Assembly (NCBI GenBank): GCA_001247695.2 | Contig: LGRX02034311.1 | Location: 1-64,000, forward strand | Direction: 5' to 3' | Length of the DNA: 64,000 bases | Origin: Cymbomonas tetramitiformis | Taxonomy: Eukaryota > Chlorophyta > Pyramimonadophyceae > Pyramimonadales > Pyramimonadaceae | Shown: positions 1 to 64,000 of the stretch, piece after piece | Position numbering within the stretch: the stretch's first letter is position 1 | Layout: every line of letters begins with the position of its first letter | Position numbers and translations under genes: made by a program | The notes under the pieces: model-generated | Databases searched by the model: none | What the model saw: only the letters and a program-made list of their open reading frames with translations | Told to the model about the DNA's origin: nothing

Positions 1-96
1 CTGTACAGCACTGTGTGGCACTTTGATTGTTTGAGGAGCACTTGAGCGCTGTACAGCACTGTGTGGCACTTTGATTGTTTGAGGAGCACTTGAGCG
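1..96. repeat. 48-bp direct tandem duplication
   Basis: Two head-to-tail copies of a 48-bp unit (1-48 and 49-96) that begins CTGTACAGCACTG. The copies are identical by eye. The array may extend left of the window. Confidence 0.9.
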
Positions 97-1340
97 CTGT
101 GCGCTTACACATTGTAAGCACCAACGCAGTACTTCATTTCCTAAGATTTATCTTCAAGGTGTGGTGCGTTGGGGGCACTGGGCACAGGGGCGCTTTCGGT
201 GGCCGGAGACCTGCACGGCAGACACGGTGCCTGCAGAGGCAACAACCGCCCTTGCCTTCTTCCAGGTGCCTGCATCCCCGAGAGGCGAGACACTCGCAGT
301 ACTTGGGCCGCCTCATAGTGCCCTCCAACTCGAAGCATCTCCTGACTCGTGACTGTGCTAGTGTTTGCGCTGTTGTCTGGCTCGATGTCAAGGAACTTGT
401 GTGCGCCGTGAGGTGGCATTGCGCCAGTGGTGGGAGCAGCGTGTGTGGTGAGGTAGTCTGATGCCGGTGGTTGGAGCAGTGTGATCAGTGAGTGTCAGTA
501 TAGGTTGGACATTATTCTCGTAATGCATGAACACGCATCCCTTGCAATGAACATGATCCCTTGCAATCCTGGAGACCATGGTCTCAGCTGGAAGCCATGC
601 CCTTGGTCGCAGTGCGGGTCCTAGCTAGCATGCTCTTTCCCATGCGATTCGGGAACATATGGGAGTAGCCGTGTTTGGTCTTGCAGGATATTCCACACGA
701 GGGTGAGCCGGTGGAGGAAGGCGCCGTGAAGGTGCGGGATATGCTTGTACTCAGCTGTTATGGCTCACGCAATACCCAGCTCACGCCAGTGTCGTAAGCA
801 TGGGACATTCCTGTTAATGCTAGCTCGGCATCGCCGCTACCTCTCGGTGCCCACATTCCCAGCGCTTGTTGACGCATTGCTCACCTCACCCCACGCCCAG
901 TTTGTGAAAGCCAAGGCCCCCTGTTCACTCACACTGCCCCATCGCACTAGATCCACACCTAGGTCAGAAGAGTGCCCCTTATCTCCCCCCTCTCTGCCCG
1001 AGCCTGTCCCGGCCCATCTTCATCACCACAGCCCCCACTGACAGCCATTGCTCTCGCCGAGACCGCCTCTCTGACTGCCTAATAGCCATCCACATCAAAT
1101 CCATCACTCATGCGGAATAAGTTTTGTATATCCACTGCTCCCTCCACCCAATCACCTCCTCATCAGAGTCCACCCCCTCAAGCGTTTTGGATCTCCATCA
1201 GAAAGCAGACCATTTCAAGACCTCGGGCCCCCTGCCCTTGTACCCTGAAGGGCATGAGCTTTCGAGGCAGCACGGCCCCGTTGAAATCGGGCCGTCGGAA
1301 GTAGGTGGTCTCTTGTCACGGCCCCGCCCTGTCTCTCCCC
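97..1340. other. Spacer, no supportable gene
   Basis: Short overlapping open frames occur on both strands between 75 and 460, but none shows a recognisable motif or a consistent coding frame. The rest (about 480-1340) holds only short chance frames and C-rich stretches. I see no RNA gene or mobile-element end here. Confidence 0.5.
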
Positions 1341-1900
1341 CTTACCTGAATGATGCTTCCGATTAAAAATTCCCCATGCGGCCCGTGCAAACAAGGCACA
1401 AAAATCCCCCCGGCTCGGGTGGATTCCATTTGTCTCTTGTACAGCTGTAAAGTTCCCAATGCGGTCCGTGCAAAAGAGGCACAAAAAGCCTCCCGGGTCG
1501 GGTAGATTCCATTTGTCTCTTGTACACCTGTAAAGTTCCCAATGCGGTCCGTGCAAAGAGGCACAAAAGCCCCTGGGTCAGGTAGATTCCATTTGTCTGA
1601 TGTACAGCTGTAAAGTTCCCAATGCGGTCCGTGCAAACAAGGCACAAAAAATCCCCGGCTCGGTGGATTCCATTTGTCTTTTGTACAGCTGTAAAGTTCC
1701 CAATGCGGTCCGTGCAAAAGAGGCACAAAAATCCCCCCGGCTCGGGTGGATTCCATTTGTCTCTTGTACAGCTGTAAAGTTCCCAATGCGGTCCGTGCAA
1801 AAGAGGCACAAAAAGCCCCCCGGGTCGGGTGGATTCCATTTGTCTGATGTACAGCTGTAAAGTTCCTGAATGCTTCTCATATCCACTGAGCTGATGGTGA
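1341..1900. repeat. Minisatellite, about six units of about 83 bp
   Basis: A unit of about 81-84 bp is repeated about six times between about 1370 and 1870. Each unit carries GATTCCATTTGTCT, TGTACAGCTGTAAAG and TTCCCAATGCGGTCCGTGC in order. The array has a left flank (1341-1380, CTTACCTGAATGATGCTTCC) and a right flank (about 1864-1900, TTCCTGAATGCTTCTC) that recur around a single unit at 2420-2570. The long open frames here on both strands come from the repeat and are not counted as genes. Confidence 0.9.
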
Positions 1901-2419
1901 GATGACTCACGGCCAGCCCTGCGTGCCCCAACTTCTCTTCTCTCTCTCTCTCTCTCTATCATTCTTACCCCTATGCATGCCCTATCCGAGGGTGACAGTG
2001 TACTGTCAGTCGACGGACGCCCGGATGCGGACCGGAGCATGCCCCTCTCCACACCCGCAACCCAAGCAAGTACTGTTCCTGAACCCGTCCCCTAAGAGCA
2101 AAGTCGAGTTCGCACCCAAGGTATCAGGTATAGGTGCACAGTCTGACTTATTGGCCCAGGGTCTCGAGTTTTGCTTAGTTCTTCTTGGTCGTCGGCGTTA
2201 TGCGAGTGCCACACTGGTAAACTCGGTAACCAATTGGCGTTGTGACAATAGTTGTTAAACAAGGAAGGGCGGCATCATTGTCCCGACGACAGTCAAGCTG
2301 TGTTACGAGTCTATATCCAGGTATCTTGCGTGTATGGTAACTCTCCTTTCCTCTCTCCCCCGTTCTTCCCGCACTCACCCTCTCCCCTCCCACCAGTCTC
2401 TCCCCCGGCTCTCTCCCCC
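1901..2419. other. Spacer with CT-rich run
   Basis: This stretch holds a CT microsatellite at about 1930-1960 and a pyrimidine-rich tract at about 2341-2419. No gene or element end is supportable. Confidence 0.5.
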
Positions 2420-2570
2420 TTACCTGAATGATGCTTCCGATTAAAAATTCCCCATGCCGCCCCTGCGAACGGGCAGAAAACGTCCCCCGGGTTGGTTAGA
2501 TTCCATATGTCATTGAGTGCAGCTGAAACGTTCCTGAATGCTTCTCTACCCACTGGGATGATGGTGGGCT
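2420..2570. repeat. Single-unit relative of the 1341-1900 minisatellite
   Basis: The left flank CTTACCTGAATGATGCTTCC and the right flank TTCCTGAATGCTTCTC match those of the array at 1341-1900. Only one diverged repeat unit lies between them. The two loci are copies of one sequence with and without tandem expansion. Confidence 0.75.
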
Positions 2571-3486
2571 GGCTTTTGTCGGCGGATCACATGCCGTGCA
2601 GTGTGTGGTGTCTTTATCGCAGCCCTGCCCTGTTCCTCTCACCCCTTGGGGTGGTGGTGTCGTGGCCTCGGGTGGCGCACCTCACGGCATTCCATGTCTG
2701 TGCTTAGCCCTAGCTTCTATGGCTGCGCGTGATTGGACATGGAGCTCTCTTTACGATATGCTTTGCTGCATTGATTCGACCTTCGGCCCTCTTCACGCCT
2801 TTCAGTGTTTGTACTTACCCTTGAACCCATTTATTTTACTGCCAGGCTTCAAGGTTCCTGCCTGTCGCAGAAATGCACTTCAGCTGCGCCATGTACCCAC
2901 ACCGGGGCAAGGCATGCCACCAAGAGATGCCGTGCCTTCGCATATTCTGTGATATCGTGGCCTTGTCCCCTGCTTGCATGTTTTCCCACTCCGCTAGGTC
3001 GTTGCCTGGGCTGACTTTGGTTGGTGTGCCTCACTCGGGGCGGGGGGCTGCGGAGGAGGTGGGGAGCCTGGGCAGTATCTAATTCGGACGGATATAATGT
3101 ATGAGCGAGTGGAGCCCATCTGCAACTCCCCGGCAGATATCCAAGCATTCAAGGTGACTTTATGTATGATATGCCGCCATGATGGATGCATTGGTGGAGC
3201 CCATATATGACCTGCCGGGCCTACGTCACCCGAGGGCCATATCCAGGCATTGCTGGCTGCTGTTTTTGTGCCTCGAGTTAGTCAAGAAGTCTGTATGTGC
3301 ACCTCTATAGTCCGGCGCGGTAGGCAAGAGGATGCAAGTGCACATCAGCAAGATCCACCTCAGTGTGACGTGGAAACCACACGAGATGCCAACCGAATTT
3401 GCATCAGCGTCGTCAGAGGCAATGCGAGACGATTGATGTTTGGGTTGATTTGGGATGACGTGGCATGCTGGGATGGTTTCCATCAG
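2571..3486. other. Spacer, possibly intronic
   Basis: No convincing coding stretch. Two diverged copies of a segment containing GTGGAGCCCAT and ATATCCA lie near 3110-3155 and 3190-3250. If the exon at 3487-3600 is real, part of this interval would be intron, but no upstream partner exon could be identified. Confidence 0.35.
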
Positions 3487-3600
3487 TGGTACAGGGAAGC
3501 AGAGCTGTTGGAAGCTGATGGCGACGCAGATGCTGCTGCAAAGCTGTTTTTCAAATGCTTTAAAACCAGCCCAGCGCTTGCAAAAGTGTACGGCATGTGA
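3487..3600 (+). CDS. Possible terminal exon, TPR-like helix pair
   Basis: An open stretch of about 37 codons ends in TGA at 3598-3600. It is preceded by a good 3' splice site (pyrimidine-rich TTTCCATCAG ending at 3486). The peptide has two amphipathic helices with the AELLEADGD...AAKLFFKCF spacing that resembles a tetratricopeptide-type helical hairpin. The frame stays open upstream to 3250, so an unspliced reading is also possible. No partner exon was found, and the resemblance is only a pattern. This may be a gene relic or chance. Confidence 0.25.
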   Translation, partial: WYREAELLEADGDADAAAKLFFKCFKTSPALAKVYGM

Positions 3601-4984
3601 GACACGGGGCCTTGCCACAGATCATTGACATTATAATATGGGTTGGAGGCTGCAGCGATGGATCGGTGGAGTGTAATTCTGATTATGGTCATGTTCATGA
3701 TGGTGTACATTTGTCATGTGTGTGGTCGAATCAAAGGGGTCTATGTGCATTGAGCTTTATGTGAGATATTTGTATGAAATATTGTGACTTTTGAAAAAAT
3801 GGCCCTGATGTGGACTGCTTTGCATCTACTTGTAATTCACATTGCAATAATGGTAAGAAAGCATCGCTGGTTCTTGGAGTTGAACACAGGACACAATAGT
3901 AGAGAGGGTATGTGTTAGGATGTGATAAACCGGCAAATCATTAGATCGTCGGAGGTGTAGTCCATCAAGATATGTATGTGCGAGTCTTAACATATGTTGC
4001 TTCCAAACTTACAAGCATCCCAGTCAGCAAGGAACTCGGATTTCTGTATCTAAATCAATGTTCTAAATAACTTTTCAGCAGGGGATGTAATTGGAAACTA
4101 TATCTATGTCGGATACGGTATCGTTTACTGCGTGTCGGGCAGCTGCTATGTACTACCGTCATCTGCAACGTTGTGTTGATCGTTATTAAAACATTAGCCA
4201 AGCGGTGTCTATATTGTGCCAATAAAACTGTTTGGTTTATTACGTTGACATAGCACTGATGGCTACTGAGTTATCCTCAGATAGGATATTTCGGGTGAGT
4301 GAAAACATAGTTGAGTATAATCAAACTATTTAAGGTACATATAGATATTGATATGAGCCAATGACTTGTCGAAAAATATTGATATGTCCTACCAATGGAC
4401 GACACCAATCATCAAAACTCAGCGTATACCGATTGACGCTCAACACTCAACACTCAGCATTCAACATTCAGCATTCAACACTCGGCATTAAGCCTTCAAC
4501 ACTTTGCATGCAGCGTTAGTGCTCAGCACCGCAACGCCCATCGTTTACTGCAACCCGCTTGCAACACGTTTCGCAAAACTAGCAAGTGATATACTTTACA
4601 ACTCCGTCGACAACCAAGTACCATTATTGGGATACTTTGAGACAATTTTGAAGTATATTATATGCCACACTACCAATATTGACATATAAATATCGTATAA
4701 CTCTATTTAAATATTTTGCAACATTCTTCAAGCATCTTACCGCGATGCCACTATGGACATATCTCATGACCCTTTTGGCATATTTTGCAACGTTTGTCGA
4801 TGGCATGATTCACAACAAAATTGGCATGTTTTATGCCGCCGTTGTTGTCCACCGTCGCAATAGAACATTAAACACGTTCCACATTACTTTAGTCGATTTT
4901 TTAAGAGTGCAAACAAATTCGTCGAAATGCATTCAAACTTACCGAAAAATATTCGTAATAAGCGGAACATATTCGTATTTTTTC
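3601..4984. other. AT-rich spacer with short irregular repeats
   Basis: Between about 4436 and 4510 there is an irregular array of CAACACTCAG / CATTCAACA words. The remainder is AT-rich with no supportable gene. The open frame at 4679-5179 runs into the decamer repeat downstream and has no motif. Confidence 0.5.
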
Positions 4985-5517
4985 CGAGTTTACTCGAATT
5001 TGTTCGAATCTGGAATTTATCCGAATTCATTCGAATTTATTCGGATGAATTCAAATTTGTTCGAATTTATTCGGATGAATTCAAATTTGTTCGAATCTAT
5101 TCGAATGAATTCGATTTTATTCGATTTTATTCGAATTAATCCGGATAAATTCAAATTTGTTCGAATCTATTCAAATTAATCCGAATTTATTCGACTTTAT
5201 TCGACTCTATTCGACTTTATTCGACTTTATTCGAATCTATTCGACTTTGTTCGAATCTATTCGACTTTGTTCGAATCTATTCGACTATGTTCGAATCCAT
5301 TCGACTATGTTCGAATCTATTCGACTTTGTTCGAATTTATTCGATTTTATTTGATTTTATTCGAATTTATTCGAATTTATTCGATTTTATTCGATTTTAT
5401 TCGATTTTATTCTAATTAATCCGAAATTAATTTAAGTTTATTCGGATTGATTCGATTTATCCGAATTAATTCGAATTAATTCGAAATTATTCGAAATTAT
5501 TCGAAATTATTCGGCAA
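4985..5517. repeat. 10-bp tandem array (TCGAATTTAT type)
   Basis: About 50 units of a decamer with consensus TCGA(A/C)T(T/C)TAT run almost without register slip. Variants such as TCGACTTTGT are grouped, which suggests segmental amplification. At the right end the unit changes to TCGAAATTAT. The repeat is open in several plus-strand frames (a 10-residue peptide period), so those frames are not treated as genes. Confidence 0.95.
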
Positions 5518-5518
5518 A

Positions 5519-5750
5519 GGTCAGAATTCCCAAACGCGCAGGAATTCCCGCGCGAGGGGCTAGGTGCGTGGAAAGAGAACTTGGTACAGGTATGACGAGG
5601 TCAGAATTCCCAAACGCCCGAGATTTCCCGCGCGGGGGGCTAGGTGCGTGGAAGAAAACTTGGTACAGGTATGACGAGGTCAGAATTCCCAAACGCCCGA
5701 GATTTACCGCGCGGGGGGCTAGGTGCGTGGAAAGAAAACTTGGGGTGCAC
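5519..5750. repeat. Three tandem units of about 80 bp
   Basis: Units start at 5519, 5599 and 5678 with GGTCAGAATTCCCAAACGC. Each contains GGGGCTAGGTGCGTGGAA and CTTGGTACAGGTATGACGA, and the third is truncated. The array directly abuts the decamer array. Confidence 0.92.
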
Positions 5751-6270
5751 ATCGTTAGAAATGTTTAAAAATTTCCATTGAATTTTTAAAATGATCGCAC
5801 GTAGCGTTATTTTTGTTCATAGGTGTATGAGTGTCGAAGGTCTAGGTGTGTAAACGTGATTCCCAGTGGGAATCCCATAATTCCCAAATGGGAATAAATG
5901 CGTCCCACCTCCCATTACTGTGTTTCTTTTATTCATTTTACAACTAATATATTATTGGCAACCCTCGATGCATGTTTCAGTTTTTTCTTCTTCTTCAAGT
6001 ATTGTTTTGTCCAAAAAGTAAAAGTTAATTAATCCCCACGGCAATAAAATAAAAAGTAACAATTAGCTAAATATTGGTCGCATATGTGTAGTATACAGTA
6101 GGGAGCTTTCAGCGGACTTATGAACTTGTGTGGGCTGAAATTTCGGTTTATGTACAAGAAACTCTAGTCTACATATGCAAAAGTTGCTACTATATATACA
6201 ATCAGGTTTACCACACGAGACACTGTAAATAATGGCACTGTAGCTAACATAAGACATCAATTAGGTAGGT
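5751..6270. other. AT-rich spacer with two small palindromes
   Basis: Two neighbouring inverted repeats, GATTCCCAGTGGGAATC (5859-5875) and ATTCCCAAATGGGAAT (5880-5895), stand out. The rest is low-complexity AT-rich sequence without a gene. Confidence 0.5.
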
Positions 6271-6956
6271 GGTAACAGTAGACATCCTCCCGAAGTGGCA
6301 AGCCACGTGCACGGAGGACATCTTACACTGGAACTACAAGCTCTACCCGCGGCACCACTTCGATGTCATCTGGGCCAGCCCACCCTGCAGGGAGTACAGC
6401 AAGGCAAAGACGCGGGGAGCACCAGATCTAAAGCTGGCGGACAGGCGCGTGCAGCGCGTACATTGAGTTCTATGACCCTGCGTATTACTTTATAGAGAAC
6501 CCCGCAGGCGATGCGCTGAGGGGCTTGCACACGCGTGCTGTAATGAAGGGCCTGCCAGAGCCGCTGCTGACTACTTATTGCAAGTATGGGACGCCGTATA
6601 TGAAACCTACCCATATATGGACTCACGCAGCGCTTTCAGTGCCTTTATTGCAGTGCACCCACACTACCCCCTGCCCTGCACGAGCAACTCTGGGGAAGCA
6701 TGAAAACACCGATCAGGAGGGCATCTCAGCATCCAACACCCGCGGTATGGGTTCAGCTCAGGCTGTGTACGCAATACCTCGTGTGTTGCTCCATCACCTG
6801 TTTTGTGAGCTGAAGCTTGGCGAGCGCATGAAGGAGGAGAACGCGCTCGCAGTAATGGACCTGATATCGACGCTGACAGCGCGGACGGACGAGTCCGAGA
6901 CTCAAGATACCGAGGCCAGTCAGCCTGGGGGCGCAAAGGCCGCAGAAGACCTGTGA
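6271..6956 (+). pseudogene. Decayed C5-methyltransferase-like gene
   Basis: Frame 1 (about 6271-6458) encodes VDILPKW, then FDVIWASPPCREYS, the proline-cysteine catalytic loop of cytosine-C5 methyltransferases, followed by AKTRGAPDLKLAD. The reading then shifts frame near 6455. It continues as YIEFYDPAYYFIENPAG (the ENP/ENV motif), then MKGLP, TYCKYGTPYMKPTHIWT and a C-terminal stretch with QAVYAIPRVL, ending at TGA 6954-6956. The motif order and the WASPPC and FIENP wording match the short DNA-methyltransferase-like family found in algae and large viruses or phages. The N-terminal SAM-binding motif is missing, and there is no ATG start (the frame opens at a GTG). The gene is therefore 5'-truncated and frameshifted, unless an undetected intron joins the two halves. 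Substrate and host role are unknown. Confidence 0.7.
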
Positions 6957-7044
6957 TCTGGGGGAGTACCAGGGTTGCCATACCGTCTGAGCGTTGGCAG
7001 CGTGAGACGGTGAGGAGCTTTCGGGAAAACCCAGTATACGGAAG

Positions 7045-7137
7045 GGGACCCAGACCCAAGATCTGGGGGGCACGGACCCGAGAACCGCAGAGGGGACCCA
7101 ACCCGAGAACTGGGGGGCACGGACCCGAGAACCGAGA
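7045..7137. repeat. Two tandem units of about 46 bp
   Basis: Two adjacent copies of a purine-rich unit containing GGGGACCCA, CTGGGGGGCACGG and ACCCGAGAACCG. The second copy starts near 7093. Confidence 0.8.
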
Positions 7138-7897
7138 GCTTAGCAGCTCAATCCTTATCACAAGTGCATGCTAACCTCCAGACAATGTACATAAGGCAGG
7201 ACAGCCTAGCGAGGACGTAGGCGCGCCTAAAAGGGGGGGAGAGTTGTACTAGGGTGTATCGCGAGTCAGTACGAGAGACAGACGTGTCAGAGTGACGAGT
7301 GACAGCATTGATGACAGTCACCAGTATGACCGAGAGGTATGACGAGGGTGACTGACAGAATGCGACTTTTGAACATCTGATGTGACTTTTGAATATCTGC
7401 ACCCACAGCAGATCAGGTTGAGAGAATTGGTGGGAAACCAATCCAGAATGGTGGGAAACCATTTAATATTCAAACAGCCGAACAGAACTGGAGGGAAACC
7501 AGGAGAGCACCAGTTCTTGCCACATCATCAGATCTATGATTATTTAGGAAATCGGACCAGGGATGATTAGCAGTTGCAGTCCAAGGGCTGTATGGCAAGA
7601 CAGGACATCTGACTGCTGTACATGAAGTGACTGGGCATATGACTATCGAATCCGAGGTGAGCCGAGGGAATTCGAGTCGACATGTTACTACTTAAAGAGC
7701 TGAGCAAGCTCTCATGTCGGTTTTTGAATTAGATACACCAACCTGTGCTCAGGAACTCCGAAGTATTTTAACCGACGTACCGATATCCGACAATATCCTT
7801 GTGATCTAGTATCATCCGAAATGCTTTACCTGCATTTCCTGTGAGTGTCTACTTACACCGGAGTTAGTTTGTTTAGTTCACACCCCGAACATTATAC
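7138..7897. other. Spacer with GGGAAACCA words
   Basis: Between about 7425 and 7503 the word GG(T/A)GGGAAACCA occurs three times at irregular spacing. No gene is supportable. Confidence 0.45.
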
Positions 7898-8560
7898 ATG
7901 GGGCTTTTTTGGATCATTTTTAAAGGTGTGTGTGGGGGGGTTGAGCCTTCGGCGCCGACAAAGGTGGGGGGGGGCTTTTGGCTTTGGGTCAAACCCCCAA
8001 ACGATTTCGGGGCATTTTTTGAAATTCAACACTCTATTAGACCGGCCGAAGCGCGGCAATTCCTGAGTCAAAAGGGCGCAAAGTTTAGGCCACTCGAGAT
8101 TGAGAAACACTTGGAAATTTCAGCAAAGGCCGCACACTTTAAAGAAATTGCGCAGCGCTCCCGCCGCGAAGGGTCGGTTTTGCCGAAAAATCCACGCGTT
8201 TTCTTTCCAGCGAAGCCTGACCTGCAAAAATTGGGACTCGTGCGGCACGAGTGTATGCCTGCACTACAAGCGTGCTCGCTATGCGTACAAACGCACCTGA
8301 ATCAATTCGCGAAACGAAATTCACGAAGATTGCGAGCTCCAGGAGAACCTGAAACCCACAACGCCAACACGCAGAACCAAAGCAGCCATTTCCAAGGAAA
8401 ACATACGCGAGTCAAAAGCGCAATCAAGGGGCCGAGGCAACAACGCGAATTACAACGTTTAAAATCACAATTGCGCAAGAAAGCGTCGCGGCACTACGAT
8501 CTAGTTGCCATTTTATGGGAGTCTCCACTCTCCAGCTCTTCTCTTCTCACATCTCCTTAA
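7898..8560 (+). CDS. Unrecognised 220-codon open frame
   Basis: An uninterrupted ATG-to-TAA frame. The N-terminus is Gly/Trp/Phe-rich with a KVGGGFW stretch. The middle is mixed charged, and the C-terminal third is Lys/Arg/Gln-rich (RQQRELQRLKSQLRKKA), possibly a short coiled coil or nucleic-acid-binding tail. I do not recognise a family. Overlapping frames on both strands are also open, and there is no splice or promoter evidence. It could be chance or part of a dispersed repeat. Confidence 0.22.
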   Translation: MGLFWIIFKGVCGGVEPSAPTKVGGGFWLWVKPPNDFGAFFEIQHSIRPAEARQFLSQKGAKFRPLEIEKHLEISAKAAHFKEIAQRSRREGSVLPKNPRVFFPAKPDLQKLGLVRHECMPALQACSLCVQTHLNQFAKRNSRRLRAPGEPETHNANTQNQSSHFQGKHTRVKSAIKGPRQQRELQRLKSQLRKKASRHYDLVAILWESPLSSSSLLTSP

Positions 8561-9888
8561 TTAGTTGATACCTAATGTTATACGACCGCACGAGTATGGT
8601 TTCGATACTGCGGGTATTTTTTAATATTCGGGATATGCTTTCTATATCGGGTGTATGCTTTCAATACAAGGTAGCGGTTTCGGCTGTTATTTTTTCTTAC
8701 ACTTATATCTTACTTTTCAGTTCACAATTCAGTTGTCTTCCCCGAAGCTGACAACACTTGAGTTCTTATGCATCTCGGAACTCAACTGTACTCTAGTCCG
8801 TACTCTGTACTATGATAACCACCATGTGCACCTTAACACTTTGAAGAGGAACAGCGATTCTCATCGCTGAGAATCGCAGTCGCTATATCATTAGTAAGGT
8901 CCTCATTGTGGTACTATACTCCGTACTCGTACGCTGCATTTTTGTACTTAGCCGTTTTTGCCCATTTACTTGCGTTTCGGGCTCTTGTGCTCGCCTCCTA
9001 GCACACTTTGCGACCGGAAACTACGGTTCGACGGGGCCCCGCGATTCCGAATTACTCTGATTAATATTGTCAATGATGTTCATTAGGAGAGCTTTCGGGT
9101 AAAAGTATACATTATTTGGAGTAATTTAGTAGGACAACGTTTATGTGCTCGAATCTCCATCCTTGAAAATTTCGATTCTAGTTTTCCCGGTCAAACTTTT
9201 GTCACTTCGGGCTCCCGAACCGTGAGAAACCCCTGGAAAAATGGGAATAAGTTTGTGTAGAAAAGAAGTTTTCGAAGTTACACGTTGTTTTGGCAAAAGG
9301 TTTATTGCATATAAAATCCCTTGTAATAACTGACCTCGTGAAAAGGATATGGTAGGCTGCAATCCGAAGGAGAGTGCAACACTATTTTGTGTCACATCTC
9401 ATTATTTACAGTGTTTGATACACGATCACACAAAAGTAGTCTCTGACCATTTGGTAACTTTCATTTACTTTTATGACACGCACATTGACCCACATATACT
9501 AACTCTGGAACGTTTGCCTTCAACAGGAAGTTGGCATGACAAGGTAAACAGAATATGTAACCTTCCATTTGAGGCAGCAAGAATGCTATGAAAGTCATGA
9601 TGGTGAGAATGTCCGTCAATATGGAAATGCACAGCACTCCCGCACAAGCATTGGAAGCCATCGGTGATGCTGGGAGAGCAACACCAATTTAATGTATGTT
9701 CTACACCGACTATACCATACCGATGCCTCAAAGTCACTAGCTTCTTCTTGATTTGAAATGAGTCCTTTTGGCGAGATGCGTGGATAACACTGAACAAGAA
9801 CCCCCCAAAATTCCCTAATATGGCTCCAGCAGCCGATAGATGTACTGTGTTTGGAGAATCATTGCATTCTGCTGCAACTTCTCTGATG
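8561..9888. other. Spacer downstream of tatC
   Basis: This interval would hold the 3' UTR of the minus-strand tatC next to 9888. Otherwise only short frames without motifs occur. Confidence 0.45.
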
Positions 9889-12800
9889 TTAAGGTGTGTC
9901 TGACCGTGAGTTCTCTAGGGCCCTAACAGCAGCTGCTCCACCAAAGTAGAGACCAATCAAAGGACCAGCTAAAAGTGTCTGAGTGAAAGGATCTGTGGAT
10001 GGAGTAATAACTGCCGCAGCAATAACTGCACCCACGATTACGTAACGCCAGATAGAGAACATTTGCTCTGAGGTTATAATCCCTGTCGTTCCCAGAAGAA
10101 GCTGAATCACTGGCACCTGTGGCACCAAACCCCCGAGCCGTCTCGACGTGCTAGGTATAATGACGGCGTGGCCAACCCGGAAAAGGGGAAACATACTGTT
10201 TAGCATTGAATGGGCAGAGCGTTGATGAGCAGATGCCCATTTCTGAAATATGTGTTGCCCCCTCAGCTTCGATTCATAACAGATTCTGAATCTGTCAAAC
10301 ATTTCTAGATCGGGGTACCCAAAACGTGTTGTAGATCTTTTCCGAACAGGAGCCAAGGCAGAAAAAAGGCAGAACGAGCACGCGCCGTGGCAGGGTGACC
10401 CTAGGAGGGACGCATGTCAGCACGCCCCGTGGCAGGGTGACCCTAGAAAGGACGCGTGTTAGCACGCGCCGTGGCAGGGTGACCCTAGGAGGGACGCATG
10501 TTAGCACGCGCCGTGGCAGGGTGACCCTAGGAGGGACGCATGTTAGCACGCGCCGTGGCAGGGTGACCCTAGGAGGGACGCATGCTAGCACGCGCCGTGG
10601 CAGGGTGAACCTAGGAAGGACGCATGTTAGCACGCCCCGTGGCAGGGTGACCCTAGGAGGGACGCATGCTAGCACGCCCCGTGGCAGGGTGACCCTAGGA
10701 GGGACGCATGCTAGCACGCGCCGTGGCAGGGTGACCCTAGGAGGGACGCATGTTAGCACGCGCCGTGGCAGGGTGACCCTAGGAGGGACGCATGTTAGCA
10801 CGCGCCGTGGCAGGGTGACCCTAGGAGGGACGCGTAACCAGGAGTACAGGAGTGAGCACGTTCTGGCTGCTGCAGATGGCATCCAGGATTACAACAGTGA
10901 GCACGCTTCTGGCTGCAGTTACAGATGGTAACCAGGAGCACAGAATGAGCACGTTCTGGCAGCTACTGATGGTAACCAGGATTTCAGGAGTGATCATCAC
11001 GTTTTGGCTGCTGTAGATTTTTATCCAGGATTATAGGAGTGACCACGCTCTGGCAGCTACAGATGGTATCCAGGAGTGGCTGCATGACCTCACGTTCTGG
11101 CAGCCACAGATGGTAACCAGGAGTACAGGAGTGTCCAATTCGGCTGCTGCAGATGGTGAATTGAGGCGTGGAGTGACCACCTTCTGGCTGCCGCAGATGG
11201 TTGGTATCCAGGAGTACAGGAGTGACCACCACGTTCTGGCTGCTACAATATTGGTATCCAGAGATTACAGGAGGACCACGTTCTGCAGTTACAGCATAGT
11301 AACCAGGAGTACAGGAGTGACCACCTTCTGGCTGCTACAGATGGCATCCAAGATTACAGGAGTGAGCACGTTCTGGCAGCTAGAGATGGTAACGAAGATT
11401 ATAGGAGTGAGCACGTTCTGGCAGCTACAGATGGTAACCAGGAGTACAGGAGTGAGCACGTTCTGGCAGCTGGAGATGGTGACCAGGAGTACAGGATTGC
11501 GCCTGGCCTCACAACTACAAGCAACAGCTCAGTCTACAGGAATTAGTGTACTCCGATCGCAGTCCTTGCCGGGGGCTTTGAGCCGTCTGCTGCAAACTTG
11601 AACAGCGAGGAAACCGATCGGTGGATCGGTGGAGGACGGGAACAAGGGCAGGCTCTGCTCAGGCGCAACAGTTTGCACAGAGCAAACAAACGGAGGCCAA
11701 GAACTCTGACAGCCGAGCTCTCACAACTTCTTTCCTACTGGTCCATGCTTTATCAAAAGAAGGACGGCGGCGCCACGCATCGCTCACACAGCCGGAGACA
11801 GTGAGAGGGCACATACGACGAAATCTCTTACACTGCCGCCGAACAAACTAGACTGCAGCTTTAGTGGGGGACAGTGTACCTGGAAGGAGAGACCGGTGCC
11901 CAGCAGGAGCACGAGCACGAACTCAAAATACTGATCAATGCTCCAGAGAGACTCCACTGCCCCCTCCGAGTAGGACACGAAGAAGTTAAGCGCTGCCGGC
12001 ACCAAGATGGCATACGAGAAGGCGATCCTGCGAGCAGGTTGCACAAGAGACTTTTGTCAAGCAGACTGGTTCCCAGGAAAAAGCAGGGTCCAACGCAGTG
12101 AAGTATGTTAACAGCTTGCAACAGGCAAAGAACTGAAGTCTCGGCTTTGAATTTCTGCTGCGATGCGAATTTTGGGGCAAAACCATTCTCCAGAGCCGAA
12201 CTGCTCAACCTATAGTCACCCTGGTTCAGTTCCCGAAGACATGGAGGGATGCCCAACACGAGCAGGCCCTTCTCGCCTTTCCTATACCGAAAGAAACGGG
12301 GAAAACTCCAGGCCGCAAGGTGGACTCGCGCCTCGATACCAGACTCCCGGGCATCAGGAGACGTTCGATGCAGCAGCAACTTCGAAATTCTATCCCCCTC
12401 TTTCCCGGCTCGTCCCACGTCCACCCGTGCGATATGTATGCATTTCACAAAAGCACATCGCTGCTGCGAGGCTATGTGGAGTACGGAGTTTATCGCACAC
12501 CTGCGGGTCCCGACATATATCGTGGGGCGTATGCCCTAGTGCGGAAGACCGAACCCAAAATTCCGAACTTTCTATGTCAAAATCATTCCCGAAGTGTGCT
12601 GGGCTACGAACATCCACGGGAACCCTAATAAACCCTCACCGATGTGGAACAGGGTTCCCGCCACCTAGGCGGAGGCTGCAGGTCGGCGGGTGAAAGAGAA
12701 CACCTTCTGCACGAGGATCGAAGTGAGAAAGGCAAAAAGATTAAAGAGCAAGGACATAAATGAGGCGTTCACTTGTCGCCTTCACTCCAGAGCTGCGTGG

Positions 12801-14630
12801 CAGGCGGCACCTGGAGCCTGCAACCCTAGCTTTCCAAGCAGCGTCCCGCAGCAAGGCAGCGAGCGGACGGCAGCCACCGGTAGTCGAGAAGCGGGCGTAT
12901 CCCGGTTTGTGTCTTGAGTGCGACAGCCGTCAACTCCCAACAAGTGTGACCCTGTCTTCTGGGGTGAGGTGACGGAGGCAGAGTGGGATTTGCGTTAAGG
13001 CGCACCCAGCATAGAAGAGAACGGATGAGCCCAGAACGATGGGCCCCAAGATTCTCCGCTCGGAGAGCGTGAGACCCGGGATGACGAACGCGGCCACCTC
13101 ATAAATGATGGAAGGTGCTGCCAGGAGCAAACCAGTGTAGCCCGAGGTCTTCACAGTCGTGAAGAAGTACTCGCCTGTCCAGCACCAGAGGGGATTGGCT
13201 TAGCACCCCAGGTGCACCCCTTTCCTCCCGTCCTGAACAGGTCTCGGATAGAGGTGCGCTGATCCATGCGGGGGGTGGGATAGCGCTACGGTTGAGTCTT
13301 CATAGAACTTGTGTAAACATCAAGAGCATCGCAGGCAACGGCAAAAACAACCAAAGCGGCACACGATATACACGACATGGAAGCTGCCATATATTTGCGT
13401 CTCAAAGATACAGCCTTTGGGAAGATGCTGTATGTTTGGGCGCGCGGTAAATACGAAAGAATCAGGACACGTTTCCGAAGTATGGCGTTTGCGAACTTCT
13501 ATTCACACGCAAACCGGTCTTCGCAAGGCAGAAACGACCCTGCAGGGAGAGCATCACGCGTTCACACAAGCGGTGTGTCTTACTCCATACTGCGCATCCG
13601 CGTGGAAAAAGAGGTCGAGAGGGAAAAGCAGTGGAGAAGGGAGGGAGGGGAACCTACCGGGTGAAAGCTGCAAGAAACGGACTCCCTTAGACACCACAGG
13701 ATCCTCGAGGAAAACCACAAGATCTCTGGAGAATAGGAAGCACGAGACGATAGCGATCCCAGAGACTATGGCCGCGACAAAGACTCGCTCTCTAAGCTCA
13801 TCGAAGTGCTCCCATATGGTCATCTCCACATCTATTAAAACCCACACACGGAGTGCTTTGTAAGTTTAAAGAAATCCCAGGGAAGAGAGTGTGTTCAACC
13901 GCACCTGATCAAAGTTTTTCACCCAAAAACAAACCTTGCGTTGAAAGGGGGCCAAACGTTGGAAAAATTCATTCACGTCAAAGAGCAGCGGCGAGCTAGG
14001 TCTTTGATTTTAATTTCCATATTAAGCATACTCGGAGGGCAAAAAGAAATTGCGAAAGTGGCACCCTGGTAGAAACATAGCAGCAATGTTCACCTGCACT
14101 CTGAGATCGTGTCTCTATCATAAGTGATCAGTGAAATGCGTGCGACAGCGGTAAACGGAAATCAACGTGTCACAGTCACTAAGGCCAGTAGATGGGGAGG
14201 CCACGTTCGCACTAACGCTTAAGGAACTGCAAGTTTAGGAATGCTTACCATTAGGAAGTTCCTCAGGATCGGGAAACAAAAATGATTGCACGGGCGTTTT
14301 GTCTTCCAGTGCCGCCAACTCGGCCGACTGCTTTGCAATTTGCATTGGTTCTGAAGTCACACACTTAGGCCTCAGTGCACCGAACGCGCCAATGTCAAGG
14401 TGTGCAACACACCAATAATAAATGCGCATTCTACCTGTCGGAAGCTCTCCTTCTGTGTTGCTGCTGCAAGCTGTTCGTGACTTCGTGCTGTATTTGCTGG
14501 TTCTGACACATTTGTTTGAGAGCAAGTTTCGCCTGGGAAAGTTGTAAGTAGCTTTGTGGGCAAGAACAGACTTCCTTACATGTACTGGTCCAAAAGATAA
14601 AGTGAGGGCCATTATGCTCTGAAGCTTCAA
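9889..14630 (-). CDS. tatC: Thylakoid Sec-independent translocase subunit TatC, five exons
   Basis: This multispanning subunit recognises twin-arginine signal peptides and, with the TatB-like partner, forms the receptor that moves folded proteins across the thylakoid membrane. Exons on the minus strand: 14630-14249, 13831-13658, 13174-13006, 12027-11880, 10116-9889. All four introns (417, 483, 978, 1763 bp) are GT-AG, and the joined exons give 366 in-frame codons plus stop, close to plant TatC length. Family landmarks appear in order: FPDPEELPN at the exon 1 end, [14 protein letters not shown] in exon 2, VRFLQLSPG across the next junction, the SERR loop motif and [14 protein letters not shown] in exon 3, [10 protein letters not shown] and [12 protein letters not shown] in exon 4, and [10 protein letters not shown] and LTPSTDP-like ITPSTDP in exon 5. 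The first ~60 residues are Ser/Lys/Arg-rich with few acids, as in a plastid transit peptide. The start could be Met1 or Met7. A further short intron in exon 1 near 14430 (donor-like ACAG/GTAGA) cannot be excluded. Identification is firm. The splice sites are inferred from frame and homology. Confidence 0.93.
10380..10836. repeat. 42-bp minisatellite in tatC intron 4, about 11 units
   Basis: The unit GCACGC(G/C)CCGTGGCAGGG followed by TGACCCTAGGAGGGACGCATG recurs every 42 bp about 11 times. Because 42 is a multiple of three, the array is open in frames on both strands (14-residue peptide repeats). It lies wholly inside the last tatC intron, so these frames are not genes. Confidence 0.95.
10837..11510. 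repeat. Irregular minisatellite in tatC intron 4, about 46-bp units
   Basis: About 14 diverged units carry GTAACCAGGAGTACAGGAGTG, shortened here to its core AACCAGGAGTACAGGAGTG, and ACGTTCTGGCAGCTACAGATG-like words. Unit length varies because of indels. It directly follows the 42-bp array. The rest of intron 4 (11511-11879) shows nothing recognisable. Confidence 0.88.
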
Positions 14631-15898
14631 AGCTTTTGGTATCTGTTGCAGTATATTCTTCTGGAATGTTTAGTGTATTTCCACTTCAATTTGTGGTTCC
14701 GGGAAACGCCCCCACGACAGCGACGCAAACGTTTTAAGGGAAACCTCGTGGCGAGATGTGGATCAGCGATCACCGATAAGTGTGTGCTCGAATTGAATTC
14801 TGTGAGAGAAATTGCCCGCAGATTGCTTGGGGGTTGAGATTGTGACGTGATACCACGTGGGAAGCAGTGCCCACAAAATCCGACGTGTAAGTGGTAGCTA
14901 CCACCAGCCCTTCGATGCTAAATATTGACACTGGTGGGAAGTAATACCGCGCCAATGACCGCGCGATGAAGCTAAGGATGGGACATCGATGATAGGGACA
15001 GTCGGACCGATCCGATTGAACGAGGGAATAAAATTATAGGGGGTACGTGAACGTACAGGTGGGGAAAAAATAAACCCCCTCTGATCATCCATCATCAATT
15101 TATATAGGGGGTACGTGAACGTACAGGTGGGGAAAAATCATCCCCAATCATCCCTGAAAGACAGGCGAAGGGTAGGCACAACGTCTGTAATCGGGCGCGT
15201 TAGAACCAGAAGATACCCCACTCGATAAGGGCAAGAGACCCAACATGTAGCCATAACAACCACAAGACAGAAAACGACTACTCCTTTGTTGCAGCTGAGA
15301 GACTCGCAATACTGTAGCACACTCAAGCAAGTCAAACAGTGGTGCAACATAATGCAGAAGACCGCAACGTGAACAACTGTTATAGCTCTCCTACTAGTTG
15401 AGCAAAAGTGTCGTTTGCTGCATCTTCACTACCATTAAATTTTGAATCTTTGGCTCCAAGCACTTTTGTTGCAGCGGTCTTAGTCGCTTGTACATCGAAG
15501 GAATATTTTCCGAGCCTCACAATCAAAACGACCGCATCTCGAGACTGTTGCGACCCAGCAGCATGAACCTACCGAGTCCGCGTAGGTGTGGCGTGATTCA
15601 AATTTCAACATCGTCAAATTGTTGCTAATATGCGCGCTCTAGTCGCGTACGTCTCGTTGGTGTTGTATCCATAACTAAAATTGATGCGAGATGGCATATA
15701 AATCTAACTGTGCGACGGAATAAGTTTCGTAAAACACAACATTATGTTTTTGTAGAAGTCTCGGTAAATCAAAATTGCAAGTCTGGTATGTCGTGAGCCG
15801 AATGGCTAAGCCGTTCCATGGACCGCCGAAAGCGACACGTAGAAGATAACCATAAAGGGCGACGATACTCATGCCGATGTGAATTAAAACTGCGTTAT
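14631..15898. other. Region upstream of tatC
   Basis: This region should contain the tatC promoter. No TATA box could be assigned. The only structured sequence is the duplicated dyad at 15037-15137. Short minus-strand frames (15138-15350, 15675-15872) carry no motif. Confidence 0.45.
15037..15137. repeat. Duplicated 35-bp block with GTACGTGAACGTAC dyad
   Basis: A block of about 35 bp (TATAGGGGGTACGTGAACG onward, then TACAGGTGGGGAAAAA) occurs at about 15037-15071 and 15103-15137. Each copy contains the 6+2+6 dyad GTACGT-GA-ACGTAC, like a dimeric protein-binding site. It lies about 0.4 kb upstream of the tatC start, so a regulatory role is possible but unproven. Confidence 0.7.
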
Positions 15899-16684
15899 TA
15901 CCAGTAAGTATATAACCACAAGAAGTGGGTATCAGATTTTTGGGTTTTACTTATCCTATGACAACAAACAATATATCGTTGTGTTCGTCTATAAAAGCCC
16001 TATGTGTATGCCAAGTTTCAACCGGAAAGACCTCGTGAGTCAAAAGTTATTCACGGTCAAGAAACCCTATTTATTACGGTAAGTATATAGCCACAAGAAG
16101 TGGGTATCAGATTTGTGGGTTTCACTTATCCTATCACAACAAACAATACATCGTTGTGTTGTCTATAAAAGCCCTATGTGTATGCCAAGTTTCAGCCGGA
16201 AAGACCTCGTGAGTCAAAAGTTATTCACGGTCAAGAAACCCTATTTATTACGGTAAGTATATAGCCACAAGAAGTGGGTATCAGATTTTTGGGTTTCACT
16301 TATCCTATCACAACAAACAGTATATCGTTGTGTTTGTCTATAAAAGCCCTATGTGTATGCCAAGTTTCAGCCGGAAAGACCTCGTGAGTCAAAAGTTATT
16401 CAGGGTCAAGAAACCCTATTTATTACGGTAAGTATATAGCCACAAGAAGTGGGTATCAGATTTGTGGGTTTCACTTATCCTATCACAAGAAACAATAAAT
16501 CGTTGCGTTCGTCTATAAAAGCCCTATGTGTATGCCAAGTTTCAGCCGAAAAGACCTCGTGAGTCAAAAGTTATTCACGGTCAAGAAACCCTATTTATTA
16601 CGGTAAGTATATAGCCACAAGAAGTGGGTATCAGATTTGTAGGTTTCACTTATCCTATCACAACAAACAATATATCGTTGTGTT
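15899..16684 (+). repeat. 175-bp satellite array, left part
   Basis: GTAAGTATATAGCCACAAG recurs at 15904, 16079, 16253, 16428 and 16603, a period of 174-175 bp. Each unit contains TCTATAAAAGCCCTATGTG (a TATA-box-like word), GTGAGTCAAAAG and CGGTAAGTATATAG (a splice-donor-like word). The array is broken at 16684 by the LTR element and resumes at 19932-19937 in the same phase. Confidence 0.95.
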
Positions 16685-16919
16685 TGTTGGACTTTAGGTT
16701 CAGGGGTATTATTATGGGCTCTGATAGCCCCTAGCCTGACCTGTCTCTGATCGGAACCGTGACTCCGCTAGTAGCTAGGATGACAGTACAGTAATACTGT
16801 ACTGTCAGTCATTACTTCGTATTATCCGGGTCTCCGAGATGCATGATAAAAGCACTCGGCCGGACTGTTTATGGGAGCTTAGCCAGTTTGTTTTACCGAG
16901 CGGAACACCTGTTCTCGCA
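16685..16919 (+). repeat. 5' LTR of the Gag-only element
   Basis: This 235-bp LTR starts TGTTGGACTTTAGG and ends CTCGCA. It contains an internal dyad around ACAGTACAGTAATACTGTACTGT and a TTCGTATTATC word also present in the Copia LTRs. Confidence 0.92.
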
Positions 16920-16935
16920 GGTTATGCGCGTCACC
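16920..16935 (+). promoter_or_regulatory. Putative primer-binding site, half-tRNA type
   Basis: GGTTATGCGCGTCACC directly follows the 5' LTR. GGTTATG is complementary to CAUAACC, the anticodon-loop side of a CAU (Met) tRNA. That is the arrangement known for Drosophila copia, which primes from a cleaved tRNA-iMet half. There is no canonical TGG of a 3'-CCA site. Assignment is by analogy. Confidence 0.45.
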
Positions 16936-17315
16936 ACTTTCCCGGTAGTTCTGATGGCACAGCGCCAAGCTGTTGCCATGATTGGCTAAGTTTTGACACA
17001 GAGATGGGGTGGGCGCCCCCTTAGACAGTGGCTTTCTCTCCGCAGTATGGCCTCCTTTTGAAGTGGAGATCAGTTTTTTTTGGCACTTATTTGGCAGCGG
17101 AATCGTCGCTGGGTATGGTTATGTTTTACGTTCCGTTTGATCAGCGGGCAGGACACTCCGCGTTTTGTGGGTCGCTCCCACGATTAGCCACTCGGCTCAT
17201 GACCTGCCTGATTGTGTTATTGTTTACTAAGACTCCTGCAGGGATTGGCCGCTGCGGGATTATCCACTACTGTCGCACCGCTAGCCCGCATTCCCATCTC
17301 ACCGTCATTTTTATA

Positions 17316-19513
17316 ATGGATACGCCACACAAGCCACGTACTCGCGCTAGAGCGCGTAAGTTAGCAACAATTTTCGATGATGTTGGTGCCTTGAACGCAG
17401 CCACGCCCACGACTCCGCACTTGGATTCGGCTGCGTCGGAGGCCTCGACTGCGGCTGCCACACTCGTGCATCGGTTGCGCAGAGATTCATTCGACGTTCA
17501 GAGTTCAAAAACCGCAGCAACGAAGGTATTGGGTGACAAAGCTGCAGAATTCCGTGGGGACGAAACATCGGCTTCGGACATTTTTTCTCAATTGGTATCC
17601 GAGCTTCAGCAACTCTTCACATTGCAGTCGACGGCATTCGCACCCCTGTTTGACCTGATTGCTGCTGACACCCCTGTTCTGCCTGCTGCCAATGAACTGT
17701 TGTACTCTGTGCTGCTGCTGCTGACTGCGCCAGGGTCTCCTGCCCGTAATTGGGTAGAGGCTTCTGGTGCGGATGTTCCTGCTGATGGCAAACGCGCCAC
17801 CCTGGAGGTGGTGCGTATGCTTGCTGACGCGTCGACTCCGTTCGACGCTCTGACTGAACTGCTTGAAGTGAAGATTTCTGACGAGTGTGACCCTGACGCG
17901 GGGATTCGCCTCTTCAACAGCTGCCTTCGGGATGCTCAGCGTCTGACGACGCTGCCCGAAGACGCTGTTAAAAGGCAATTCCTCTCTGCCCTGTCTGGAC
18001 CGGCTTACGCCACGCTGGTTGACTCGTTTGCTCGAGCTGACCAGCGTGCGGCTGTGAGTCTGCTCACCCTGCAGGCACGCGTGCGCGAGCAGTACCGCTG
18101 CGGGCGGCTCTCGGGCAAGCGCACTGCGGGGCGCCCCATGTCTGTAGCATCTTGCACCACTGACACTGGCCTGGCTTCGGCCATTGAGCGGCTCAGTTCT
18201 CAGTTGGTCAAGTTGCAGCGGGATGTGGATTCCCTTAAGAAGGGTGGCTCCAAGCCGCCCCCTGGGAAGCACACTCCGCGCAACTTCCACCGACCTGGAG
18301 TGCAACCGCTTGCTCACTCCGCCTCTCCGGAGGTGGCTTTTGACAAGCGGTCTGGCACCTTTGTCCCAGCGTGCAGGCACGAGAAGTGCCGCGCCGTTGG
18401 GTCAAAGCATTGGCTGAGTGATGAGTGTCCTCACAAGGACACTCACCCATTGTCCATCTCGGCAAGTCGGCATCCTACTGCCAAGCCGTCGAGTCTTATG
18501 ACTCCGACGTGCTTGCCCTTCGTTTTCAGCGGTACTATGACGCTGGGGATGAGGGGTCCATGGAGCACTTGTGTGCTCTCGTGGGGCAACCTGAAATCTG
18601 TGAACTGTCTGCGCATTCCTTTGCTCCAGAGCCTACGGCTCTGCAGCAGTTCAAGGATGCTGCTGCCTCTGCTGAGTCTGCACCTGCTGAGCATCTTTCC
18701 ATTGGCCGTGTTGCATTTGCTGAGGTCAGCGGTCCGCTTGCTGGTGGTGTCGCTGAGCCGACCGCCAGCAAGCAGCTGCTGCCGAAGGCCTCTGCACCCG
18801 TGCATGGTAAGCCGATTGACTTGCATGAGGTCAGCCGTGCCGCCTTTGTGCCGCCGTCTGCCTCTCTGGCTCTCGGCCCGATGGCTCCTGCTGACAACTC
18901 TTTCAAAACATTCAACACTGTCCACCCTGACTGGTTTGACATTGACCCTGAGCCTGTTGAGGTGTGTGATTCCGATGATGATGGGGAGGGCTCCAACTAC
19001 CCTCCTGGTGTCTGCCTGACTGAAATTGAGGGGGGTGCACCGCCGACGGCTGCAGCATTTCGGCGGTTCGGAGTCCCCAGAGGCTCCAGGCCATTTGGCT
19101 TTGGTGAATTTGCGCTCACTCTTTTCATGGTGGCTACATTCCTGTTCAGTGCTACGGCGATGCCGACCCTCGTGGTCGGCGGTGGTGTCAGGGGCTTGGT
19201 TGAGCCCGGAGCCACTTACGACTACGGTGCAGTTCATCCCGGTGATGCGGTGCTGGGTTCTCTTTACCCGCCTGTGGTTACTGCTGGTCCGTCAATGCCA
19301 CCGCGGGAAGTGACACAATTCTTTTCTCAATCGACCTCAGCGGCTTTGCAATCTGATGATTTTGCCACTCCGCTCTGGGATCCGCCTGACCCACTTGGGT
19401 CTGGTGGTGTCAGTGCTTACAAATTCTCTTCTCAATTGACTTCGGATGCTTTTCTTGATTGGAATCCGTCTGCTGAACTCGGCTCTGCCGACCAGCTTTA
19501 CAGTAGTGGCTAG
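17316..19513 (+). pseudogene. Gag-like protein with membrane segment, one frameshift
   Basis: The chosen start is ATG 17316, because the following residues (MDTPHKP, then basic RTRARARK) align in layout with the Copia Gag start. The frame continues to about 18450 with capsid-like helices, including EDAVKRQFLSAL and ADQRAAVSLLTL, and a zinc-knuckle-like CRHEKC...KHW...C cluster. Similarity then moves to the -1 frame, which stays open to TAG at 19511-19513. That part has DVLALRFQRYYD and ICEL (shared with the Copia Gag), an acidic stretch, one hydrophobic helix (ALTLFMVATFLFSATAMP, about 19110-19165) and a Gly/Pro/Ser-rich tail. The single -1 shift near 18440-18480 is most simply an inactivating indel. 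No obvious slippery heptamer was seen, but programmed shifting cannot be excluded. The upstream in-frame ATG 17028 lies in the leader and was not chosen. Confidence 0.75.
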
Positions 19514-19696
19514 AGTCTGCTTGATTCAAATCCTGGAGGTGTGATTAGCCTTAGCCGCAGTGGTGGGTTGTGCCGGGACAAGTCCCCGGGCACCCAGCTA
19601 GAAGTATATCTGTTTCCAGTGAAGTGCTGTTTGTTATCTGTTTAGTTAGCTCCGCTTGCCTAGCCCTATTGGCTACAGTCACAGCTCCGGGTGGTG
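19514..19696 (+). other. 3' untranslated part of the Gag-only element, with polypurine-like end
   Basis: Short non-coding stretch between the Gag stop and the 3' LTR. It ends CCGGGTGGTG immediately before TGCTGG. The same GGTGGTG/TGCTGGA junction precedes the Copia 3' LTR (35668) and the truncated Gag element (21750, minus), so it is the likely plus-strand primer (PPT). Confidence 0.6.
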
Positions 19697-19931
19697 TGCT
19701 GGACTTTAGGTTCAGGGTTATTATTATGGGCTCTGATAGCCCCTAGCCTGACCTGTCTCTGATCGGAACCGTGACTCCGCTAGTAGCTAGGATGACAGTA
19801 CAGTAATACTGTACTGTCAGTCATTACTTCGTATTATCCGGGTTTCCGAGATGCATGATAAAAGCACTCGGCCGGACTGTTTATGGGAGCTTAGCCAGTT
19901 TGTTTTACCGAGCGGAACACCTGTTCTCGCA
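19697..19931 (+). repeat. 3' LTR of the Gag-only element
   Basis: This 235-bp copy of the LTR starts TGCTGGACTTTAGG and ends CTCGCA, followed by the target duplication GTGTT. Confidence 0.92.
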
Positions 19932-19936
19932 GTGTT

Positions 19937-21035
19937 CGTCTATAAAAGCCCTATGTGTATGCCAAGCTTCAGCTGGAAAGACTTCGTGAGTCAAAAGTTA
20001 TTCACGGTCAAGAAACCCTATTTATTACGGCAAGTATATAGCCACAAGAAGTGGGTATCAGATTTGTGGGTTTCACTTATCCTATCACAATAAACAATAC
20101 ATCGTTGTGTTCGTCTATAAAAGCCCTATGTGTATGCCAAGTTTCAACCGGAAAGACCTCGTGAGTCAAAAGGTATTCACGGTCAAGAAACCCTATTTAT
20201 TACGGTAAGTATATAGCCACAAGAAGTGGGTATCAGATTTTTGGGTTTCACTTATCCTATCACAACAAACAATGTATCGTTGTGTTTGTCTATAAAAGCC
20301 CTATGTGTAATGTATGCCAAGTTTCAGCCGGAAAGACCTCGTGAGTCAAAAGTTATTCACGGTCAAGAAACCCTATTTATTACGGTAAGTATATAGCCAC
20401 AAGAAGTGGGTATCAGATTTTTCGGGTTTCACTTATCCTATCACAACAAACAATACATCGTTGTGTTTGTCTATAAAAGCCCTATGTGCATGCCAAGTTT
20501 CAGTCGGAAAGACCTCGTGAGTCAAAAGGTATTCACGGTCAAGAAACCCTATTTATTACGGTAAGTATATAGCCACAAGAAGTGGGTATCAGATTTTTTT
20601 GGGTTTTACGTATCTTATCACAACAAACAATATATCGATGTGTTCGTCTATAAAAGACCAATTTGCAGTTTTTTTCCTAGCGAAAACGGCCGAGTATTTC
20701 AAAAGTTATTCACGATCAAGAAACCCCATTATTTTCGCGGTTATTTCAATACACAAATGAAAATGATATCAGTTTTGATATTATATTGCTTTGATTGCGA
20801 CAAACAACATATCACCGTGTTCGTCTATGAAAGACCTATTTGCAGTTTTTTTTCTAGCGAAAACGGCCGAGTATTTCAAAAGTTATTCACGATCAAGAAA
20901 CCCCATTATTTTCGGTTATTTCAATACACAAATGAAAATGATATCAGTTTTGATATTATATTGCTTTGATTACGACAAACAACATATCACCGTGTTCGTC
21001 TATGAAAGACCTATTTGGAACACCAAACTTTTTTG
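19937..21035 (+). repeat. 175-bp satellite array, right part, grading into a diverged subfamily
   Basis: Standard units continue to about 20640 with the same TATAAAAG and GTAAGTATATAG words. From 20641 the units (starting TGTTCGTCTAT at 20641, 20819 and 20993) belong to a diverged subfamily with GCGAAAACGGCCGAGTATTTC. The array fades out by about 21035. Plus-strand open frames here are repeat artefacts. Confidence 0.92.
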
Positions 21036-21744
21036 AATTGATTAAGTATGCAAAAAGTTATGTTTGAAAAACTCAATATATTATAGGGTTTTTTGACGGT
21101 ATGATATGTATGTGCTTTGTTTTGTGGACAAATGCTTGCGTATTCAGTTAAGATAAGTTAAGATAAGTTGTATGAGCTATGAACAAGTGATATATGTTAA
21201 CTTTAAAGTTCAGACGCTCGAATTTCAGATTCAGATGAGCACTAGCACATGCAAGCAAGGCATGCAAGCAAGGGAACTTGGCAAGCCAAGCAATCACACA
21301 CGCAAGGTTTCATTTCGTTGACAGTCAAAAAGCATAGTAAATGGCATAATACATATCAGGCTCTTGGCCTCTTCCCATGATGGGGCACAGGTTTGCTAGG
21401 CACGAATGTAGCTAGTCCTTTGACTTCTTGGCCAGGGATTCAGACTCGAATGCCCCTATGGAGTGATTCATGAATGCTGACTATACATACATATCCGCGG
21501 TTGTATCATATGTATACATGTCTAAATCCCCTTTGGTCAGCACATATGCATGCGAAACCTTACGAACCACATGTGCTTTGTTCCTGAATATATCAGCTGG
21601 ACTGTATATTCGGTGAGTCAGATAATCAGAATAGATCACCGGTGAGAATACTCAGTCTTCCCGTTATATGTTCGGGGTCTAGGGTTCCGGGACCGGTGAC
21701 AGTCATACACCCTAACTATAGGAATGACAGTCGGGGCGTCACTT
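21036..21744. other. Spacer, probably mostly the 3' LTR of the truncated Gag element
   Basis: On the minus strand an LTR starts at 21750 (TGCTGGAAGTGAC) and runs leftward. Its other end could not be fixed because no second copy is in the window. GCAAGCAAGG words occur near 21255-21275. No gene is seen. Confidence 0.45.
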
Positions 21745-21760
21745 CCAGCACACCACCTAG
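21745..21760 (-). promoter_or_regulatory. Polypurine-like tract and LTR tip of the truncated Gag element
   Basis: Minus-strand reading CTAGGTGGTG/TGCTGGAAG is the same junction as at 35668 and 19697. It places the start of this element's 3' LTR at 21750, going left. Confidence 0.6.
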
Positions 21761-22000
21761 GGTGGTGACTGGCAAACTAGGTGGTCACGGAACTGAAACA
21801 AACACCTACTCAGCTTCGGTGGAAATAAGCATCCTACAGGAGAACCTGTCCTTTCTGGCAGGGTAACTCCCGAAACTAGCAGTCAGTGAGGCATACTGCA
21901 GAATACAGATACAGCTAAAACCCTAAACTAAGCCCATCTTGGGGCAACCTGGACCAACAGTATCACGATCTGGAGGCAGGCTAATCCAATCTCGTCAACT

Positions 22001-23016
22001 CTAGCCACGTCGAGAGTGCCCGGGAGAGCCGGTGCCACTGTTACAGCGCCCAGGAGAGCTGGTACCACTGTTTGACAAATCATGCGTAGAGCAAAATGAG
22101 AAACTTGAGAATGTGCCGATGTTGCCGTAGTCAGTTGCACCGGGTGCAACCAGCCGGGTCCGGCGCTGGATTGAAGAAGGAATTACATCCCCGGTCCCCC
22201 CGCCCCAGGCGGGTGGCACGTAGACCGGCGATGGCGGAGCACCACCCGGTGAGGGCGGCACGGCAACAATCGGAGCTGCTACGGGCGGCTGCGAGGGACC
22301 CGGGTACCACGTCCAAAGGGTGCCGAGGTAACCGCCATGATCGTTGGGGTACCACCCCTCCGGGCGCCAATAGAGCGCCGGCGGGACGGCTGTGGGCGTC
22401 AGCACACCAGCACCACCGACCTCGTCGCCGGTGTGCTCCGGTGCCGCTGACGAATCTTGCGCGGAGCGATCTCGTGAAGGCATTGCAGTCGCACAAACAA
22501 CAAACAGCAAGCAGACTGCGAGAGATGTGAGGGCGGAGAACCCAAAACCCATCGGTGGTCTGCCGCATCCCAAGGTCCGCCGTGGCGGCGGAAGACACTC
22601 GTCGTCATCCTCGGAGTCGTCTGCCGCCACTGAAACCGAGTCCACGGGCGCAACGGTCCCCATGCTGTGCATCGCAAGGGTCGGCTCCGGTCCCGTGAGG
22701 TCCAAGTTCACCGCGAACTTGTCCATGAAGGACATGTGCGGCTCGTGCGCGTGCAACGCGCTGACGGGGCACATCTCCTCGTCGGACACCACCGACTGCG
22801 GAGCGGAGGGCGGTGCCGGCGGCGGTGGTACGACCGGAGCGTCGGCATGGACCTCGTCATGGACCTTGAAGTTGTTGATGTTCATAGCGCCACCAACCGC
22901 GCAAACCCCGAAGCGGGTGTCAGCGGGCTGGCGGCACTCCAGATACTCGTCGATGGTGTCGGGCATCCGCTCCTCGGCGACAGCGAAGGAGAAGGCGGAG
23001 ACGGTGTCGTAGAAGA
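22001..23016 (-). pseudogene. Copia-family Gag, C-terminal half (split by the Copia insertion)
   Basis: Read from 23016 leftward this continues, in frame, the Gag interrupted at 35960. With one GAAGA copy the codons join as ...GKPELF then YDTVSAFSFAVAEER. It encodes a Pro-rich linker, an acidic patch (SEDDDE), one hydrophobic helix (SALTSLAVCLLFVVCATAMP, about 22505-22570) and a Pro/Gly-rich tail ending at 22001. The helix followed by CATAMP mirrors SATAMP in the Gag-only element and CAMAD in the Copia polyprotein. A short direct duplication (CAGGAGAGCTGGTACCACTG type) lies at 22015-22075. The gene lacks its N-terminal Gag part because of the chimeric junction near 36.7 kb. Confidence 0.78.
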
Positions 23017-23308
23017 TGCTGGATTTGGCATGCCGACAGTGTCATCATCATCTGTGTCATCACCGATACGGTTCGACTACTATGACTTCTTCACTGTCAT
23101 CAGCGCCATCTCCGATATCGACTTCGGTAGTCAGACAGTTCATAGCATCTGTCATTTCACATCTGACACCTTAGGGGCTGTCATCACACTCTTTCGGCGG
23201 AAGCTATAACACTTCGTATTATCTTGTGTATAGCTTCACAGTTTCACGGTTGACATATGTGAGTGTTGCACTTGACTTGTAGTGCTTGACTGCGTGTTTG
23301 TTCACACA
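23017..23308 (+). repeat. 5' LTR of Copia copy 1
   Basis: Begins TGCTGGATTTGGCATGCC and ends TTCACACA. It carries CATCATCATCTGTGTCATCA near its start and TTCGTATTATCTTGTGTATAG, an AT-rich block that may serve as core promoter. Confidence 0.95.
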
Positions 23309-23322
23309 GGTTTGCGCCCACC
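23309..23322 (+). promoter_or_regulatory. Putative primer-binding site of the Copia element
   Basis: GGTTTGCGCCCACC directly abuts the LTR. Its complement, GGUGGGCGCAAACC, reads as the 3' side of an anticodon arm with GCA in the loop, so a half-tRNA (possibly Cys) primer is conceivable. A CCA-end primer is not supported. Confidence 0.35.
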
Positions 23323-23781
23323 ACCGGCCTAAGGTGGTTTGTTAGAACCGCCAATTATGGCTGGCTAAAGCTCTTATAGGGGCTTGGGGCTGAGATCCGG
23401 GCATGAGGTTCTAAACGCACTAGTCACGGAAGGGGTAGAGTGAGAGAGAGGATGTATTTCCGTTCGTGAGCACAATTGCCTAGGACTCAGGCGGACCGGT
23501 CTAGCTAGCCGCAGCCTCCGAAGCAGTACGCGCGTCATCACCAAGCCTCACGACACGATCGCCACCCTCTCTTACCCTACCCTCTCCGCGGCTGTAAAAT
23601 TTGAACCTTTGAACCCGCATTTTGAGCCCCTGCCCTTATTTTTTATAGATTGTTCAAGTGTAAATTTGTTTTCTCTTGCTGAGATCTTTTTAGTACAATT
23701 TTTAGAACCTTGATCACCGAACATTTTGATTTATTGAATTTTCTAGACTAACGTTCGATCACCGCGACTGTAAATTTCACC
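23323..23781 (+). other. Copia leader (5' UTR)
   Basis: A 459-bp non-coding leader between the primer site and the Gag ATG. It is conserved at 58929-59387 in copy 2. No upstream gene is apparent. Confidence 0.6.
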
Positions 23782-26700
23782 ATGGCCTCTACACCTTACC
23801 AGTTAATGGCACCAGCGAGATTAAGAGCACATCCGGCTGGTGCCTCAAAGAGGCAATTGCAATTCGACCAACTGGTGGCCACACCAGTGGCTGCGCTTTC
23901 ACAACAATCAGCGGCTGAAAAGAAGTTTGATTCTGATTCCGCAGCTTTTCTGGATGACCACCAGAAGATTGAGGCACTTGTGAGGGGGATTAAATCGAAG
24001 CTGTGTGGCAAGGGGGATGCTATTGACGAGTGGAGGTTTTGTGGCGACGAGTCGAATGCTCGTTCGCTACTTGACTCCCTCGTTGAGGAGCTAACCTCTC
24101 GTCTCACGCGGTTTAACCCCCTCTTCGCACATGCTTTCCGGCTGTCCGACGCGACCGCCACAGTGATGCCAACTCCAAACAAACTCCTAAAGGAGTTATT
24201 GGAGTATCTCTGTGGCGGGCCAGCGCTCGCTTCAGTGCGGGAAGCTCACCGTTATTTCCCTGACGACGGCAAAGTAATTCTTACCGCCTTAGTCAGGGAC
24301 GTAATGCCCGACCTCGAAGACTTTGACAAAACGGACTTCATTTTCACACCCACAGTAGAGGTCCCGGCTGGAGTAAACCCCAAGCAGTTCATCAAGGCGT
24401 TCACTGACGCAGTCAGTAACGCTTCGACTGACTTGGGGCAACACTCTAGCCTAGACATCTCTAGGGAAGATGCGGTCCGTCTGTTTCTTCGTCGCACTTG
24501 TCCCGTCACCTACAAACAGGTGCACGAGGACTATGCGATTGAGAAGGTCAAAACACAAGCTGACCTGACCCTAGTGAGCTGTGGACTCGCGATTCAGCGA
24601 GTCTACAACACACTAGGGAAAACGAAGCAACTGACTAGCGCTTTCTATAATGATGCAGGACACCGCCACGGTGAACGTGGCGGTCTGGATTCCAGGGGAG
24701 CCCCTGACCTGCGCCCTCCCCGCCCGCGAGATGTATACTATCCTTCTCGGTCTTCCCACCCCTTTAAGGGGAAGGGGAAGAGTTTCCGATTCGCTGCCTC
24801 CCCCTTGCCCAAGGGGGGGAATTGGCCGCAGGGAATCAGCAGGAAAGGCAAAGGCAAAGGCAAAGGCAAAGGCAAGAAGGGCAAAGGAAAATCGCAGAAG
24901 ACCCGAGTCACCTTCCACCCGGGTTCCAAACAGTTCATGGGCAACTGTTGGTCCTGTGGTGGGAGGCACCGCCAGGCAGACTGTACACACATGCAGCACC
25001 TGGCGGCACACTCCATGCGGCTTGACCCCGAGGCTCTAGCCGAAGGGGCCTTCACGGATGTTCTGACAGCTCGCTTTCAGGCAGCTTATGAGCATTCGGA
25101 GGAGGCCTTTCAGGCAGTCTGTTGGGAACACGGCACACCAGACATTTGTGACTCTTCGGAGTCGGTGTGCACGTACCCTGACGACGGGTCCATGTCCTTT
25201 GCCGCCTACCTCACCCAGGGGGATGAGGACTCTCATGCACCCGCTTGGGCACCACAGGAGTGGACTGACTCTGAGTGGGATGCTTGGGAGACTGACTCCT
25301 ACACTCAGGAACAACATGAAGAGTGGGATCGGCTTCAGAGGAAAGCTTCCACAAAATTCCAGGCCTTTTGCTTTGCAGGGGAGGAAGCGGATTACAATGA
25401 ACAAGATCTTCAGGAGCCGTACTCTTCCCTTTCTCTAGGGAGAGTTCATTTCTACGGCTTCGGGGTGGGTGGTGTCGATCGTGACACCACGCACACCCCA
25501 CCGGTCGTTGCCCGCATGGACTCTGCACCCGCCGTGGCACCGCTTGATTCTTCGTCGTTCTACCGTGCGGACCCGAGCATCGCATGCTCACCGTGTGACC
25601 CACAGCCTGCGTCTATCCGATCACGTCTCGACGCAGGCGTGATGTTATGCGGGGCCGCTCAGACATTGGATCATGCCGCGGCTGTATCGGGTGACACACC
25701 GGACGATGCCGAGCATGGAGACACCTGTTTGCACCCCGTGTCAGCGCTCTTCGCACACGAGGCATCCCTGGAGCCTAGCTCCGGGTTGTTCGCTGACATG
25801 GTGTTGGCAGGTGACCTTCGGTTTCAGTCAATGACCGAACAACATCGAAGTGAGAAGCGGGAGGAAGGGGGGGCTTGGGGGCCGAGGTCTTGGAGTTCAC
25901 AGCTGGAGTCTGTAACTGGACCGGAGCCCAGCCCTCCCGTGGAGCTGCGACTGTCCCTTCCCTCACGGGTTAAGGTGGCTACTCCTCCTGGCCTCACCGA
26001 CAGAGAGCAGGACCACTGGGACAGGCTGTGGTGTGAGGATCACACCCAGCCCACCCGGTGGCACGACACCCTGCCGGCTTCAGCCGCAACGACGCCGAGG
26101 GTTCCACGAGTACCGCCTCCGGTGATGCCCTTCCCTCCCGGCCCTGGCCCGTGCTTTGTCCCTGCAGGAGCGGGACTATATGCCACGGCCACGGACCCCC
26201 CTGCCAGCGGGCACGGGGTGCCTGCGGGGTCCGTGGTCGAGGCCTCGGACGAGACCGACGACCCTGAGCCCCGTGGCTCAGGGGAAGGACAGCACTATGA
26301 CCCTCCACCCTCCGTCACTAGCCCTACCCTGCGTAGGGGTGTAGGTAGGGGTGGTGTGCCATTCTACCGACATGCTCTCGTCTCCACCCTTGTTGTCCTC
26401 GGCTTCCTGGGCTGTGCCATGGCAGATGTAGACTTGCTTCAGGGACAGGAGGACGCCTCGGACAGATTGAGACTGCTGTCACCTGGGGGCCCACGGGGAG
26501 GGGCCCAGGGGACGGGGACGGGGATACTGTATGACTGGGGCTCTGATGGTGGCACTTGGGCTGGTAACAATGGGAACAGTGGTTCTTGTGATTGGGAATG
26601 GTCAGATTCTGGGACTGGACACTCCTCCTCTGGATCTGGCACAGGAGACTCTCACAGTGACCACGGCCAGTTCACCAGCTCGGGTATGCCGCCCGATGCC

Positions 26701-29700
26701 GCCTCACAAATACAACTGTTCCGATCAACTATAACAGACAATGAGGACCGCCGCAGGCGGTCCCGACACCTCACGGCCCTAGCCTTGGCAACCTTTCTGG
26801 CTATTATCATTCAGTGCCTATTCCTATTCTTCATGGACTTCCAATCAATATCAGGCGACAGTACAGTGGACAGAGGTGTCGGTGGTGTTAGCCCCTTGGC
26901 TTGGCAGCAGACTGGCAGTGTCCTCGAGACCACCTCACACCTGGCACACCTCATGATCACTGTCGGTGGTGCCGTGGTGCACATGTCTTGGTGGCTCGGC
27001 TTCACGTGGACGGCACACGGCACACCACCACCTGGGCTAGTGTTCACCTGTAGCCCTGTTATCTCGGCCTATACACTATCACGGGACGGCGATGGCATTG
27101 TGGTAGACTCTGGTGCCACTGGAAATATCACAGGCACCAGGTCCAGGATCTCTGCTCTAGACACCTCCGCCACTATTGGCTTCTCTACGGTGATGACAGG
27201 TCCCGTATCCCGAACTGACGGGACCTGTACACTACACCTCTATGGCCGAGAGATACTGTCAGGGGAGATAGACGAGTACACTATACCTGGCTGCCACTTC
27301 AAGGAAGGCGCCAGGACACTCCTATCTACCCGGGTTATGCTCCGGCATGGCTTCAGTTCCCCAGACTTCATTACTATGACCTATACCCACCTGGACTCAG
27401 GCAGAACATATCGTATCACAGACAATCAGGTGGATTACCTCTGGGATGAGCCGCAGCGCCCGCACTCTCACCACTTCGGCTCAGCAGCTGTCAGGACCCG
27501 CACAGGTGACTCATCAGACTGGCAGTGGAGTAATAGCGAGTACACTAAATGGGCTACTACTCACGGCTCTCCTACAGCTACAGCTAAACTTGGTACTCCG
27601 GCTTTTGATGTATCTATGTATGGGGACTCTCTGCCTGTTGGAGAGGGTAACAATCATCCGGCTCTTGAACACTGGTCTATCTCAGATGACTGTCACACCA
27701 AACAGTGGGCGGGTCAGTTCTTCTATGGCAACATTCCCTTCAGTATCAGTATGATTGACAGAATGCTGACTAAGGGCAACCATGACTTTCTACTTGACCC
27801 GCATAATACCACCTACTTCTGGATTGTCCCGTATATGCCACAACACCAAATATGGCACAAGACTTGCACTATGGAGGTACTACACATCTATCCTAAAGGC
27901 AGTAAGAGGATATTCAGCTTCTCTCGGAAGCACACATATGCTTCCAGTCACCCACTGACACCGGCTGGCTCAGATGGCGGACCTGACAGAGTATTCATTG
28001 ATGGCACTCCCTTTGAGATCTGTATCCTGTTCAGGAACAGAAACACACCTGTTCGGGTCAGTCCCTTTGTGGAGTTCCATGCCGTCATGGGTCACGGCTC
28101 TACGGCCAGTCTGCTTAAGCTCTACGACCTGCCTGGCATACAGCTCGGTCGGCCTCTGCTGTCTAGGCGAGCTATAGCAGCTATGCCGACCTGCTCTCAG
28201 TTCTGTGCAGTATGCTGTACCAGTAAGCTGAAGCAGAAGCCCTGTGGACACCATGACCAGTTGAGATCAGTGGCCATACAGCCCGGCCAGAAGTGGGCTG
28301 CTGACTTGACAGGACCTATTACCCCAGCTGGCTACAATGGCCACCTGTACCGATGCCAATTCATTGACTATGTCAGCAGATTCATATTTGTGTACACCTT
28401 CGTCCAGAAATCAGAATACTACACCTGTCTGGTTCACTTCTACGGCAGCTTACATGCTATGGGATATGCACCACAGTCCATAACACTCCGTACAGACTGT
28501 GCTCCAGAGATGGGTGACCCCCAGTGTGTGGCTTTCTATCAAAAACACCGTATATTACACCAGAAATCATCTCCTACAATACATACAGACAACCCTCATG
28601 CAGAAAATGCCATTGGCAAAATATCAGACATGGCTAAGGCATTACTTCTGGCAGCTGGCATGCCCGAGGACTACTGGCCTCTGGCTGCCACCCATGCTGG
28701 CTTCATATGGAATATCTCTACTCACAAGAACATCTCTACAACACCATTTCATCAGATTAGAGGCTATCACTATGGCTATGCTAAACTGAAGGCCTTCGGC
28801 CAGAACTGCTATGTCATTATGTCTCAGCAGCGGAACTCCAGACAGCCTGGCATGTCTAGGAAGTCCCAGCGAGCGGCCTGGTCGGGCCGTCTTGTCGGTG
28901 TATCAGTCAGCTCCCTAGCATATAAGATCCTGGATACTGAGACTAATATGATACACTATGTTGGTAAGCCTCACTGGATTCATAATCATCAGGACATGGG
29001 AGAGATATTGGGCTCCTTTCCAGACCCACATCAGGCAGAGCGGGAGTTTGATGCATCCTATGACAGACCACAGCCATTCAGTGACAGCTTTGACACAGCA
29101 GGCTCGAGGGTTTATGGTATTGGATCTTTCTTTGACGGAGAGGAGTCACACGCATGTGTTCAGCTCATTCAGGCAGATGGCACAGTTACCTGGACTATGG
29201 CAGTCAGATATGTATTACAGACATCAGATGGTCGGCACTACCGGGACCTTCTACACTATCTGGACTGCTACAGAAAGCTAAATGGCATCAATGAACACTA
29301 TCCTATCTGGACTATTGTGAAGGCTCGTCAGACAATCAGAGCACCTATCTACAGTGCTATTCTCATCTCCACTCACAGAGGCAACAGGAGGCCCTACGGT
29401 GTCATCCTGGAACCCTGCACCGACGAGCCGGCTGGCTGGCACATTGATCTACCAGCCAACCTGATTATCTTCCCGTCCACACACTCAGCGGCTTACCTGC
29501 CCTTCTCTGACACCCTCAGCAGTGACCTCAGAGCAGAGTACATGTTTGGCAGTTTCAGCAGCATGGAGCAGTTTCTCTCTGATGCTCCTACCTCTACTAT
29601 TACACATATGCTTGAGGTCTCGGCACCAGAAATTAAGCTACCTCACGGTGTCAGACAGGCCCTATCCTCACCACAGTCTGAAGACTGGCTGAAAGCTATG

Positions 29701-30708
29701 GATCAGGAGGTTGGTGATATGGTTAATCAGGAAAAGCTCAAGCTGGGGACACCTCCGGCTAATGCACAGTACCTTACTACACTATTTGTACTGTCTATGC
29801 CATTCAAACCTGACCCTACTGGTGCAGGCAAGCCCTATCAGATATTTAAAGCCCGTATGGCTGGTGACGGCAGCAGAACTACAGGCTATCTTCCGTGGGA
29901 GACCTCTTCAGCTACCCCAGAGATATCAGCTTTCAGACTGCTATTCATATTTGCAGCTCTATTCCAGCTGGTGGTGTCACATCTGGATGTGTCTCAGGCC
30001 TTTATGCATGCTAAGCTTGAGTTCCCCGTGTGGATTCAGTTTCCCTCTGGCTATACCTTCAAGGGCTACAGCTATGCCCTGCTCTCATATGCGCTGTACG
30101 GCCTCAAGATTGCCGGCGCATCATGGCAGAGGATGGTTAAACAGTTTATGCTCAGTTTCAAATACATGGGACAATCATTCAGACAGTCTACACATGATGC
30201 CTGTATCTATTACATCTACACGCCTACGGTTAAGGCTATGTGTGTGGTATATGTGGATGACTTTGGTATGGCCTGTTCCACGGCTCTTGAGAGGGCCTTC
30301 TGGACCGCTTTCAGAGCAACTTTTAAGGCCAAACACCTGGGTCCTATATCCTCTATCCTTCAGATGACAGTACAGCATGATGACCAGGGGGTGTATCTCA
30401 ATCAGTCTCGACAGATTAAAGACCTTATGACAGCTAACAACATACCCGAGAGACCCTTCCGTACACCTATGGACTCTAAACTGGTGATATCAAAACCAGT
30501 AGACCCAGACCTCACTCTGGTGAAACCCTATCGGTCTATCCTTGGGTCCCTACTCTGGCACAGCAGGACGTCACGGCCAGATATCTACTATGCAGTTATC
30601 TACCTGTCACAGTTTGTGGCCTGTCCCTCAGAGGACTCAATGAAAGCTCTTATCAGAATTGCACAGTATCTGGACTGCACAGCACACTACAGGATGGCCT
30701 TCTATTAG
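23782..30708 (+). CDS. Copia Gag-Pol polyprotein, 2308 codons, truncated in pol by insertion
   Basis: Start ATG 23782 sits in a good context (CACCATGG) and is shared with copy 2. Residues 1-330 are Gag-like helices. A Lys/Gly run lies at about 354-373, then a knuckle CWSCGGRHRQADC (Cys389 onward). Residues 400-860 form an acidic, Pro-rich spacer. Hydrophobic helices follow at about 862-880 (ending CAMADVD), 996-1020 and, weaker, 1056-1075, with RRRRSR before the second. Protease has VVDSGATGN (Asp1109). Integrase has an HAVMGH...CSQFCAVC zinc site and the D-D-E residues in AADLTGP (~1507), RTDCAPEM (~1570) and HAENAIGK (~1609). RT has LDVSQAFMHA (~2067) and YVDDFGM (~2157). The TAG stop at 30706-30708 is created by the nested element; the native frame resumes at 34174. 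All catalytic motifs are intact. The membrane spacer is not part of the usual Copia plan. Confidence 0.93.
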   Translation: MASTPYQLMAPARLRAHPAGASKRQLQFDQLVATPVAALSQQSAAEKKFDSDSAAFLDDHQKIEALVRGIKSKLCGKGDAIDEWRFCGDESNARSLLDSLVEELTSRLTRFNPLFAHAFRLSDATATVMPTPNKLLKELLEYLCGGPALASVREAHRYFPDDGKVILTALVRDVMPDLEDFDKTDFIFTPTVEVPAGVNPKQFIKAFTDAVSNASTDLGQHSSLDISREDAVRLFLRRTCPVTYKQVHEDYAIEKVKTQADLTLVSCGLAIQRVYNTLGKTKQLTSAFYNDAGHRHGERGGLDSRGAPDLRPPRPRDVYYPSRSSHPFKGKGKSFRFAASPLPKGGNWPQGISRKGKGKGKGKGKKGKGKSQKTRVTFHPGSKQFMGNCWSCGGRHRQADCTHMQHLAAHSMRLDPEALAEGAFTDVLTARFQAAYEHSEEAFQAVCWEHGTPDICDSSESVCTYPDDGSMSFAAYLTQGDEDSHAPAWAPQEWTDSEWDAWETDSYTQEQHEEWDRLQRKASTKFQAFCFAGEEADYNEQDLQEPYSSLSLGRVHFYGFGVGGVDRDTTHTPPVVARMDSAPAVAPLDSSSFYRADPSIACSPCDPQPASIRSRLDAGVMLCGAAQTLDHAAAVSGDTPDDAEHGDTCLHPVSALFAHEASLEPSSGLFADMVLAGDLRFQSMTEQHRSEKREEGGAWGPRSWSSQLESVTGPEPSPPVELRLSLPSRVKVATPPGLTDREQDHWDRLWCEDHTQPTRWHDTLPASAATTPRVPRVPPPVMPFPPGPGPCFVPAGAGLYATATDPPASGHGVPAGSVVEASDETDDPEPRGSGEGQHYDPPPSVTSPTLRRGVGRGGVPFYRHALVSTLVVLGFLGCAMADVDLLQGQEDASDRLRLLSPGGPRGGAQGTGTGILYDWGSDGGTWAGNNGNSGSCDWEWSDSGTGHSSSGSGTGDSHSDHGQFTSSGMPPDAASQIQLFRSTITDNEDRRRRSRHLTALALATFLAIIIQCLFLFFMDFQSISGDSTVDRGVGGVSPLAWQQTGSVLETTSHLAHLMITVGGAVVHMSWWLGFTWTAHGTPPPGLVFTCSPVISAYTLSRDGDGIVVDSGATGNITGTRSRISALDTSATIGFSTVMTGPVSRTDGTCTLHLYGREILSGEIDEYTIPGCHFKEGARTLLSTRVMLRHGFSSPDFITMTYTHLDSGRTYRITDNQVDYLWDEPQRPHSHHFGSAAVRTRTGDSSDWQWSNSEYTKWATTHGSPTATAKLGTPAFDVSMYGDSLPVGEGNNHPALEHWSISDDCHTKQWAGQFFYGNIPFSISMIDRMLTKGNHDFLLDPHNTTYFWIVPYMPQHQIWHKTCTMEVLHIYPKGSKRIFSFSRKHTYASSHPLTPAGSDGGPDRVFIDGTPFEICILFRNRNTPVRVSPFVEFHAVMGHGSTASLLKLYDLPGIQLGRPLLSRRAIAAMPTCSQFCAVCCTSKLKQKPCGHHDQLRSVAIQPGQKWAADLTGPITPAGYNGHLYRCQFIDYVSRFIFVYTFVQKSEYYTCLVHFYGSLHAMGYAPQSITLRTDCAPEMGDPQCVAFYQKHRILHQKSSPTIHTDNPHAENAIGKISDMAKALLLAAGMPEDYWPLAATHAGFIWNISTHKNISTTPFHQIRGYHYGYAKLKAFGQNCYVIMSQQRNSRQPGMSRKSQRAAWSGRLVGVSVSSLAYKILDTETNMIHYVGKPHWIHNHQDMGEILGSFPDPHQAEREFDASYDRPQPFSDSFDTAGSRVYGIGSFFDGEESHACVQLIQADGTVTWTMAVRYVLQTSDGRHYRDLLHYLDCYRKLNGINEHYPIWTIVKARQTIRAPIYSAILISTHRGNRRPYGVILEPCTDEPAGWHIDLPANLIIFPSTHSAAYLPFSDTLSSDLRAEYMFGSFSSMEQFLSDAPTSTITHMLEVSAPEIKLPHGVRQALSSPQSEDWLKAMDQEVGDMVNQEKLKLGTPPANAQYLTTLFVLSMPFKPDPTGAGKPYQIFKARMAGDGSRTTGYLPWETSSATPEISAFRLLFIFAALFQLVVSHLDVSQAFMHAKLEFPVWIQFPSGYTFKGYSYALLSYALYGLKIAGASWQRMVKQFMLSFKYMGQSFRQSTHDACIYYIYTPTVKAMCVVYVDDFGMACSTALERAFWTAFRATFKAKHLGPISSILQMTVQHDDQGVYLNQSRQIKDLMTANNIPERPFRTPMDSKLVISKPVDPDLTLVKPYRSILGSLLWHSRTSRPDIYYAVIYLSQFVACPSEDSMKALIRIAQYLDCTAHYRMAFY

Positions 30709-30881
30709 GTAGCATAATGATTCGGGAATAGATTACTCCAAAATGGGGAATAGAAATTTCAATCTGTTTTTGGGGAATAGGTGTGTGACACATGCATATG
30801 CGTCTAAAAATTTGCGTTTAAATTTTTAATAAAGCGTTAAAATTTTCCCCCCACCCATCTGTTCACTTTCGTTTTGCAAAC

Positions 30882-31010
30882 ATGAGGAAGCCTCCGAAAA
30901 AGTACACTAGGGTGTGCCTTTCTTGCGATAATGGCGGGCGTCGTTGTACTGTTGAACACATTGATGGTATGCATTTTATTGTCCTCTATTCAAGAAAGAG
31001 GACAGGATAA
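30882..31010 (+). CDS. Small Cys-containing open frame inside the MULE-like element
   Basis: A 42-codon frame starting MRKPPKKYTRVCLSC and containing a second Cys (GGRRCTVEH), with a Lys/Arg-rich start and end. It could be a remnant first exon of a transposase or zinc-binding protein, or chance. No family is recognised. Confidence 0.2.
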   Translation: MRKPPKKYTRVCLSCDNGGRRCTVEHIDGMHFIVLYSRKRTG

Positions 31011-31115
31011 AAGATTCTCCATCAAAAATGAAAGGTGCGTTGCCCTTGCTTTCCACGGTTCCCTTGTACAGTTGACTACATAATAAGTGTTAGGAACAAC
31101 TTTGTTTGCGCAAGC

Positions 31116-31263
31116 AAGATTACGGGGCTTTCATTGAACCAGATACGGGGCTTTCGTTGAACCAGGTACGGGGCTTTCATTGAACTAGATACAGGGCTTT
31201 CGTTGAACCAAGATACGTGGCTTTCGTTGAACCAAGATATGGGGCTTTCAGTGAACCGGATAC
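31116..31263. repeat. 26-27-bp tandem repeat in the MULE-like element
   Basis: About six copies of a unit with core GGGGCTTTCGTTGAACCA and variable joints GATAC / GGTAC / AGATAC. Confidence 0.88.
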
Positions 31264-31480
31264 GTAATTCTACGCGAGTTCCTGACCACGATACCGAGTG
31301 TGCAGGCAATTCTGCTCAAATTAGAATGGGTTGGAAGCAAGATCCGTTCGGAATCTAGGATGCTTGACGGTTCTTGTGAGGGGGGTAATCATGGGCGTGA
31401 TTCGAGCCAGCCAACTCGACTCACGCCCAACAGGGACGCATCCTGCACAGCATGAACATATCACGCATATCATATAAGCA

Positions 31481-31695
31481 TAATAAACACATACTGACCG
31501 TTTGGCAGTGCAATTTCACCTCTAGCGGAAACGCGGATGTCAACCGCGTCCACGTTTCCGCTAGGCGTTTCTTCCCTCATTCGCGCGCTCGTTTGCAAGA
31601 GAGCCTGGGCAACGGATGAGGGAAGCGTTAGCAAAAATAGTATTTCGTATGCGTTGTTTTCCCTAAACAAATTGCACAAACTGAACGGTCAACCA
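31481..31695. repeat. Nested inverted repeats
   Basis: Outer arms TGACCGTTTGGCAGTGCAATTT (from about 31496, 22 bp, given here as TGACCGTTTGGC...) and its diverged complement near 31668-31691 enclose two smaller hairpins. One is CTAGCGGAAACG...CGTTTCCGCTAG (about 31522-31564). The other is TCCCTCATTCG...CGGATGAGGGA (about 31574-31622). Confidence 0.75.
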
Positions 31696-32009
31696 CACAT
31701 CTCGTTGTGGGATGACGCGTTCATTTGGCGGAAGCGGGTGGAATTTAAGGAATTTGAAACCCGCAATAGTTGCGCTATGGGGTTTCATCTTCTTTGAAGC
31801 GAAACGGGTACCCACATCATACTAAGTAGGAATATGTGATAATATTTTGAAGCAAAAGATTACTCAGATTAGTATTCAATCTTAGAGATCTTTATTTCGC
31901 TGGACAGGGGCACACTCCCGGAGAGAAAGCCTTCCGCCTTTAGTTAAAATTGCATATTTAACAAATCAAACAGTGAGTATTTTCAGACGGTAATACTTAA
32001 ACACTGGTA

Positions 32010-32400
32010 ATACTTAAACACTGAGTGTTGTCTCGCGTGTTGTCACCATGCCTTAGAAACTCACGATCTCACTCCCAAAGTGACCAAAAACCGTTCGATC
32101 GCCGATCGTTCGGTTTTTGGTCACTTTGGGAACGCGTCTGAAAATACTCAGTGTTGTCTCGCGTGTTGTCACCAAGCCTAAACTCGCGATCTTACTCCCA
32201 AAGTGACCAAAAACCGTTCGATCGCCGATCGTTCGGTTTTTGGTCACTTTGGGAACACGTCTGAAAATACTCAGTGTTGTTTCGCGTGTTGTCACCAAGC
32301 CTAAACTCACGATCTCACTCCCAAAGTGACCAAAAACCGTTCGATCGGCGATCGAACGGTTTTTGGTCACTTTGGGAACACGTCTGAAAATACTTAGAGA
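32010..32400. repeat. Three 123-bp tandem units, each with a 59-bp palindrome
   Basis: Palindromes at 32073-32131, 32196-32254 and 32319-32377 have arms TCCCAAAGTGACCAAAAACC and the complement, with centres built from CGATCG words. The starts are exactly 123 bp apart. The third palindrome is nearly perfect. Between them lie CTGAAAATACTCAGTGTTGT and GCGTGTTGTCACCA. Minus-strand open frames here are repeat artefacts. Confidence 0.95.
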
Positions 32401-32480
32401 AAATACTTAGACAGGTCTTTGCAACCAAGCCGACTTTAGTTCTCACATAAACGTACGGTTTACGCCCTCCCGAATCTGGA

Positions 32481-32517
32481 ATTCACGGCCGTGAATATTA
32501 AATTCACGGCCGTGAAT
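32481..32517. repeat. Two perfect 16-bp palindromes
   Basis: ATTCACGGCCGTGAAT occurs at 32481-32496 and 32502-32517, 21 bp apart (two helical turns). Confidence 0.9.
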
Positions 32518-32639
32518 ATTTCACTGCACGTATGATTGCCCACACTGTTTGCGAGTAAATTAGATTGGGAAAACATTTTCCAACGTTCATAATGCACAAA
32601 GATATATCATTTAGACTCTTAGGTAGGAGTTTTTTGAGC

Positions 32640-33840
32640 TCTTGACTGAGCCGTGGCCGCATCAGCTCAGTTTGCAGTCGCGACTGCGAGCTAAGCTGAG
32701 AGGCCCTTATAACTTTCATGCACATCGCATCAAAACTCAAACAGCGGAGGGGTTCTCGTGCGTTCTAGCGCACGATACTTGGCACCAATATTGCTAACAG
32801 CAATATTGGTGCACCCTCAAACGCACAACCTCTGATGTAAGCTATGCGCAAAACGCGTGCTACACATCATGGGTTTGGGTACATGCAAACCCAAACCCAA
32901 ACATGCCAAACAGCAAAGGGCTTCCCGTGAGTTCCAGCGCCCGTAACTTTGCAAAAGTATTACTAAGATATATATCTTTTAGTTGCCAAAGGCCCAAGGC
33001 CTCAAAAGCCTTGTGCACGAAGCCATCAATTTATTTCTTTGGAGATTTATTGGGTTTGTGTTCGAGTTTACCCAAACCCAATACATGCCAAACTGAAAAG
33101 CAATTCCCGTGCGTTATAGCGCGCGAAACTATGCACACATATTTACAAGACACATATCTTTCAGTTCTCAGAAGCACAAGGTTTGAGATAACTTGTTGGC
33201 AAAACCATCAATTTATTTCTTTGGCAGATCTATTGGGCTTGGGTTCGAATGTTTCCAAACCCAATACATGCTAAACAGCGAAGGGCTTCCCGTGCGTTCT
33301 AGCGCACGTAACTGCGTAGAAATATTGCCAAGATATTTATCTTTGATATATTCGAAGCACAAGGTCTAAGAAAGTCTGTGCACAAAATGGTATTACTATT
33401 TCTTTGACACAGATTTTAGCGTGATATACAAACTCATAAATCTGGGTCAAAGAAATGATATGTTAACTTCGCGCACAAGCTATCGCAAACCTTGCACTTC
33501 AGAAAAGTGAAATATATGCATCTTATCAATATATTTTGCAAAGTTACGTGCGCTGGAACTCACGGGAAGCCCTTCGCTGTTTGGCATGCTTGGGTTTGGG
33601 TTTCAAACCCAAAAGGCATCATGCCAGCACGCGGCCGTCTTTAATATACTCAACGGCTTGCCATATGCTCTTGAGGGTGCACTGATATTGATATGAACAA
33701 TATCACTGCCAAGTTTCGTGAGAAGATTCTCACGAAAACCCCTATTATGCAAAGCCGCAAGTGGTTGAAACCATCTCACACCGCACCAACTTAGCTTGCA
33801 GTCGCGAAGGCTAAGCTGATGCGGTTGCGGATGGGGCCAA
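32640..33840. repeat. Long foldback region with tandemly duplicated left arm
   Basis: Three direct copies carrying CAAACCCAA(TA)CATGC, then CTTCCCGTGCGTTCTAGCGC and TCAATTTATTTCTTTGG, start near 32890, 33070 and 33258. An inverted copy lies at about 33535-33605 (CACGGGAAGCCCTTCGCTG). Further inward, ATTTCTTTGACACAGATTT (33400-33417) faces AAATCTGGGTCAAAGAAAT (33436-33454). Outer partners are the TGCAGTCGCGA words near 32680 and 33800. Small perfect hairpins also occur, such as CACCAATATTGC...GCAATATTGGTG (32782-32810). No coding capacity is seen. Confidence 0.8.
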
Positions 33841-34173
33841 TCGATAGCTCAAACGAAAGGTATTCACCTAATGAATACAAACGCTTTAGAATCGAATGGT
33901 GGAAAAAATTATGCTTCATGCTACATGCAAAAAATTGTTTTGAAGAAGGGGGTGTGCCAGACGCAAAATATTGCACACGCTGAACCGCTTGCGCTTGTAC
34001 CTCCGGGGTACCGAGTACGCTAGTCAGACTGCTTGTATTTTTTTTTTTTGGCGCTCGATTGAATTAAGCATGGTTACATGTGACATATAATCTATTCCCC
34101 AAAAACAGATCGAAAATTCTATTCCCCATTTTGGAGCAATCTATTCCTCGATAACCTTTTTTCCCTTCTATTA

Positions 34174-35053
34174 CCCTGAGAGGCCAGCACGGGTGCTCAC
34201 ACTGTTTGTGTACTCCGATGCTGACCTTGCCAGAGACCTGGAAAACTCAGCTAGATCATACTCTGGCATGGTGATATTCTTCTGTGGTATGATTCTACAG
34301 TACGGTACAGTCAGACAGACAATCACAGAAACATCTTCTACGGGTTCAGAATATGTTGCAGCATCTACTGCAGCTCAGCGGGTGGTGTCTCTCATGTTTA
34401 TGCTGACAGAAATTTTCGGCTATATACAACACCCTATTCAGGGGCAGCCACCCTCTACTACTGGACTTGATTCTGAGATCACTGAGACCGAGAGGGTCGC
34501 CACTGACATTGCATTCAGCTACCCTGGATTACAGCCAGGGACTCTCCTGACTAAACTCCTGGATTACACTACACCTACGGGCACAGGAGTCGGTGGTGTC
34601 AGGCCTGATGGCAAGTCAGTGACAGATGAGCTCGAGATTTATTCAGATTCAGACCGCAGGCCAGTGGACTATCAGAATATGAGAAGCACAGAATACCTTC
34701 CAGCTTCAGCAACCTGCCCCAGATTGGAGCTACCGGTTCCTCTTCTCCTGGATAATGATGCATGCAGGTCTATTGCTGAAAATATCCCACTGTCCCAGAA
34801 GATCAAGCATGTTCTGGTCAGATTCCACATGCTCAGAGACTTTATCAGACTGGGCTGGATCATATGCTGGAGGGTGCCTTCGGAGAAGAACTTGGCTGAC
34901 CCCTACACCAAGCCAGTTCCTCCCACCAAGAACACCGTGCCCTACTTCAATATGCTCTTTGACAGCTACATGGATATGCAAAAGGCAGTGATTCAGGCTG
35001 CCAGATCTTTTGGATTTTCGACATGGAGGCCTACTCAGAAAGCAGCAGCATGA
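34174..35053 (+). pseudogene. Copia RNase H, separated 3' end of pol
   Basis: Continues the Copia polyprotein after the nested element. The visible RNase H residues are VYSDADLARD (first Asp), SSTGSEYVA (Glu), LLDNDACRS (Asp) and NLADPYTK near the end. The stop is TGA 35051-35053. Between the Glu and second Asp motifs lies an extra acidic stretch of about 110 residues (about 34420-34740) that ordinary Copia RNase H domains lack. It is detached from its start codon by the insertion, so it is probably not expressed. Copy 2 is cut by the window before this part. Confidence 0.9.
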
Positions 35054-35667
35054 TCTGACTGTGAGTGCCCTCTGATTTGTCCTGTTTTGGGTTTTGTTTC
35101 TGACTGTGCTTTGCAGGTACTTTGTTGCAGGTACTTTATGATTTGGATTTGAAAATATATGCAGAAAACAACAACCGATAGAATGACAGTTAGCCTAGAG
35201 GTTTAGCAAGCATGCACAAGACCTGTTATGTGAATGTTGCATGCCGTACCTTGACTCCTACGACCTTATGTACCCTTCGGGGACCCGTGACCGGCACCTG
35301 TCTCGTACGTGAGAGCCTCTGCCTCCACCCGCTGTGACCCTCCCTACATCTTCCTTTGTCTGTAAGTCTGACGGTGACGGGGTGACCTGGACCTGCCTTC
35401 GGGTACTCCTTGTCATATCCCTGACGAAGCATCCGGCTGCATGACACCGCGGTGTGCGGACCTTCAGGGCACAGCAGCACTCTATTCCCCCGGTGGAGGA
35501 TTGGCACTAGAGACAGGGAGCTGATAGGCCTGCCAGGACCGTGTGGACTTTGTCCAGCTTTTTGGGGTTTTCAGCCCTGGCAGGCATGATTGTGGTTTCT
35601 TCTGGTCTGGACTGGAGATTGGTATGAGTGTATTCATTCTGGTCTGCCCACCTCACTCGAGGTGGTG
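35054..35667 (+). other. Copia 3' untranslated region
   Basis: About 0.6 kb without a supportable gene. It ends CTCGAGGTGGTG at the LTR boundary, the polypurine-like tract shared with the Gag-only elements. Confidence 0.6.
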
Positions 35668-35959
35668 TGCTGGATTTGGCATGCCGACAGTGTCATCATC
35701 ATCTGTGTCATCACCGATACGGTTCGACTACTATGACTTCTTCACTGTCATCAGCGCCATCTCCGATATCGACTTCGGTAGTCAGACAGTTCATAGCATC
35801 TGTCATTTCACATCTGACACCTTAGGGGCTGTCATCACACTCTTTCGGCGGAAGCTATAACACTTCGTATTATCTTGTGTATAGCTTCACAGTTTCACGG
35901 TTGACATATGTGAGTGTTGCACTTGACTTGTAGTGCTTGACTGCGTGTTTGTTCACACA
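35668..35959 (+). repeat. 3' LTR of Copia copy 1
   Basis: 292 bp, by eye identical to the 5' LTR at 23017-23308. It is followed by the target duplication GAAGA. Confidence 0.95.
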
Positions 35960-36690
35960 GAAGAGCTCCGGTTTGCCGTCTGCAATGCAGCAGACGGCGT
36001 CGAAACGAGCGGCGTCGTTGTTGTCCATGGCGTTCTGGAACAGCGTGGCGAAGACGTCGTTCTCGCTGTCCGCAACGCTGAAGCCGTGTGCGCCAACATG
36101 TCCGCGTGGACCGCCGTGCGGGCAGTCCCGATGCCAATGCTTCTCCGCCGTAGCGGAGCACGTCGGGTTCCTGCACAGAGGAACGAACGTACCGGTGGGT
36201 TTGTGGAAAGCCACCTTCCCCGAAGGCTTCCCACGGAAGGTCTGCGGGAAGTTGCCGTGCTCGGGAAGAGGCTTCGCCGCGAAGCGGACCCCGTCACCAT
36301 GTCCACCGCGTCCGATGGCGTTCTTGTCGCTGCGGGTCGTGAAGCCCTTCGTGTCGTCGATACGGTTGTGAAGTGCGTTGATCTCTTTCTTCATGTCGAA
36401 GAGCTGGTCGCGGAGCTCGCTGAAGATGGTCTTGAAGTCCTCGTCGTCGCTCTGTCCAGTCAGGGCGAGGGCGGAGAATGTGCGCGCAGCAGGCGGGACG
36501 TGCGAGTCCGTCCCGTGTTGTGCGTAGCACTCACGGGTCCATTGCCGAATGGTGGCAAGGGACTCCGCCGCACGTTGGTCGTGCAGCAAAAGCCGGTTGA
36601 CAACCGGGGCATAGAAGACCGGGTCGAGGGACTTGATGAACAGGGACTTGACCTTGTCCTGTCTTCCCCAATCAATCTGATCTGGCATGC
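35960..36690 (-). pseudogene. Copia-family Gag, middle part, fused in frame to the Gypsy pol
   Basis: Reading leftward, the frame coming from the Gypsy PHD finger enters Gag-like sequence at about 36690: QDKVKSLFIKSL, HDQRAAESLATIRQW, then GKVAFHKPTGTFVPLCR and the knuckle-like CRNPTC...KHWHRDC. These align in order with AVKRQFLSAL, ADQRAAVSLL and the FVPACRHEKC cluster of the Gag-only element. The frame then meets the Copia LTR at 35959 and continues, on the far side, at 23016. The N-terminal Gag and 5' LTR of this element are missing, so the junction reflects recombination or deletion rather than a simple insertion. The exact breakpoint could not be fixed (about 36660-36760). Confidence 0.72.
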
Positions 36691-36927
36691 CCAAGAACAT
36701 GTCCTTCTCTTTCAACAGCATCTCCCTTGATGAGATGGCATGCCAAGGCTGAAATTTGTCTCCCTTCACCACCCGACGGGGACCCACGTCTGCTGGCAAC
36801 AGGCGCATCTCCGCAGACAGCTTCTCATTCAATTGCTGCTCCTTCATGCCCAGTCTGTCCTCTAGGGCACCAGAACTCTCGTCTTTCTGGGTCTGCACCT
36901 CAGCGTTGGCGGCTTGCATCCCCGTGC

Positions 36928-37072
36928 CTGAGCACCTGGGACATAGCCACTCGCCTTCTGGTACTCCATCCAGTGCTGGGGTCAGACACCACAAGTGGTA
37001 CCCCCTGTTGCATGCGTCGCACAACAACATCTCTGCTTCCCCATCAGTCTTCCTGCACACTTCACATGCTAG
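36928..37072 (-). CDS. PHD finger domain at the C-terminus of Gypsy pol
   Basis: Complete C4-H-C3 pattern: CEVC, MLLCDAC, GYHLWC and the final EWLCPRC, with the WLCP signature and the Trp before the last Cys pair. PHD fingers commonly bind histone H3 tails. The position after the integrase C-terminal barrel is where chromoviruses carry a chromodomain, so a role in choosing integration sites is a reasonable inference. It is a domain of the pol frame, not a separate gene. Confidence 0.9.
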
Positions 37073-38899
37073 GTGCTTGCTGGGAACGGCTGCACTGCAG
37101 TCATACTGGTCCTTCACCTGTAGGTGACATGGCGCGATGCTCTGCACGGTGCTCTTCTCTCTTAACTTGGTGGCGTCCTCAAGCACCACCACACCATCTC
37201 GCTGTATCTTGACCAGCTTCAGAATGGCAGATTTGGTCGCGACTTCCATGCCGCTGCGAGGCTTCTGCCTGATGTAGACGAAATCGCCCACCTTAAACTG
37301 GTGTGGACTAGGCTCATAGCCCCCACCTCTTCTCCCTTCATAATGTAGTGTATCACGATGCTGTGCGACCTCCAGGCTGCAACCAGCGTGTACCATCAGT
37401 CGCCTCACCACCTGTGCTCTCCGGTGGAGGTCCTTGACTCTGGCATCCTTCTCATCTTCGACCTCAGCACCGAAATCTATGCTGGGTGCCTGTTTCAAAT
37501 CAGGCGGCACTACTGCCTCTTGGGCAAACAACATGGTGAACGGCGCCACCCCCGTGGACTCCTGGCGTGCTGCATTATAGCTCAGCACTAGTGGCCAGAG
37601 CTGCTCATCCCACTCATAATCGAGACCCTTCTCCAAGGCAAGCTTCTTAAAGCAAAACTTCATAGTGCGTACCACTCGCTCGGTCAGCCCATTGCCTTCT
37701 GGTGAGTCTGGCGAGGTGACTCGTCGGTCGATCAGGCAGTCTCTGCACAGCTGCTTGAACTCGCCTTCAAACTCCTTACCTCCATCCACCAAGCACTCTG
37801 CTGGCGCACCAAACACAGCCAGGACATGACTGCGAAATGCCGCTGCGATGGTGCTCGCCTCCTTGTCGGGAATGGGCACGCAGACTATGAACCTGGTGTA
37901 GTGCTCGGTCATGATGAGCACTCGGTTGTTGCCAGACTTGGTCTCTCTCCTCGAAGGCCATGCCAAATCCAGCGACCAGCGATACATGAACGACACGATC
38001 TCGAGGGGGGATAAACATGCCTCCTCTCTCGCATAATGGGTTTTCACACGCTGACAGGTCTCACACTGCGTGACCACAGCCTCGACGTCTTTCTTCAAAT
38101 CGGCCCACCAATGGCGCTGCCACAAAAGATACTGCGTCCGTCTTATGCCCCAATGTCCAGTTCTGGAGTGGTATTCCTTAACCAACGCGAGACGGTCAGC
38201 AGGCTTAGGTATCCTCACCTCCTTGCCCGACAGAGTGACCATGTAGATCTCGTCCGTAGCCTCATCCCATCGATGTCGTGCTGCTCGCCTCCTCACTCGA
38301 CGAACTTCCTCTTCTGGCAACCTCACTCTACCATTGGACTTCAACCATCTGAGGCACCATGCATCATCGTGTACATCTCGATGCTTGTCACGGTCTACCT
38401 GCTGCTCGGCCACGCTGGCCATCAGGTCCTCGAATCTGGTGGTGCACGCCAACCTGGGGAGTCTCATCTCTGAATCTTTGGCAGGCGGACTCCAGGCAGG
38501 CACATCCACGCGCGCTGCTGGGGTTGCGCCCTCCTTCACGAAGTGGTTCTCATGCCTCTGACGATACTGCGCCATGGTGTAGAGCTGCCACTCTTTCTTC
38601 TTCTTCTTCTTCTTGGTTCCAGCCTTCTGTCGCTGGGCCCCAATTCCTTCTGCACCTTTCTGCCCTTGCGAGCACATTACCCGCAGCTTCTCCTCCCAGT
38701 CACGATGGGTCATAGTCTTTGCCACCTGCTGGGTATATGCATTCGAATTCTCAACCCATTCCGCCAGCAAAGCTTGCCTCTGCTGAAGGTCCGACCTCTC
38801 GTGGTCTGCCCAGTTGTTGTCTACAGCGATGGGCTGTCCTGGGGAATTCTCTGCCTCTGGGGATTCCTCGCTGTGAGGGAGCCCCTTCCTGCTCGCTTC

Positions 38900-39900
38900 T
38901 GCGACCGCCATCAGCAGCTCCATTGCCCTGCGATCCATGGCCAGGCCCAGAATGCTTGCCAATTCTACGTCGTTCAGGCCATCGGCCATGCGTAGCTCAC
39001 TTGCGCTGTAGCCCATGGCTCGCGCCTTCTCGTCGAGGTTCACTTCTCGAGATTCTTCCTCGGCGTCTTCATCGTCCTGGTTGCGCACCACGGTGCCCAT
39101 TCTCGCTCTCCTGAACGCTCTTGACCCTTGCGTCGCCATGATGGTGGGAAGTGCCCTCAATGGTTCTCCCACCACGTTCACCACGTAGTGAGGCGCGCGG
39201 TCTGTCCTTATCACTGGCCTGGGATGCCAGCCCTTGCATATGATTGACGATACGATTCGTCCTTCTGGTCTCACCACCTTGCTCATGACGGAGCGAAACT
39301 GGTGGCTCTGGAACAAGTTGCTCCAATACGCTCGCAATCGGTGTGCGTAAGCGCCTGCTTGTGCTGCATCAAAGGACACTGGTCGGCCAATGACGCTGGC
39401 AATGTACGGGAACACCTCGTCCCTGATCTTGGTTCCAGGTCTGTGTGACAACGGAGAAACGTTCTCCAGGATATAGCCTGGAGGCCTCTGCTGCTGCAGC
39501 TGCTGGAGTGTGGACAGAAGCCTGACCACTTCATAAAATAATTTGCTGTGCCTGCCATCCAGGCCTGTGAGTGTTCCAGCAGGGGAGAGATCCTGGCATG
39601 GGAACCCACATACCATGACCCACTGGCGTCCTTGAAGAGCTCCTGCTCGTATAAAGTCGGCACTGGTGGTGTCGCGCAGATCTTGGGGTAGAGCCCCAAA
39701 CTCTATTGCACGGGGCGAAATGAGGTCAGGATATCGTCTTAGCAACGCCGTGCACCTGGCCCTGGCAACTGTTCGACTGCTCGGGGATATGTCCTGATAC
39801 AGGTAGCGATCCACCTTCATCCCACTGCGGAGCAACATCTCTAGCCCAGCACAGAGGCCTCCACATGGCTCGTAGCACACCACGCCTTCCTCCCGAGCTT
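38900..39900 (-). CDS. DNMT3-like cytosine-C5 methyltransferase domain within Gypsy pol
   Basis: About 330 residues between RNase H and integrase. Motif I is CYEPCGGLCAGLEMLL, with YQDIS after it (motif II/III region). Motif IV is VCGFPCQDLSPAG (catalytic Cys, about 39598). Motif VI is YILENVSPL (about 39465). Motif VIII is AYAHRLRAYWSNLF, closer to the AHRxRYFW wording of DNMT3 than to QxRxR of DNMT1. Motif IX is ALPTIMATQGSRAFR, and a motif X-like end is MGYSASELRMAD...ILGLAMDRRAM. The expected reaction is methyl transfer from SAM to cytosine C5. Retrotransposon-encoded DNMTs are known from dinoflagellates and charophytes, so the phenomenon has precedent. I cannot place this copy in a clade by eye. 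Confidence 0.88.
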
Positions 39901-41055
39901 GCGAGAAGAACCGCCTGCCCAGCACCCTGGTGTCCACCTTCTCAGGCTTCAAGATGCGCTCGCCTTCAAAGTACTCATTGCTGTACATAGCAGGGCTTCC
40001 CTCGCCGTGCGTGCCTCGCGTAGGCCTGACCAGGCTCAACGCCTTCCAAGCTGCTCTGGCTAGCCTTCCAGAGTCGGTCACCAGCTCAGGTAAGTCAGTG
40101 TCAAACATGTCCCCATGATTGCATTCTAATTCCTCGCGGTAGTGCAAGTCGAACAAACGATGCACTGGTCCCGTGCCCAGCTGCTCCATGGCAGCCATCC
40201 TGCAGTAGTTGGCAACCTGCACCTCTGGCGTGGCCTCTTCCCCTGGGAAAGCATCCCCAGCCAACATAAAGCACAAGTGGTCACAGAAGTCCTTCATGTG
40301 AACTTCTCCCACGCCTGCGTGTAACGCAGTCACCTTCTCCCTCTCATGCCTCGCTCCAGTCTCATCTGTCGTGGACGGCAGTGGGTAGCGAGACGGCGCG
40401 TCAGCGTTGCTGTTCTTGGCACCTGGACGATACTTCACAGTGAAGTCGAACTCCTGCAAACTGATTGCCCAGCGTAGGTGTTGCCCTTGGAGATCGGCCT
40501 TCTCCATCAGGGTGGTGAGCGGTGAGTGGTCGGTCACCAAAGTGAAGTGAACTCCATGCAAGTACTGCCTCAGTGTGCGCACTGCCCATACCACTGCGAG
40601 CATCTCCCCCTTGAAGCTGGCGTACTGTCTCTCCGTTTTACTCAGGGATCGGCTGATTGCCATACAAATGTACTCCTTCCCATCATCGTCCTTCTGGCCC
40701 AGCACTGCGCCAATGCCATAGGTGCTCCAATCGGTGTACAATATGAGGGGTCTGTCATAATCGATAGGCCTCAGGCACCTCCCAGAACAGAGAGCATCCT
40801 TCAGTTCTTGAAGTGCTCGATCTTGCTCCTTCCCCCAGGCTCCCTTGATGTCAGTGACCTCCTTTTTGAGCAGGTCATTGAGAGGGCGGGCCATCTCAGA
40901 GTAGTTTGGCCCCCCTGGCTCACCCACCAAGCCCTTGTAGTAGTTCATCATGCCCAAGATCGAGCGGAGCCCAGTCTTGTCCTGGGGGCTTGGAAGCTCC
41001 TGGATGGCCTTGCATTTAGCTTCTTGCGCGCCAATGGAGTTGTGACCAATGCGAT

Positions 41056-41671
41056 TAAGGCTGGCACTGGTTTTACCACTGGTAATACCTTTACCGGTAT
41101 TACCCGGTAATTTTACCGGTAATACCAAGGCCCATAATCCTTTACCATGCTCTAGTGTGGTAAAGTGCCAAATTCCCAAAATCCTTTACCATTGGTAATA
41201 CCATTTTGGTATTACCATTGGTATTACCACCTGGAATCACGATTTTACCCCATTTTACCCCTGTGTTACCATGAATCCGTGACTACCATACCAGGTTACC
41301 AGCCGCCATCCATGGGTAGTGGTTCCGTGAATTCGTCTCATCGAAACTTTACTCAACATTTTCGTTGACGGGCCTGCGTGGCGGTGCCATACCCATTTAA
41401 AAATGTCGGAATCGGACATTTGGGGCAGTGCGCAAAAGTGTGTGTATAGATAATGTCCTCGTGGGGGCAGTGCGCAAAAGTGTGTGTAGAGAGAATGGCC
41501 TCGTGGGGGCAGTGTGCAAAAGTGTGTGTAGAGAGAATGGCCTCGTGGGCAAGGTTTTGAGAGTCCCTCGCACGTCGGTATTACCACGGTATTACCCAGT
41601 AAAGTATTACCGGTAATTTTACCGGTATTACCAAGGCCGAAAATCCTTTACCCGGTAAAATGCCAGCCTTA
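41056..41671. mobile_element. hAT-like MITE inserted in Gypsy RT/RNase H
   Basis: 616 bp with inverted ends TAAGGCTGGCA and the 8-bp target duplication AATGCGAT (41048-41055, 41672-41679). Excision with one duplication restores the RT thumb reading DFLGYRIGHNSIGA. Both subterminal regions are dense in TTACCGGTAA and GGTAATACC words. No transposase. An 8-bp duplication with short TA-starting TIRs fits hAT. Confidence 0.9.
41424..41555. repeat. Three tandem units of about 43 bp inside the MITE
   Basis: The unit GGGGCAGTGCGCAAAAGTG followed by TGTGTAGAGAGAATGGCCTC is repeated three times. Flanking open frames in this stretch come from the repeat. Confidence 0.9.
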
Positions 41672-41679
41672 AATGCGAT

Positions 41680-42650
41680 AGCCCAGAAAGTCCACCGTGG
41701 CTGCACCAAAGGTACTCTTGCCTGCATGCAAACGGATGCCAGCGTCCCCCAAGGTGCGCAGTACGTCCTCAACGTCCTTCAAATGCTGCTCAGGCGTGGA
41801 ATCCGTGTAGACCACTACGTCGTCGACATATGCCACCGTGCAATGCTGCAAGTGACGTAACTCGTAGTCCATGATTCTTACGAACGCAGAAGTAGCTCCA
41901 GCTGCACCAAAAGGCATCGAGGTGTACTGGTACAGCTGATTCTTCCACCAAAACGCCGTCTTGCTCCTGTCCTCTTCCGTGGCCATGGGAATCTGGTGGA
42001 AGGCTTTGGTGGCATCCAGCGTGGTCTTGAACTTGGCCTTCGCCACCTTCTGGTAGAGCTCCTCTGGTCGGTGCGGCAGCGTATTGTCTTTGAGGCATTG
42101 AGGGAGTGCCGGTTGACACCCCTGAGGTCCACGCAGAACCTCGTCTGGGTCCACAGGCCAGTCTCATGATCTTTCTTGCCAGCCACGACCACGTTGCTCG
42201 CATGCCTGCAATGCTTGGCTGCTGGCTCTATGAAGCCATACTCCAAAAGTTCCTTGCAATGAATATCGATGATTTCCTGCTCGCCCGGACTGTACTTCCT
42301 GGGGCTCTGGTAGGCGGCCTTGGATTCGTCTACAAAAGGAATGGAGAACGTGTTGTGCTCCGCCTTGCCCTTGTAGCCTGTCAGATCGTGAGGACTGTTG
42401 GCAAAGGTGGTCTTGCACCTGCGGAGAACATTCCGCATTTCCTCCCAGTGCTCCTCCTTGAAGTCAGGATGTCCTCCAAACGTGGCATTGAGCTCAGTGT
42501 CGAGCCACGCTGCCTCGTCCTTGGTCACTGTCGTGTCACCTAGAGGTTGAAGCTCGTCCAGCACGGTGTACGGCAAGACCTCATCCTGCTCCGCGACGTT
42601 GGCCACCCAGCCCGGCTCCCATTGCCTTGAGGATTGCTGAGCCTCCCAAG
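41680..42650 (-). pseudogene. Gypsy reverse transcriptase, frameshifted
   Basis: The upstream part (42606 to about 42115) reads DEAAWLDTELNATFGG, YQSPRKYSPGEQEII, EYGFIEPA and RFCVDLRGVNRHSL. A one-base shift near 42115 moves the frame to HRPEELYQKVAKAKFKTTLD, FHQIPMATEEDRSKTAF, SMPFGAAGATSAF and the catalytic YVDDVVVYTD (about 41825). It ends at the MITE with GAATVDFLGYRI. A second shift near 42650-42720 separates this RT from the preceding frame, where WEAQQSSRQWEPGWVANV is the native reading. RT motifs are all present, but the gene cannot be translated as one piece. Confidence 0.9.
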
Positions 42651-45600
42651 AAGTGCGGGGGACGAACCCCAGGCGCTGCGTGTGGGTGACGTGACATCAT
42701 ACGTAGGCACACACTCGGTCAGCTTGCCAGCGACCCACAAGATTCCGCACAAAAGCAGAAAAAATCGCAAAATTCGATTGAAATGCACTGCGGCTACCGG
42801 CGAGTTCGAAGCGAAGAAGCACGCCATTACTCTCCACCCCCCGTGCGCCAAGCAAGTACTCCCACCAGCGGCGGTGAAGACCACGACTGCAAGGACAAGC
42901 GCCATGTAGGCGGCTTGCGCGATGCGGTGAAGGCGGAGATTGCGTCGAAGCTGCGTCCAGCGCGCCGCGAAGCGAGGCTTGTCCAACCTGGCCGGCAGAG
43001 CGGGCAGGCGTACGCGGCCCAACAAGAAGACTTGGGACCAACGCAGGGACGGAATAGTCCATCCACGGCCACGTCGAATGTGACCTGCGTCCAGCGGGTC
43101 GTGCACGATACAGGAGGCGTGGCACGCCACGTCCTCAGCGTAAATGCTGGCACAAACCCAAAGCCAGGCGAGGACCACGAGGAGGAGGGCGGTCGCACAC
43201 TGTGACCAGCACGCCAAGGAAACGACCACCCCCCCGAAGGGGCACCACCATCCAACCGACCCTCTGCACGCACACGGTGCACGCCAGCATAGATGCCTGT
43301 GGCGCGCACGATAAGCAGCCCAACGTACCAAACGTAGGCGAGAGCCCATAAGACCCAGATGTCGTAAGATGCACGAAGGGGACAACGTCGAGCAGCCGAC
43401 CACCATACGGGCAGTCGGCTCAAAAACGAGGCCACGCAGCGCCTCCACCAAACTTGAAAAGGGCACCACGACAAGTGCCAAGCCATTGCCTCCCACATCG
43501 CCCACACGGCGACCACGGGAATGGGACCGCGTCCCAGCCACCACCAAACCACTGCACTGCCCGCAAACGAGATACACGCCCGCAGGACACCTGGCCTCAA
43601 GTGGACCGCCTGTGCAGGCAGCCCACGGCCACAGCGTTGGTCGCTCACCAGGGCCACCCGCCCGCTGTGCCCGGGGAGCCCTGATGAAAATGCGTCTGTC
43701 TCTGCGCCTCACGTTGTTCGTCCGTACAGTATGGCGCTCGAACGCCTGCGTCACTTCGCTGCATATCGAAGCAGCTGGAGAAGGAGGACACCGCGAGGTA
43801 AGACCGGCCGGCATCCTAGACGCCCTTGGCGCATGGACGACATGGGTAGCAGTCCCATGACGATCGACAGAAGGGGCAGACGAGCGCGCAGCACCGCCCG
43901 CGCCCGGCTGATGCTCATACGTTCGGCTGGAAGGCTGGCCCTGACGACGTGCAGGGGGGTCGCGAACCTCGTGCACATTCCTTCGCCAGGCCGTATCCAC
44001 GTGCTCGGATCTCTCAGCCACGAGAGCCTGATGGGCGGGTGGCGGCGGCGGCGGCGGCGGGAGACGAAGCGCCTCCAAGGCCCCCAGGGCGGGCAGCAAC
44101 CACGGCGCGGCCGATTCCCTGGTTCCCCACTGCAAGCCTGTGAACTTCCGGTCGTCCCGTTCGAAATACTCGTTCGTGAACTCAGCGTGCCAAGTAAGAC
44201 ACCGCGCGTCCTCCAGGAAGATGTAGTACACGGGTGTGGCATTTGGGTGCGCCATGCAGCGCAGCACGTGTGCCGCCCCAATCTCCACGTAGGTACACAG
44301 CGAGTACGCAATGTTCCTCGCATGACCCCCCGGCAACTTGTGCCCTGAGTCACGGCGCGACAGATCAGCGTAGGCTGAAATCATGGCCTCCAGGAGGTTG
44401 GAAGACGTAGTCTGTCCCCCAAGAGGGAGACGCCAGCCATTGTTCCCGCACGCGATGGTCTTGTTATGCTTCTTCTCAACTTTGCTGGTGATACCCGGAT
44501 GTCTCCGCAGCCTGAGACCCCGCTCCTTGTTGCACACGCCAAGCTGGTACATGACGCGCTGGCCTCTGCACCGGTCATAGAACGTCACGCCAAACCGTAT
44601 CATAAAGACAGTGAGGTTGCGGCGGTCCTTCAAGGCGCTAACCTCCTCCACGGACAGAAATCTGCACACTGAACTGGCGGATGTGGTGGCCATTCGTGCG
44701 GCATCCCAATCTGACCCTGCTGGAGATGGAGGCGCCCTCGCAGGGGACCGAGGCAGGCGACCTGCCCGCGGTGGACTCGGAGGCGTAGGAGGCGGCCCCC
44801 CCGAAGAAGGTGATCGGGAATCACGTGCGACACGGAACGAGTTTGCCCACGAGCCAGCGTTGGTCAAGGCGGGCGATGCAGGGGGCGACCTCCCGCGAGG
44901 AGGGCTGATGTCAGGATCTGACGGACAAGCCGCGGTGGCGCAAACGAATCGAGGTGACACCAAGTCCTCGGGCCCATGGCTGCTGGATGAAGGCGACGGC
45001 GTACGGCAGTGCGCGATGTGCGACAAGTGCGGTGGCGAGTGGTCACTGGACCTGGCTCGAGATGGCCCCGCGACAGCTTGAGATGGTCGTGCAATGTGCG
45101 ACGAGCGCGGTGGCGAGCGGCTGCTGGACCTGGCTCGAGATGGCCCTGCGACAGCCCGGGATGGTCCTGCGCCTGCGGCAGGAGCAGGTGGCTGCGCAGG
45201 GGCTCGCTTCGTGAGCCTCATGTTGACCATGTTGTTGGGCGGTGGCGGCCTACGCTCCGCATCTGCCTCGAGTGCATCGCAGCCCTGCTGCCTGGTGTTG
45301 ACCGCCTTGAGCATTTTCCTCATTTCCCCCAGGCGCACGTACTCCTGGGCAGCGGCATTCTCGGAGAACACCCTGCCAGCCCCCCCAAGACCATCCCCCA
45401 CCGGGTAGTACTTGGTGCTCGAACCCAGGGAGACGAGCTCCAGAGGTGGCGCCTCGCTGCCATGTCGATTGTACTGTCGGAGGATGCCAACCGAGAGGGA
45501 CTCCATGTCCACCGGGCAAAGGTACCTGAGCAGCTGGTACGTCCAGACACCAGTGCTCTCGTACCAGTGAGGGAGCTGAAGCTCGTCCAGCAACTCCTCA

Positions 45601-46742
45601 CTGTTGTACACGAGTGCATGATCCAGCGTGCAACGCATCAGCTCGAGGTACTGCGTGGCTGCGCTCGGTTGTACACAGAGGACACGCTCCTTCAGATCCC
45701 ACATGAGGGTGCCAGCGACCTCACCACTGGGGTACTTGAACAACTCCTGGAGCGTGTGCTGCAGTCGCTGGATTGGGTTGAGGCTGTCGAGCGCTCTGCC
45801 TTGCTCCCTGGGCTTGACGACGCCCTGCTTGTTGGCAGAGGATGGCACGTGTGTCATATAGCTCCCCTTGAGCACCCAGCGGTCCTTCTCCTCATCGTGA
45901 TCCAGCTTCTGGTCCACATACAGCCAGTTAGGGGGCATCAGCTGGTCCACCGTCACCCACTGCTGCTCGAGACAACGGACGAACTCCACGCAGACATGTT
46001 CTTGGGAAGGTTTGGCTGGCATGTCCTCGGGAAGGTCTTGAAGGATGCGGCAAAGACGTGCAACATGGTGCCGGTCCAGGTACAGTCTCTGATCCGCCCA
46101 GTTGTGGTCAAGACGGACATCCAGAGACGGACGACCCCCAGCCACCTGGCCCTCGGTGACCCACCTCGCGCGTCCACCCACCCAGGGGTTCAATTCTGCG
46201 TAAAGTTGTGTAAGCATGCGCTCCGACACTGCCCGTGCGGCGGGCGCCAGTAACGCCAGGTCGCTCCTTCGACCTCCTTCAAGAGAACATGTGTGACTGC
46301 GACACCTCTCCTCGATCTCCGCGCGTGTGGCGACTCGGGGTCTAGGGAGCGCAGCAGGTGGCCCTGATGAAGACGCTGGTGACCCCACTGGTGAATCGTA
46401 GCCGTCATAGATGTGCTCAGACTGAATCCCAGAGGCAGCAAACCTCTCCTCCCTCGTGCTCAGAGGTGGGTGCCCTAGCCATTCGCACTCCGTCCCCTGC
46501 CCAAAGATCTCCGACTGCAAACACACCACTGGGTCCACCCTCCTGGGCTGGTGAGGACGCCTGGGTGTTGTCATGTCAACCAACGGAAGAACCACCTGAG
46601 CATCCATGCCCAAAATCGTCGGCGCATGCGACACGGCCACGCAACTTCCAAGCTTGATGTCGATCATCAGGGAATTCTTCAGTGGCCCGGTGCCTATCAG
46701 CAGGTCCCAAGAGTTCTCGGGCTCGAAGGTCACGAAGGCGTA
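42650..46742 (-). pseudogene. Gypsy protease tail plus unrecognised 1.3-kb-codon region with membrane segments
   Basis: The first ~60 codons (YAFVTFEPENSWDLLIGTGP and on) complete the protease split by the MITE at 46745-47223. What follows is not usual Gypsy. First comes a ~330-residue region without known motifs (about 46400-45250). A Pro/Ser/Ala-rich linker follows. Then a ~200-residue globular-looking region (RNLTVFMIRFGVTFYDRC ... CLTWHAEFTNEYF, about 44670-44130). A low-complexity stretch leads to several hydrophobic helices: TALLLVVLAWLWVCASIYA (~43180), AAYMALVLAVVVFTAAGG (~42890) and FFLLLCGILWVAG (~42740). Between about 43650 and 43250 the neighbouring frame (shifted by one base) looks more protein-like, with IWVLWALAYVWYVGLLIV, so frameshifts may be present. 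The GC-rich composition keeps all frames fairly open. I do not recognise this region. Confidence 0.5.
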
Positions 46743-46744
46743 TA

Positions 46745-47223
46745 CAGTAAGAGTCAACCAATAAGAGAAAGCTACGTTAAGAAACCAGCCAGCTTTTTTT
46801 TGGGGGGGGGTCACAAGTTTAGGAGAAAAGCTGGCTGGTTTTAAAAGTTAAGAGATTGGCAAAAATAAGAAATATGGAGGCTGGCTAGACCCCAGGACAT
46901 TTTCTTAAAATATAGCAAAATAAGTACGGCTTTGATGTTAGAAAAGTCATCTTGTGCGAGTAGACCTTCCCTAACATCACTAATAACTTACCGCAATTGT
47001 GAACGTGTCGCGTCGTCCATCACGGTAGTGGGCGGTTTTTTCGAAGTGAGGATGTGCTGCGAATCCAATACGAGAAAACTGATTTTTCACTCTTAAGAAT
47101 GAGAAAAGCTAGCTGGCAAAATAAGCGGTTTTCTCTTATTTCGTCGGCTCTCTTAGGTACCGAAGCTGGGGGGGAGGGGGCTGACCCCGAAATCTCTGTT
47201 TTCTTATTGGTTGACTCTTACTG
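46745..47223. mobile_element. pogo/Tc1-mariner-like MITE in Gypsy protease
   Basis: 479 bp with TIRs of at least 22 bp beginning CAGTAAGAGTCAACC and a TA target duplication (46743-46744, 47224-47225). Removal with one TA restores the protease frame as THMTLHRL-YAFVTF-type reading (TLHRLYAF). CAGT-starting TIRs and TA sites suit pogo-type elements. Inside, AACCAGCCAGCT and AGCTGGCTGGTT (about 46785-46840) form a hairpin around a T/G run. No transposase. Confidence 0.9.
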
Positions 47224-47225
47224 TA

Positions 47226-49965
47226 GCCGGTGAAGCGTCATGTGCGGCGTGCCCGCAGCCAGTATGACGTCCACGTAGCAGTAATGCGTGAACTTCGTGG
47301 GGCTGTTGTCACACCTGGTGACCTTGGCGCCGGTGCTGGCCTCATAAACCGTGAGGCCCAGCCGCCTTACGACAGCGATGGAGATGATGTTGCAGTTGGC
47401 GCCGGTGTCCATGAGGATCGCCCGGTATAGCATAAGCTCACCACCAGATGACACCAACGCCAGTCCCTCATACAGGGTGGCATTCCGCAACTTGCAGATG
47501 GGCTGCACCTGAGTCATCAGTAACACCTGCTCGTCGGTCAGGTGCTGCTTCATCTTTGCCCTCAGTGCGTCGTAGGCGAAGGTCTTGATGGTGCCAGCTC
47601 GTAAATGTCCATGGTCGCTGAAGTCAACCACCCCCAGGTCGTCCACGCAGGCAGCGGCTGCACATCGAGCGGCGGCGCTGTCGACCACACCGTTGGGCAT
47701 CTCGTCCAATGGCACCTCCTTGATCGCGCGGTGTTCTGCACCATCTGCCTCTCCTCTTACCCCTTGCGTCACTGTGGCGTGCGTGTCCTCCAGCTCATGC
47801 TCGTTGACCTCGGTGGGTTGCTCGGTTGCATCATTCGGACCGTTGCCCATGAGCTCCTCCAGCGCCAAGAGGTTCTCGATGTCCTTCGGGAGGTCGATGG
47901 CGTGCTGGGATATCAGGATGGCCGCAATCTGCGAGCAAGCGCGCACGGAGCTGCGAAGATTGGATGCCAACAGGTGGAATTTCCTGCTGAGCACGTTGGG
48001 AGGAACGGCTCTGGGCACCTGAGCGGCCCTGTCGAACTCCTCCGGCGTCTTGACCTGGAAGCTCTGCATCTTCTGAGTGCTGCCCAAGGCGACAACGGCG
48101 CTGGCCTGGAGACTCGGTGCGTGACCGATGCCAACACCATGACTATCTTCCAGCCCATCCTCAGCAGGGCCGTTCTGCTCATCCTCCTCGTATTCAGCCT
48201 GTTGGTTGAAGTGGGAGTCGTACTCAGTCTCCGCATCACTGACCTCTGACCGGGCCTGTGCATCGGCGCCCTTGTCACCCTTTGGAGGTGCCACTGTCTG
48301 GAGACCTGTCAATTCTGCAGCGAGTTTCTCTTTAACCTCGGCACTGGCCGCCACTTGCTGCTGCTGCTGCTGCTGCGGCTGCTTCTGCTTGGCCTCTGGG
48401 AGCTTAAGCCACTCCTTGGTGGTGATCCCCATCTTGTGGTTCTCGAAGCGGTGCGCGATGTTGTAAGCACGCATCTGGGCATTCTTGACCTCATCCGGCC
48501 ACTTGGAGTTCTGCCTGTCCTTGTGGAAGTTTGGCGGCACCCGGGCCTCACGACACCCCGTGTAGCAGCGCTCTGGAGAGTGGGGCAGGCGCGTGAAGCA
48601 CCGATCACACTGGAACTTCTTTGAAGCATCAGGTGGTGGCACCTTGCTGTAGGTAGGCTTCTGACGCTCAGCATTGTTCACTTCCCTCGAAGGCTTCTTG
48701 GCGTCGTCGCCACCATGCTGTGCTTGCTCCTTCTTCTTGGGGTCCCTGCGTCTGTCCCCAGTCTTGGAGGCAGAACCCGAGCGCCTCATGGCTGACACCA
48801 GTGCAGCCAGGTCAAGCCCCAGCTGCCTGGCCTCGTAGCAGGAGTACACGCAGTTGAGTCTGCGAACCAGCTCCTGCTGCAGTGTGAGAGCCCAAGCCTC
48901 CGCATCGTTCTTCAGCTTGTCCTGCACCTCCACGATTACCTCCAGGTCCTCCCATGTGACCTTGTTGGGGGCAGGATGGCTGACACGTAGCTGCTCGGAC
49001 ACGCGATCTCGGTATTCTTTGATGCGCAGGCCCTTGATGCACTCCTCGATGTCCTGCCTGACGACGGGGTCCTCCACCCTCTTGCCGGTGTTGAGCGCTG
49101 CCTCCTTGCGACGACAGCTCTTCACGTAAGCGAGGCCGTCCTGCTCGGTGGTCTGCGGCTTGGCTATCAAGAGATCCTCCTTCTCTTTGGTGCCCTTCAT
49201 CAGGAATTTAGCTTCGAGCTCTGCAATGAAAGCCCTCAAGGCCCAAAAGTAGTGAGAATCTTCAGTGCCATCTGGCCCCGTGAGACCCTTAGTGGAGGTT
49301 CCCTCGCCTGCCCACTCATCAGACTCTTCGCCATCAGCATCACCTTCCTCGAACACTTTACAGACTGCCCAGGTTGATCCTGGCGCCAGCTCATGGAAAG
49401 GAGGCTGTGCGCAACGCACTGATCCCTGGAAAGCGTCTCTCATGGTGAGATCCTTCAGGACATGACAAGCGTGCGAGGCCATGACGCCATCCTTCAGGTA
49501 TGCAGCGCACCACCAGTCGTAAGCGACTGAGGTTGAATGATCGTCCCCTGCTAGAAACGAGGGCAGGCTATCCCACAACGATCTGAGGTCTGGCTTGGAG
49601 TCAGCGAAAGCCTTCTTCTGCTGCTGTCTGAGCGCGTGGAAAGACGCTGACTTCATGTGCCTACGCTTCTTGGCCTCAAAAGCCCGCTGTACTTTCGCTA
49701 CCATGTCAACGAAACGCCTGATGAAGAGCGCTCTATCCTCACTCTTGCCACCAGTGTACTGGAGCTTGACATCTTCCTTGTCAAGTGCGTGACTATCCCT
49801 GTCATAGTAATCCATCTCGTCTACGTCGTCAAGCGCAAAGAGGAACTGATTTGCAGGCGCTGAGGCTGCTACTGCTGCTGCAAGTGCTGTCGCTGCGAGC
49901 GCTGTTGCTGCTGGTGATGCCGGTGCGGAGGGAGTGGTTTCTGAGCCCGACCCCTCTGCGCTCAT
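47226..49965 (-). CDS. Gypsy Gag and protease (N-terminal part)
   Basis: About 913 codons from ATG 49965-49963, before the MITE. The N-terminus is Ala/Ser/Pro-rich. Capsid-like helical sequence follows (RALFIRRFVDMVAKVQRAF, YFWALRAFIAELEAKF, WEDLEVIVEVQDKL). A zinc-binding cluster CDRCFTRLPHSPERC lies at about 48605-48560. A Gln run near 48360 comes from a CTG microsatellite, then there are acidic linkers. Near the end the protease active site AILMDTGANCNIIS (about 47420) carries the D-T-G-A triad of retroviral-type aspartic proteases. The frame ends in a stop created by the MITE at 47218, and the native protease continues at 46742. Unlike the Copia Gag it has no hydrophobic helix. Confidence 0.88.
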
Positions 49966-51460
49966 ATATCCCGTGTCAAGGTCCTGACTGACTCGCTCTC
50001 GCGCCAGTCGTCGTGCCTCACGTTCTCTGGACTGGGCAGAGGCAGCGCTTGGTTCTGACTCACCCTCCGTGGTAAAGTACTGTGTTAATGCTCAGCTAAT
50101 GGGACCAAGGAAGAGTCCCCTCTCTCAGCGCAAAGCTCGTTCACCAGTAGACTGGAAACTTGATTCAGACTGGCTTAGGCCAGTGCACTGAGTGCCCCTG
50201 GATTCACCTCGCTGAACAAGCGGAAGAACGAAACGCGTGCGGCCAGCGAACGCCTAAAGGTCCAGCACTATGCTTCAGCGCTCTGAATCCGCAGCAGATG
50301 CAGAATATTCGTGCGAGGAGGACTTAAAGCTGGGCCAGTGTGCTGAGCACTTCTGGATTAGCTGGGCCAGAGTTCATCAGGAGCACAGTGAACATGAGGG
50401 CAACTCCACGGCACCAAGAATAGCACTGATACGCAGCGGTGTGAGCTAGGCCAGTGTGCTGAGCACCCCTGGATTCACAACACCACTGCTAATCAAGGGC
50501 ACCGTAGCTGGCATGGAAGCTCACTCCCCAGTCCAGTAAGCAAGAACAAGGTCGCTGTGCAGAGTTGGGAGCTAAGCCAGTGTGCTGAGCACCCCTGGAT
50601 TCGCAACACCACTGCTGATTCAGAAGGTGACCGGTGATATGAGGGCCTCACCAGCTGACCAATACCGTAGAAAAGATAGAAGAATTCTCCCACACATTAT
50701 GATAAAGCACTAGAAGGTCACTCCAGTAGTAAGCAGCACTCCAGGCTGGTCAGGTAATCAACTCTGAATCCACCAGATAACCGTATCACGCCAGTGAATA
50801 TCGCTTAAAAAAGACCACTCAGTTGTCGCCTTCAGGGCTGATGTCGCTGTCAGTCCTCTGGCAAGCCCTTCCCTACTTCAGGCTTAGGCCAGTACACCAG
50901 GGGTGTCCCTGGATTAACCGTCAGACAGGGTGGAGCTGCCCAAGAAACCGTAAGTTGCAGACATAGAGCAGTGACTCACTGCTGATCCGCTTCTTTGCTG
51001 GTAAGTCCAAGCAGATGCCGCCGCTAATTAGCTCCTAGGCCAAGCACACCTGCCTTTCAGCTAGGCCAGTACACCAGGGGTGTCCCTGGATTCACTTCAG
51101 ACAAGGTGGCCAGCTGGAGAACCACTGGAGGTGCTCATCAAGGTGCACATTAACTGCTGATCCACTCTTAGCCGGTAAGTCCAAGCAGATGCCGCTGCTG
51201 ATTAGCTTCCAGGTGACACACACTTGTTTTCAGTTAGGCCAGTGCACCAGGGGTGCCCCTGGATTCACTGCAGAACAAGGTGCTGAGCATATCACCGGGT
51301 AGAAGGAGGCCGCTCATGACTAGTGAATTCAAAGCTGATCCGTTGCCGCCGTCGCTGGTAGCTCTTTCAGTGCAAGTACCACCAAGTTCAGGGAGGAAGG
51401 AGGGTCCGCCAGTGCACCGTGGGTGCCCCTGGAGTCGCCCGACTTCCGAATCCGCTCTTG
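49966..51460 (-). repeat. Gypsy leader with eight dispersed dyad-bearing repeats
   Basis: A core reading GCCAGTGCACCAGGGGTGCC or GCCAGTGTGCTGAGCACCCC, then CTGGATTCAC, occurs near 50176, 50334, 50448, 50574, 50886, 51060, 51234 and 51410. The last three intervals are about 174-176 bp. Several copies hold the perfect inverted repeat CCAGGGG-TG-CCCCTGG. No convincing gene lies in this 1.5 kb, which is non-coding leader between LTR and Gag. Confidence 0.75.
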
Positions 51461-52073
51461 CAAACTCCTGCTGACTTCTCGCCAAAGGGTCTTTACTTAT
51501 GGATTAACACTGAAATAAAAAGCCGCTCCGCGCAGGACATTATTGTTTTGAAAAAGTATGAAAACAGCAGTAAAATATATCCGTCAAAATTGATATTATA
51601 ACCACAAAAATACGAATTATTGTGTACAAAAGCTGTGAGCAGAACTGTCTTAGCACTCTAGCACTGGCACGCGAACAGCCACCTAGTACTTGCGAAGCAA
51701 AACAATAATGAGTCCACTAGCCTGACCTCCGGTCAGAGTCTACTTATATCTCAATGCTCTGTCACATTTCCCAAAACTGTAACGGGTTCTAGCCCTTAAA
51801 TCTTCATCTGGCCAATGGAAAGTCATTATTCCATGCCAGCTCTAACAATGTTACCGTTTACCGCATTCTGACCGACACGTCAGCGGCAAAGGAGTCACTG
51901 CCATCTTCATCTTATCATTCTCTGGTCATTCGATAGTGACCATATCTTCTCTGGCAATTCTGCATCTCGCAGATGGTCATCTTCGCAAAGCCTGTCATGC
52001 TGTCACCACTGTCATGCGTGTCACCAGCTGAACAAACCCGGCGCGGTACCATGAGAAGCCGGCGTTTGTTACA
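51461..52073 (-). repeat. Gypsy 5' LTR (inner end approximate)
   Basis: Minus-strand reading starts TGTAACAAACGCCGGC at 52073, a typical Ty3/Gypsy LTR tip. The interval is AT-richer than the leader and without genes. The inner boundary (about 51460-51490, near ...TTTGCA) is a guess because no 3' LTR is available to compare. Confidence 0.6.
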
Positions 52074-53999
52074 CTTGTGGTAGGACCAAATCGACGATTT
52101 GGTCCTACCACGAGGAGTCGAGGACCAATGTTCCGATAATTTATTTGGCCATCTCCCGTGATTTGTGGTGTCTAACCAAGGAAAGGTGGTATATATAGGT
52201 CCTACTATATTAATTTATTTGAACGCTGGTTTGGCCTATATACATCCCATATATCCATGACGAACGCATTTCACACCTCTACACTCCAATTTTTCAAAAT
52301 GGAATTTTTGGAACATTCAAATTGTGGCAAATTAGTGACTCATCTTCAATAATTTTTTACAAATCATATATCAACGCTACACCTGCGCGGATGCCATCAA
52401 ATTGAACCTTTCACATGTACCAATCATATTTGGGCGGTAGGCCCGGTTGGAATGCATATATTGGCTCGTTTTGATGATGCAACTGTGGCAACAATTTGGG
52501 CGTTTGGGTTAGGATTTCGCCTCTAAAATAGAGTCACGAGAGCTGACCAGTCAGCCATTACAATTGCTTGCTAGAGGGCATATATGGCAAGGTTGGTGTG
52601 TGCGGCATGTTAAATCTTCAAGTATATATGTATTGTGAAGTTCTGAAAGCTTAATATAATCCAAATATCTTATTTTTCGACTGGCGTGTACACTTTATAA
52701 TGGATGAATGCCAATTTCTAAAGCTCGAAATTCACTAAAGTCGGAATTTACATCGGGTCGAACATGCGCCATGATGAAACAGAGCGGAAATGACGATGCG
52801 GGTGCGAAGTAACCGATTAAGTTATCTTATTTGGTCATAAACTCGAGATGTACAACCATGAGCATCACCGTGAGCCCCCATGTGACTCCTAATACTCCAA
52901 ATCACGGTGGTCCTTGTGGTAGGACCACCATTTACTTGAAGCTTTCGGCGAAATCGCACCCCTAAAGGATGTCGTCTAACCACACACCTAAAGTCGCATG
53001 GGGGCCGCCGCTATAATAAATAATCGATTCATTTAACTCATAAACATCATGCGCAAATGTTGCATGTGCCTCAAAAAGTCAATTTAGTGACCGAAACCGC
53101 AATTGCCCATTGGTCCTTGTGGTAGGACCATGAATTTGGGTAGTAGCCATGAAAGTTACGGCTCGCATGCTGATCATCTGCGAGCAAGGCGTTTAAGCAA
53201 TTTGCCCACACTTGGCGACCATTTCACAATTTGTTGACTCAGATATCGAGCTCATTCACAAACAATGTCACCCCGTGGATCAAAACGAGGCAGGGATAAT
53301 AAGCAAGCATCCACCGATAACGAGTCAGTGGGTGTGGTATCCTGCATGGTGACCTGTGCAAGGCTGTCACCGAGGGCACTTTGGACCACTTCATGATGGC
53401 GACCCTCCACCACCGTCCTTCCTCCGCCTCGCTTCCGCCCTCTTTTTCCATCACAGATGCAACCTCGCTCCACGTCCACCTCCTTCATCTGTTGCTTCTC
53501 CGCCGGCACGACCTTTTTAGCGCTCTGCGTAGTTTTGCCCTGCCGCGGTTTCCTAGGTTGATATGACCTAGATGAGCCCTTCGGGGCGCGCTATGAGGAG
53601 GATTTTAGCTCCCTCTGTTCTTCAGTTGCCTGCTTGCAGGATTACAGCGGACTCGTGACATCGTCATTATTCTCAGCGTAAATGTTATATTATTATTATA
53701 AGAACTCAAGTGTTGCCAACTTCGGGGAAGATAATTGAACTGAGAAAAGTAACATAATAATTGCGGTCGTTAGAGATTGGCTATCAAACAAATAGGAAAT
53801 AGTCTGAGAAGAGAAGAGCAGGAGAGATGAAGCCTCCTACAAAGCCAAACTGCCGAAGAACAAAGCTACAGACTGAAAGACGATAATTTACGTTCTCAAA
53901 ATCTCAACAGTTCCAAGAATATCCTCTACAGCAACCAACGAGCTTTATGCTTCTAATACCGCGAAGAAAAGGTAGTCGTTACAGAGGCTGGCGTCGCAC
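52074..53999. other. AT-rich spacer with dispersed TGGTCCTTGTGGTAGGACCA motif
   Basis: The 20-bp imperfect hairpin TGGTCCTTGTGGTAGGACCA occurs at 52908-52927 and 53111-53130. Its right part abuts the Gypsy LTR at 52074-52088. No gene is supportable; the short frames near 53239-53566 have no motif. Confidence 0.55.
52077..52111. repeat. Perfect 35-bp palindrome (17-1-17)
   Basis: GTGGTAGGACCAAATCG, one base, then the exact complement. It lies 4 bp outside the Gypsy LTR tip. Confidence 0.93.
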
Positions 54000-54004
54000 T
54001 ATAA

Positions 54005-54895
54005 AATTGAATTCTCTAATCGTATTGCTACCCACAATTTTGCTTTTGACGTGTTTGATTTCGTGCCGACGAGTGGCAGCGGGTGAGGCACACTCAACCA
54101 AACAGCTTTGACAAAACGAATGACTTACTCAATCGTCGTTAGATGTGATACGAACGATGAGTTGTAATTCACGAAAATACATGAAGAGCACGCCTGGAGC
54201 TTTCAGCTTTGACACGAATGCATAAAGAGCACGCCTGGCGCCTGGAGCTTTCAGCTTTGACACCAAACATCAAGTGGATTTTTCACCAATCACCCGTTGA
54301 TTGAATTGAATTCTCTAATCGTATTGCTACCCACAATTTTGCTTTTGACGTGTTTGATTTCGTGCCGACGAGTGGCAGCGGGTGAGGCACACTCAACCAA
54401 ACAGCTTTGACAAAACGAATGACTTACTCAATCGTCGTTAGATGTGATACGAACGATGAGTTGTAATTCACGAAAATACATGAAGAGCACGCCTGGAGCT
54501 TTCAGCTTTGACACGAATGCATAAAGAGCACGCCTGGCGCCTGGAGCTTTCAGCTTTGACACCAAACATCAAGTGGATTTTTCACCAATCACCCGTTGAT
54601 TGAATTGAATTCTCTAATCGTATTGCTACCCACAATTTTGCTTTTGACGTGTTTGATTTCGTGCCGACGAGTGGCAGCGGGTGAGGCACACTCAACCAAA
54701 CAGCTTTGACAAAACGAATGACTTACTCAATCATCGTTAGATGTGATACGAACGATGAGTTGTAATTCACGAAAATACATGAAGAGCACGCCTGGAGCTT
54801 TCAGCTTTGACACGAATGCATAAAGAGCACGCCTGGCGCCTGGAGCTTTCAGCTTTGACACCAAACATCAAGTGGATTTTTCACCAATCACCCGA
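54005..54895. repeat. Three nearly identical 299-bp tandem units
   Basis: GAATTCTCTAATCG recurs at 54009, 54308 and 54607. The units differ by about one base (TCGTCGTTAG versus TCATCGTTAG). Each unit contains an internal duplication of AAGAGCACGCCTGG ... GGAGCTTTCAGCTTTGACAC. No coding frame. Confidence 0.95.
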
Positions 54896-55421
54896 TCCGA
54901 TTTTGGACAAACTACCGTCTCACGAAAGTTGACGATCACGAAACGATGTTGCTCCTAGATTGAAGTGTGTCGTGCTTGACGACGATGCGATACATAATGA
55001 AGAAACTTGGCCGTCTGAACGATTCAATGCTCATTGAATAACCAATATCACCGCCACAAAAGTAGACAAGGGCACATAAAGCACGGAGCATGCTACCCTT
55101 CACCTAACTTTTTTCTGCGTTTGCCCCAAACCGCAAATACAGTTTTTGCTACAATCGATTTTGAAATATTGTTGTTGGATGCATATCTCACCTCATCGTA
55201 CTCACAGTGGCTCAACTGGTGCGACTGGCAAGATATGCAATAAAAACGACAAAGGCACAAAGAGGACTTTCCAAACATGGTGATTGGTAAACGCTGCACT
55301 ATTGTCCAAGTGGAATGTTGAATCCAATCGGAGCAGACTTCTGACAAGTTCTGACATCAAACAATCGATAATAAACAAAACCATGCTCCAAAGTCGCCCC
55401 AAACTACACTCGCTCACCGTT
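54896..55421. other. Spacer
   Basis: No repeat, element end or supportable coding region seen. Confidence 0.4.
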
Positions 55422-56332
55422 TTATGTGTTGAATGTGAACTGCATTTTCGGAGGATTCCTTTCTGCTATAGCTGCCTTAAATTTTTCAGCAATGTCAGTG
55501 CACCTGGCAAGATCTGGTTGTAGCTTATTGTCTGCAGCCAACTTCTCTTGCAGGAATACATCCCAAGCTATCCCAAGCACTGGGTGAACATTGCCATACA
55601 CTGGGTGCAAGCCACACAGCCCAAAGTGAGGACGCATATCTAGGTTTTGCCAACTAGGTTGTGCATCCTGAAAGGGCGCCAACAGCTGAAGACGGTTCCC
55701 TCAAAATAGTTGACAGCAACTGAAGGCTCGGGCATGCACGCAACAGAGTTGAAAACCGAGAAAGTAAGACCAAAATTTTGCAAGCAGAGCACTTCCCACC
55801 TGGGACCATATGGCAGTGAAAGTGAGGAAACGAAGCCCCAAGTGCAGCTGTATATATCTGCTCCGCACCACTGACCTGTAGCAGGGCAGTGCTACTCTAA
55901 ATAAGTTCGCATTTGCAGACATCGCAAGAATGCAGTATCCCCACGCTGTGGATAAGTGCATGCGAGAAACAAATAAAACGGAGCCAGTGAGGCGGACACC
56001 GAGCTCACGTTGTTCCCTGCCGCCTTTATCGGGACCGGCACAGAAAGTGACCACTTCAAGGTAGTGTGTTCATACATGGCAGATCTTGGCTTGAAGTGGA
56101 TGGGCATGTTTCACACAAAAGGACGTGACCCAAAAAGACTTGTCACAAGTGATGCGAAACGCTGAACAGACGTGCGAAGGGAGGCAACAGCAGGAGCCCT
56201 CCACTCCATGCAACTTGCCTCCTTGAGAATCGCTTGACAATGGCGCAGCATGATACCAACCAACGCTGCCTCTTCGTCATTAAAATCAGCTGGCCCCTGT
56301 TCCAGCAGCGTCCACCTCTTGATTTTGAGCAA
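55422..56332 (-). CDS. Possible unrecognised exons on the minus strand
   Basis: Two stretches look mildly protein-like: 56332-56111 (QGPADFNDEEAALVGIMLRH) and 55682-55422 (GIAWDVFLQEKLAADNK, then DLARCTDIAEKFKAAIAERN up to a TAA stop). The first could be a charged helical exon and the second a terminal exon. No splice pair could be proven between them, and the frame at 55701-56054 is unconvincing. No family is recognised. Confidence 0.2.
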
Positions 56333-56422
56333 TAAATTAAAAAGTGATACTTGTTCACAAGCAACGATTTTCAGAACCCATATAGGACCCGTTTTTCAAC
56401 GCGCATTCGTTCTTGCCTTCCT

Positions 56423-56520
56423 GCCCGAGCTACGCAGTTCTCTCGATACCCAAGCAAGGCGACCTTCCTGCCCGAGCTAGGCAGTTCTCTCGATACCCAA
56501 GCAAGGCAACCTTCCTGCCG
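56423..56520. repeat. Two tandem units of about 49 bp
   Basis: GCCCGAGCTA(C/G)GCAGTTCTCTCG and CAAGCAAGGC(G/A)ACCTTCCTG occur twice in direct order. Confidence 0.85.
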
Positions 56521-58222
56521 TAGACTAGCCTCTTGTCGCACGAGCACGACGACCTTCGGGCCATAGGCGAGCCACTTGCCGCTTGACTTCAGGCCCTTCC
56601 AACCCTAGGCTAGCCTCTTGTCTCTCGCACACTTTTGTGTCAGTGGCGAACATCGAGGAAGGGCTTGTTTTCTGCGTTCAGTCGAAAGAGCTGCAAACGT
56701 AAAAGCATCTTAAAGTGGCAACTGCAGCGTTTTAGAAAGGAGGGCAAGTCCGTGTGATTCGTCCCCTTAGGCGGATTTGCGGCCGTGAGAGGCGCACCCG
56801 GAAGTGACGCTTCGAAACGAGCTGAAGATGGCCCTCAACCCCGATAGGAGCTCCTGCACTCAGAAAGACTCGAGCCAAGCCTAATATTTAGTATAAGAAC
56901 TTAACAGATCAGATTGCTACAAGAATACATGCTTCAATTCTCCAGACTAGGACAGATCGAGTGGCCCCTTCATAATTTACATTCAGCAGAATGAGCTTTG
57001 GGGTAACTTCTAAGTTACACGGTGCACGATTGAATGATTGTAAAGCAGCCAGGATTTTCCACACCCTTGTGTACGACGATCCACAGGTCATCCTCGAAGA
57101 GAATCCCTCCGTGTTCCGGCACCACTTCCTTTGCTACCTACACGTGGGGCCGCAAACCACTATAATAACCTCTTGTGACGTGCATGTGCATCTGCGAAGG
57201 AAGACTAGCACAATCTTATGAACTTGGTCACACGAGCTCTTCGTCACGCAGCGGCGGGACAACAATTAACCAGCTAGAACGGCGTGCTCCTATTACCTTA
57301 TCCGTGCATGTTGAAATTCTACACGCAAGAGAAGGTACGGCACCATCCAAGATGGGAAGGGCATAACGATCTAAAAGGTATATACACGAATACTGGGGCA
57401 TAACAAATATTGCAACAGGGCATATCTTAGACGGCTATGAAGTACAGGTATGGGTGAGGAAATTGTAACAATCACTGTATTACATGCTAACGCGCAAGGT
57501 GCAAACAATGGCAAGCTGTGGTTCTGGCGCCTTCCTAACAACGCAGGTTGTCTGGTTCCGGTTGCCTGGTTACCCTGGGTTACCTGTTGACACTTCTTGC
57601 AAGCAGGCTCAGCCATGCTTCAAGGTTGGAAAATGAGCAGGAGGCGTTTCGAAGCAAAACCTCCCGGCCGTTCTCTGATAACTCTCAAAACTCGAAGTTT
57701 TTCTCTGCTATTGGCCTCTCTACGAAATATGTATACAGATGGGACCAATCAGATCCTTATTTTACTAGCTGTTTTACTCGGAGCATGTAATTGCAAACGA
57801 AAGCAAACGAAAGGGAAGGGTTTGTATCAGACGAGAGGTGGGGGGGATAGTGACACTAGGCTTGGTCATCTCAATTTTGAGATCTCCGCTAGGCCTGTTC
57901 AAAGAAAAAGAAAAAGAAAAAACCACGCCCGTCGCTAGGCCTGTTCACCTATAGCTATAGGCCATCTGAATCTGATCGTTCGATCATCTCATCATTCGTT
58001 TATATTTTGTATTTTAATTTATACAAAGAATCTGATACAAACAGTGCAGTGATGAGTGAAATGAAAGACTCCAAAGCGAAAGGTCAGTTTTTTCAAAACT
58101 GTCAACTCGGTTTATATAAAAATCTGTTCGATCGCGAGTTCATGACTATGACTGACAGATGACGCTGACACAGTGTCGTCACAGGGTCATCATCCCGCTC
58201 TGCTATTCGCGGTTTGCTTGAG
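56521..58222. other. Spacer
   Basis: Only short frames without motifs. A short A5G repeat lies at about 57903-57920, and a Cys-free basic frame at 57597-57938 is considered chance. Confidence 0.4.
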
Positions 58223-58376
58223 TAAGGTAAGGTAAGGTAAGGTAATTTGCTTCGGTCCTAAACATAAAGAGCAGAGGCGGTTGAAGAGGTGCTAATTAGC
58301 CCCAATAATAATAATAATAATAATAATAACTACAATAATAACTACAATAATAATAACTATAATAATAATAATTAAA
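58223..58376. repeat. Microsatellites AAGGT and AAT
   Basis: Four AAGGT units at about 58225-58244 and an imperfect AAT/ACT trinucleotide run at about 58303-58376. Confidence 0.92.
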
Positions 58377-58622
58377 ATAGTAAAAATAATCGTATAACGT
58401 AGGAGGAACGTATATCGTAGGTAAAAATTAAAGAGATTGAGAAATGATAATATAATCACGTAATAGTTGCAAAACACAAGAGGGGCTCAACCCGCTTATC
58501 AGCGGGGTGACATCTAGAGAAAAAGCAAAGTGCTAGGCAATAAAAAACTCTAGAAGATGGAGAAGCAGCCATGGCCGGGTGAGTGGAGGGGTGGCTGAAT
58601 CTGAGCGGTGGGGAGGCGAAGT

Positions 58623-58914
58623 TGCTGGATTTGGCATGCCGACAGTGTCATCATCATCTGTGTCATCACCGATACGGTTCGACTACTATGACTTCTTCAC
58701 TGTCATCAACGCCATCTCCGATATCGACTTCGGTAGTCAGACAGTTCATAGCATCTGTCATTTCACATCTGACACCTTAGGGGCTGTCATCACACTCTTT
58801 CGGCGGAAGCTATAACACTTCGTATTATCTTGTGTATAGCTTCACAGTTTCACGGTTGACATATGTGAGTGTTGCACTTGACTTGTAGTGCTTGACTGCG
58901 TGTTTGTTCACACA
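58623..58914 (+). repeat. 5' LTR of Copia copy 2
   Basis: 292 bp, differing from the copy 1 LTRs by one base (CATCAACGCC instead of CATCAGCGCC). It ends TTCACACA and is followed by the same primer-site candidate GGTTTGCGCCCACC. Confidence 0.95.
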
Positions 58915-59387
58915 GGTTTGCGCCCACCACCGGCCTAAGGTGGTTTGTTAGAACCGCCAATTATGGCTGGCTAAAGCTCTTATAGGGGCTTGGGGCTGAG
59001 ATCCGGGCATGAGGTTCTAAACGCACTAGTCACGGAAGGGGTAGAGTGAGAGAGAGGATGTATTTCCGTTCGTGAGCACAATTGCCTAGGACTCAGGCGG
59101 ACCGGTCTAGCTAGCCGCAGCCTCCGAAGCAGTACGCGCGTCATCACCAAGCCTCACGACACGATCGCCACCCTCTCTTACCCTACCCTCTCCGCGGCTG
59201 TAAAATTTGAACCTTTGAACCCGCATTTTGAGCCCCTGCCCTTATTTTTTATAGATTGTTCAAGTGTAAATTTGTTTTCTCTTGCTGAGATCTTTTTAGT
59301 ACAATTTTTAGAACCTTGATCACCGAACATTTTGATTTATTGAATTTTCTAGACTAACGTTCGATCACCGCGACTGTAAATTTCGCC

Positions 59388-62300
59388 ATGGCCTCTACAC
59401 CTTACCAGTTAATGGCACCAGCGAGATTAAGAGCACATCCGGCTGGTGCCTCAAAGAGGCAATTGCAATTCGACCAACTGGTGGCCACACCAGTGGCTGC
59501 GCTTTCACAACAATCAGCGGCTGAAAAGAAGTTTGATTCTGATTCCGCAGCTTTTCTGGATGACCACCAGAAGATTGAGGCACTTGTGAGGGGGATTAAA
59601 TCGAAGCTGTGTGGCAAGGGGGATGCTATTGACGAGTGGAGGTTTTGTGGCGACGAGTCGAATGCTCGTTCGCTACTTGACTCCCTCGTTGAGGAGCTAA
59701 CCTCTCGTCTCACGCGGTTTAACCCCCTCTTCGCACATGCTTTCCGGCTGTCCGACGCGACCGCCACAGTGATGCCAACTCCAAACAAACTCCTAAAGGA
59801 GTTATTGGAGTATCTCTGTGGCGGGCCAGCGCTCGCTTCAGTGCGGGAAGCTCACCGTTACTTCCCTGACGACGGCAAAGTAATTCTTACCGCCTTAGTC
59901 AGGGACGTAATGCCCGACCTCGAAGACTTTGACAAAACGGACTTCATTTTCACACCCACAGTAGAGGTCCCGGCTGGAGTAAACCCCAAGCAGTTCATCA
60001 AGGCGTTCACTGACGCAGTCAGTAACGCTTCGACTGACTTGGGGCAACACTCTAGCCTAGACATCTCTAGGGAAGATGCGGTCCGTCTGTTTCTTCGTCG
60101 CACTTGTCCCGTCACCTACAAACAGGTGCACGAGGACTATGCGATTGAGAAGGTCAAAACACAAGCTGACCTGACCCTGGTGAGCTGTGGACTCGCGATT
60201 CAGCGAGTCTACAACACACTAGGGAAAACGAAGCAACTGACTAGCGCTTTCTATAATGATGCAGGACACCGCCACGGTGAACGTGGCGGTCTGGATTCCA
60301 GGGGAGCCCCTGACCTGCGCCCTCCCCGCCCGCGAGATGTATACTATCCTTCTCGATCTTCCCACCCCTTTAAGGGGAAGGGGAAGAGTTTCCGATTCGC
60401 TGCCTCCCCCTTGCCCAAGGGGGGGAATTGGCCGCAGGGAATCAGCAGGAAAGGCAAAGGCAAAGGCAAAGGCAAAGGCAAGAAGGGCAAAGGAAAATCG
60501 CAGAAGACCCGAGTCACCTTCCACCCGGGTTCCAAACAGTTCATGGGCAACTGTTGGTCCTGTGGTGGGAGGCACCGCCAGGCAGACTGTACACACATGC
60601 AGCACCTGGCGGCACACTCCATGCGGCTTGACCCCGAGGCTCTAGCCGAAGGGGCCTTCACGGATGTTCTGACAGCTCGCTTTCAGGCAGCTTATGAGCA
60701 TTCGGAGGAGGCCTTTCAGGCAGTCTGTTGGGAACACGGCACACCAGACATTTGTGACTCTTCGGAGTCGGTGTGCACGTACCCTGACGACGGGTCCATG
60801 TCCTTTGCCGCCTACCTCACCCAGGGGGATGAGGACTCTCATGCACCCGCTTGGGCACCACAGGAGTGGACTGACTCTGAGTGGGATGCTTGGGAGACTG
60901 ACTCCTACACTCAGGAACAACATGAAGAGTGGGATCGGCTTCAGAGGAAAGCTTCCGCAAAATTCCAGGCCTTTTGCTTTGCAGGGGAGGAAGCGGATTA
61001 CAATGAACAAGATCTTCAGGAGCCGTACTCTTCCCTTTCTCTAGGGAGAGTTCATTTCTACGGCTTCGGGGTGGGTGGTGTCGATCGTGACACCACGCAC
61101 ACCCCACCGGTCGTTGCCCGCATGGACTCTGCACCCGCCGTGGCACCGCTTGATTCTTCGTCGTTCTACCGTGCGGACCCGAGCATCGCATGCTCACCGT
61201 GTGACCCACAGCCTGCGTCTATCCGATCACGTCTCGACGCAGGCGTGATGTTATGCGGGGCCGCTCAGACATTGGATCATGCCGCGGCTGTATCGGGTGA
61301 CACACCGGACGATGCCGAGCATGGAGACACCTGTTTGCACCCCGTGTCAGCGCTCTTCGCACACGAGGCATCCCTGGAGCCTAGCTCCGGGTTGTTCGCT
61401 GACATGGTGTTGGCAGGTGACCTTCGGTTTCAGTCAATGACCGAACAACATCGAAGTGAGAAGCGGGAGGAAGGGGGGGCTTGGGGGCCGAGGTCTTGGA
61501 GTTCACAGCTGGAGTCTGTAACTGGACCGGAGCCCAGCCCTCCCGTGGAGCTGCGACTGTCCCTTCCCTCACGGGTTAAGGTGGCTACTCCTCCTGGCCT
61601 CACCGACAGAGAGCAGGACCACTGGGACAGGCTGTGGTGTGAGGATCACACCCAGCCCACCCGGTGGCACGACACCCTGCCGGCTTCAGCCGCAACGACG
61701 CCGAGGGTTCCACGAGTACCGCCTCCGGTGATGCCCTTCCCTCCCGGCCCTGGCCCGTGCTTTGTCCCTGCAGGAGCGGGACTATATGCCACGGCCACGG
61801 ACCCCCCTGCCAGCGGGCACGGGGTGCCTGCGGGGTCCGTGGTCGAGGCCTCGGACGAGACCGACGACCCTGAGCCCCGTGGCTCAGGGGAAGGACAGCA
61901 CTATGACCCTCCACCCTCCGTCACTAGCCCTACCCTGCGTAGGGGTGTAGGTAGGGGTGGTGTGCCATTCTACCGACATGCTCTCGTCTCCACCCTTGTT
62001 GTCCTCGGCTTCCTGGGCTGTGCCATGGCAGATGTAGACTTGCTTCAGGGACAGGAGGACGCCTCGGACAGATTGAGACTGCTGTCACCTGGGGGCCCAC
62101 GGGGAGGGGCCCAGGGGACGGGGACGGGGATACTGTATGACTGGGGCTCTGATGGTGGCACTTGGGCTGGTAACAATGGGAACAGTGGTTCTTGTGATTG
62201 GGAATGGTCAGATTCTGGGACTGGACACTCCTCCTCTGGATCTGGCACAGGAGACTCTCACAGTGACCACGGCCAGTTCCCCAGCTCGGGTATGCCGCCC

Positions 62301-64000
62301 GATGCCGCCTCACAAATACAACTGTTCCGATCAACTATAACAGACAATGAGGACCGCCGCAGGCGGTCCCGACACCTCACGGCCCTAGCCTTGGCAACCT
62401 TTCTGGCTATTATCATTCAGTGCCTATTCCTATTCTTCATGGACTTCCAATCAATATCAGGCGACAGTACAGTGGACAGAGGTGTCGGTGGTGTTAGCCC
62501 CTTGGCTTGGCAGCAGACTGGCAGTGTCCTCGAGACCACCTCACACCTGGCACACCTCATGATCACTGTCGGTGGTGCCGTGGTGCACATGTCTTGGTGG
62601 CTCGGCTTCACGTGGACGGCACACGGCACACCACCACCTGGGCTAGTGTTCACCTGTAGCCCTGTTATCTCGGCCTATACACTATCACGGGACGGCGATG
62701 GCATTGTGGTAGACTCTGGTGCCACTGGAAATATCACAGGCACCAGGTCCAGGATCTCTGCTCTAGACACCTCCGCCACTATTGGCTTCTCTACGGTGAT
62801 GACAGGTCCCGTATCCCGAACTGACGGGACCTGTACACTACACCTCTATGGCCGAGAGATACTGTCAGGGGAGATAGACGAGTACACTATACCTGGCTGC
62901 CACTTCAAGGAAGGCGCCAGGACACTCCTATCTACCCGGGTTATGCTCCGGCATGGCTTCAGTTCCCCAGACTTCATTACTATGACCTATACCCACCTGG
63001 ACTCAGGCAGAACATATCGTATCACAGACAATCAGGTGGATTACCTCTGGGATGAGCCGCAGCGCCCGCACTCTCACCACTTCGGCTCAGCAGCTGTCAG
63101 GACCCGCACAGGTGACTCATCAGACTGGCAGTGGAGTAATAGCGAGTACACTAAATGGGCTACTACTCACGGCTCTCCTACAGCTACAGCTAAACTTGGT
63201 ACTCCGGCTTTTGATGTATCTATGTATGGGGACTCTCTGCCTGTTGGAGAGGGTAACAATCATCCGGCTCTTGAACACTGGTCTATCTCAGATGACTGTC
63301 ACACCAAACAGTGGACGGGTCAGTTCTTCTATGGCAACATTCCCTTCAGTATCAGTATGATTGACAGAATGCTGACTAAGGGCAACCATGACTTTCTACT
63401 TGACCCGCATAATACCACCTACTTCTGGATTGTCCCGTATATGCCACAACACCAAATATGGCACAAGACTTGCACTATGGAGGTACTACACATCTATCCT
63501 AAAGGCAGTAAGAGGATATTCAGCTTCTCTCGGAAGCACACATATGCTTCCAGTCACCCACTGACACCGGCTGGCTCAGATGGCGGACCTGACAGAGTAT
63601 TCATTGATGGCACTCCCTTTGAGATCTGTATCCTGTTCAGGAACAGAAACACACCTGTTCGGGTCAGTCCCTTTGTGGAGTTCCATGCCGTCATGGGTCA
63701 CGGCTCTACGGCCAGTCTGCTTAAGCTCTACGACCTGCCTGGCATACAGCTCGGTCGGCCTCTGCTGTCTAGGCGAGCTATAGCAGCTATGCCGACCTGC
63801 TCTCAGTTCTGTGCAGTATGCTGTACCAGTAAGCTGAAGCAGAAGCCCTGTGGACACCATGACCAGTTGAGATCAGTGGCCATACAGCCCGGCCAGAAGT
63901 GGGCTGCTGACTTGACAGGACCTATTACCCCAGCTGGCTACAATGGCCACCTGTACCGATGCCAATTCATTGACTATGTCAGCAGATTCATATTTGTGTA
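59388..64000 (+). CDS. Copia Gag-Pol polyprotein, copy 2, partial
   Basis: ATG 59388 (GCCATGG) corresponds to 23782 of copy 1. The frame is open to the window end (about 1537 codons) and covers Gag, zinc knuckle, the membrane-spacer with both helices, protease and the first part of integrase (through AADLTGP). I saw two or three amino-acid changes against copy 1 (for example Ala for Thr near 60956 and Thr for Ala near 63314) and no stop codon. If the missing part is equally intact, this could be an active, autonomous copy. Confidence 0.93.
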   Translation, partial: MASTPYQLMAPARLRAHPAGASKRQLQFDQLVATPVAALSQQSAAEKKFDSDSAAFLDDHQKIEALVRGIKSKLCGKGDAIDEWRFCGDESNARSLLDSLVEELTSRLTRFNPLFAHAFRLSDATATVMPTPNKLLKELLEYLCGGPALASVREAHRYFPDDGKVILTALVRDVMPDLEDFDKTDFIFTPTVEVPAGVNPKQFIKAFTDAVSNASTDLGQHSSLDISREDAVRLFLRRTCPVTYKQVHEDYAIEKVKTQADLTLVSCGLAIQRVYNTLGKTKQLTSAFYNDAGHRHGERGGLDSRGAPDLRPPRPRDVYYPSRSSHPFKGKGKSFRFAASPLPKGGNWPQGISRKGKGKGKGKGKKGKGKSQKTRVTFHPGSKQFMGNCWSCGGRHRQADCTHMQHLAAHSMRLDPEALAEGAFTDVLTARFQAAYEHSEEAFQAVCWEHGTPDICDSSESVCTYPDDGSMSFAAYLTQGDEDSHAPAWAPQEWTDSEWDAWETDSYTQEQHEEWDRLQRKASAKFQAFCFAGEEADYNEQDLQEPYSSLSLGRVHFYGFGVGGVDRDTTHTPPVVARMDSAPAVAPLDSSSFYRADPSIACSPCDPQPASIRSRLDAGVMLCGAAQTLDHAAAVSGDTPDDAEHGDTCLHPVSALFAHEASLEPSSGLFADMVLAGDLRFQSMTEQHRSEKREEGGAWGPRSWSSQLESVTGPEPSPPVELRLSLPSRVKVATPPGLTDREQDHWDRLWCEDHTQPTRWHDTLPASAATTPRVPRVPPPVMPFPPGPGPCFVPAGAGLYATATDPPASGHGVPAGSVVEASDETDDPEPRGSGEGQHYDPPPSVTSPTLRRGVGRGGVPFYRHALVSTLVVLGFLGCAMADVDLLQGQEDASDRLRLLSPGGPRGGAQGTGTGILYDWGSDGGTWAGNNGNSGSCDWEWSDSGTGHSSSGSGTGDSHSDHGQFPSSGMPPDAASQIQLFRSTITDNEDRRRRSRHLTALALATFLAIIIQCLFLFFMDFQSISGDSTVDRGVGGVSPLAWQQTGSVLETTSHLAHLMITVGGAVVHMSWWLGFTWTAHGTPPPGLVFTCSPVISAYTLSRDGDGIVVDSGATGNITGTRSRISALDTSATIGFSTVMTGPVSRTDGTCTLHLYGREILSGEIDEYTIPGCHFKEGARTLLSTRVMLRHGFSSPDFITMTYTHLDSGRTYRITDNQVDYLWDEPQRPHSHHFGSAAVRTRTGDSSDWQWSNSEYTKWATTHGSPTATAKLGTPAFDVSMYGDSLPVGEGNNHPALEHWSISDDCHTKQWTGQFFYGNIPFSISMIDRMLTKGNHDFLLDPHNTTYFWIVPYMPQHQIWHKTCTMEVLHIYPKGSKRIFSFSRKHTYASSHPLTPAGSDGGPDRVFIDGTPFEICILFRNRNTPVRVSPFVEFHAVMGHGSTASLLKLYDLPGIQLGRPLLSRRAIAAMPTCSQFCAVCCTSKLKQKPCGHHDQLRSVAIQPGQKWAADLTGPITPAGYNGHLYRCQFIDYVSRFIFV

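What the first reader, a model, noticed from the sequence alone, without database searches (positions are those of the whole stretch)
36928..39900. Gypsy pol combining a DNA methyltransferase and a PHD reader
One open frame carries RNase H, a complete DNMT3-like domain (PCQ, ENV and AHRLRAYW motifs), integrase and a C4HC3 PHD finger. DNMT capture by retrotransposons is documented in dinoflagellates and charophytes. A writer plus a histone-reader module on the same pol is, to my knowledge, not a described combination. The element could methylate its own cDNA or its landing site and use PHD to choose chromatin.
Basis: partly seen in the sequence, partly recalled or inferred. Interest (0 to 1): 0.88.

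Follow-up and report, generated by a model that had tools for sequence, protein, structure and literature searches.

The report
Algal retrotransposon carrying DNA methyltransferase and PHD
A jumping gene in green algae carries, inside its own replication protein, an enzyme that looks able to mark DNA and a module that looks able to read chromatin, suggesting it brings its own tools for marking or choosing the place where it lands.

Summary
One open frame (window 41185 to 35870, minus strand) carries RNase H, a complete DNMT3-like cytosine methyltransferase, a Gypsy integrase and a C4HC3 PHD finger. Near copies (97% over the DNMT region) point to Cymbomonas tetramitiformis. The set is shared: searching with the DNMT alone, 56 of 59 testable family members also have the PHD; searching with integrase-PHD alone, 49 of 52 have the DNMT. 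Members occur in Monoraphidium, Haematococcus, Chlamydomonas eustigma, Pseudoscourfieldia and metagenomes. The catalytic Cys and Glu are kept in 81 of 81 full-length DNMTs. Longer relatives continue past the PHD with, often, a Tudor-like stretch and a second methyltransferase fold nearest the N6-adenine type (50 of 51 long tails; the window is the exception, cut there). The window copy is a dead fragment: frameshifted RT, a small transposon insertion, lost 3' end. Best reading: an old Gypsy lineage of green algae with a built-in write-and-read chromatin cassette, PHD probably guiding integrase, DNMT marking element or target DNA. Function is untested. DNMT capture by Gypsy elements is known; this combination was not seen in the literature searches made.

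The parts
47218..50091 (-). Gag-like ORF, ending in the start of an aspartic protease (DTGAN motif)
   Evidence: weak Asp_protease_2 hit, E 0.038, aa 892-919; P0080, which also has DNMT, IN and PHD pieces, matches 49491-48763 at 33%. Link to the element is inferred.
42540..46847 (-). Frame between protease and RT (1435 aa), no Pfam domain, conserved in other Cymbomonas copies
   Evidence: 0 families; P0001 77-83%, P0005 69-86%, P0016 58-82%
41672..42696 (-). Reverse transcriptase, broken into two frames that meet near 42097
   Evidence: RVT_1 5.1e-24 on 42163-41669; P0001 aligns at 97% and 99% on the two sides of the frame change
41055..41672 (-). MITE-like insertion between RT and RNase H: 12-bp inverted ends TTAAGGCTGGCA, 6-bp flanking repeat TCGCAT, three copies of a 42-bp tandem repeat inside
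   Evidence: absent from P0001
40442..40837 (-). RNase H
38900..39910 (-). DNMT3-like C5-cytosine methyltransferase domain (aa 426-762); catalytic Cys530, Glu574-Asn575, Arg616/Arg618
37604..38212 (-). Integrase: H2C2 zinc finger and rve core
36929..37069 (-). C4HC3 PHD finger, about 180 aa after the integrase core
36650..36928 (-). Remaining element sequence after the PHD; homology to longer copies stops here, so the second methyltransferase fold is missing
35960..36649 (-). Gag-like piece of another element, in frame by the truncation; not part of the Gypsy element
   Evidence: bounded by the Copia LTR. Gag nature is read by eye from likeness to other window frames, no Pfam match

Best explanation
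The window holds a damaged copy of a Ty3/Gypsy element from a green-algal lineage whose pol polyprotein has, as a stable inherited set, RT, RNase H, a DNMT3-like C5-cytosine methyltransferase, integrase and a PHD finger, followed in longer relatives by a methyltransferase fold nearest the N6-adenine type and often a Tudor-like stretch before it. Shown by computation: the order, its conservation, catalytic residues and predicted folds. Inferred: the PHD, fixed about 180 residues behind the integrase core, on the side where chromoviruses carry a chromodomain, tethers integrase to histone H3 (probably with unmodified lysine 4), and the DNMT methylates element cDNA or the new insertion, so that copies enter chromatin already marked and are tolerated and quiet until they move again.
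Against: No activity, binding or methylome data. The protease may separate DNMT from IN-PHD, so writer and reader may act apart. In 48 of 81 members the Pro before the catalytic Cys is Glu, unusual for C5 methyltransferases as recalled, so activity may differ (the 7 of the Cymbomonas group keep Pro). Three DNMT-less members keep the PHD, so the DNMT is dispensable to some. In closer Cymbomonas copies DNMT and PHD are less conserved than integrase (P0010: 73% and 79% against 92%). P0120 (Trp), P0063 and P0066 (Phe), P0117 (Lys) and P0090 (Leu) differ at the PHD cage place, so readers may vary. CpG ratio: pol 0.66 and gag 0.73 against flanks 0.80-0.84, but 0.67 in the unrelated Copia element and 0.89 in the middle frame of this element, so it says little. 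No LTR pair found for this copy. The closest solved PHDs include MLL3 and KMT2D besides CHD4, WSTF, KDM5, ATXR5, DPF2 and BAZ2, which do not all bind one mark.
Confidence: 0.5

Rival explanations
1. The DNMT acts in trans on the host genome, changing the host methylome or disturbing silencing, and the PHD belongs only to integrase targeting. The two are separate modules that share a polyprotein.
For: DNMT and PHD are separated by integrase and a variable linker; three relatives kept the PHD and lost the DNMT. Burns 2015 (PMC5741210, passages read) reports a cytosine methyltransferase on Cymbomonas scaffolds of more than 10,000x coverage; if this is the same family, which was not tested, the dose could be large.
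Against: Co-occurrence is near total, which loose independent modules would not need.
Confidence: 0.25
2. The DNMT is a cargo kept for defence or competition, for example against DNA viruses or rival elements (an idea of Morozov 2019, PMC6338049, part of section 1 read).
For: Green algae are hosts of large DNA viruses (recalled); a second methyltransferase fold follows in longer relatives.
Against: Nothing in the sequence points to virus DNA; the position inside pol between RNase H and IN suggests a role in the element's own cycle.
Confidence: 0.08
3. The DNMT and PHD are non-functional passengers or a chance in-frame fusion.
For: The window copy itself is broken; its last ~260 codons are a chance fusion. 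No Ka/Ks could be computed.
Against: 81 of 81 full-length domains keep the catalytic residues and linkers diverge more; same order in several green-algal genera.
Confidence: 0.03

Closest known systems
KnitGypsy-Dnmt3 of Klebsormidium nitens (de Mendoza 2018, PMC5890265; first seventh of the text, section 9 and passages read)
   Same: Gypsy pol with an unrearranged Dnmt3-type domain, conserved catalytic residues, purifying selection reported there
   Different: Reported for one charophyte; PHD is not mentioned in the main text (0 occurrences; figures not seen); its repeats are described as DIRS-like. No Klebsormidium protein stood among the hits that carry an organism name, so direct kinship was not tested.
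SymbioDIRS-Dnmt3 and SymbioLINE-Dnmt of dinoflagellates (same paper)
   Same: DNMT inside retrotransposon coding region; CG de novo activity reported for retrotransposon DNMTs
   Different: DIRS and LINE classes; the DIRS ones use a tyrosine recombinase; no PHD named in the part read
Chromoviruses (Gypsy with chromodomain at the C-terminus of integrase; PMC3605345, search listing only)
   Same: Chromatin reader at the C-terminal side of integrase
   Different: Reader here is a PHD finger; no chromodomain found in the frame up to E 1
Ginger1-9_HM DNA transposon (PMC2836005, passages read)
   Same: Gypsy-related integrase with a C-terminal PHD (beside Ulp1)
   Different: Transposon of Hydra with terminal inverted repeats; no methyltransferase listed
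DIRS elements with Dam-like N6-adenine methyltransferase (mentioned in PMC5890265 and PMC6338049)
   Same: Retrotransposon carrying an adenine-methyltransferase-type domain
   Different: Different class; here the fold stands with a DNMT and a PHD, and its motif IV is often degraded

Membership tests
Ty3/Gypsy LTR retrotransposon | RT - RNase H - integrase order with H2C2 and rve | tested here: met
Ty3/Gypsy LTR retrotransposon | Flanking long terminal repeats | tested here: inconclusive
   No LTR pair found; the 3' end of this copy is lost
C5-cytosine DNA methyltransferase | Motifs I, IV (Cys), VI (ENV), VIII (RxR), IX-X (motif names recalled) | tested here: met
DNMT3 family, catalytic domain | Closest to DNMT3 among solved C5 methyltransferases, unrearranged | tested here: met
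DNMT3 family, catalytic domain | PCN in motif IV (recalled as typical; seen in the DNMT3A alignment) | tested here: not met
   PCQ in Cymbomonas; Gln after Cys in 73 of 81, Glu for Pro in 48 of 81. So it is called DNMT3-like, not DNMT3.
PHD finger | C4HC3 zinc ligands and PF00628 above cut-off | tested here: met
   (44.7 bits, cut-off 24); 76 of 104 family PHDs fit a strict C4HC3 pattern, the other 28 vary in spacing or residues or are cut
H3K4me0 reader PHDs | Binding of unmodified H3 tail | not testable with these tools
   Only residue pattern and nearest solved relatives
Chromovirus | Chromodomain behind integrase | tested here: not met
   No chromodomain up to E 1 in the frame
KnitGypsy-Dnmt3 | Common descent of pol and DNMT with the Klebsormidium element | not tested
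   No Klebsormidium sequence was retrieved
N6-adenine methyltransferase (tail domain of longer copies) | Class I fold nearest METTL5/TaqI | tested here: inconclusive
N6-adenine methyltransferase (tail domain of longer copies) | Catalytic [DNS]PP[YFW] motif (recalled) | tested here: inconclusive
   Rough regex count over 56: TSPWF 8, MSPFF 3, TSPPF 1, MSPPF 1, no match 7, the rest other or degraded
Tudor domain | Profile match | tested here: inconclusive
   PF21743 in P0028 (3.8e-5), P0024 (0.002), P0040 (0.0042), all below the curated cut-off; not in P0044, P0099, P0112 nor among the 25 families shown for A1; own HMM 65 of 82 tails outside the Cymbomonas group, 1 of 10 in it

The most novel reading that the evidence does not exclude
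Green-algal Gypsy elements carry a self-contained epigenetic cassette in pol: a 5mC writer (DNMT3-like), an H3-tail reader (PHD), a second reader (Tudor-like) and an active N6-adenine DNA methyltransferase. Integration complexes read chromatin and write both DNA marks on their own new copies. In green algae, where 6mA is recalled as a mark of active promoters, the element could choose between a silent and an active state of its own insertion.
Probability: 0.2. Interest if true: 0.93.

Novelty: new variant of a known kind. Interest (0 to 1): 0.74.

Why it matters
It extends DNMT-bearing Gypsy elements from one reported charophyte to several green algae and couples the writer to a chromatin reader behind integrase, with a second methyltransferase fold in longer copies. 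If the modules work, a retrotransposon lineage sets the chromatin state of its own insertions, and the question of why elements would carry the kind of enzyme used to silence them becomes testable by comparing members with and without the DNMT (P0083, P0086 and P0121 lack it).

Tried and rejected
Separate-insertion idea for the DNMT: rejected. Chance fusion: true only for the last ~260 codons of the frame. Bacterial or phage kinship of the DNMT: not excluded; a phage enzyme found (ORFs) matches only the motif IV region, but at 44.7 bits, above DRM and HhaI. The third protein search (72 hits of 190-604 aa) was not analysed hit by hit; its hits with an organism name are all Cymbomonas, and no host DNMT was recognised. 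One of them, P0204 (32% identity, own look), is a more distant methyltransferase that may not belong to an element; not followed. Ka/Ks was not possible: no DNA of other copies was had (searches gave none). The PHD as 'best conserved part' was checked and dropped: it exceeds RNase H in 4 of 6 distant members only.

Bias: hits carry the DNMT region, and those IN-PHD, by construction, so each domain was counted in the set not selected for it. Left out of that count: of 80 hits, 17 with no integrase match of 225 bits (absent, cut or weak) and 4 with under 240 residues after it; of 117, 48 likewise below 225 bits (generic Gypsy, unrelated PHD proteins, some cut family members) and 17 without RNase H. 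The group called Cymbomonas in the counts includes five proteins of a source that names no species (P0009, P0015, P0019, P0080, P0126). The HMMs were trained on the set that they count; the 28 generic integrase proteins are the control (0 of 28 for tail and Tudor). Both protein searches scored only about 7990 candidates.

Literature: searches in the held open-access library. I saw their listings (titles, starts of abstracts), and parts of six papers; none of what I saw describes a DNMT plus PHD on one pol. Subscription papers and Repbase are not covered. The 2025 DNMT survey PMC12344493 (passages) names retrotransposon DNMT3s in streptophytes and dinoflagellates only, and no companion domains for algal DNMT3s. 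Craig 2021 (PMC8226300, one passage) has 0 occurrences of PHD or methyltransferase.

Full report
What is there. The minus-strand frame 41185-35870 has 1771 codons. Pfam finds RNase H, DNA_methylase, Integrase_H2C2, rve (just under its cut-off) and PHD in that order. By family HMMs: RNase H aa 117-248, DNMT 426-762, integrase 992-1194, PHD 1373-1419. RT is upstream, in two frames. The DNMT region is 97% identical to two proteins annotated in Cymbomonas tetramitiformis, so the window is almost certainly from that prasinophyte alga or a close relative.

State of this copy. It is damaged. RT changes frame near 42097. Between RT and RNase H sits a 618-bp insertion, 41672-41055, with 12-bp inverted ends and a 6-bp flanking repeat; P0001 lacks it. 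Homology to longer copies stops at about 36650; the frame then runs on through a gag-like piece of another element and into the LTR of a Copia element. The Copia element spans 23017-35959, with LTR matches 100% identical over 293 bp and GAAGA on both sides (read).

Is the combination real and shared? Two searches were run with separate parts of the frame. With the DNMT region alone (80 hits), 63 hits have a family integrase; 59 of those have at least 240 residues after it, and 56 of 59 have the PHD. With integrase-PHD alone (117 hits), 69 are family; 52 have RNase H and IN, and 49 of 52 have the DNMT. Outside the Cymbomonas group the figures are 46 of 48 and 41 of 44. The hits fall from E 4.5e-50 (P0127) to about 1e-21 (P0128); below that gap 28 proteins have an integrase, 27 of them RNase H, none a DNMT, one (P0145) a weak PHD-like hit. 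The distance from integrase to PHD is 174-204 residues in 96 of 99 cases. Named hosts are Cymbomonas, Monoraphidium neglectum, Haematococcus lacustris, Chlamydomonas eustigma and Pseudoscourfieldia marina.

History. On a tree of RNase H plus integrase (103 proteins), the DNMT-less P0083 and P0086 sit with P0021, P0036 and P0037 (support 0.90) and P0121 sits with P0054 (0.93), so they look like losses. Pol and DNMT distances correlate (Spearman 0.54 for 70 proteins; best of 500 shuffles 0.23; 0.49 and 0.25 for the 67 outside the Cymbomonas group). One ancient capture followed by joint inheritance is the simplest reading; a correlation of this size does not exclude some exchange.

The PHD. It is C4HC3. 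Between the window and six distant members it is 51-70% identical, RNase H 54-58%, integrase 41-43%, DNMT 38-45%, linkers 23-33%; in closer Cymbomonas copies integrase is the better kept. Nearest solved PHDs are CHD4, KDM5 (lid), MLL3, WSTF, ATXR5, KMT2D, DPF2, BAZ2 and BHC80. The residue before the aromatic-His pair is Gly in 67, Ala in 7 and Pro in 2 of 76 strictly matched fingers, and Gly in 86 of 104 with a looser pattern. That H3K4me3 readers have Trp there, and that several of the listed PHDs favour unmodified H3K4, is recalled. P0120 has Trp at this place, so not all need be alike.

How it may work. Shown: order, conservation, predicted folds, residues. From the literature: retrotransposon DNMTs can methylate CG de novo (PMC5890265, abstract). 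Inferred: the PHD tethers integrase and the DNMT marks the element's DNA. Cymbomonas scaffolds of more than 10,000x coverage with chromodomain, RNase H and cytosine methyltransferase homology were noted in 2015 (PMC5741210, passages), so this family may be very abundant there; the passages do not describe one element.

Novelty. DNMT-bearing Gypsy elements are reported from one charophyte, and a PHD on a Gypsy-related integrase from Ginger1-9_HM. The combination, its spread in green algae, and the tail with a second methyltransferase fold were not seen in ten literature searches of an open-access library (listings, and parts of six papers).

Noticed in passing
window 23017-35959 (+): Copia element with 293-bp LTR matches at 100% identity, 5-bp repeat GAAGA and a 2318-aa frame (RVT_2, rve); a second copy, 99.8% identical over 5.4 kb, starts at 58618 and runs off the window.
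   Followed up: partly
window 41055-41672 (-): MITE-like insertion inside the Gypsy element with three copies of a 42-bp tandem repeat.
   Followed up: partly
window 42540-46847 (-): Long frame between protease and RT, shared with other Cymbomonas copies, with no Pfam match; its start looks like the second half of a retroviral-type protease and a later part looks hydrophobic (by eye).
   Followed up: no
DNMT alignment, residue 529: Glu instead of Pro before the catalytic Cys in 48 of 81 members (as in WECQDLS), clustered on the tree.
   Followed up: partly
P0027, P0034, P0090, P0122, P0119: The first four are precomputed as carrying a G-patch (PF01585); P0119 has its DNMT before RNase H.
   Followed up: no
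P0024: A copy of this element is filed under a Minisyncoccia bacterium MAG, probably contamination.
   Followed up: no
window 15895-16687, 19932-21017 and 10377-10833: Tandem arrays with units of about 175 bp and 42 bp seen in the self-comparison.
   Followed up: no
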